Below are positions 1-41,871 of a DNA stretch of 41,871 bases, in pieces. A program made the translations under genes and the position numbers. The stretch's first letter is position 1. Each line of letters begins with the position of its first letter. The stretch is taken from NCBI GenBank assembly GCA_030683155.1, contig JAUXMV010000020.1, positions 1 through 41,871 of the forward strand, given 5' to 3'. The notes under the pieces are model-generated. The model was given only the letters and a program-made list of their open reading frames with translations. It had not been told where the DNA came from and ran no database searches. Source of the DNA: Bacteroidales bacterium. Lineage in GTDB: Bacteria; Bacteroidota; Bacteroidia; Bacteroidales; F082.

Positions 1-212
1 TCTTTTAACAAAAGAAAGGAGGTAATTTCTTAACAAATAATGATTTTTAAAACCGCAAGTTCGCGGATAGTTATAACTATGCTCAGTTCTATAGGCTTTG
101 CTCTAATTTGTTTGGAAAATTATTTGCTGCGGAATCGCTGAAGATTGTGTTCAATCTACCGTGCCATTCAAAAAAAAACTATTTTAGCACAAAATCAATC
201 AAACTTTACACT
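1..212. other. Upstream region of acs, no assigned gene
   Basis: Noncoding leader region. It contains an unusually perfect Shine-Dalgarno-like string at 13-23 (AGAAAGGAGGT), complementary to the 16S rRNA tail, but no start codon at the usual spacing. The nearest ATG (at 40) opens only a 33-codon frame ending at 141. I see no clear TAnnTTTG promoter box for acs. Confidence 0.4.
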
Positions 213-2117
213 ATGGTACCTAAAATTTCAACCCTTGGAGGCTACATTTTTGAATATCAAAAAAGCGTAACGAATCCGACGGGATTCTGGTCAAATATTG
301 CTGAAAGTTTTTATTGGCGTAAAAAATGGGATCATATTCTGGATTGGGATTTCAGGAGTGGTTTAACGAAGTGGTTCCAGGGCGCAAAACTGAATCTTAC
401 TGAAAATATTTTTGAAAGACATTTGTTTTTTCGAGGCAATCAACCTGCTATAATATGGGAACCAAACGATCCATCGGAAGCCCACCGCACTTTAACCTAT
501 AGCGAACTCTTCATTGAAGTTCAGCGTTTTTCTAATGTTTTAAAAGGCCTTGGTATAAAAAAAGGTGACAGAGTTGCCATTTATCTTCCAATGGTTCCCG
601 AACTTGTAATAGCACTTTTGGCTTGTGCCAGAATTGGAGCTGTCCATTCAGTTATTTTTGCCGGATTTTCCGCACAGTCACTCGGCGAACGACTTCAGGA
701 TGCCGGAGCTAAATTGCTTATTACTTCTGACGGTGGTTACAGAGGTTCGAAAACTATTCCTATTAAGCAGATTGCTGATGATGCCATGAATATGTGCAAA
801 TGCGTAACTACAGCCATTGTTCTGAAACGCACTGGAGAAAACATACCAATGGTTGATGGACGTGATCATTGGTATCATGATTTGATGAAAGGTGCTGGTG
901 ATACTTGTGAAGCTGAAGAAATGGATTCAGAAGACCCTCTTTTTATTTTATATACAAGTGGTTCAACAGGTAAGCCTAAAGGGCTTGTCCATACAACGGG
1001 TGGTTATATGGTTTATACTGCCTATACCTTCAAAAATGTATTTCAATATGGTGATGGCGATGTTTATTTCTGTTCTGCTGATATTGGGTGGATTACCGGT
1101 CACAGTTATTTGGTTTATGGCCCTTTGCTAAGTGGTGCAACATCTTTGATGTTTGAAGGTGTGCCTACATGGCCCGATGCAGGCAGATTCTGGGATATCA
1201 TCGATAAGCACAAAGTGAATCAGTTTTATACCGCACCCACCGCAATCCGTTCGTTAATGGCATTGGGGATGGACTGGCTTCAAAACAAAAGTCTTGCAAC
1301 TTTAAAAGTACTTGGCACCGTTGGTGAACCGATCAATGAAGCTGCCTGGCACTGGTATCACGACCATATTGGAAAAAATCGCTGTCCGATTGTTGACACA
1401 TGGTGGCAAACCGAAACTGGCGGCATCATGATAAGTCCGATGGCTGGCATTACACCTACAAAACCATCCTATGCAACGATGCCCCTGATGGGTATTCAGC
1501 CCATGATTGTTGATCAAAACGGAAAGCAGCTCATGGGTAACAGTGTCGAAGGAAATTTATGTATCAGTTATCCATGGCCTGGAATGGCTCGCACTATCTG
1601 GGGTGATCATGAGCGTTTTGTAAACACTTATTTTACCACTTATCCTGGTTTGTATTTTACTGGCGACGGCGTGAAGCGTGATGAAGATGGCTATTATCGA
1701 ATTCTGGGCAGGGTTGATGATGTAATAAATGTTTCGGGTCACCGGCTTGGTACAGCTGAAATTGAAAACGCTATCAATGAACATCCACTTGTTGATGAAT
1801 CTGCTGTTGTTGGATTTTCACATCCTATTAAAGGACAGGGTATTTATGCATATGTTGTGTGTACACATTTCAGCACTGGAGGTGAAGAAGGTATTCGAAA
1901 TTCAATTATGATGGCCGTTTCAACAATGATAGGACCATTTGCCAAACCTGACAAGATTCAAATTGTGACCGGCCTTCCCAAAACGCGTTCAGGAAAAATC
2001 ATGCGGCGAATACTGTTAAAAATTGCCGAAGGAAAAACAAGTGAGTTTGGCGATATCACCACACTTCTCGATCCTGAAATTGTAAATGATATTGTAAAAG
2101 GCTCAAAAGAAATCTGA
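213..2117 (+). CDS. acs: Acetyl-CoA synthetase (acetate--CoA ligase, AMP-forming)
   Basis: Activates acetate with ATP and CoA to acetyl-CoA through an acetyl-adenylate, in the cytoplasm. Seen: the ANL-superfamily phosphate loop YTSGSTGKPKG at about residues 246-256, the WWQTETGG motif whose tryptophans shape the small acetate pocket in Acs, the GRVDDVINVSGHR hinge region, and the C-terminal SGKIMRR motif whose lysine (about K595) is the catalytic, acetylatable residue of the family. The length of 634 residues is normal. The frame stays open upstream to a TTG at 108, but the ATG at 213 gives the usual N-terminus; the extra 35 residues look like untranslated leader. The gene stands alone and ends at a strong terminator shared with the converging gene. 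A closely related propionyl-CoA synthetase is less likely given the pocket motif. Confidence 0.95.
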   Translation: MVPKISTLGGYIFEYQKSVTNPTGFWSNIAESFYWRKKWDHILDWDFRSGLTKWFQGAKLNLTENIFERHLFFRGNQPAIIWEPNDPSEAHRTLTYSELFIEVQRFSNVLKGLGIKKGDRVAIYLPMVPELVIALLACARIGAVHSVIFAGFSAQSLGERLQDAGAKLLITSDGGYRGSKTIPIKQIADDAMNMCKCVTTAIVLKRTGENIPMVDGRDHWYHDLMKGAGDTCEAEEMDSEDPLFILYTSGSTGKPKGLVHTTGGYMVYTAYTFKNVFQYGDGDVYFCSADIGWITGHSYLVYGPLLSGATSLMFEGVPTWPDAGRFWDIIDKHKVNQFYTAPTAIRSLMALGMDWLQNKSLATLKVLGTVGEPINEAAWHWYHDHIGKNRCPIVDTWWQTETGGIMISPMAGITPTKPSYATMPLMGIQPMIVDQNGKQLMGNSVEGNLCISYPWPGMARTIWGDHERFVNTYFTTYPGLYFTGDGVKRDEDGYYRILGRVDDVINVSGHRLGTAEIENAINEHPLVDESAVVGFSHPIKGQGIYAYVVCTHFSTGGEEGIRNSIMMAVSTMIGPFAKPDKIQIVTGLPKTRSGKIMRRILLKIAEGKTSEFGDITTLLDPEIVNDIVKGSKEI

Positions 2118-2135
2118 AGATAAAGAGCAAAAAAC

Positions 2136-2170
2136 AAAAAAATCCCGAATAAACCCGGGATTTTTTATTT
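2136..2170. terminator. Bidirectional intrinsic terminator between acs and the converging gene
   Basis: A perfect stem AAAAAATCCCG / CGGGATTTTTT (left arm 2137-2147, right arm 2156-2166) with an 8-base loop. The A-run on one side and the T-run on the other make it usable from both strands. It starts 19 bases after the acs stop and ends shortly before the stop of the minus-strand gene at 2198. Confidence 0.85.
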
Positions 2171-2197
2171 TGTCAGAAATATAACTTAGACAACAAG

Positions 2198-3016
2198 TTA
2201 TCTGAATAAAAAGCTTACCCGCATTGAGATTCTGTTATAGTTGGTAAAAACGCGTCTTTTGGCCTCACTTGATTCAGGAAGATACCAATAATACGTAGGT
2301 GAATTATAAGATAGTTGTTGATAGTGATAACCAACACTTAGAATTAAAGCATCATTGCCAATCGGCAACAAAACCCCAACTTCAGGAGCAAACAATGCAC
2401 CTCCATAGGTTTTATTTCCACTTCTCCCCCAGTTGTCATCCACATGGCTCTGAAGTGGAATTGACCCTCCAACCTTAATAGAAAGAAAGGGCGTAAGTAT
2501 GTCAGATTTAAATATATACTTCGACTCTAAAAAAAGTGGCATTACACCAAATTCATAATACTCATAGCCAATGCCAAGACCGGCTAAAATATGCTTGTTA
2601 AACTGATAGCCGTTTACCATTGTAAGGGAAGGTACCGGGACATATCCGTCCCGGCCTTCGCCAAACAATAGGGCTAGTGAGCTAAGGTTAAAAAATCCCT
2701 TGGTTTTTTGAAGGGATGAAATACGGTTCTTTCGAGACCATATGCTATCAATATCTTGTGCTTTGATTAAATTGATTCCACAATCATTTTCGATCAACAC
2801 ACCATTAATACTATCTTCCGAAACTATTTTTCCATAAACGACTTCACCATTTTTCAAGAAAACAGTATTTTCTTTCTGTCTTTGTGAATGAGCATTAAAT
2901 GGAACAAATAAACTAATTACCATAAGGACAACAAAAGTCATAAAGCCATAATCTCGTATCCTTTGAAAGAAACAAGTCACAGATTTTTCAGAAAGTCTCT
3001 CTGAACTTTTTACCAT
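2198..3016 (-). CDS. Exported envelope protein, probable outer-membrane beta-barrel, unknown function
   Basis: I do not recognise a named family. The product has 272 residues with a hydrophobic export segment at about 26-44 ending in an AHSQ-like cleavage site. A short domain with alternating residues follows (about 50-95, FLKNGEVVYGKIV...), resembling small beta domains in other Bacteroidetes envelope proteins. The rest is rich in aromatic and glycine residues in alternating beta-strand pattern (GIGYEYYEFG, LSVGYHYQQLSY) and ends in ...RVSFLFR, a typical barrel C-terminus with final aromatic. The ATG at 3016 is preceded by TGAGGT at SD distance and overlaps the stop of the upstream small ORF (ATGGTAA), suggesting coupling. 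An internal ATG at 2941 would give a signal peptide without positive charges, so the longer start is preferred. Confidence 0.6.
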   Translation of the reverse strand: MVKSSERLSEKSVTCFFQRIRDYGFMTFVVLMVISLFVPFNAHSQRQKENTVFLKNGEVVYGKIVSEDSINGVLIENDCGINLIKAQDIDSIWSRKNRISSLQKTKGFFNLSSLALLFGEGRDGYVPVPSLTMVNGYQFNKHILAGLGIGYEYYEFGVMPLFLESKYIFKSDILTPFLSIKVGGSIPLQSHVDDNWGRSGNKTYGGALFAPEVGVLLPIGNDALILSVGYHYQQLSYNSPTYYWYLPESSEAKRRVFTNYNRISMRVSFLFR

Positions 3017-3210
3017 AAAGACCTCAGGCTAAGAGACCAAAGTTTACTAAACTGTTTAGTCCAGCTATTCTGTCTTCCAAATCTATTATTCCAGGCTTGT
3101 GGCTGGTTTCCACCTGGCAATTTGAACGCTGAAAGCGGCCAGCTTGCTCTTTCAGCGGTTGTCTCTGTTTTTTTTCGGTTAAATCCGAAAAGTTGCAATA
3201 GTTGTTTCAT
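3010..3210 (-). CDS. Small ORF of 66 residues, unknown, possibly coupled to the downstream gene
   Basis: A short frame whose stop overlaps the start of the next gene by 7 bases (ATGGTAA). The product is basic and rich in W, N, Q, S and K, with no signal peptide, no membrane segment and no motif I know. No Shine-Dalgarno sequence is visible before its ATG, and a hairpin lies just upstream. The overlap is the main argument for reality. It could equally be a chance frame in the leader of the 2198-3016 gene. Confidence 0.3.
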   Translation of the reverse strand: MKQLLQLFGFNRKKTETTAERASWPLSAFKLPGGNQPQAWNNRFGRQNSWTKQFSKLWSLSLRSLW

Positions 3211-3226
3211 AGTGTTAGGGTGTTAA

Positions 3227-3256
3227 AGCTGCTGCCATATCCCCACGGCAGCAGCT
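3227..3256 (-). terminator. GC-rich hairpin after the LVIVD lipoprotein gene (weak terminator or leader structure)
   Basis: A perfect 10-bp inverted repeat, AGCTGCTGCC / GGCAGCAGCT, with a 10-base loop. It lies about 50 bases after the stop of the upstream minus-strand gene and 17 bases before the next small ORF. Read on the minus strand it is followed only by TTTAA, so termination would be weak. It may partly separate the two transcription units. Confidence 0.5.
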
Positions 3257-3302
3257 ATTGAACATTATATTACAGATGAACAAAAGTTCTTAATTACATT
3301 TT

Positions 3303-4595
3303 TCATGGCTTTACAACTAACATTTGGCTCAACAAAATCAAATTTGCCGGATCCGAATAATCATATTGGAAAAGCCCATCCTCGCCAATTAACATCAGCA
3401 CTCCATTGAATGGAATGACGTCATACGTTTTGATATTTGCAAAATGCGCCAGCTGATTCATATGGATCTGCATCGGATCCGTTGCATCATATACTTTTAG
3501 TCCGGCATCACCATCACAGATGAACAGAATTTTATTATCAATACCAAGTCCATGTGGATTAAACATTGGATATGACTTAATTAGAAATGGGTTTTCCAGA
3601 GAAGAAATATCAATGACATCCAATTGATTAACAAAACCATTACAGGCATTTCCTGATCTAAGGGTTACATAAGCAATGTTTCCTTCAACAACTACCGGAT
3701 CACAAGAGTTAATGTGTTCAAAAACAGATATAAAATTAGGTGTTGAAGGATCTGACAATCCATAAACAAGCATACCTGTTGTGGTGCCAAGAAAAAGCCT
3801 GCCTTCAAAAGGAAAAATTGTTTCTACAACTCTCTGAAGCTGTACTTCTCCGGATTTCGTTATTCCAGTCGAAGCGCCAATGTTAAAAACTTTTAATGCA
3901 TTGTTATGAACTGCATACATATAATTGGAAATGATTGTAAATCTGGCCATTGAGCCGGCAACACCAGTGGAACCTCCTATTATGCTCACGTCTCCGGAAC
4001 CAAGCTGTGGCGAACCAATTGCATCAAAATAAAAGTTTTCACCTCTGTAACCGCTACCTTTTTCAACCAATTCGGTAATCTCCTTCTTCTCCCAACCAAC
4101 AACAACTCCTTTACTAAAGTCTAAGCCGTAAACCGGAAGGCTGATATCAACAGGTGGCAAAACATTTGGAAATGCGTCGTTAAGTCTGCTTATTTCAACA
4201 GGGTTTTGAGGATCGCTGATATCTATTGCAACAAGATCGATAAAGCTATCGGCATAAAGTGTATTCCCACGAATAGAAATATCAACATTTCCGGGTATCT
4301 GAATAAATGTCAGGATTACTGGCGATGCAGGATTTGTATTATCAATCACATGCACACCTTCTTGATTTTCATTAACAAACAAATAATTGTCTTTGAAATA
4401 AATTTTGCCAGGCTGCTCTAATTGCTTAGGGGGAGTTTTTTTTACAGAAGCTCTGAATTCCGTAAATTCCATATAAACAGGAATATTGGCCGTATAGGTC
4501 AACTCTTCATAGGTCTTATCGCGGCAACCATTAAATGTTAAGGCAGCCAAAAAAAGGATTGCGATAAAGTTGAAAAATTTAATTTTGGTTTTCAT
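3303..4595 (-). CDS. LVIVD-repeat lipoprotein (predicted beta-propeller)
   Basis: A 430-residue lipoprotein: signal sequence with lipobox ending FNGC, so C24 is the predicted lipidated residue. After a short linker come repeated units of the LVIVD type, recognisable by strings such as HVIDNTNPASPV, VAIDISDPQNPV and DVIDISSLENPF, each about 40-50 residues and alternating with YLFV / LYAD strands. LVIVD repeats are predicted to form beta-propellers, usually on the outer membrane or cell surface. The residues after the Cys (RDKTYEE) are only partly like a surface-export signal. The gene lies 58 bases downstream of the sigma-associated gene with no obvious terminator between them, so it may belong to that transcription unit. 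Ligand or partner unknown. Confidence 0.75.
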   Translation of the reverse strand: MKTKIKFFNFIAILFLAALTFNGCRDKTYEELTYTANIPVYMEFTEFRASVKKTPPKQLEQPGKIYFKDNYLFVNENQEGVHVIDNTNPASPVILTFIQIPGNVDISIRGNTLYADSFIDLVAIDISDPQNPVEISRLNDAFPNVLPPVDISLPVYGLDFSKGVVVGWEKKEITELVEKGSGYRGENFYFDAIGSPQLGSGDVSIIGGSTGVAGSMARFTIISNYMYAVHNNALKVFNIGASTGITKSGEVQLQRVVETIFPFEGRLFLGTTTGMLVYGLSDPSTPNFISVFEHINSCDPVVVEGNIAYVTLRSGNACNGFVNQLDVIDISSLENPFLIKSYPMFNPHGLGIDNKILFICDGDAGLKVYDATDPMQIHMNQLAHFANIKTYDVIPFNGVLMLIGEDGLFQYDYSDPANLILLSQMLVVKP

Positions 4596-4653
4596 GCTAA
4601 ACTTCAGTTACGTTCCCAAGATGCAAAGCATCAGGCAAACGTTGCATGATAGT

Positions 4654-5952
4654 TTAGATTTTCACACGCAAACCTGCATGAAATACAGGCCAGATTGTTT
4701 TGGCTGATCTGATGTTGAAAGGTTGTGTTCTGTTAAGGTAAAACACCTGTATACCTGACTCGCCATAAAGGCTTATTCTTCGGTAAAGATTTAGGTCAAT
4801 TCCGGCAGCGCTTAACGTTGAAATCTGCATTCCAGAGATAGTCGTAAAGTCTTTTTCTGTAGCAACCCTGCTTCCTTCTTCATACCTGAAAGTCCGGTTA
4901 ACAGCCTGAACGCCCTTCTCAAAAATGAGTGATTGGAGAAGATATACATTGAATGATTTTCTGCTAATGAAATCGTACTTCGCTCCTATAGGCAAACCAA
5001 TGTAGTAAAGAGCCTGTTCAAACTCACTATACTGGCTGTTCATTTCTACTGTTTTGCTGATCGTACTGAGCTCCGTGTAAATCACACCACTTTCCATCGC
5101 AAAGCGTTTGCTAAAATTATAACTCACTTTGAACCCGATAGACAATGGAGGTCTCACATCTGTTTTTTCAATCTCTTCATAAAATGAAGTCTGATAAGCC
5201 ACATCAGACTGAAATGGATCGGGGCCATATTTTGATTTGTTTGCCGCAATTGAAAAGTCAGTTCCAGCTACAACACTGCCGGGAATGCTATTAAATGCCA
5301 GGCCAAAGGACAAACCCCTGTCTGTTTCTTTTCCTTTCTGAAGTTGATCGTTAAAATCTGCAATTTGTTTGGCCAATTGCTCGTCTAATAGTTTTTGAGC
5401 GTGTGCAATTTTATCAAAATCAGTTTGTTGCGCTTGTGCTTCTTCTGCTTCCTCCCCTGTTAATGCCAAACTTTCGTTAACTTCACTAACAATTGATACA
5501 TTTTCCTCCTTTACCAATGATTCTGCTAATTCAGGAGTAATTATATCAGTGACTTTAAGATTAGAATTTTTTATTTGAGTTTGAGTTCTGTTTAGAGCGG
5601 TAAGTTTTGAGAAACTCTGTGTTTGTTCAGGTAGGTTTGTTTTTGAATTTAAGAGATTATCAGTCAATTCATTATTTGTTGTTAAACCTTTATTTTCTGA
5701 TGATTCGTCAGCGGCAACTAACTCATTGGTAGTCAATTCATAATTTTTCGATGATTCATTAAAGAATAAATAAGGAATGCTAATCAGAAACAGCAGAATG
5801 GCTGCTGCAGATGCTACTCTATAGAAAAAGAAACGTGTTTTACGTTTTTTATTGGCAACAATACCCTCCCAAACACTTTCGGGCGGGGTGATGGTCAGGT
5901 TTTCAAACTTTTCCCTGAACAATTCTTTTATATCATCTCTTTCTTTTGTCAT
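4654..5952 (-). CDS. Sigma-factor-associated membrane protein with N-terminal cytoplasmic tail, one TM helix and C-terminal beta-barrel-like domain
   Basis: The chosen ATG at 5952 lies 2 bases after the sigma-factor stop (TAGATATG) and has an AAAAGAGAG stretch upstream; the open frame reaches 12 codons further into the sigma gene. Seen in the 432-residue product: a charged cytoplasmic segment of about 40 residues with the ITPPESVWEGI motif common in Bacteroidetes proteins next to ECF sigmas, one hydrophobic helix at about 46-64, a long polar linker with Q/E-rich helical stretches (to about 215), then an aromatic, beta-rich region of about 200 residues ending in FHAGLRVKI, like PorT-type outer-membrane barrels. 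The position suggests an anti-sigma-like role, but no zinc-binding ZAS motif is visible. Function is inferred from context. Confidence 0.65.
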   Translation of the reverse strand: MTKERDDIKELFREKFENLTITPPESVWEGIVANKKRKTRFFFYRVASAAAILLFLISIPYLFFNESSKNYELTTNELVAADESSENKGLTTNNELTDNLLNSKTNLPEQTQSFSKLTALNRTQTQIKNSNLKVTDIITPELAESLVKEENVSIVSEVNESLALTGEEAEEAQAQQTDFDKIAHAQKLLDEQLAKQIADFNDQLQKGKETDRGLSFGLAFNSIPGSVVAGTDFSIAANKSKYGPDPFQSDVAYQTSFYEEIEKTDVRPPLSIGFKVSYNFSKRFAMESGVIYTELSTISKTVEMNSQYSEFEQALYYIGLPIGAKYDFISRKSFNVYLLQSLIFEKGVQAVNRTFRYEEGSRVATEKDFTTISGMQISTLSAAGIDLNLYRRISLYGESGIQVFYLNRTQPFNIRSAKTIWPVFHAGLRVKI

Positions 5953-5954
5953 AT

Positions 5955-6485
5955 CTACGCTCTCTTTTCTAAACGCTGTCGTAACCATTGTCTGGCTCTC
6001 GCATACTGTGATTTCGACGTTCCCTCACTGATATCTAATAGTTTACCAATTTCCTGGTGTGTGTAACCCTCAATTGCATAGAGATTAAAAACTGTTCTGA
6101 AGCCGGTAGGAAGTGACTGGATGAGCTGCAACAATTCACTTGCATTAATTTGATCTTGAAGCTCAGTGGTTTCATAATCACCTGGATTAATTTTATCTAT
6201 CTCGACCGACTTTTTAAAAACATCTACCTTTCTTATTTTCTCCAATGCTGTATTTACGACAACTTTTCTTATCCAACCTTCAAGCGAACCTTCGAACCTA
6301 AAGCGGTCAAGATGGGCAAAAACGCGGATGAAAGCCTCCTGCAGATAATCTTGAGCCGTATCATGATCGTTGGCATACCTTAAGCAAACACCGAACATTT
6401 TGGGCGCAAAAGCATCATAAAGGCGCTTTTGTGCTTTAAAATCACCTTCAATGCAATCTTTTAAAAGTTGCCCTTCGTCCATCAA
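5955..6485 (-). CDS. ECF-type RNA polymerase sigma factor (sigma-70 family)
   Basis: Directs RNA polymerase to a dedicated promoter set. The 176-residue protein has region 2 at about residues 22-90 (DTAQDYLQEAFIRVFAHL is the conserved region 2.1-2.2 helix; RFEGSLEGWIRKVVVNTAL is region 2.3-2.4) and region 4 at about 115-172 (LLQLIQSLPTGFRTVFNLYAIEGYTHQEIGKLL... ends in the recognition helix with GTSKSQYARAR). Regions 1 and 3 are absent, as expected for ECF. It begins MM, so the start could be one codon later. A promoter with good Bacteroidetes boxes lies about 40 bases upstream, and the next gene starts 2 bases after its stop, so the two are cotranscribed. Confidence 0.93.
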   Translation of the reverse strand: MMDEGQLLKDCIEGDFKAQKRLYDAFAPKMFGVCLRYANDHDTAQDYLQEAFIRVFAHLDRFRFEGSLEGWIRKVVVNTALEKIRKVDVFKKSVEIDKINPGDYETTELQDQINASELLQLIQSLPTGFRTVFNLYAIEGYTHQEIGKLLDISEGTSKSQYARARQWLRQRLEKRA

Positions 6486-6525
6486 ATTTTAAAAGCACTG
6501 CTCAACTCTGCGCAAGTTTTAGACG

Positions 6526-6555
6526 CAAAGATACAGTTGAAAGTTGCATAACAAA
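6526..6555 (-). promoter_or_regulatory. Bacteroidetes-type promoter of the ECF sigma operon
   Basis: On the minus strand: -33 box TTTG (6555-6552), 18-base spacer, -7 box TATCTTTG followed by C (6533-6526). This matches the known TTTG / TAnnTTTG consensus of the primary Bacteroidetes sigma factor. The predicted leader is about 35 bases. Confidence 0.65.
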
Positions 6556-6789
6556 AAAATTCTTCTTTCAAATCAGTTCTCATAAATTCGCTGAGGTTGT
6601 TGGATACAAAGATCGAATTTTCGCTAAACCAAAAAAAATATTTTTCTTAACAATATCTCAGATGCTCAGATTAGTTGATTTACAGAACACTCTATTTTCA
6701 ACAAGTTGATCTTAATTCATCTATTTTCAAAGAAAAAGTAAATTAGAAACATATTTAATGCCAAAAAGTTGTGTTATGTGCTTGCATTT
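6556..6789. other. AT-rich intergenic region, nothing further recognised
   Basis: Between the sigma promoter and the pckA terminator. It is AT-rich, without an open frame of note, RNA gene or convincing repeat. Confidence 0.5.
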
Positions 6790-6817
6790 AAAAAAAATGG
6801 GAGCTCATTGCCCCCAT
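6790..6817 (-). terminator. Intrinsic terminator of pckA
   Basis: On the minus strand: AATGGGGGC - AATGA - GCTCCCATT followed by T-rich sequence. It is a 9-bp stem with one G-T pair, starting about 19 bases after the pckA stop. Confidence 0.85.
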
Positions 6818-6835
6818 TCATTTCATAATGAAATA

Positions 6836-8452
6836 CTAAGCTTTCGGTCCGGCAGCAACGAGTCGCTTACCTTCATCCGTATCAGTATATTTTTCAAAGT
6901 TATCGATAAACTTTTGAGCTAAGTCGTTGGCTCTTTTATCAAACTCAGCAGGATCAGCATAGGTGTTTTTAGTGAAAAGAATATTTGAATCAATACCTTT
7001 AAGTTCAGTTGGAACTTCAAGCTTGAATCTTGGTGTAATGCGGGTTGGCGCTTTTTCAATGCTTCCGTCCAAAATAGCATCAATAATTGCCCGCGTATCT
7101 TTAATTGAAATTCGTTTTCCTGTTCCATTCCAACCTGTATTCACCAGATAAGCTTTTGCACCAATGGCTTCCATTCTTTTCACAAGTTCAACTGCATACT
7201 GCGTTGGATGCAGAGCGAGGAATGCGTTGCCAAAGCAAGCCGAAAAGGTAGGTTGAGGTGAAGTAACGCCTCGTTCTGTTCCTGCAAGCTTGGCTGTGAA
7301 ACCAGAAAGGAAATGGTATTTGGTTTGCTCACTATCAAGTTTAGCTACAGGAGGCAAAACGCCAAAGGCATCTGCGGTAAGGAAAATGACTTTTGTAGCA
7401 TGTCCTCCCTTTGAAACAGGTTTAACAATGTTGTCAATATGGTAAATCGGGTAAGAAACCCTTGTGTTTTCAGTTTTCGCCTTGCTGTCAAAATCAATTG
7501 AGCCATCATCTCTTACAACAACATTTTCAAGCAATGCATCGCGTCGGATTGCATGGAAAATATCCGGTTCATTTTCTTCGCTGAGGTTAATTGTTTTGGC
7601 ATAACAGCCACCTTCAAAGTTGAATACACCATCATCATCCCATCCATGCTCATCGTCACCAATTAGCATTCTTTTCGGATCGGCTGAAAGTGTTGTTTTG
7701 CCAGTTCCTGAAAGACCGAAAAAGATTGCTACGTCACCTTCTTTACCCATATTGGCAGAGCAGTGCATCGAAGCAATTCCTTTAAGGGGCAAGTAATAAT
7801 TCATCATTGTGAAAATACCTTTTTTCATTTCTCCACCATACCAGCTTCCACCGATGAGCGACATTCTTTCGGTAAGATTGAAAACAACAAAGTTTTCGGA
7901 ATTCATTCCCATTTCTTTCCAGTCAGGGTTGATTGCTTTTGAAGCATTCAATACAACAAAATCAGGTTCAAAACTTGCTAGCTCTTCATTGGTCGGGCGG
8001 ATAAACATATTCTTCACAAAATGAGCCTGCCAGGCCACTTCCACAACAAAACGAACATTGAGTCGTGTGTCAGGGTTGGCGCCGGCGTATGCGTCCATGA
8101 TGTAAAGCTTGCTTCCTGATAATTGGTTTGCGGCAATGCCTTTGAGTTTCACCCATTTTTCAGGTTCAAGGGGCCTGTTGTCATTTTTTCCTTTGGTGCT
8201 CCACCAAACAGTGTTTTTTGATACCTCGTCATAAACAATGTACTTGTCTTTAGGAGACCTGCCCGTAAATATGCCAGTATCAACAGATACTGCGCCCGTG
8301 TCAGTCAATACACCTTTAGCAAACCCTTCAAGCGATGGATCGGTTTCATGCTCAAAAAGCAGTTCGTAAGAAGGGTTGTGAAATATTTCTTTGACATCGT
8401 CGATGCCATATTTGGCCAGATCAGCCTTAAGCTTTGCTTCATTGATAGCCAT
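6836..8452 (-). CDS. pckA: Phosphoenolpyruvate carboxykinase (ATP)
   Basis: Interconverts oxaloacetate plus ATP and phosphoenolpyruvate plus CO2 plus ADP in the cytoplasm; in anaerobic Bacteroidetes it often runs toward oxaloacetate and the succinate/propionate branch. Seen in the 538-residue product: substrate site GRSPKDK near residue 65, the PEPCK P-loop [11 protein letters not shown] at about 246-256, the metal-binding GDDEHGW just after, and the adenine-site region [15 protein letters not shown] near the C-terminus. Length is typical for the ATP-dependent class. The gene has its own promoter and terminator and sits next to pyruvate phosphate dikinase, the other enzyme of the PEP/pyruvate/oxaloacetate node, on the same strand but as a separate unit. 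Confidence 0.97.
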
Positions 8453-8492
8453 AATTCAGTTTTTAAGTAATACTTTGAAAATTCTAAGGCTG

Positions 8493-8522
8493 CAAAGTTA
8501 AAAAAATGATCACCGTTTCAAA
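8493..8522 (-). promoter_or_regulatory. Bacteroidetes-type promoter of pckA
   Basis: On the minus strand: TTTG (8522-8519), 18-base spacer, TAACTTTG followed by C (8500-8493). The spacing is identical to the sigma-operon promoter. The predicted leader is about 35 bases. Confidence 0.7.
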
Positions 8523-8673
8523 CGATTGCGCCAAGAAAATGAGGGATTTTTTAGGATGTCATAAAATATGAATCCAGAGCCAATGATAAATGGCTGATTT
8601 TTCATCGATAGAACTTAAAAACAATAAAGGTTCAATTAAGATTTAACGGGATTTGAAGGAATTGTGTTAACGC

Positions 8674-8705
8674 AAAAAAGCGTCTGAGAAAATCCCAGAC
8701 GCTTT
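8674..8705 (-). terminator. Intrinsic terminator of ppdK
   Basis: On the minus strand: perfect 10-bp stem AAAGCGTCTG / CAGACGCTTT with a 9-base loop, ending in six T. It begins about 20 bases after the ppdK stop. Confidence 0.9.
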
Positions 8706-8725
8706 AATAAATTCAATTGAAGAAC

Positions 8726-11512
8726 TTACTTTTTAGACTTTTTCTTGTCTTTTTTATCTTTTTTGCTCTTCTTGGCTTTTTCAGCCATTTTCTCAGCTAC
8801 AGCAGCCTGAGCAGCAGCCAAGCGTGCAATTGGCACACGGTATGGTGAACAACTTACGTAATTGAGGCCGGCAGTGTGACAGAAACCAACAGAGCTTGGC
8901 TCTCCACCATGTTCGCCACAGATACCAAGTTTGATATCAGGGCGTGTTTTGCGACCATTCTTTACGGCAAGTTTCATCAGCTGACCAACACCTTCCTGAT
9001 CAAGTACTTCGAAAGGATCATGTTTCAGGATGCCTTTTTTCTTGTATACATCGAGGAATTTACCGGCATCATCACGTGAATAACCAAAGGTCATTTGTGT
9101 TAAGTCGTTTGTTCCAAAGCTGAAAAATTCGGCAGATTTTGCAATTTCGTCAGCAACAACAGCTGCTCTCGGAACTTCAATCATTGTTCCAACGAGGTAT
9201 TCTATGGTATCGTTTTTCTCAGCAAAAACTTTTTCAATTGTAGTGCGAACGATATCTTCCTGCATCTTCATTTCAGCAAGTGTTCCGGTAAGTGGAATCA
9301 TGATTTCAGGAATTGCAGTGATGCCTTTTGCTTTCAAATTCAAAGCGGCTTCAATGATGGCGCGTGCCTGCATCTCTGTTATTTCAGGATAAGTATTTCC
9401 AAGACGACATCCGCGGTGACCCAACATAGGGTTGAATTCGTGAAGGTCTTCAACTTTTGATTTGATTACCTCAACAGAAACACCCATTACGTCAGCCATT
9501 TCTTTTTGTCCTTTTTCATCATGAGGAACAAATTCGTGTAATGGTGGATCGAGCAGACGAACTGTCACGGGCAATCCGTGCATAGCAGCAAAGATACCTT
9601 CAAAATCTTCTCTTTGAATTGGGAGCAGTCTGTCAAGTGCAGCGCGACGACCAGCTTCGTCATCGGCAAGAATCATTTCGCGCATTGCAACGATTTTGTT
9701 TCCACCAAAGAACATATGCTCAGTGCGGCACAAACCGATACCTCTTGCACCAAAACTACGAGCTACTTCAGCATCGTGTGGTGTATCAGCATTGGTTCTA
9801 ACATACATCCTTGATTTTTTATCAGCCAGTTCCATCAGTTTTCCAAAAGAACCACTCATCTCAGGATCTCTTGTCTCTAAACGGCCTTCAAAAACTTCAC
9901 CGGTTGAACCATTCAATGAAATAAATTCTCCTTCCTTGAATGTTTTGCCATCCATGGTCAGCGTGCGTGATTTATAATCAATTTTGATCGTTCCAGCACC
10001 TGAAACGCAGCATTTTCCCATTCCACGGGCAACAACAGCAGCATGAGAAGTCATACCACCACGGGCAGTAAGAATACCTTCAGCTACATTCATACCCTTG
10101 AGATCTTCGGGAGAAGTTTCAATACGAACCAAGACAACTTTTTTGCCTTTTGCAGCCCATTCTTCAGCTTCATCAGCATGAAAAACGATTTGACCAGTGG
10201 CAGCACCAGGAGAGGCCGGAAGACCCTTAGCATAAACTCTGGCGTTGGCTAAAGCAGTTTTGTCGAAAACAGGGTGTAAAAGTTCATCAAGCTTGTTGGG
10301 TTCAACGCGCATGATCGCTTCATTTTTGCTGATCATGCCTTCTTCAAGCATTTCCATAGCTATGCGAACCATTGAAGAGCCTGTGCGTTTTCCATTGCGT
10401 GTTTGAAGTATCCAAAGTTTACCCTCCTGAATTGTAAATTCAAGATCCTGCATATCGCGATAGTGCTTTTCGAGTGCTGTTTGCAATTCATCAAGCTCTT
10501 TGTAAATTTTTGGCATTGCTTCTTCGAGTGAAGGGAACTTAGAAGCTCTTTCTTCTTCACTGATGTTTTGCAAAGTTGCCCATCTGTGTGAACCCTCAAG
10601 TGTAATTTCCTGCGGTGTACGGATACCAGCAACAACGTCTTCACCCTGAGCATTGAGCAAATATTCGCCATTGAAAATATCTTCGCCGGTCGCAGAGTCA
10701 CGGGTGAAAGCAACACCAGTTCCTGAGTTATCGCCCATATTACCAAACACCATAGCCTGAACGTTTACAGCGGTTCCCCACTCTTCAGGAATGTTGTTCA
10801 ACATACGATAATAAACTGCGCGCTCATTCATCCAACTGTCAAAAACGGCCATTACAGAACCCCAAAGTTGTTCCCATGGATCAGTAGGAAAATCTTTTCC
10901 TGTAACATTTTTAACTGCTTCTTTAAACCTGCGCACTAACTCTTTTAGATCTTCAGTTGTGAGATCTGTATCAAGGTTTACGCCTTTTTCTTCTTTCATC
11001 TGATCGATGATTTCTTCGAAAGGGTCATGATCTTCCTTAGATTTTGGTTTCATGCCCATAACAACATCGCCGAACATTTGAACAAAGCGACGATATGAAT
11101 CCCATGCAAAACGGTCATTTCCAGTTTTGCGGGCAATGCCTTCAACAGCATCGTCGTTCAAGCCAAGGTTCAATACAGTGTCCATCATGCCGGGCATAGA
11201 AGCTCTGGAACCTGAACGTACAGAAAGAAGACAAGGGTTTTCGCGGTCACCAAATTTGGTTCCCATTACTTTTTCAACTTGGCGGATAGACTCTTCTACT
11301 TCCGCTTTAATGAGGTTAACAACATAATCGTGACCCTTTTGGTTATAGAGTGTACAAACCTCAGTTGTGATTGTAAATCCGGGAGGAACAGGGATTCCGA
11401 TAAGATTCATTTCGGCCAGATTGGCGCCTTTGCCACCCAGCAGATTTTTCATGGAAGCATTTCCATCGGCTTTGCGGTCACCGAAGAAATAAACATACTT
11501 GGTTTTTGCCAT
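8726..11512 (-). CDS. ppdK: Pyruvate, phosphate dikinase
   Basis: Reversibly converts pyruvate, ATP and phosphate to PEP, AMP and PPi in the cytoplasm. The 928-residue product shows the N-terminal nucleotide-binding part ([28 protein letters not shown]), the swivelling phosphohistidine domain with [18 protein letters not shown] (catalytic His about residue 490), and the C-terminal PEP/pyruvate barrel with [16 protein letters not shown] and GICGEHGG. The last roughly 17 residues are almost only Lys, Ser and Asp, an unusual basic tail that makes the protein longer than common bacterial PPDKs. The gene has its own promoter and terminator. With PckA it can pass carbon between pyruvate, PEP and oxaloacetate. 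Confidence 0.97.
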
Positions 11513-11591
11513 GTTAAATGATTTTAGATATGTATTTATTACTGATTGTCAATTATTTGTGACAGATATATTCTACTTTGTTCAAGGATGG

Positions 11592-11622
11592 CAAAGATAG
11601 TAATTTCAAATGATTTTGACAA
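11592..11622 (-). promoter_or_regulatory. Bacteroidetes-type promoter of ppdK
   Basis: On the minus strand: TTG (11622-11620), 20-base spacer, TATCTTTG followed by C (11599-11592). The predicted leader is about 75-80 bases, longer than for the two promoters above. Confidence 0.6.
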
Positions 11623-11799
11623 TGTTAAACCGCTTTAGAAAGGCATGAATGTATGCAAACGGTTGAAAAATTTGCGGGATTCTATTTATAACATGTCTAA
11701 ATTATCTCGTGACCATGCAAATATAGCCGGAAGTCTCTCAGAAATTGAAAAAAAAGCGCCAATTTCGTAGCTTGAAATAATCATAAAAAATTTGCAGAT

Positions 11800-13101
11800 A
11801 TGAACAAAACCATTGGTATTCGCCATGAAGACAAATACACTATGGAACGCAGGGTGGCTATCACACCAATGCACGCAGAAAAGCTTATAAGTAAAGGTGT
11901 TGAGGTAATTGTTGAGGAGTCGGAGAAGCGTGTTTTTACGCATGATGAATTCGCAAATGCAGGTGCACAAATCGTTAACTCCCTAAAGAAAGCGCCAGTA
12001 ATTTTTGGTGTTAAAGAGATGCCTTCTGCTTTCTTTGAAGAAGGTAAAACTTATGTTTTCTTTTCACATGTGATCAAGGGGCAGTCATACAATATGCCCA
12101 TGCTAAAAGCCTTAATGGAGAAAAAATGCTCTCTGATCGATTACGAAAAAATTGAAAACGAGGAAGGCAAGAGACTCATATTTTTTGGAAAATTTGCCGG
12201 TCTCGCTGGAGCAATCAACTCCTTATGGTCGCTTGGACAAAGGCTTAAAGCACAAAAAATACATAACCCTTTTGAAAACTTAAAGCAGGCTTATCGATAC
12301 AATTCACTTGATGAGGCAAAGGAAGCCATTTCAGCTGCCGGACAAGAGATCGCCCTTTATGGTTTGCCTAAGGAACTTTGTCCAATGGTGGTTGGTTTTA
12401 CAGGCTACGGTAATGTTTCAACAGGCGCTCAGGAAATAATCAATTTGCTTCCATCCATTGAAATAACACCACAGCAGTTGCTTGATCCCAACTTTGTGAA
12501 AACAGCAAAAAACATAATATATAAGGTAATATTTCGCGAAAAAGATCTGTCCCGCCTGAAAGACGGCAGCCAGAAATTTGATTTACAAGACTACTATTCT
12601 CATCCTGAACGCTATGAAAATCAGTTTGAGCAGTATATTCCTCAGCTGTCAGTTTTGTTGAATTGCATGTATTGGGATACTCGGTATCCGCGCATTGTTA
12701 CAAAAGATTTTCTTGAAAAGCTATACAGCAAAGGTGAACCTATGCTGAAAGTCATAGGAGATATTACCTGCGACCCTGACGGATCGGTTGAATGCACGCA
12801 TAAAGGCACTGAAATTGAGGATCCTGTTTTTGTTTATGACCCTATTAAGCGGATACCAAAAATGGGTTTTGAAGGGAATGGCGTTCTGGTGATGGCAGTT
12901 GACATCCTTCCAAGTGAGCTTCCGCGCGAATCATCAATTGCCTTCGGCGATGCTTTATTGCCCTATGTGAAATCAATTGCTGAAGCTGATTATGACGAAA
13001 GTTTCGAAAAAATTCAGCTTCCCAATCCTATCAAAAAAGCATTGATTGTGCACAAAGGAAAGTTTACACCCTCCTTTGAATACATCAGTAAATATCTATA
13101 A
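11800..13101 (+). CDS. Lysine-ketoglutarate reductase (saccharopine-forming), stand-alone LKR half
   Basis: Predicted to condense lysine and 2-oxoglutarate to saccharopine with NADPH. The 433-residue protein has the AlaDH/PNT-type N-terminal domain (IGIRHEDKYTMERRVAITPMH, then VKEMP and YVFFSHVIKGQ) and a dinucleotide-binding fold with GFTGYGNVSTGA at about residues 199-210. The late motifs GDITCDPDGSVECTHKGTEIEDPVFVYDP are those of the LKR half of the eukaryotic bifunctional enzyme AASS. An alanine dehydrogenase would be shorter and lacks this C-terminal block. The next gene, 64 bases on, encodes the matching saccharopine dehydrogenase half, which supports the call strongly. The gene is divergent from ppdK; no clear promoter box was found. 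Confidence 0.88.
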   Translation: MNKTIGIRHEDKYTMERRVAITPMHAEKLISKGVEVIVEESEKRVFTHDEFANAGAQIVNSLKKAPVIFGVKEMPSAFFEEGKTYVFFSHVIKGQSYNMPMLKALMEKKCSLIDYEKIENEEGKRLIFFGKFAGLAGAINSLWSLGQRLKAQKIHNPFENLKQAYRYNSLDEAKEAISAAGQEIALYGLPKELCPMVVGFTGYGNVSTGAQEIINLLPSIEITPQQLLDPNFVKTAKNIIYKVIFREKDLSRLKDGSQKFDLQDYYSHPERYENQFEQYIPQLSVLLNCMYWDTRYPRIVTKDFLEKLYSKGEPMLKVIGDITCDPDGSVECTHKGTEIEDPVFVYDPIKRIPKMGFEGNGVLVMAVDILPSELPRESSIAFGDALLPYVKSIAEADYDESFEKIQLPNPIKKALIVHKGKFTPSFEYISKYL

Positions 13102-13165
13102 GATAACATCTTACATTATAAAACCAAAACATTATTAAATCCAAATTATTCTTAACATTCATTGT

Positions 13166-14503
13166 ATGAAAAAAGTATTGATTCTTGGTGCAGGTATGGT
13201 TGTAAAACCTATTGTGACCTATCTGCTTGAAAAAGGGTTTGAAGTAACAGTAGCAACAAGGACAAAATCAAAAGCGGAAGCTATGATTGGCAGCCATGTA
13301 AACGGCACTGCAGTTGCATGGACTGTGGAAGACGAAAATGGCCTGAGTGAAATGATCGCCAATCATGACCTGACCGTAAGCCTTCTTCCCTGGACTTATC
13401 ATATCACTGTGGCCAAACAATGTATTGCGCACAAAAAAAATATGGTCACAACGTCCTACGTAAAACCTGAAATGAAAGCCCTTGATGCACAGGCTAAAGA
13501 AGCAGGTATCATCATTTTGAACGAACTTGGTCTGGATCCGGGTATCGATCATATGTCGGCGATGCGCATTATTGATCATGTTCATGGTTTAGGTGGAAAC
13601 ATTGAAGAATTTTATTCAATTTGTGGCGCGTTGCCTGCTCCGGAAGCTGCAACAAATCCATTTCGATATAAGTTCAGCTGGAGCCCAAAAGGCGTGGTTA
13701 TGGCCGGTAACAACGATGGTAAATATCTGAGGCATGGAAAACTGGTAGAAATTCCAACAGAAAACTTATTTAAAAAGCCTTTCAAAGTATCATTCCCTGA
13801 AGTTGGACCTCTGGAGATTTATCCAAACCGCGATTCACTGCCATATATTGATCTTTATGGAGTTCCAGAGACGAAAACCATGATGAGAGGCACTTTCCGT
13901 CATCCAGGCTGGTGTGAAAGTATTGACGCCATGAAAGCATTAAAGCTCATCACTTCCGATGAATATGATTTCAGCGGCAAAACATATGCAGAGATGTTGG
14001 CCATGCTAATTGGCACTGATGATAGCAATGACATCCGCAATAAAGTTGCAGATTTCTTAGGCTTATCTAAAGAAGCCTATGCATTGGATGCTATTCAATG
14101 GCTCGGACTTTTTGATGACATGCCAATGAACCGTGAAAAAACAAGTCCTTTTGAAATCACTTCAGATTTAATGATTGCAAAGATGGAGCTTGGACAGCAC
14201 GAACGTGATATGGTTGTGATGCAACACATTTTCCTTGCTTCCTATCCTGATGGAAAGCAAGAAGTTATAAAATCTTCGATGCTTGATTTCGGTACTTTAG
14301 CAACAGACACGGCAGTAGCGCGCACTGTAGCACTACCGGCAGCAATTGGCGTTGAAATGATTTTGAAGAACGAAATTAGTGAAACCGGCGTTCATATTCC
14401 GGTACTTCCGGGCATTTACAATCCTATTCTTGATCGTCTGGAAGACATGAACATCCGCATGGTTGAGCAATACGGATTGCCTTTGAGCGAAAATATTAAG
14501 TAA
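13166..14503 (+). CDS. Saccharopine dehydrogenase (L-glutamate-forming), stand-alone SDH half
   Basis: Predicted to oxidise saccharopine to glutamate and 2-aminoadipate semialdehyde. The 445-residue product begins with a Rossmann motif, VLILGAGMVVKP, and has the family strings SLLPWTYHITVAKQCI, TTSYVKPEM, NELGLDPGIDHMSAM and FSWSPKGVV, as in the SDH half of eukaryotic AASS and in fungal Lys9. It forms a two-gene unit with the upstream LKR gene (64-base gap, no terminator between) and is followed by a strong terminator. Biosynthetic use in reverse is possible in principle, but no other aminoadipate-route gene is present, so degradation is the better guess. Confidence 0.92.
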   Translation: MKKVLILGAGMVVKPIVTYLLEKGFEVTVATRTKSKAEAMIGSHVNGTAVAWTVEDENGLSEMIANHDLTVSLLPWTYHITVAKQCIAHKKNMVTTSYVKPEMKALDAQAKEAGIIILNELGLDPGIDHMSAMRIIDHVHGLGGNIEEFYSICGALPAPEAATNPFRYKFSWSPKGVVMAGNNDGKYLRHGKLVEIPTENLFKKPFKVSFPEVGPLEIYPNRDSLPYIDLYGVPETKTMMRGTFRHPGWCESIDAMKALKLITSDEYDFSGKTYAEMLAMLIGTDDSNDIRNKVADFLGLSKEAYALDAIQWLGLFDDMPMNREKTSPFEITSDLMIAKMELGQHERDMVVMQHIFLASYPDGKQEVIKSSMLDFGTLATDTAVARTVALPAAIGVEMILKNEISETGVHIPVLPGIYNPILDRLEDMNIRMVEQYGLPLSENIK

Positions 14504-14577
14504 TTTCAAGACATGTTATCGAGATTCTTGGCATTATTTTTAACAACAAGTAATTGAAAAATAAAATTGTTTAGAGT

Positions 14578-14611
14578 AAAAACTCCTGTATTAAAACGCA
14601 GGAGTTTTTTT
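14578..14611 (+). terminator. Intrinsic terminator of the LKR-SDH operon
   Basis: Perfect 11-bp stem AAAAACTCCTG / CAGGAGTTTTT with a 10-base loop and a T-run. It starts about 75 bases after the SDH stop. Confidence 0.9.
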
Positions 14612-14699
14612 ATTACAATGGGTATTGTTGACTTCATGTTGATGAAAACATCTTCGCAAAGTCAAGGCTTATCATTACTTTTGCGGCAAATTTCAAGGT

Positions 14700-15518
14700 A
14701 TGTTTTCATTCTTTTCCATTGTTCTGATATTGGTTGCCCTTTATATTGCAATTAAATGGTCGCAACCAAAAAATACAGCCAACACTAACAACACAAGGAA
14801 AAGCGGCGGCTATTCCAAATGGGTTGGAGGCGGCTTAGGCTGGGCGTTTGGAGGGCCAATCGGCGCTTTGTTAGGCTTTACCTTTGGTAAGATTTTCGAA
14901 GACATGAACAGCGGAAGCTTCGAACAGCAGCCAACCCGTCAGGGTGACTTTAATATAAGTTTACTTGTACTTACAGCCGCTGTTATGAAGGCAGACGGAA
15001 GTGTCAGAAAGTCGGAGCTTGATTATGTAAAAACCTTTCTGCTCCGCAATTTCGGCGAAAAAGCAGCTGAAGAGTATCTGCTGATGCTGAGAGAAATTCT
15101 TAAACAGGATATCAATGTAAGGGAAGTTTCATTGCAGATTGGCAGCTTCATGGAATATCCGGCAAAGCTGCAACTTTTACACTATTTATTTGGTATTTCA
15201 AGCGCTGACGGTCATTTTTCCCAGGCGGAAACAGATTTACTAGCAGCCATTGCGGGCTATTTTGGTATCCATCCTGCTGAATTTTCTTCCATCAAAGCAA
15301 TGTTTATAAAAGAAACTGACAGTGCCTACAAAATTCTTGAAATAACAGCTGAGGCATCGGAAGAAGAAATCAAAAAAGCCTATCGCGAAATGGCAAATAA
15401 ATATCACCCTGATAAAGTGGATCACCTTGGCGAAGATGTTAGAAAAGCAGCAGAAGAGAAATTCAAAAAGGTGGTTGAAGCCTATGAAACCATTAAGAAA
15501 CAACGCGGAATAAAATAG
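14700..15518 (+). CDS. DjlA-like membrane co-chaperone with TerB-like and J domains
   Basis: Probable membrane-anchored DnaK co-chaperone. Seen in 272 residues: an N-terminal membrane helix (about 2-19), a glycine-rich amphipathic stretch [21 protein letters not shown] (about 42-62), a helical TerB/DjlA-type domain (about 82-190, with [14 protein letters not shown]), and a C-terminal J domain (about 205-268) with the essential HPD motif at H236-D238. Order and size match DjlA. A possible -7 box TACTTTTG lies at 14676-14683, but without a convincing -33 box and only about 10 bases from the likely transcription start to the ATG. The gene ends 5 bases before the stop of the converging porin-like gene, with no obvious terminator between. 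Confidence 0.85.
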
Positions 15519-15523
15519 ATTTT

Positions 15524-17443
15524 TTATTTATAAAAACGCCAGCTCACACCCAGATAAAAACGAGGATCGCGCATAGGGTAATGCGGTGTGGTGTAATATG
15601 TGAAGTTTCCGGTAAGGCCAAAAATGTTGGCATATTGCGCAAAAATACGTGCGCGTTTCACTTTCAAAGCAAGGTGCAAATCAATAAAAGGATAGCCACC
15701 AATTGCTTTATCATCCTGAAGATAGAACGAACGCAGTGCAGGCATATAGGCATCAGCGAAGTATTTTGAGAACCATGATGCATCGAAGCCCGTTTGAATT
15801 GTTGCTGCACCTTTGAAAATATCACTGGTAAAAGTCACCCTCATTTTTGCCGAAAGTTCGGGCAAGTGAACAATGGTATCATTGTCGCTTCGCTGATAAT
15901 TAAGGCTTCCAATGAGATCGAACTTTCCGGGTTTGAAATGAAAATCGGAGAATAAATGCAGTACCCTGAAAGTACCCGTAGTTTGTGCAGGTCGTGCGTC
16001 CTGACTCATATAAATATGTTTGTCAAGAATGTGAAGATTTCCCCCGAGTGTTACTCCGCTGATTCTATAGCCACCAGAAAAGCTGATGTATTTTGAAGCA
16101 ACAAAATTATTTTCCCACCTAAAATGGTTCGACTCAAAACGCTGATGAAACCATGATGGAGATTGGTTTAACAACTTTATTCTGAAGAAAAGGTTGCCAA
16201 GATTTTTGCTTTCAGTACCAAGAAATTGTTTCACTCCACCATCAAAAAGCAAATCACCTGTTGCATAACTTCCGGTGATAAGTTTCACTTGTCCGTCAAT
16301 AAAGAACGAACGCAACAATGAAATTTGAATGCCACCGTATGGATTCAGCTGCCAGTCATTTCTTTTCCATATTGAGTCGCTTTGCAAGGCATTGAGTGTT
16401 TCGACTCCACCATATATATACAGTGGCAAATCATTTTTCAATAATTTGTATCCAAGATTGCTCCACTGAAGCCGATTGCGAAAAGTTGAAACATAAATAC
16501 TATCGAATGTCAAAGCAGAATCAAGCACAACATCATAAGGTCTGTAATAAGCCTCGAGTGGACTTCTTTCAGAATAAATCATCTGGTTCCGCTGGTATTC
16601 CATTTGATGTGTTATCCTTCCAAGAATAATGTTGCGCGTAGTTTCAACTGTATCTTCTACAATTACCTGAGGAATCGAAAGCACATAATATTGCTCTAAG
16701 CCAAATCCCGACTGCTTCACTCTGTTTTGGGCATCTATTAAATTAACAGCGATGATTCTTCTGTCAAACTCATTGCTCGACTCAAAGTCTTTGTCATTAG
16801 CGACACCACCATTCTCGCCCATCGTCAGCTTGTTGTGAAAATAGTGTGCCAACACACCATATTTTTGATTTTTTGTGCTGTATCGGCTTGTAAAATAAAC
16901 ACTGTTGTTCTCGATCTTGTTGTTTTTGTATATACCCGGCGAGCTTACGAGAAAGTACTCCATTCCAATAAACAATCTTGGTGAGATCTGTCGGTTGAAA
17001 CTAGCATTCAGATGTTGTTCTTTTTTTGATCCCATAAGATAATTCAATTCCGTAAAAGGCATCATCGGGTCGAGATATCTGACCTCATTGCTGCTCTTTA
17101 GATATTGGCTAAAAACATGCTGATTGACATCGAATGTTCCAAAATAGAGGGGTGCAAAAACGATTTTTTTGTGAGGAGCACCGGCATTGCTGAGCGTAAG
17201 AAAAACATCATTGCCTTTTGACAATGCATCAAATTGCGTGAAAGTGCCGATTGCAGTATCAATTTGATGCGTTACACCTAAAAAGAGACTATCAAAACTT
17301 CTGTTAAAATATTTTACTTGTGTTGAGTCAATTGTGGTTGTTCTCTGATCGCGTTGAGCTTTAGCGGGCAAGACAAACATCAGCAAGAAGATGCCAAAAA
17401 CAAAATGAAGCAGAAATCCTGAGTTTTTAAAATGCATTTTCAA
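15524..17443 (-). CDS. Putative porin (Porin_10-like outer-membrane protein)
   Basis: A 639-residue exported protein with a signal peptide of about 29 residues ending in AKAQ. The mature part alternates aromatic/hydrophobic and polar residues throughout and ends in RFYLGVSWRFYK, a C-terminal beta-strand with aromatic end as in outer-membrane barrels. The opening (TTIDSTQVKYFNRSFDSLFLGVTHQIDTAIG...) and the size fit the Bacteroidetes 'putative porin' family (Porin_10), which has no defined substrate. It is monocistronic, convergent with the J-domain gene and divergent from the PUL regulator. A role in the PUL is possible by position only. Confidence 0.7.
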   Translation of the reverse strand: MKMHFKNSGFLLHFVFGIFLLMFVLPAKAQRDQRTTTIDSTQVKYFNRSFDSLFLGVTHQIDTAIGTFTQFDALSKGNDVFLTLSNAGAPHKKIVFAPLYFGTFDVNQHVFSQYLKSSNEVRYLDPMMPFTELNYLMGSKKEQHLNASFNRQISPRLFIGMEYFLVSSPGIYKNNKIENNSVYFTSRYSTKNQKYGVLAHYFHNKLTMGENGGVANDKDFESSNEFDRRIIAVNLIDAQNRVKQSGFGLEQYYVLSIPQVIVEDTVETTRNIILGRITHQMEYQRNQMIYSERSPLEAYYRPYDVVLDSALTFDSIYVSTFRNRLQWSNLGYKLLKNDLPLYIYGGVETLNALQSDSIWKRNDWQLNPYGGIQISLLRSFFIDGQVKLITGSYATGDLLFDGGVKQFLGTESKNLGNLFFRIKLLNQSPSWFHQRFESNHFRWENNFVASKYISFSGGYRISGVTLGGNLHILDKHIYMSQDARPAQTTGTFRVLHLFSDFHFKPGKFDLIGSLNYQRSDNDTIVHLPELSAKMRVTFTSDIFKGAATIQTGFDASWFSKYFADAYMPALRSFYLQDDKAIGGYPFIDLHLALKVKRARIFAQYANIFGLTGNFTYYTTPHYPMRDPRFYLGVSWRFYK

Positions 17444-17750
17444 GCATGAATTTGACGGTAAAATTAAACATATCTTAGACTGCTTTCCCGTTTTTCTTAA
17501 CCATTGGAAGTAAATACGAGGAAATGCCAGATTTATTATGCTGATTTAAAATTTGTTTAGGTTTAGGAAAATTATGAAAAGGATAAAAAAATGTGACAGT
17601 CCTGAAATGATTAACGCATGTGAAGCTAAAGTCGTATTCATTACAAAGGTGTTACATCTTTTTATGTTTCATCTGAAGTTGAAAGATGAGAAATAATCTG
17701 TAAAATGATTAATTTTACTGCAATATTAGATTTCAAATTTTGTTCTTTTA
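17444..17750. other. Divergent intergenic region between porin-like gene and PUL regulator
   Basis: About 307 bases, AT-rich, presumably holding the promoters of both flanking genes. I see no full TTTG / TAnnTTTG pair on either strand and no RNA gene. Confidence 0.4.
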
Positions 17751-20700
17751 ATGCTGAAAAACTTACTCATTTTATTAGGCTTTCTTGTGCTATCGGGCAC
17801 TTTGATTGGTTCTTACAGGACTAACATACAATCGATTTCCAGACGGGAAGGATTGTCAAACGGCGCAGTAAATTCAATTGTAAAAGATGCAGAGGGATAT
17901 ATTTGGTTTGGAACCTGGAACGGATTGAACCGCTACGATGGCAGCAGCATTGTAAGTTTTTTACCCGGAGGCAAGCCTCATTCCATTCATAACCACGTCA
18001 TTCGCGAACTTTACCCATCTGGACAGGGTCCATTGTGGATGCTTACCAACAAAGGAGTGAGTCTTTATAATAATTTTAACGACCGCTTTTATTCTTTTTT
18101 TGATCAGGAAGCAGAGCAAATCAATTATGAAACAGATATTGCACTTAGCCATTCCGATGAAATTGGCACCTGGGTCTCTGTTTTTGGCAGTGGCATATTC
18201 CAGTTTGACAGTGTTTCAGGTCGATTCAAGCAAATGAGTTTTGATAATAACTCTGAAAGGATTTCAAGAAATATTAAGAGAATCCATCTTTTGGACAAGG
18301 AAGCCTTTGTAATTTCAGGCTCTGGAATTTTATATGAAATCATTGAAAACAGGCTTGAATTTATTTTGCAACTGCCTATGAATGAAACTTTAGCTTCCTC
18401 TTCAGCAGTGCTAATCCAAAATAAGCCTTATATTTTTGTAACGCAGAGAACCGGCAGCGCTTTCATTGTCGATGTCAATCTAAGACAAGTAAGTCAACTC
18501 CATATTCCAGATGATATCATAACCTCCTTTGCACTTTCGAGATATGAAAATAAAATTTGGGCTGGAACTGAAAGAGGGAAAATTTACAGCTTTAACATGG
18601 AAAGCAAAGCGTTTGAACTGTTAAACTTGTTCTCCGACCCGATTTACAGCAGTCCGATAGCAACACGCATATTAAGTATTTTTGAAGCAAGTCAGGATAT
18701 TTTATGGATTGGGACCGATGGCAATGGTGTTTATAACCTTAAACTTTCCGAATTTCCTATCAGAAGTCTATCTTCAACCCAATTGTCCTATCCAATTGTT
18801 CGTTCAATTCTGGTGACACAGAACAAGAAATTACTCATCGGAACAAAAGGCGGAGGCATTGACATTTTTGACGCAAATGGCAATTACTATAAATCAATAA
18901 CTGCAAAGAACGGGCTCAGTAACAACTCCGTTTTGTCATTATTTGAGCGGCAGGATGGTTCAATCTGGGCAGGCACAGATGGAAAAGGGATTGACATCAT
19001 TTCAGCTGATTTTAATCAGGTCAGGAATTTTCCCAGAGATTTCGAATCAATTAAAACCCCCGACTTTGCATCTGTTTATAAAATTCTTGAAGCAGGAGAT
19101 AAAAGGCTTTACCTCGGCACCAGTGGTTATGGTGTTATCATGGTTGAATTTGACAAACTTAAGAACAGCATTCCGATAAGTTTTGAGCAACTTCAGCTCG
19201 ACAAAAATAATGAGCAGCAACAAAAGCAAATTGTTTACGCTCTCGCAAATGAAAAACCAGGTATAATCTGGGTAGGAACAAGGGGCATTGGCGTTTATCG
19301 CTACAATACCATCAACAAGCGAAATATGGCCCAATACAATACTGAAATATTTCCAAACCTTATCCGAAACGACGATATACTTTCGCTGCTGACCGATGAA
19401 AGCAAAAATCTTTGGATAGGCAGCAGCAGTGGCATTTTCGCACTCAAGATATTGGATCAAGATGCTATAGAAGCCTCGAAAGTTGTGTTAAGCACCGATT
19501 TATCCGGAGCCACCATCCACACCCTTCAAACCGACAAAATGAATAATCTTTGGATAACAACCAATCAGGGATTGTCATACATCGATATTTCGCGTGGAAA
19601 TGTCAGAAGTTTTACGGTGAACGACGGACTTATCAATTATGAATACAGCGATGGCGCATCCTTCTTTGACCCATCTACAAGTCAGTTATATGTTGGCGGA
19701 ACAATGGGTGTAGATATCATTCAAACCGACCTGATAAAATTCTCATCCTTTTTTCCAAAACTTGCTATTAATGATTTATTGGTAAGAAACCAGCCAGTTC
19801 AGATCGGTGAAAACAGTTTGCTCACTTCCCGCATCAATCATCAAAAAAAACTGGTTCTCAACTTTAATCAAAATGCATTGACATTTTTCGTTTCTCCTTT
19901 GGCATATTGGGGCAAAGAGCGCCACCGGATTTCGTTCCGGCTAAAAAACTTTGATAATAATTGGATAAACAACCCACCCGGACAATCTATCAATTTCACC
20001 AACCTTTCGCCCGGAAATTATCTTTTGCAACTGCGTGTAAGCGATGAAAACGGAAACTGGGGGGAGGAATACAAAGAAATCGAAATAATAATCAAACCGC
20101 CTTTCTATCTTACATTATGGGCAATAGCCGCGTATATTTTACTGCTTGCAGGCATTCAGCTGCTAATAATAAAATCTTATCGCAGAAGAGAATCGCGAAA
20201 AAAAGAAGCGGCACTTATAGAATTCAAACAACAGAAAGAAAAAGAGCTTCAAAATTATAAAATTGAATTCTTTACCAATGTGGCGCACGAATTCAGAACC
20301 CCGCTCACACTTATCTCATCGCATGTACATGCGCTGATAGAAGAAACAAAAGCCCGCAGTCAAAACCCACGTTTGCTGAAAGTTTATAACAACAGCTTGA
20401 AATTACAGAAACTTGTCCTTGAAATTATCCAATTCAGAAAGCTTGAAAAGGGAAAAGAACTGCTGAATATTAAAACGGTAAACCCTGAAATACTTGCTCA
20501 GGAGGTTGTTTCAGACATGGAACTTCTTGCTCAAAAAAACGAAATCAGCTGCGAGGTTTTCTGCGAAGGAAAAGAGGTAAGGATAAATACCGATGCTGAC
20601 AAATACCAGCGTATTCTTACAAATTTGATCTCAAATGCTATAAAATACAACAGGCCGGGTGGTTTTGTGAAAGTTAAAATAAGCTGCAGTGAAACTGATT

Positions 20701-21809
20701 TTATCACAGAAGTTGAAGACAATGGCATTGGCATAAAACCTGAGCTTAAAAGCAAAGTTTTTGAACCCTTTGGAATTTCATCTGCGCAAAAAAAAGGCAG
20801 CTTCCCGGGATACAGGTCTACAGGACTTGGCCTGGCAGTAACCAAAGGTATTGTTGAACTTTTACAGGGAACTATCACCTTCGAAAGCAAGCCTGATGCA
20901 GGCACACGCTTTATCTTTCGTTTACCAAAAGTGCATGAAGTAAATGCGTCCGAAACTTCAGAAGAAACTTCGGATGACAGAAAAGAACTTGCTTTTATTG
21001 ATGAAGAATATGCACAGGAGCCGATCACTATCCCTGACAGCTCGTCTGAAAAATCAACTTTACTATTGGTTGACGATGAAAGCGAAATTCTGGCATTGCT
21101 GCAAGATATGCTTAGCCCTGCCTACAACTTGTACATGGCTGCAAACGGAAAAGAAGCAATGGTTTTATTGGAAAATCAGAAAATTGACCTTGTTATTTCT
21201 GATATTATGATGCCCGAGATGGATGGTATTGAACTTTGTTTCAAAATAAGGGAAAACTTTGATACCAGTCACTTGCCATTGATTTTGCTTTCAGCCAAAG
21301 CTGAAATTGAAGACCGCATCAAAGGGCTGTATGCCGGAGCAGATTCCTACATCCCTAAACCATTTCACCCAGACCATCTGAAAATCAGGATTGAGAAACT
21401 CCTTAGTCTAAGGCAAAATATCCGCAAGAAATTCGGCCAACAGGAGGCCGAAAGCACTTCAATTATCAGCAAAATCCCTGATCCCTTTTTTCAGAAAATG
21501 CTCAATTATATTGACGAAAACATTGATGACGATTCCCTCTCAGCCGACAAACTCAGTGAAAGACTTGGCATCAGCAAATCTTCGCTTTACAACAAAACAA
21601 AGTCTGTTTTAGGAACAACTCCACATGGATTGCTCAACCAACGAAGAGTTAAAAAAGCTGCTATCCTGCTCGACTCCACCTCCCTCAATGTAAGTGAAAT
21701 CATTGATCAGACAGGCTTTAAAAGCCGCGCACATTTCTATGAACTTTTTAATCAGGCATTTGGGTGCTCACCATCAGAGTTCAGACAAAAAAACAAGGTC
21801 GAAGAGTGA
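17751..21809 (+). CDS. Hybrid two-component system sensor/response regulator (HTCS) of the PUL
   Basis: A single protein that senses a glycan fragment in the periplasm and activates the PUL. Domains in the 1352 residues: N-terminal export/membrane segment (about 1-20), two-component regulator propeller repeats (about 28-660; repeated D..GxIWxGTxxGG/LxxYD units), Y_Y_Y domain (about 700-780), one membrane helix (about 784-811), histidine kinase with phosphoacceptor H846 in FFTNVAHEFRTPLTLI, ATPase motifs NLISNAIKYNRPGG, DNGIGI and GLGLAVTKGIV, a receiver domain with VDDE near 1107 and phosphoacceptor D1151 in SDIMMPEMDG plus the KPF lysine, and a C-terminal AraC-type HTH (about 1250-1350). All catalytic residues are present. 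Such proteins normally sit beside and control their PUL, here the operon starting at 22164. Confidence 0.95.
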   Translation: MLKNLLILLGFLVLSGTLIGSYRTNIQSISRREGLSNGAVNSIVKDAEGYIWFGTWNGLNRYDGSSIVSFLPGGKPHSIHNHVIRELYPSGQGPLWMLTNKGVSLYNNFNDRFYSFFDQEAEQINYETDIALSHSDEIGTWVSVFGSGIFQFDSVSGRFKQMSFDNNSERISRNIKRIHLLDKEAFVISGSGILYEIIENRLEFILQLPMNETLASSSAVLIQNKPYIFVTQRTGSAFIVDVNLRQVSQLHIPDDIITSFALSRYENKIWAGTERGKIYSFNMESKAFELLNLFSDPIYSSPIATRILSIFEASQDILWIGTDGNGVYNLKLSEFPIRSLSSTQLSYPIVRSILVTQNKKLLIGTKGGGIDIFDANGNYYKSITAKNGLSNNSVLSLFERQDGSIWAGTDGKGIDIISADFNQVRNFPRDFESIKTPDFASVYKILEAGDKRLYLGTSGYGVIMVEFDKLKNSIPISFEQLQLDKNNEQQQKQIVYALANEKPGIIWVGTRGIGVYRYNTINKRNMAQYNTEIFPNLIRNDDILSLLTDESKNLWIGSSSGIFALKILDQDAIEASKVVLSTDLSGATIHTLQTDKMNNLWITTNQGLSYIDISRGNVRSFTVNDGLINYEYSDGASFFDPSTSQLYVGGTMGVDIIQTDLIKFSSFFPKLAINDLLVRNQPVQIGENSLLTSRINHQKKLVLNFNQNALTFFVSPLAYWGKERHRISFRLKNFDNNWINNPPGQSINFTNLSPGNYLLQLRVSDENGNWGEEYKEIEIIIKPPFYLTLWAIAAYILLLAGIQLLIIKSYRRRESRKKEAALIEFKQQKEKELQNYKIEFFTNVAHEFRTPLTLISSHVHALIEETKARSQNPRLLKVYNNSLKLQKLVLEIIQFRKLEKGKELLNIKTVNPEILAQEVVSDMELLAQKNEISCEVFCEGKEVRINTDADKYQRILTNLISNAIKYNRPGGFVKVKISCSETDFITEVEDNGIGIKPELKSKVFEPFGISSAQKKGSFPGYRSTGLGLAVTKGIVELLQGTITFESKPDAGTRFIFRLPKVHEVNASETSEETSDDRKELAFIDEEYAQEPITIPDSSSEKSTLLLVDDESEILALLQDMLSPAYNLYMAANGKEAMVLLENQKIDLVISDIMMPEMDGIELCFKIRENFDTSHLPLILLSAKAEIEDRIKGLYAGADSYIPKPFHPDHLKIRIEKLLSLRQNIRKKFGQQEAESTSIISKIPDPFFQKMLNYIDENIDDDSLSADKLSERLGISKSSLYNKTKSVLGTTPHGLLNQRRVKKAAILLDSTSLNVSEIIDQTGFKSRAHFYELFNQAFGCSPSEFRQKNKVEE

Positions 21810-22163
21810 AGATGCATTTTTTAGAAAATAAAAAACTCCCTAAAATAAATTCTTGTGATATGTAAGCTTTAATGAATCAAAAAGGAAAAAACTCCTTGAA
21901 AATTCATTGAAAAACTGAATCTCTGATTACACTTTTCCTTAACTATTCAAGTAAAAAATACAGCTTGATTTACCTTTTTGAAGTTTTTGGCGATATTCAG
22001 CGAAGGCATCCGCCAGAATAAAAATCTTCAGGATTTATGGCTGTAAAGTTGTAAAAAGGCCTTAAAAAGGCATATTTGTAACGGAGCGGACAAGTTAAGG
22101 AACACAGCGGACAGCGTTTTATGCAATCGATTGTAATTTTGACAGGCAAATAAATATGTGATC
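21810..22163. other. Intergenic region upstream of the PUL operon, with nested hairpin
   Basis: About 350 bases without a gene; the likely site of the operon promoter and of HTCS binding. It holds a nested inverted repeat at 21871-21908 (AATGAAT / ATTCATT outside, AAGGA / TCCTT inside) without a T-run, and a small hairpin GCCTTAAAAAGGC at about 22059-22071. A -7-like TAATTTTG lies at 22134-22141, 22 bases before the likely start codon, but I found no -33 partner. Confidence 0.4.
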
Positions 22164-23210
22164 ATGGATATCTCAAAACGCTTCCCGCAAAACCCACTTT
22201 TACGTCCATCTGACCTTGAGCCAGGCATCAAAGGCATGGAAATTTTATGTCTGCTTAATCCAGGAGTATTCAGGTTTGAAGGAAAAATATGGCTTTTTCT
22301 GCGTGTTGCCGAAAGGCCAAAACAGATCGAAGGAAAGATAAGTTTCCCTGTCTATAATAATATAGGTGAAATAGAAATCCTGAGTTTTGATAAAAGCGAT
22401 CCCGATTTGGATGCTTCTGATCCCAGAGTTATAAATTACAAGAAAAAAGATTATCTGACAACGCTATCCTATCTGCGACTTGTTTGCAGCGATGATGGGA
22501 TAAATTTTTATGAGCCCGAAGGCTATTTACCTGTTTTCGGACAAGGTGAACTCGAAACTTTTGGCATTGAAGATTGCAGAGTTGCAACAATGGAAAATGA
22601 GTTTTGCCTAAGCTTTACTGAGGTGTCCGGGTTTGGTGTGGGCGTTGGTCTGATACGCACCAAAGACTGGAAAAACTTCTCCCGTGAAGGGATGATCTTT
22701 CCGCCTCACAATAAAGACTGTGCCATTTTTGAAGAAAAAATCAACGGAAAATATTTTGCCCTCCATCGGCCAAGCAGTCCCGAACTGGGAGGCAATTACA
22801 TATGGCTTGCCGAATCACCTGACATGATTCACTGGGGCAGACACAAATGTATTGCTACTGTAAGGCCGGGCATGTGGGATTCGGCACGTGTCGGAGCTGG
22901 TGGTGCTCCCATCAGAACTGAAAAAGGCTGGCTCGAAATTTATCATGGCGCAAACAGCGAACATCGCTATTGCCTTGGCGCCCTTTTGCTCGACATTAAT
23001 GATCCATCAAAGGTGATTGCGCGAAGCATATATCCAATCATGGAACCAACAGAGGCTTATGAACAAACAGGTTTTTTTGGCAATGTAGTCTTCACAAACG
23101 GGCATTATGTTGTCGGAGATGATATTTTCATGTACTATGGTGCCAGCGACGAAGTGATTTGTGGCGCCAAACTTTCTATCTCCGAAATCCTCAATTCCCT
23201 CACCCAGTAG
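22164..23210 (+). CDS. Glycoside hydrolase family 130 enzyme (probable mannoside phosphorylase)
   Basis: GH130 enzymes cleave beta-mannosides, most by phosphorolysis to mannose 1-phosphate. No signal peptide is present, so it acts in the cytoplasm. In the 349-residue product the five-bladed propeller pattern is visible, with the family's catalytic Asp in GIEDCR (about D137), preceded by the substrate-contact region ASDPRVI, and later ALHRPSS (the His/Arg region that contacts phosphate in phosphorylases), HWGRHK, GAGGAPIRTEKGWL and YYGASD. ATG at 22164 is chosen over the in-frame GTG at 22158. The MFS gene follows after 14 bases. Some GH130 members are hydrolases; the retained HRP motif favours a phosphorylase, but linkage specificity cannot be read by eye. 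Confidence 0.88.
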   Translation: MDISKRFPQNPLLRPSDLEPGIKGMEILCLLNPGVFRFEGKIWLFLRVAERPKQIEGKISFPVYNNIGEIEILSFDKSDPDLDASDPRVINYKKKDYLTTLSYLRLVCSDDGINFYEPEGYLPVFGQGELETFGIEDCRVATMENEFCLSFTEVSGFGVGVGLIRTKDWKNFSREGMIFPPHNKDCAIFEEKINGKYFALHRPSSPELGGNYIWLAESPDMIHWGRHKCIATVRPGMWDSARVGAGGAPIRTEKGWLEIYHGANSEHRYCLGALLLDINDPSKVIARSIYPIMEPTEAYEQTGFFGNVVFTNGHYVVGDDIFMYYGASDEVICGAKLSISEILNSLTQ

Positions 23211-23224
23211 CAATATCCACTTCA

Positions 23225-24478
23225 ATGATATCCAAACTAACTACCGAATATCAGTTCTTTATGGCTATGCCGCACAACATGCGGATTCTGCTAATCACCA
23301 ATATGCTATATTCCCTGGTATTGCCGGTGGTGGAAATTTTTATGGCTGCCTATATTATGCGCTATTTTTCCGACACAAGTTATGTTGCCATGTTTCAGGT
23401 TGCCATGTACACAGGAATTATCATCACCTCATTGGCAAATGGGTTTCTTCTGAAAAATTTCAAAGTTGCCCATCTGTATAGTTTTGGCATTTTACTGAGC
23501 GGACTTTCGATGGTAGGCATGATGATGGTCGATAATATTACGATATTTGGCTTATTGGTCTCCGGAACCCTCATTGGTGCTGCATCAGGATTTTTCTGGA
23601 CCAATCGCTATCTGATGGCCCTGAATACAACATCCGATGACAACCGCAACTATTTTTTCGGTCTGGAATCTTTCTTTTTTACGATTTCAAATATCACTGT
23701 GCCCGTATTAATAGGTGTGTTGCTTGCATATTTTGATGGAAGCATGATTTTTGGATTTGAACTTGATATCCTCAAAGGTTATCGCATTGTGACTTTGATG
23801 GTTTTTGCAATTACGATTCTGGCGTGTTTTTCGCTTGCAAAAGGAAAATTTGAGAACCCAATTCAAAAAGACTTCCTCTACTTTCGCTTTGACAAACTAT
23901 GGAATAAACAAATTTTACTGGCGGCTTTAAAAGGTCTTGTGCAAGGATTCCTCGTAACAGCCCCGGCCATGCTGATCATGAAATATGTTGGAAAAGAAGG
24001 CTCTCTGGGGCTTATTCAAGGTGTCAGCGGAGGGTTAACGGCCATTTTGATTTATCTTTTAGGACGTTTTGCCAAACCTAAACATCGCATCTTCATTTTC
24101 AGCATTGGCATTACAATTTTCCTGATTGGAACAATCGTGAATGGCATTGAGCTATCGATGATCGGTGTCATTGTATTTGTTTTGTGTAAGGTGTTTTTTC
24201 AACCCTTGCATGACCTCGCATACTATCCAATTATGATGAAGGTCATTGACGTGGTATCCAAACGTGAAAACCGAAACAATTATGCTTATATCCTGAACCA
24301 TGAATTTGGTTTATACGCAGGAAGGGTTGTTGGTCTGGGCTTGTTTATTTTTCTCGCCTTCTATGTTTCTGAGACATTTGCACTTCGTTATTCTCTTATT
24401 ATCGTTGCGCTGCTCCAGATGCTTTCCATTCCACTTGCTAAGAACATTTTGAAAAACTCATATAATACAGAAAAATGA
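23225..24478 (+). CDS. MFS-type inner-membrane sugar transporter
   Basis: Predicted major-facilitator carrier, 417 residues, with roughly 11-12 hydrophobic helices in two halves separated by a charged central loop (about residues 215-235, KGKFENPIQKDFLYFRFDKLWNK). A frame open from a TTG at 23159 overlaps the GH130 gene, but the ATG at 23225, 14 bases after the GH130 stop, gives the natural N-terminus. Its stop overlaps the next start as ATGA, so translation is probably coupled to the lipoprotein gene. In known mannan loci of Bacteroidetes a cytoplasmic GH130 phosphorylase is paired with an inner-membrane carrier for the disaccharide; the same role is inferred here. Confidence 0.85.
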   Translation: MISKLTTEYQFFMAMPHNMRILLITNMLYSLVLPVVEIFMAAYIMRYFSDTSYVAMFQVAMYTGIIITSLANGFLLKNFKVAHLYSFGILLSGLSMVGMMMVDNITIFGLLVSGTLIGAASGFFWTNRYLMALNTTSDDNRNYFFGLESFFFTISNITVPVLIGVLLAYFDGSMIFGFELDILKGYRIVTLMVFAITILACFSLAKGKFENPIQKDFLYFRFDKLWNKQILLAALKGLVQGFLVTAPAMLIMKYVGKEGSLGLIQGVSGGLTAILIYLLGRFAKPKHRIFIFSIGITIFLIGTIVNGIELSMIGVIVFVLCKVFFQPLHDLAYYPIMMKVIDVVSKRENRNNYAYILNHEFGLYAGRVVGLGLFIFLAFYVSETFALRYSLIIVALLQMLSIPLAKNILKNSYNTEK

Positions 24479-26196
24479 AAAAAGTTTTGCTCTACTTTTC
24501 AGTAATCTCATTGTTTGCAGGTTTAATATCGTGCAAGCCTCAAAATGGTGAAGCTGTTGCTCAGACTGACATTGCCCGCATCGCTCAGATGCCTGAGATT
24601 CCTCAACCCCTGAAAATTATCGACTGGAAACAGAAAGCACTCCTTTTTGACAGTTTGGCATTCGACTTCAACAATACAGCAGCTTATGGACCACTAATCT
24701 GGCTTGATAGTGCAAAGCGTAATATTGACCAGGTGACATTTGGCCTTTATACAGTGATAAATGATGTGCGTCAGGGAAATGACAACTACAATGGTGAATT
24801 CCATGAGGCGCTTACTTCACTCAATGCATTGATCAGTGCGGGTTTGCTCGGTATTGACAAAACAAATCAGCATGGATATAATTTTGTAAAAATGTCACAA
24901 AACTATTTCAACTCTGACACAGAATGGAATATTGTGATGAACAACACAAATCCCGAAGTGGCTATGGCCGGTGGTGGCTATGGCCGCGACTGGTGGTATG
25001 ATGTCTATCCAAATGTCTTATTCTATGGCGTTGCAGCCCTTTATCCTGATGTTGAAAATACCGAATTTATTCAGCGAAAGGTTGCAGATCAATTCTATAA
25101 GGCTGACTCGACACTGAATGGAAACTACGACTTTTCATATTTCGATTATGCCCAAATGAAAGGAATGCGCAACCATATCCCATGGCAACAGGATGCGGCG
25201 GGCGGACATGCATGGGTGCTGCTTTCGGCATATAACCGCTTTGGTGATCAGCGTTATCTCGATGGTGCCAAAAGCGCTACCGAAGTTTTAGTAAATCAGA
25301 CTGAGAGTCGCTTTTACGAAATTTTACTCCCATTTGGCGCTTACGTGGCTGCGCGATTGAATGCAGAACATGCCACCAATTATGATGTCAAAAAATTGCT
25401 TGACCACACCTTTGATGGTTGCCAGTCGCAGGAAGGTCGTTACGGATGGGGTGTTATCGCAGAGCGATGGGGCGATTTTGATGTTCATGGTCTGCAGGGA
25501 AGCATCACCGATGGTGGTGGTTATGGATTTTTCATGAATTCAGTTGCTATGGCATGGCCTCTTGTTCCAATGGTAAAATATGAGCCTCAATTTGCGAAAA
25601 CAATCGGGAAATTCATGCTGAATGTTGTCAATGCATCGCGTCTTTTTTATCCCGATGAAGTGGATAATACGCATCAATGGCTTCCAGAAATGAAAAATAT
25701 TACAAATGGCATCATCGGATATGAGGGTGTCAGGAAGATGGATGATTTCAACAAGCCGGAACTAGCAGGCATTTCACCTGTTTCGCTTGGTGATGGCCCA
25801 AAATGGGTCGAGGGTCAGCCGGCAGAAACGATGTTTAGTCTCTACAGCACCTCAATTGCCGGCGTTTTTGGCGCCATCGTTAACACAACAGATGTTGAAG
25901 GGATTCTGGCACTTGATTGTAACGCTACTGACTTTTACGCTGAGACACCCTACCCTGTTCATCTGTATTATAATCCATATAATTTATCAAAATCAGTGAC
26001 TTATAAATCAGAAAGCTCAGTTGACCTCTTCGACATTGTATCAAAAACCTATCTGGCAAAAAAATCTGAAGGCAATTTTACAATCGCCATCCCCGCTGGA
26101 GAAGCTGTAATTGTGGTTGCCCTGCCAGCTGAAACGAAACTAAAAAAAGCAGGTTCAAAAATCAAAGCCGGTGATATAGTTATCGCATTCAAATAA
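24475..26196 (+). CDS. Lipoprotein of unassigned family 'A', probable (alpha/alpha)-type carbohydrate-active enzyme
   Basis: I cannot assign a named family. The 573-residue product has a lipoprotein signal with lipobox LISC (C20). The residues after the Cys (KPQNGE) lack the acidic pair of a surface-export signal, so it may face the periplasm. Motifs: IIDWKQKALLFDSLAFDFN near residue 45, GIDKTNQHG, GRDWWYDVYPNVLFY (about 176-190), then helix-rich segments (GGHAWVLLSAYNRFGDQRYLDGAKSA), GWGVIAERWGDFDVHGL, GGGYGFFMN, and a C-terminal beta-rich part of about 100 residues ending in IPAGEAVIVVALP. Helix pairs with conserved W, D and Y followed by a beta-sandwich suggest an (alpha/alpha) barrel enzyme. 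The first half of the protein at 34857 is a clear paralogue. It starts within the MFS stop codon (ATGA). Confidence 0.7.
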   Translation: MKKVLLYFSVISLFAGLISCKPQNGEAVAQTDIARIAQMPEIPQPLKIIDWKQKALLFDSLAFDFNNTAAYGPLIWLDSAKRNIDQVTFGLYTVINDVRQGNDNYNGEFHEALTSLNALISAGLLGIDKTNQHGYNFVKMSQNYFNSDTEWNIVMNNTNPEVAMAGGGYGRDWWYDVYPNVLFYGVAALYPDVENTEFIQRKVADQFYKADSTLNGNYDFSYFDYAQMKGMRNHIPWQQDAAGGHAWVLLSAYNRFGDQRYLDGAKSATEVLVNQTESRFYEILLPFGAYVAARLNAEHATNYDVKKLLDHTFDGCQSQEGRYGWGVIAERWGDFDVHGLQGSITDGGGYGFFMNSVAMAWPLVPMVKYEPQFAKTIGKFMLNVVNASRLFYPDEVDNTHQWLPEMKNITNGIIGYEGVRKMDDFNKPELAGISPVSLGDGPKWVEGQPAETMFSLYSTSIAGVFGAIVNTTDVEGILALDCNATDFYAETPYPVHLYYNPYNLSKSVTYKSESSVDLFDIVSKTYLAKKSEGNFTIAIPAGEAVIVVALPAETKLKKAGSKIKAGDIVIAFK

Positions 26197-26238
26197 TTAA
26201 TAAAGCTTCATTCACTTGAAACCTTTAAAAACGATCAA

Positions 26239-29200
26239 ATGAAACGACTTATATTTTTAGTGTTATCACTTCTCACAGCGGGTCTTTTACAAGCCCAGAA
26301 TGCTGTTGAAGGAATCATTACTGATGGCAAAACGCAGGAAACCCTCATTGGTGCTACGGTCTCCATCAAAGGCACAACTTCGGGCGTAATAACAGATATG
26401 GAAGGGCGTTACCGACTGGTTTCAGATCAATTAACTGCCACTTCAGTATTGGTTTTTTCATACATTGGCTACACCTCCGTCGAACAAATTGTTGGCAATC
26501 GCAGCATCATTGATGTCAAACTTATGCCTGAACAATTTATGCTTGATGAGCTTGTTGTGGTTGGTTATGGAACAACAAAAAAACGCAATGTTCTGGGTGC
26601 AGTATCAAAGGTTGACAACAAAGAACTTACCAGAATCCCTGTCCCCGGTATAGATCAAGCGCTGCAGGGAAGGGTTGCCGGAGTTCAGGTTACGCAAAAT
26701 ACAGGTGCTCCCGGAGAGGGGGTTTCTGTCCGTATCCGTGGAGCAGGTTCAATCAATTCCAGCAACAATCCTTTATATATTGTTGATGGAATACCAACGG
26801 CAGATGCTTTAAATCTGCTTTCGTCCGGCGACATCGAAAATATTACTGTATTAAAAGATGCTTCTGCCTCAGCTATTTACGGATCACGCGCAAACAATGG
26901 CGTGGTATTGATAACAACAAAGAAAGGTAGTAAAGGGAAAACATTGGTTACCTATCGTGGCCAGACAGGGTTTCAACAAGCTACCAGATTAACAGAAATG
27001 GTCAATACAACGGATTATATCACCGTATATAATGAAGCGGCAACCAATGACAATTCATTTTTACCTCCAACGCTTGCGCGATCACTCATTAAGCCTGAAG
27101 ATACAGAAGGTTTTGCCAATGTAAATTATGTGGATGAACTGCTTCGGTCAGCTCCTATAAACTCCCATGAGATAAGCGTTTCGGGAGGAAATGAAACAAC
27201 AGATTTCCTGCTTTCTACTTCATTGTTCGACCAGAAGGGTATTATCAATGGCACAGGTTACACACGAGGAACCGTTAGGCTTGATTTAAATAATGAAGCA
27301 AACAGATGGCTAACTGTTGGCGTTAGTATGCTTGCCGGTAAAACTTCCAATGACATTATCGGCAGCTCAGGCGACGGCCGGGGTGGCAATGGTGGAAGTG
27401 TAATCAGGTATGCATTTTTCCGCAATCCGGCAATCCCCGTAAGATTCAGTGATGGCCGATTTGTTGACAGGCCGGCAGAATATTTCGGAAGACAGATATT
27501 TGATTCATTCCTTGGCGATGGTTATAATCCAATCGGCATGACAGAAAAAAATGAGCACACCAGAAATGACGACAGTTATCTGGGCAAGGCATATTTCACA
27601 GCGAAACTTACAAGCAAACTCAAATTCACAACCAATCTTGGTTTAGATTACAGAAACTCAGAAACGCGACGGTTTTTTCCCACATGGGGAACACTAAATC
27701 GCATCAATGCAAGAAACGGCCTCAATATCGCAAACGAGCGAACAGCCAATATGACCGTCAACAATCTGCTCAACTATGAAACTTCATTTGGTCCTGCACA
27801 TAATTTCTCAGCAATGTTAGGTTTTGAAGCCTTGAAAAATGGCGGAAAAGGACTATATGTTACTGATTCAGATTTCCCGATTGAACAAACAGAATTATTA
27901 TTTATCGGCAATGGACTTGGCAACAAAACAAGCAGCCAGAATGAATACAACTCAACATTGGCTTCATTCTTCGGACGTGTAAATTATGATTTCAAGGAGA
28001 AATATTACCTCTCTGGAACCCTCCGCAGGGACGGATCATCGCGATTTGTTGGTGAAAATAAATGGGGAACCTTTTATTCTCTATCGGCTGGATGGCTTCT
28101 GAAACAAGAGGGATTTCTGAAAGATGTAGCCTGGCTCGAAAACCTGAAACTTCGCGCCGGCTATGGTGCCATTGGAAATCAGGAAATAGGCCTTTATGCC
28201 TACAGCGACAGAATTTCGCCTTATTTTGATTACCCTTTCGGCAATGAGTCAAACAGCGGTTATGCACAAACTGCACTTGGTAATGACAATCTTAAATGGG
28301 AAACAAGTTTTCAGTATAATGCCGGAATAGATGCTGAAATCTGGAAAGGAGCGCTCGCTTTCTCTGTCGATTACTTTTATAAGGTTACAGAAGATATGTT
28401 GGTAAAAGCACCCAATCCACCTTCCGTAGGCTATGCAGAATCTGCCTGGATAAACAGTGGTTCGGTCATGAATACAGGACTTGAACTTGAAGCCATTTAT
28501 CGTCAAAACAAAAAAGAATGGGGCTACACAATCGGAGGCAACCTCACCTTTTTGAAAAACGAAGTCCTTAAACTAGACGCACCTCTTTTTGGAGGTTTGG
28601 TTGAGTCCGGCATTTATGCTACGAGAACTGAAGTGGGTCAGCCTATCGGTTCATTCTATCTGCTTGAAATGGAAGGCATTTTTCAAAATGAAACTGAAAT
28701 TTTGCTCTCTGCATTTCAGGGCAACACCATTAAACCTGGTGACGTGAAATTCAAGGATCAAAATAACGATGGTCGCATCGATAATAGCGACCGCGTTCAT
28801 ATGGGAAGTGCCATACCAAAAATAATCGCTGGGGCAAACTTTTCTGCATATTATAAAAACTTCGACCTGAATTTGTTTTTTCAAGGAGCTTACGGCAATA
28901 AAATTTATGTGCAAGTCAATCAGGATATCGAAGGTTTCTACCGCGGATTTACTGTCACACAGCGATATTTTGACGAACGCTGGACGGGCGAAGGATCTTC
29001 AAACACGCAACCTAGGCCATCATGGACATCAAAATCGAACAATGCACGTCCTTCATCGCGCTTCCTCGAAGATGGCTCATACATCCGTCTTAAAAACCTC
29101 CAGTTAGGTTATACTATTCCTGAAAAAATTCTGGCTATGGCTGGCGTCGCAAAAACCCGTCTGTATGTTTCAGGCACAAATCTCCTGACCCTGACGAAAT

Positions 29201-29331
29201 ACAGTGGTCTTGACCCGGAAATGACAGTCAGCGACAACTCAAAAAATGAAGGTGACCGTTCTGCAGGAATCGACTGGGGAACTTATCCCTCAGCTATGAC
29301 AATCATGTTTGGTATTGACATCACCTTTTAA
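26239..29331 (+). CDS. susC-like: SusC-like TonB-dependent outer-membrane transporter
   Basis: Imports glycan fragments across the outer membrane with energy from TonB. The 1030-residue product starts with a signal peptide (to about residue 19, LLQAQ), then a carboxypeptidase-regulatory-like domain (about 22-100, VEGIITDGKTQETLIGATVSIKGT), the SusC family signature ELVVVGYGT near 108, a plug domain (ALQGRVAGVQVTQNTGAPGEGVSVRIRG, NPLYIVDGIP, ENITVLKDASASAIYGSRANNGVVLI) and a long beta-barrel ending in TIMFGIDITF. Length and motifs are typical. The SusD partner follows after 12 bases. Confidence 0.97.
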   Translation: MKRLIFLVLSLLTAGLLQAQNAVEGIITDGKTQETLIGATVSIKGTTSGVITDMEGRYRLVSDQLTATSVLVFSYIGYTSVEQIVGNRSIIDVKLMPEQFMLDELVVVGYGTTKKRNVLGAVSKVDNKELTRIPVPGIDQALQGRVAGVQVTQNTGAPGEGVSVRIRGAGSINSSNNPLYIVDGIPTADALNLLSSGDIENITVLKDASASAIYGSRANNGVVLITTKKGSKGKTLVTYRGQTGFQQATRLTEMVNTTDYITVYNEAATNDNSFLPPTLARSLIKPEDTEGFANVNYVDELLRSAPINSHEISVSGGNETTDFLLSTSLFDQKGIINGTGYTRGTVRLDLNNEANRWLTVGVSMLAGKTSNDIIGSSGDGRGGNGGSVIRYAFFRNPAIPVRFSDGRFVDRPAEYFGRQIFDSFLGDGYNPIGMTEKNEHTRNDDSYLGKAYFTAKLTSKLKFTTNLGLDYRNSETRRFFPTWGTLNRINARNGLNIANERTANMTVNNLLNYETSFGPAHNFSAMLGFEALKNGGKGLYVTDSDFPIEQTELLFIGNGLGNKTSSQNEYNSTLASFFGRVNYDFKEKYYLSGTLRRDGSSRFVGENKWGTFYSLSAGWLLKQEGFLKDVAWLENLKLRAGYGAIGNQEIGLYAYSDRISPYFDYPFGNESNSGYAQTALGNDNLKWETSFQYNAGIDAEIWKGALAFSVDYFYKVTEDMLVKAPNPPSVGYAESAWINSGSVMNTGLELEAIYRQNKKEWGYTIGGNLTFLKNEVLKLDAPLFGGLVESGIYATRTEVGQPIGSFYLLEMEGIFQNETEILLSAFQGNTIKPGDVKFKDQNNDGRIDNSDRVHMGSAIPKIIAGANFSAYYKNFDLNLFFQGAYGNKIYVQVNQDIEGFYRGFTVTQRYFDERWTGEGSSNTQPRPSWTSKSNNARPSSRFLEDGSYIRLKNLQLGYTIPEKILAMAGVAKTRLYVSGTNLLTLTKYSGLDPEMTVSDNSKNEGDRSAGIDWGTYPSAMTIMFGIDITF

Positions 29332-29343
29332 TCAATCTGAGCA

Positions 29344-30891
29344 ATGAAAACAAAAATCAAAGAAATATCAAATGCTTTTAAAACAAGGTTTATGAAAGCT
29401 TATGCAACACAAAATGAAGGATTAGATTACTTTTTACCAGCGCTGGCAATCTTTATTTTGTTGACCTCCTTCAGTTCGTGCAAAGATTTTCTCACAGAAG
29501 AACTTAAAGGCAGTTTTTCATCAGAAACATTTTTCCAAAACGACAAGCAAGCCATTCAGGCTGTAAACGGCGTGTATGATGCTGTTGCATTTAACAGCTT
29601 CAGCAATGCGCTATGGGTTTTCGGTGACGTAGCTTCTGACGATGCTGTAAAAGGTGGCAATCCTGGCGACCAAAGTGAAATTACCTATATCGATGAGTTT
29701 AATGCCGATGGAAACAATGGAATCATAAGTAATTACTGGGCCTTCACTTACGAAGCAATTGCCAGGGCAAACAATGTAATTGCCAACGTTCCTGCTGTGC
29801 CGATGGAGGATGAACTAAAAAACAGAATTATCGGTGAAGCAAAATTCCTCAGAGCCTACAGCTACTTCAATCTGGTAAACGTATTCGGAAAGGTCCCTTT
29901 GAAACTTTTACCTCAGCAAACTCAGGCAACTATTCATGTGCCTTTGAGCGAAATTTCTGCTGTTTATCAACAAATTGAAAAAGACCTGAGCGATGCAGCA
30001 ATAGTTTTGCCTGTATCCTATAACTCGCCGGATAAAGGCCGTATCACAAAAAGCGCTGCCTTGGCCATGCTGGGAAAAGCGCGAATTTATCAGCAAAAAT
30101 GGTCGGAAGCCCTGAGTAGCTTTCAGCAAGTGGAAGCACTTGGCATCCATCGCCTTTTGGCAAACTATGCCGATAACTTCAAAATAGCTTTTGAAAATAG
30201 TGAAGAATCTATTTTTGAGATTCAGCATAAAACCGGCAGCAATCCTTTTACCGGAAATGCATTAAATCAATGGTTTGCACCTCCGGCTGAAGGCGGATAC
30301 TATTTCAATGCACCTACTCAAAGTCTGGTCGATGCCTTCGAAAGAAGTGTTACCGGAGAAGCAGATCCTCGCCTGGATGCCTCAGTTGGCCGTGATGGTC
30401 AGCTTTGGCTGAATGGTGAACTTTTCAGCGCAACATGGTCGCCAACAGGTTTTCTCACAAAAAAACATCAGCAACCGTTAAGCGAAATACCCTCATCACT
30501 TAAAGGAGACGGCGACCTCAATTATATTTATCTGCGCTATGCCGATTTGCTGCTAATGAAAGCAGAAGCCTTCAATGAAACAGGAAAAGCAGATTCAGCA
30601 ATCGTAAACCTCAACAAAGTGAGACTACGCGCCAGAAACAGTTTCAATGGTGAAATACCATCTGATCTTCTTGCCAACATCACTACTACCGACCAAAACC
30701 AGCTTAGAACAGCCATCAGAAAAGAAAGAAGGGTTGAGCTAGCGCAGGAATTCCACAGATATTTTGACCTTATGCGCTGGGGCAAGGCAGAAGCCGAGGC
30801 GGCTTTGGGTCAGGATTTCAATTACGATACCAAAAGACATTTCCCTATTCCTCAAGCAGAAACAGATGCCAATCAAGGAATTAATCCCTGA
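29344..30891 (+). CDS. susD-like: SusD-like surface glycan-binding lipoprotein
   Basis: Lid and binding partner of the SusC transporter on the cell surface. The 515-residue product has lipobox SFSSC (C46) after an unusually long N-terminus; a start at the internal ATG (29392) would give a 30-residue signal peptide and is a reasonable alternative. After the Cys, KDFLTEE begins the usual SusD N-terminus. Typical SusD/RagB features follow: AIQAVNGVYDAV, RAYSYFNLVNVFGKVPL, TKSAALAMLGKARIY (TPR-like helix), YLRYADLLLMKAEAFNETGKADSAIVNLNKVR, and the C-terminal RKERRVELAQEFHRYFDLMRWGKAE. Position directly after SusC confirms the pair. Confidence 0.97.
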   Translation: MKTKIKEISNAFKTRFMKAYATQNEGLDYFLPALAIFILLTSFSSCKDFLTEELKGSFSSETFFQNDKQAIQAVNGVYDAVAFNSFSNALWVFGDVASDDAVKGGNPGDQSEITYIDEFNADGNNGIISNYWAFTYEAIARANNVIANVPAVPMEDELKNRIIGEAKFLRAYSYFNLVNVFGKVPLKLLPQQTQATIHVPLSEISAVYQQIEKDLSDAAIVLPVSYNSPDKGRITKSAALAMLGKARIYQQKWSEALSSFQQVEALGIHRLLANYADNFKIAFENSEESIFEIQHKTGSNPFTGNALNQWFAPPAEGGYYFNAPTQSLVDAFERSVTGEADPRLDASVGRDGQLWLNGELFSATWSPTGFLTKKHQQPLSEIPSSLKGDGDLNYIYLRYADLLLMKAEAFNETGKADSAIVNLNKVRLRARNSFNGEIPSDLLANITTTDQNQLRTAIRKERRVELAQEFHRYFDLMRWGKAEAEAALGQDFNYDTKRHFPIPQAETDANQGINP

Positions 30892-30968
30892 TAAACAGTC
30901 TATTTATTTATAATTCAATTCACTAATCAAAATAATTCTAAACTTATTAACCCAAAAAAATTAAAAAA

Positions 30969-32036
30969 ATGAAAAATTTCATGAAAATGCAAACTTTGCT
31001 GCTTATGCTTATCATAAGTTCAGCTATGATCCTCGGATCATGTAAAGATGATAAAGATGATATCATCGAAGGTGACAAAACCGAACTCAACGCGCTTATC
31101 GCACAAGCCGAAACCCTTGCCAATGCAGCCACTGCAGCGGATTACCCTCAAGCAGCCATAGACAATTTCAAAGCTGTTTTGCAAACTGTTAAAACTGCAG
31201 CTACGGAAAAACTCACTCAGGCTCAGATTAACAACCTTGTTACACAGCTAACTGAAGCAAAAAACTTGTTTGTAAGTCAGGCTTATGGCTTTATCGATGA
31301 GTCGCTTTATCTCACTGCCGGCTGGAAATTTGACGAAGGCACCGGAACTACTGCAACAGCATTCTCAAACACTGCACATGTTGCAACTTTTAAAAGAGGA
31401 AATACTGTAATACTTGGCAATGCAGCCATGATGCCCAGCTGGGTTGATGGTGTAAAAGGCGGAAAAGCAGTTTCACTTGACATGGGTGCTCATCTTGAAG
31501 TTCCATACACTACCAGCTTCCTTCCTGCAAACATTACCATTTCTGTTTGGATTAAACCAACTTCACTTTATGAACACAATTACATTGTTTCACAAAACTA
31601 CTGGAATGGTTATAAACTACAGACGCAAGGCGGAGGAAAGCCATTCTTCACTTACAAAAAAGTTGATGGCGGTATCGTAGATGCTGACAATGAAACAGAC
31701 AATTCTATCAGAGTTAATCAATGGAATCACGTCGTGGTTTCTGTAAATGCAGCAACAAAAGAATTGAAGTTTTATGTTGACGGAACTTTAACAAAGACCT
31801 GGACAGAATCTGATAAAGGCATAGGACCACTTACACAAACGCTTACATCTCCTGATCCTCAGCCGTTTATTATTGGTTGTGTTGCAACAGATGCTGAGCT
31901 TGCTGCCAATTTTATGGAATGGACCAATGCTGATAACCTTGGATATTTCAAAGGCGCAATTGACGAATTGAAAATTTATAACATCGCGCTTAGTGATGGT
32001 CAGGTCGCCAAGCTTTTCAATGATGAAAAGCCATAA
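30969..32036 (+). CDS. Surface lipoprotein with FIVAR and LamG domains (SusE-position glycan-binding protein)
   Basis: Probable surface glycan-binding protein. In 355 residues: lipobox ILGSC (C25) followed at once by KDDKDD, which matches the K-(D/E)2-type signal that sends lipoproteins to the Bacteroidetes cell surface. Next comes a FIVAR-like helical spacer (about 38-100, with ALIAQAETLANAATAADYP and LTQAQINNLVTQLTEAKNLF), then a LamG/concanavalin-like domain (about 110-353) with WKFDEGTGTTATAF, ITISVWIKP, NQWNHVVVSVNAATKELKFYVDG and FKGAIDELKIYNIALS. It lies 77 bases after SusD. A LamG domain also occurs in the T9SS protein at 34857, so both may hold the same polymer. Binding role is inferred. 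Confidence 0.85.
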   Translation: MKNFMKMQTLLLMLIISSAMILGSCKDDKDDIIEGDKTELNALIAQAETLANAATAADYPQAAIDNFKAVLQTVKTAATEKLTQAQINNLVTQLTEAKNLFVSQAYGFIDESLYLTAGWKFDEGTGTTATAFSNTAHVATFKRGNTVILGNAAMMPSWVDGVKGGKAVSLDMGAHLEVPYTTSFLPANITISVWIKPTSLYEHNYIVSQNYWNGYKLQTQGGGKPFFTYKKVDGGIVDADNETDNSIRVNQWNHVVVSVNAATKELKFYVDGTLTKTWTESDKGIGPLTQTLTSPDPQPFIIGCVATDAELAANFMEWTNADNLGYFKGAIDELKIYNIALSDGQVAKLFNDEKP

Positions 32037-32274
32037 ACTAAAAAACTTTTGTGGTTAGTGTTTTAAGGTTGAGAATGGTCTGATTGCACTGTGTAAAAGC
32101 AGACTTTTGGACCATTCTTATTTAAACCCTATTATCAAAAAGGTTAAATAAATAAAGTATTATAATTTAGAACAGCTGTTCAATTCAACTCTGCTGAGAC
32201 CTAAACTATTCAGTACCAAACCTTAATCCGTTTCCAAAAAAAACATCTTGTTAATGTCTCCAAAACTGACTCTT
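32037..32274. other. Intra-operon gap with nested inverted repeat and palindrome
   Basis: The largest gap inside the PUL operon. It carries a 9-bp inverted repeat AGAATGGTC (32072-32080) / GACCATTCT (32110-32118) enclosing a smaller hairpin AAAAG-CAGA-CTTTT, and a 12-base palindrome GAACAGCTGTTC (32170-32181). No T-run follows the stem directly, so it is not a standard terminator. No promoter box seen. Confidence 0.5.
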
Positions 32275-34764
32275 ATGAAAAAAAACCAAAACGGATTATC
32301 ATTGTTATTGACATTAATCCTTTCCATCGGCATCGGTTTATGCGTAAAAAGCCAGCAACTCAATCTCAGGGTGGCAGGAGATTCGTTGCAGGGTTTTCGT
32401 ATTGAAATCCTTGATGGCAACCAAATACTCGTTACAAATAATGAGGTTTTCAGGATCAGGCTTTTCAATACTGATGCCAGTACGACAGCAACAATAGACT
32501 GGAAAGCTGATCATTACAGCGGCAACGACACCTTGATCATTTTAAAACGAGACACCTATATTCCTGAATTTGACGCCAACCTGAGTATAAGTGTCCGTTA
32601 CGAAATTATCAATAAAAATGTGGTGAAAAAGACTTTTAATCTTTTCCAGCCTTCGATGCCAGACATGTTTTATATTTTGGAGGAGACATCGCTGCCGGCG
32701 GAAAAACCCCTTCATTACATAACTTTTGAACATGAAAATTTTCCGGGAGGATTGGTGCATGAAATGTATCCGGCTGTTGGCTGGGTAAACCAAAAGCATC
32801 AGGTAGTTGGATTTCTGACTGATGCCGGTTATTTGAACCATTTTACAAGAACTACCCGCCGCCGTTTCAGTGGCCGTGGAGGCGGTTTCGTAGGCATGCG
32901 AAAACTCCCTGACCCGGCTTTGTTCTCTGTTTCATCACTAGATGAGCAACATCTGCAAAAAGATTATGTCCGGCAATCATTTGGCGAAATGTACAACCTT
33001 GATTCCGGACAAAATAAAACTATAAAAGCTGTTGGGGATCATCAAAAAGTTGGAAACGTTCAGGTTGAAAGCAATGACAGCATCATCTCTCTGAGTCTAT
33101 TTCCATCTGGAAGGTCTGGAATAGAATATATTGCACCATTTAAAGACCAGAAAATCTATACCATTTCATTTCAATGTAAAGGCAATTCAAATGTTGCCCT
33201 GAAATTGTTTCGAATAAAAAATGGCATTAAAACCCTTGAACTTGAAGAAGGTGTAAAATACATCGATAATTTTCCTGCCAATGAAAACGAATGGACACAT
33301 TTTAAAGGCAGTATATTTATTCCATACATTGAAAATGATTCCATTTCCTTATTTATAGGCACACTATCCGGTAAAGAATCCTGGTTACAAATAAAAAACC
33401 TGCATATTACAGAGCACTTCCCGGAAAGCGAAGCCTACAACTTACTCCCTTTGGGGAAAGCCATTCAAAAAACAACCTATGTTTTTGTTGAACCCTACAC
33501 TTCCCACAAAAATTTCATGATCTCAGCCCAAACAAGACTGGCTGAAGGCAAAGGTTTTAAAGGCACGGAGATAGAGAAAATGCTCTATGCCAATTTAAAT
33601 ATGCTCACATGGATCACATCGGTAAATGATATGACACCTTTTGTTGTTCCTAACATGAATTATTCTCCGGATATGTACAACCGCGATGCATTCTTCTCTA
33701 TCGTAGCTACTTACAACAAAGAACTTAATCTGGCAATATGGGAACAATGGGGAAAAACACAGACAAAAAAAGGCGGAATTGGCACAATCATCACTCCATA
33801 CATGGGTTCCGTTGAGGCCAAAGACAACGAAGCAACTATTCATTGGCTTATCTGGGCCATGCTAAACAAACGCCGCTTTGGTGTCGATCTGCCACAAAAC
33901 AAAATCAAAATGGCTGTCGAATATTTGCTCAATGAATTTGACAGCGAAAAAGACGGAATATGCAGGTCGCACTTTTCCCTTAGTCAGGTTGATATTGTTG
34001 ATTTCAACCCCAAAACAGATCGGTTGGCGGTAAATCAGGGAATGCTTGCTATTGCACTCCGTACAATCAATGAACTTGGATTTGAAATACCGGAATCCTA
34101 TATGTTAAAAGTCGAACAAAAATACCGCGACTTTTACGACCCACAGCGGAAACACCTTCTTTTTGACCGCCAATTTCCTGATATCATCTCGCTGAATGAT
34201 CTGGAACCCGAATTCTATTCACTTTGGCTTTTTGACCGGCCAATACTCACAAGTGAAATGGTTATCAACCATCTTGAAAGAACCCCTGATCTTAATAAAA
34301 CGGATGCTTCACCCCACCCCGAAATGGGCACAACTGCACCTATTTGTGTGCGATTAACAAAAGATGAAACCGGATTTGCATATCTTAGCGGCGATTACCA
34401 GCCCTTCGAAGCATTTGGCGAAGCCAATTACAGCGATGGACAAAATGATGGATATTACTATAATGGCGGAAGCTGGATGCGCGCCGAATATTGTGCCTAT
34501 GTGGTTGGATTGAAGCACGGCTGGGATAAAGCAGAAAAACGAATGGAGAACAGAATCTGGGCAGAGATTCATCTCAATCCGAAATGGCCCTTTAGCAAGG
34601 AATTCATTCCAACAAAGTGGACAGATACCAATAAATGGTGGGTTTCAACCAAAGGACTGAGCTGGAATGTATTCATTCTAATGGCCAACGAACTTGCTGG
34701 TTTACGCACAGCAGATATGGATCCTGACTTTGAAAAAGACATCAACAGATCCACTGCGTATTAG
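32275..34764 (+). CDS. Large exported protein, probable six-hairpin (alpha/alpha) glycosidase-like enzyme, family unassigned
   Basis: I do not recognise a named family. From the ATG at 32275 (the frame opens at a TTG at 32248) the product has 829 residues with a signal peptide (MKKNQNGLSLLLTLILSIGIGL). The first roughly 400 residues are beta-rich, with a possible inserted carbohydrate-binding-type sandwich at about 225-385 (ISFQCKGNSNVALKLFRI...). From about 415 on it is helical, with motifs seen in (alpha/alpha)6 glycosidases: PNMNYSPDMYNRDAFFSIVATYN, DNEATIHWLIWAMLNKRRFG, FYSLWLFDRP, DGYYYNGGSWMRAEYCAYVVGLKHGW. N-terminal sandwich plus helical barrel is the layout of several glycoside hydrolase families of this clan. 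Location periplasm or outside. Candidate acids are the Asp/Glu in NRDAFF and DNEAT. Confidence 0.6.
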   Translation: MKKNQNGLSLLLTLILSIGIGLCVKSQQLNLRVAGDSLQGFRIEILDGNQILVTNNEVFRIRLFNTDASTTATIDWKADHYSGNDTLIILKRDTYIPEFDANLSISVRYEIINKNVVKKTFNLFQPSMPDMFYILEETSLPAEKPLHYITFEHENFPGGLVHEMYPAVGWVNQKHQVVGFLTDAGYLNHFTRTTRRRFSGRGGGFVGMRKLPDPALFSVSSLDEQHLQKDYVRQSFGEMYNLDSGQNKTIKAVGDHQKVGNVQVESNDSIISLSLFPSGRSGIEYIAPFKDQKIYTISFQCKGNSNVALKLFRIKNGIKTLELEEGVKYIDNFPANENEWTHFKGSIFIPYIENDSISLFIGTLSGKESWLQIKNLHITEHFPESEAYNLLPLGKAIQKTTYVFVEPYTSHKNFMISAQTRLAEGKGFKGTEIEKMLYANLNMLTWITSVNDMTPFVVPNMNYSPDMYNRDAFFSIVATYNKELNLAIWEQWGKTQTKKGGIGTIITPYMGSVEAKDNEATIHWLIWAMLNKRRFGVDLPQNKIKMAVEYLLNEFDSEKDGICRSHFSLSQVDIVDFNPKTDRLAVNQGMLAIALRTINELGFEIPESYMLKVEQKYRDFYDPQRKHLLFDRQFPDIISLNDLEPEFYSLWLFDRPILTSEMVINHLERTPDLNKTDASPHPEMGTTAPICVRLTKDETGFAYLSGDYQPFEAFGEANYSDGQNDGYYYNGGSWMRAEYCAYVVGLKHGWDKAEKRMENRIWAEIHLNPKWPFSKEFIPTKWTDTNKWWVSTKGLSWNVFILMANELAGLRTADMDPDFEKDINRSTAY

Positions 34765-34856
34765 CTTTCTGATAACTAATGTTAAACTTGCTAAGGCTTA
34801 TGTTTTTCAGAGGTATCAGTCAAAACTCAAATCTATCATCAATTACATAACTTAAA

Positions 34857-37800
34857 ATGCACATAATGAACCGTTTCATACTTACAATACAGCTAACAGT
34901 CTTTTCCATCCTGTTGTTTGGGCAAACCGGGCAATTAAGCATTTCCCGCATTGATTTGATGCCTGATTTGCCGGCACCGTTGCACATCAGAGATTGGAAT
35001 ATGGTTACAATTGATTACGACTCATTCGTTTTTGATGTAAATAAAACGGGTCAGTATTTACCATTGTCACGGCTGGGTACTCAGGGACAGTTCAATTATC
35101 CTGACAACACTCCCTTGTTTCTTGATTCGTATGTTGGATCAAATGGCCATCTGAATCATGGTGAAGCCATCAACATAATGCCTGCAGTGATTGGAGCCTC
35201 ACTCGTTGGTGTAGACAAAAGCAATCAAAACGGACAAAACTGGGTAGCCAAAACAAAAGACTTTTTTAACCTGAAGAACGGGCAAAATGTATATCTGAAC
35301 AACTATTCAGCCACTTCTGGTGGCGACTGGTGGTACGATCTGATGCCCAATGTTTACTTCTATCAGCTCAAAACGATGTATCCGCAGGCAGCACCGGAAT
35401 TCACATCGCAGTTTACCTCTGTTGCCAATCAGTGGCTTTATTGCGTCAATCAACTGGGCGGAAGCACAACACCATGGACAGTTCCATACATGAACTACAG
35501 AGCTTTCAATCTAGCGACAGGATTGCCACTCACAACCGGAGTGCCGGAACCTGAATCTGCCGGAAGCATTTCATGGTTGCTTTACAACGCTTATTTGGTA
35601 ACTGGCGAAAGAAAGTACTTCGAAGGCGCTCAACTTTCAATGGATTTTCTGGCTGGTTTTAATTCAAATCCATCTTATGAACTTCAGTTGCCATATGGCA
35701 CAATAGCCGCTGCACGCATGAATGCTGTTGAACGCACCAACTATCCGGTTCAGAAACTGCTCGACTGGAGTTTCAACCGCGGACATCTCCGGGGCTGGGG
35801 AGCCATCGTTGGCAACTGGGGCGGCTATGATGTTTCTGGCCTCATTGGCGAGGCAAATGACAATGGAAATGATTATGCTTTTATCATGAACGGCTTTCAA
35901 CAGGCAGCTGCTTTGGCCCCTCTGCCAAAATATGATAAAAGATATGCTAAAGCTATTGCGAAATATATTCTGAATGTTGCAAATGCCAGCCGACTTCTCT
36001 ACTGGAACGCACTGCCTCAAACCCATCAGGATTCTTATAACTGGGCCTCTGTGAATGACCCAACAGCCTGTATTCCTTACGAATCAATGAAACAAGTATG
36101 GCAGGGAAAAAGCCCTTTTGCCATGGGTGATGCGATAGGCGGCGGATGGGCTGCAACGAATTTATCATTATACAGTGGCTCAAGTGTTGGGTATCTTGCT
36201 GGCATCATCAATACAACAAATATTCAGGAAATTCTTCAAATTGATTTGAATAAAACAGACTTTTACGGCGATAATGCCCACATTTCATATTTGTATTTTA
36301 ATCCAACTTCTGAAAGTAAGACAGTTCATGTTGAGCTGCCATCCGGTACATTCGGCATCTATGAAACACTCACTGAAACTGTTTTGCATACTTCTGCAAA
36401 TAGTTCTTTCCAGCTTACAATTCCTGCAGGAGAAGCACGTTTAATCAGCCTTTTTAATCCGGCACTGACACCTGTAAGCAGCGATGGACGACTATATGCC
36501 GGTGAGAATGTTTTGGATTATCATTATCTCTATGATTTCTCTGAGAACATTCGCATAAAAACGATCTCTACTGATTTGAATCCATTGATCATAAACAGCA
36601 CATTTACTGCCTATTGTGAACCTGGAAACGTCCAGCCCGGCGATCAGGTGCAATTTTCATGGTTTATGAATGGCGTTCTTATTCCGGGAAACAATCAGTC
36701 ACAGGTTAATCTAACAGCACCTTCATTTCCGATGCAACTTGTATTAAAATGCATTGTAAGTCATAATGGTAAAACAGCAGAAGACAGCCTTCAAATCAGC
36801 GTTGTAGAACGCATCCCCACGCCACCGGCAGTGAATGGAATTCAATCCAATTCAGCTTATATACCAACAGGTGGGTCAAATACTTTCACTGCTTTGGTTG
36901 ATCCTTCTCCCGGGGAAGTATTGTCCTATAACTGGACTGCAACTACAGGCCAACTCAATCAGACCATTGGAAATACTGTGGTCTGGCAAGCGCCAGATAC
37001 TCCTGTTGTTGCAAATATCAGTGTGGAGGTGACCAATCAGGATTTGCTTTCAACAACAGTATCAATTGGTGCTTTAGTCAAAGACACGAGCCTTGCAACC
37101 CAAAATCCGATGATCTGGTATCCTTTCGACTCTAACAATTTCAATGCAGCAGCGAATATTCATCATGCTGTTGCTGTTGGTGTGTCGAAAACAGCAGATC
37201 CAAGAGGAATGCCAACGCTGGCGTATCGGTTTACGTCAGGCCAAAATATTATTTATACTGAAAATCATAATGATCTGAATTTTGGAGAGGCAGTAACATT
37301 GAGTTGCTGGGTAAAATGTGAGCAACTGAATTCAGAGAGATTCATCCTCTCACATGGGTCATGGCAACAGCGCTATAAATTATCAATAACACCCGAAGGC
37401 CTGTTGCGGTGGACCGTTAAAACAAATTCAGGAGTAGCTGATTTAGATGGAAGTGCGCCTATAGATTTGAATCGCTATTATCACGTAACAGCTGTCTATA
37501 CAGGCTATTCTATGGAATTGTACGTTGACGGAGTGTTTGATACTTTCAAAGAATTCAGTGGCATCATCCAGCCTTCCACAAAGCCATTTACAATAGGTCG
37601 CATGGATAATACTGAAACACTGTATGCATTGCGTGGCAGCGTAGATGAGGTGAAAGTCTGGGATAAGGAAATCCCTGTTTCACAGATTTCCGAATTAAAA
37701 GACCAATGGGCAACACCGGCAGGCCTGGGTGAAAATGATTTTTTTATTCGAGTTTATCCAAATCCGGCCAATGACATCATTTTTATTGAATTTCCAGAAA

Positions 37801-37985
37801 ATGCGAAAATTGAACAGGTTTTGCTTTATTCTTCAGACGGAAAAAAAGTGTCAGCCGTTCTATCTGGAATGCACAATGCAAAAATTGAGATGAAATTATC
37901 TGAAACTTCAGCAGGATTGTATTTGCTCAAGGTTATTCTTAAAAATGGACAAGTGTTTTCAAGAAAAGTCCTGGTAAAAATCTAG
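34857..37985 (+). CDS. T9SS-exported multidomain protein: family 'A' domain, Ig-like modules, LamG and sorting domain
   Basis: A 1042-residue protein (an ATG three codons later is also possible) with signal peptide. Residues about 20-538 are a paralogue of the lipoprotein at 24475: shared strings include GVDKSNQNG versus GIDKTNQHG, DWWYDLMPNVYFY versus DWWYDVYPNVLFY, RGWGAIVGNWGGYDVSGL versus YGWGVIAERWGDFDVHGL, NVANASRLLY versus NVVNASRLFY, and IPAGEA near the end. Two Ig/PKD-like modules follow (about 565-645 and 655-740), then a LamG domain (about 755-955, VTLSCWVKC...YHVTAVYTGYSMELYVDG...RGSVDEVKVWD), and a C-terminal type IX secretion sorting domain (about 965-1042, VYPNPANDIIFIEF...SAGLYLLKVILKNGQVFSRKVLVK). 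It should act outside the cell on the primary polymer. Catalytic function inferred. Confidence 0.75.
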   Translation: MHIMNRFILTIQLTVFSILLFGQTGQLSISRIDLMPDLPAPLHIRDWNMVTIDYDSFVFDVNKTGQYLPLSRLGTQGQFNYPDNTPLFLDSYVGSNGHLNHGEAINIMPAVIGASLVGVDKSNQNGQNWVAKTKDFFNLKNGQNVYLNNYSATSGGDWWYDLMPNVYFYQLKTMYPQAAPEFTSQFTSVANQWLYCVNQLGGSTTPWTVPYMNYRAFNLATGLPLTTGVPEPESAGSISWLLYNAYLVTGERKYFEGAQLSMDFLAGFNSNPSYELQLPYGTIAAARMNAVERTNYPVQKLLDWSFNRGHLRGWGAIVGNWGGYDVSGLIGEANDNGNDYAFIMNGFQQAAALAPLPKYDKRYAKAIAKYILNVANASRLLYWNALPQTHQDSYNWASVNDPTACIPYESMKQVWQGKSPFAMGDAIGGGWAATNLSLYSGSSVGYLAGIINTTNIQEILQIDLNKTDFYGDNAHISYLYFNPTSESKTVHVELPSGTFGIYETLTETVLHTSANSSFQLTIPAGEARLISLFNPALTPVSSDGRLYAGENVLDYHYLYDFSENIRIKTISTDLNPLIINSTFTAYCEPGNVQPGDQVQFSWFMNGVLIPGNNQSQVNLTAPSFPMQLVLKCIVSHNGKTAEDSLQISVVERIPTPPAVNGIQSNSAYIPTGGSNTFTALVDPSPGEVLSYNWTATTGQLNQTIGNTVVWQAPDTPVVANISVEVTNQDLLSTTVSIGALVKDTSLATQNPMIWYPFDSNNFNAAANIHHAVAVGVSKTADPRGMPTLAYRFTSGQNIIYTENHNDLNFGEAVTLSCWVKCEQLNSERFILSHGSWQQRYKLSITPEGLLRWTVKTNSGVADLDGSAPIDLNRYYHVTAVYTGYSMELYVDGVFDTFKEFSGIIQPSTKPFTIGRMDNTETLYALRGSVDEVKVWDKEIPVSQISELKDQWATPAGLGENDFFIRVYPNPANDIIFIEFPENAKIEQVLLYSSDGKKVSAVLSGMHNAKIEMKLSETSAGLYLLKVILKNGQVFSRKVLVKI

Positions 37986-38139
37986 GATACTCACATCTTA
38001 AAAAAAGATTCCTTTGTCAGTTTTTACAAGAAGGATTTATTGCGAAAATCATAAAAAACTGTAGTTCAGCCCAAAATAATCCAAAACAAAATATTGAGTT
38101 TTCCAATCTTCAAAAAGTGAGGTATTTCAGCTTTATCCC

Positions 38140-38147
38140 TAAATTTG
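38140..38147 (+). promoter_or_regulatory. Possible -7 box upstream of the GH2 gene
   Basis: TAAATTTG fits the TAnnTTTG consensus and lies 30 bases before the GH2 ATG, in a 192-base gap. No TTG is found at the usual distance upstream, so an independent GH2 promoter is only a possibility. Confidence 0.35.
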
Positions 38148-38156
38148 TAAGCTTAA

Positions 38157-41432
<3,276 letters not shown>

Positions 41433-41493
41433 TAACAACAGCTCAAGGCTATTCAGGATGAAAAAATAACAGGATTGAATATCAATATTTTAT

Positions 41494-41524
41494 AAGAGTG
41501 TATATACAAAATATTCGCTCTTTT
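41494..41524 (+). terminator. Possible terminator of the PUL operon
   Basis: Stem AAGAGTGTATAT / ATATTCGCTCTT with one T-T mismatch and one G-T pair, 5-base loop, and a short T-run (TTTT) at the end of the right arm. It lies about 60 bases after the GH2 stop. Confidence 0.45.
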
Positions 41525-41737
41525 GATCTTATAAGATAATATTCAGGATTCGCTGAAAAGCTTCTTGGTTCGATCTTGAATGTTTACGACAACACAGCTC
41601 CGACTTTGGAGAAATAGATGAACCAATGCCCATAGCTTCTTATTTTTGCCCGAAACTATAGACCTAATTTCGATTGAAATAATCAATGGATGAATGAAGG
41701 GTAAATGGATTTTGTGGGGTGTCACCCCCCCCAAACC
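41525..41737. other. Intergenic region between PUL end and rRNA operon terminator
   Basis: No credible gene. It contains a palindrome ATCTTATAAGAT (41526-41537) and a compact hairpin GGGGT-GTC-ACCCC with a run of eight C (41716-41732) just beyond the rRNA terminator; otherwise nothing recognised. Confidence 0.45.
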
Positions 41738-41770
41738 AAAAAACCCCATCCAGATTTGGACGGGGTTTTT
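41738..41770 (-). terminator. Terminator of the rRNA operon
   Basis: On the minus strand: AAAAACCCCGTCC - AAATCT - GGATGGGGTTTTT, a 13-bp stem with one G-T pair and a T-run, starting about 10 bases after the 5S 3' end. Confidence 0.88.
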
Positions 41771-41779
41771 GTTATGATT

Positions 41780-41871
<92 letters not shown>

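Follow-up and report, generated by a model that had tools for sequence, protein, structure and literature searches.

Two paralogous proteins encoded in the window (the whole 41,871-nucleotide stretch of DNA analyzed) define a protein family that is real, widespread and coherent, has a testable substrate and is new as far as the present comparisons reach. The reading that we favor, with guarded confidence, is that both are extracytoplasmic carbohydrate-active enzymes depolymerizing β-1,2-linked mannan or a glycan with β-1,2-mannose chains. This reading draws on a high-confidence barrel model whose nearest solved folds are GH76 enzymes, on six conserved acids, on gene order and on linkage to a GH130 gene.

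The two window proteins are paralogs

The first protein (24475..26196, plus strand; 573 aa), referred to here as short, is a predicted lipoprotein and candidate periplasmic depolymerase, annotated from the alignment, the fold model, the conserved acids and the LISC lipobox read from its sequence. The second (34857..37985, plus strand; 1,042 aa; Pfam and BLASTP), referred to as long, is T9SS cargo; "short/long family" denotes the relatives of both. On the same strand, the long protein comprises the family domain (residues 24 to 555; 34926..36521; BLASTP), a LamG domain (residues 798 to 945; 37248..37691; PF13385, E = 4.9e-21) and a T9SS type A sorting tail (residues 966 to 1039; 37752..37973), the last recognized as a T9SS C-terminal sorting domain by PF18962 (44.9 bits, E = 1.5e-11) and TIGR04183.

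BLASTP aligned residues 28 to 572 of the short protein with residues 24 to 555 of the long protein at 34% identity over 567 columns (288 bits, E = 3e-90). As almost the entire lipoprotein is aligned at this E value, the similarity is far above chance; a chance pairing was ruled out by the alignment, by the surveys of host-family, phylum and species genomes and by the gene-order counts. The original prediction, made from the letters of the sequence, that the lipoprotein and the N-terminal part of the 34857 protein are paralogs, one a lipoprotein and the other T9SS cargo, is borne out, and all the motifs that it quoted lie within the BLASTP alignment. Its range, 24475..36480, also covers SusC, SusD, a LamG lipoprotein and a third protein, ORF838. 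When the host genome was searched with the short protein, only two places matched, the short and long genes themselves.

The family has no curated name in the libraries searched

The catalytic part of both window proteins gave no match reaching the Pfam or NCBIfam cut-off. NCBIfam returned nothing for the short protein and matched the long protein only in its tail or LamG region, a PHROGs search of the window proteins returned nothing at E ≤ 1, and PDB sequence searches with each protein and with a 41-member profile gave chance-level matches only, with no solved relative. The sole Pfam match of the short protein was PF06662 (glucuronyl C5-epimerase C-terminus), at 21.9 bits against a cut-off of 23.3, and Pfam did not list this model for the long window protein. 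Across the family, 11 of 41 members matched PF06662 at E ≤ 0.1. When 10 short-type members were scanned singly, eight fell short of the cut-off, while L004 scored 23.3 bits, equal to it, and the sister ortholog L005 exceeded it by 0.8 bits (24.1 versus 23.3). The expectation that profiles would reveal no known family therefore stands for both window proteins but is qualified by L005, just over the PF06662 cut-off, and L004, at it. The family is without a curated name in Pfam, NCBIfam, PHROGs and the PDB and, by these sequence comparisons, is apparently undescribed; the original interpretation of an undescribed enzyme family is, as a whole, partly supported. No publication on this family or on a β-1,2-mannanase was found in a search that left subscription journals largely outside, where a description is possible.

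Fold and conserved acids

The AlphaFold2 model (pLDDT, 92.6) consists of an (α/α) barrel and a C-terminal β-sandwich, the architecture originally predicted. In the structure comparison, the nearest solved folds were GH76 mannanases, the closest being the endo-α-1,6-mannanases 6u4z, BT3792 (4c1s) and BT2949 (4v1s) and also BT_3782 (4mu9). The model shares the (α/α) barrel of GH76, but a common fold is not by itself proof of membership. Assignment to GH76 was rejected because no PF03663 match and no conserved Asp-Asp pair were found: neither window protein matched PF03663, the GH76 Pfam model, at E ≤ 1, the model was absent at E ≤ 0.1 from the list for 41 members, and the neighboring Asp-Asp pair of GH76, visible in a three-row GH76 alignment and named in PDB titles of GH76 entries (D136/D137 and D163/D164 variants), has no conserved counterpart in 157 family domains. 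The family also differs from GH76 in an identity of 8 to 10% and in its additional β-sandwich. Comparison of the family with a GH76 profile by hhalign gave a probability of 0.4%, a weak comparison in that the GH76 profile held three rows only.

Conserved acids, anticipated in the original prediction, are present, as six positions (E111, D172, D/E240, E282, E417 and D440) are 99 to 100% conserved across the 157 domains. It is very improbable that the proteins are noncatalytic and only bind glycan; LamG proteins do adjoin them and enzyme activity is only predicted, but the acids are strictly conserved in both clades of the family and the barrel is of an enzyme type. From fold and gene context we infer a catalytic function, with hydrolysis favored over other chemistry. 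Further structural matches comprised N-acylglucosamine 2-epimerase and mannose isomerase folds and one polysaccharide lyase, which, together with the weak PF06662 match, would fit an epimerase or lyase with an (α/α) barrel acting on uronic acid or mannobiose. We regard such an enzyme as improbable, since the PF06662 matches of L005 and L004 each span about 52 of 188 profile positions, corresponding to a single helical hairpin, a cytosolic sugar epimerase is disfavored by T9SS export and SusCD, and the neighborhood shows no sign of uronic acid use.

Distribution and phylogeny

Family members were identified in 15 of the 173 genomes of the host's taxonomic family, with carriers G029, G031 and G032 harboring the long type only. 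The phylum set gave matches in 23 of 395 genomes, four of which (G386, G524, G535 and G548) were weak and partial (E = 1.5e-4 to 9.6e-4) and were not counted as members. A scan of species genomes yielded at least 559 confirmed stretches with family members, and the 80 named loci are the best 80 of these, ranked by the short protein and biased to close relatives. Because of this leaning, 20 further loci were taken, made up of 18 clear phylum carriers other than the host genome and two long-type carriers from the host family.

A tree of 118 domains separated a short clade (69 rows) from a long clade (48 rows and, in addition, the divergent L047), a split indicating that both window copies stem from an old duplication. 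Five "short" labels inside the long clade are contig-end artifacts; the sixth belongs to L047, which forms a divergent long branch. The LamG region of the window protein was matched by each of the 51 complete long proteins examined, and its sorting tail, for which a single sequence served as the query, by 22 of the 51. Of the 97 complete short-type proteins, 59 were found to carry a lipobox.

Some copies depart from the paired arrangement. A second short-type copy replaces the long copy at L095, L103, L105, L108, L111, L122, L123, L125 and L129, with L123 carrying two additional short-type copies in that place; several loci with a second short-type copy in the long-copy position come from rumen genomes, judging by title. 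The family member at L017 (G018:C7) contains many internal stop codons and is apparently decayed.

Gene neighborhood

All genes of the window locus described here lie on the plus strand. Upstream of the short gene are an HTCS (hybrid two-component system) regulator (17751..21809; Pfam), a GH130 gene (22158..23210; PF04041, E = 8.2e-46) and an MFS transporter gene (23159..24478; PF07690, E = 6.2e-13), the stop codon of which overlaps the start of the short gene. Between the short and long genes are those for a SusC-like TonB-dependent transporter (26239..29331; Pfam), a SusD-like glycan-binding lipoprotein (29344..30891; Pfam), a LamG lipoprotein that is a candidate surface glycan-binding protein (30969..32036; PF13385, E = 5.8e-21) and ORF838 (32248..34764; Pfam and PDB searches), a third protein without a family.

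Loci in which the short gene is preceded by more than 3.5 kb and followed by more than 6.5 kb (49 of the 80) were termed roomy. By tblastn, MFS, SusC and SusD were each present in 48 of the 49 and GH130 in 47, while 43 had the LamG lipoprotein and 7 had ORF838; ORF-based counts for the 80 loci were slightly lower owing to overlapping ORFs, and the tblastn figures were used. The presence of both SusC and SusD in 48 of the 49 agrees with the PUL setting originally predicted. The order GH130-MFS-short copy on one strand was retained in 47 of the 49 roomy loci, the MFS and short genes being separated there by a median of 33 bases, and 34 of the 42 loci offering more room contain a second family copy. 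At L120, the short gene occurs without GH130, MFS, SusC, SusD, the LamG lipoprotein or ORF838. Among the 20 further loci, tblastn identified GH130 near the family gene in 18; the misses, L148 and L154, both touch a contig end, and both genomes carry GH130 elsewhere. ORF clusters gave 17 of 20, an overlapping ORF having masked the GH130 of L149, and the tblastn count was used here also.

Other genes accompany the family less regularly. ORF838 is 40 to 76% identical to seven relatives, reached no Pfam cut-off and has no solved relative in the PDB, and its single-sequence structure prediction (pLDDT, 34.6) was too low for use. A relationship between ORF838 and the GH94-like gene of other loci found no support (0.1%). 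Its position varies, lying upstream of the HTCS gene in L070 and between GH130 and MFS in L076. Alongside the long type, seven of the 20 further loci (L148 and L150 to L155) encode a conserved protein of approximately 850 aa, which is GH94/GDE_C-like in L150. Downstream of the long copy, a protein of approximately 1,358 aa is encoded in L145 (3574 to 7650) and L146 (12262 to 16341), that of L145 containing five LamG stretches, fn3 and a T9SS tail.

Beside the long copy, the window encodes a LacZ-type GH2 (38178..41432; NCBIfam, 1031.6 against a cut-off of 999). It was rejected as a part of the system, as it is unmatched in the 16 kb past the long copy in the sister genome L189; it is likewise unmatched in the 2 kb remaining on the L190 contig after the long copy. 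GH2-labeled ORFs were found in none of the 80 loci, where the sequence often stops close to the long copy, but more distantly related GH2 genes are present in 8 of the 20 further loci, which counts against dismissing GH2. An α-amylase-type gene lies in or beside the cluster in 8 of the 80 loci (L074, L082, L085, L097, L112, L113, L119 and L121) and likewise at L158 and L160, and the two tested, from L097 and L160, were both assigned to GH13 by Pfam.

Co-occurrence of the family with GH130

All 20 genomes of the further loci have GH130, compared with 43 of 118 phylum genomes above the cut-off. In the 173 host-family genomes, a window-type GH130 (at least 67% identity) was found in 12, each of which also has a family match (in G018, the decayed copy); G025 has a 43% GH130 match and no family member. 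In the phylum set, 22 genomes carry a window-type GH130 at 58% identity or more (G374, with a partial match, and G421, with a 43% match, were excluded), and the family is present in 10 and absent from 12 of these. When the GH130 regions of the 12 genomes lacking the family were inspected together with those of G488 and G551, where GH130 lies away from the family gene, neither MFS nor a family gene was found beside GH130 in any of the 14. The counts of presence and absence indicate that GH130 often occurs without the family, whereas the short enzyme rarely occurs without GH130. L184 and L159 form a natural pair of this kind, GH130 alone versus GH130-MFS-enzyme: they have downstream genes in common, and the MFS and enzyme genes adjoin GH130 only in L159.

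The GH130 partner suggests a β-1,2 linkage

The original prediction named no substrate and overlooked the GH130 gene, which lies outside 24475..36480 and is the main clue to the substrate. In the PDB, the window GH130 is closest to Uhgb_MS (9eqq, 9erg and 9erh; 583 bits, residues 3 to 348), with the title of 9erh naming a complex with 1,2-β-mannoside, and next closest to Lin0857. Lin0857 is described as a β-1,2-mannobiose phosphorylase, and Uhgb_MS as a mixed-linkage mannoside synthase that, according to a table in the same source, also accepts α-1,2-mannobiose (PMC8950772). Of the two GH130s of L150, the 300-aa protein scored 193 bits against Lin0857 and 161 bits against TM1225, a β-1,4 enzyme (PMC8950772), and the 482-aa protein is closest in the PDB to a 1,2-β-oligomannan phosphorylase. 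The GH130 of L143 is closest in the PDB to Lin0857, while that of L162, beside the most divergent family member, exceeds the cut-off of the NCBIfam model for β-1,2-mannosidase BT3780 (641.8 against 550). The GH130s of distant loci belong to other subtypes, yet those checked point to β-1,2 enzymes, and it is from these proteins and the window GH130 that a β-1,2 linkage is suggested.

Other indicators of linkage are less direct. The window GH130 scored 412.6 bits against NF050092 (β-1,2-mannobiose phosphorylase), below the equivalog cut-off of 550, and both L150 GH130s fell below the NCBIfam cut-offs for β-1,2-mannobiose phosphorylase models; as NCBIfam listed only β-1,2 models and no β-1,4 competitor, it is a weak test of linkage and the PDB comparisons were preferred. 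The window GH130 contains the motif GIEDCR, with Glu in the region of residue 138, and the Glu-Asp motif was found in 64 of 64 GH130 ORFs from the 80 loci and in 15 of 22 from the 20 further loci, the other seven being long forms outside the pattern searched. This Glu stands where GH130_1 and GH130_2 have Tyr (PMC4264767). The group with the Glu motif also includes a β-1,3 enzyme (PMC8950772), so the motif alone is no proof of β-1,2 specificity.

Several observations count against the β-1,2 reading, namely, the listing of Uhgb_MS, which is the closest GH130 of solved structure, among mixed-linkage synthases (PMC8950772), the scores of the window and L150 GH130s below the phosphorylase cut-offs, the seven of 22 ORFs without the motif, the 12 of 22 phylum genomes with a window-type GH130 and no family member, L120, and the α-amylase-type genes at 8 of 80 loci. 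The strongest rival is a mixed glycan with β-1,2-mannose on another backbone, in which the family would cut a different linkage, for example in an α-mannosidic backbone as GH76 does, leaving GH130 to handle only the released β-mannoside. We consider this unlikely: the nearest solved folds are GH76 enzymes, Uhgb_MS also uses α-1,2-mannobiose (PMC8950772), and α-amylase-type genes in some loci and GH2 genes in 8 of the 20 further loci are compatible with such a glycan, but the β-1,2 relationship remains constant while the GH130 partner varies in subtype between loci, and GH76 was not found in the host genome (it exceeded the cut-off in one genome among 60 from the host's taxonomic family).

Proposed route and comparison with known mannoside systems

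If β-1,2-mannan depolymerization is the function, the T9SS-secreted long copy would cleave the polymer outside the cell, in endo or exo mode, and the fragments would be imported by SusC/SusD. The short copy would then cut them in the periplasm, yielding a disaccharide or short oligosaccharide that the MFS protein would carry into the cytosol for phosphorolysis by GH130, giving mannose 1-phosphate and mannose. The idea that the same linkage is cut in two compartments was part of the original prediction; the T9SS tail of the long protein and the lipobox of the short protein agree with it, although just 59 of 97 short-type proteins showed a lipobox.

Phosphorylases and exo-mannosidases for β-1,2-mannosides have been described (PMC4264767, PMC4599007 and PMC8950772), and no enzyme breaking the β-1,2-mannan polymer was found in the literature covered, which excluded most subscription journals. 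Tentatively, the family might be a dedicated β-1,2-mannanase family, perhaps the first for the polymer, in a widespread PUL pairing a secreted with a periplasmic copy; if so, its spread through Bacteroidota would make β-1,2-mannan a common carbon source in nature. Such an enzyme would also be useful as an analytical tool, given that β-1,2-mannose is present in Candida, trypanosomatids and bacterial O-antigens (PMC4264767). The family is directly testable, as it is represented by at least 559 confirmed genome stretches, its fold is predicted with high confidence, and both candidate acids and a concrete substrate can be named.

Three known systems are comparable in part. The β-1,2-mannosidase BT3780 is a GH130 enzyme (PMC4599007), and the L162 GH130 that passes its NCBIfam model adjoins a divergent family member; BT3780 is a β-propeller, a fold unrelated to that of the short/long family. 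The β-1,2-oligomannan phosphorylase cluster described from Thermoanaerobacter combines GH130 with ABC-transporter genes (PMC4264767), as do some long-type loci, where such genes lie near the family in L147 and L150, and the GT4-like gene of L150 is a further resemblance, but the Thermoanaerobacter cluster differs in listing a GH5 enzyme. Finally, β-1,4-mannan PULs, described as importing mannobiose for phosphorolysis by GH130 (PMC4264767), resemble the window locus in combining an extracytoplasmic cutter, a transporter and a cytosolic GH130, whereas the window GH130 appears to belong to the β-1,2 group and its putative cutter is of another family.
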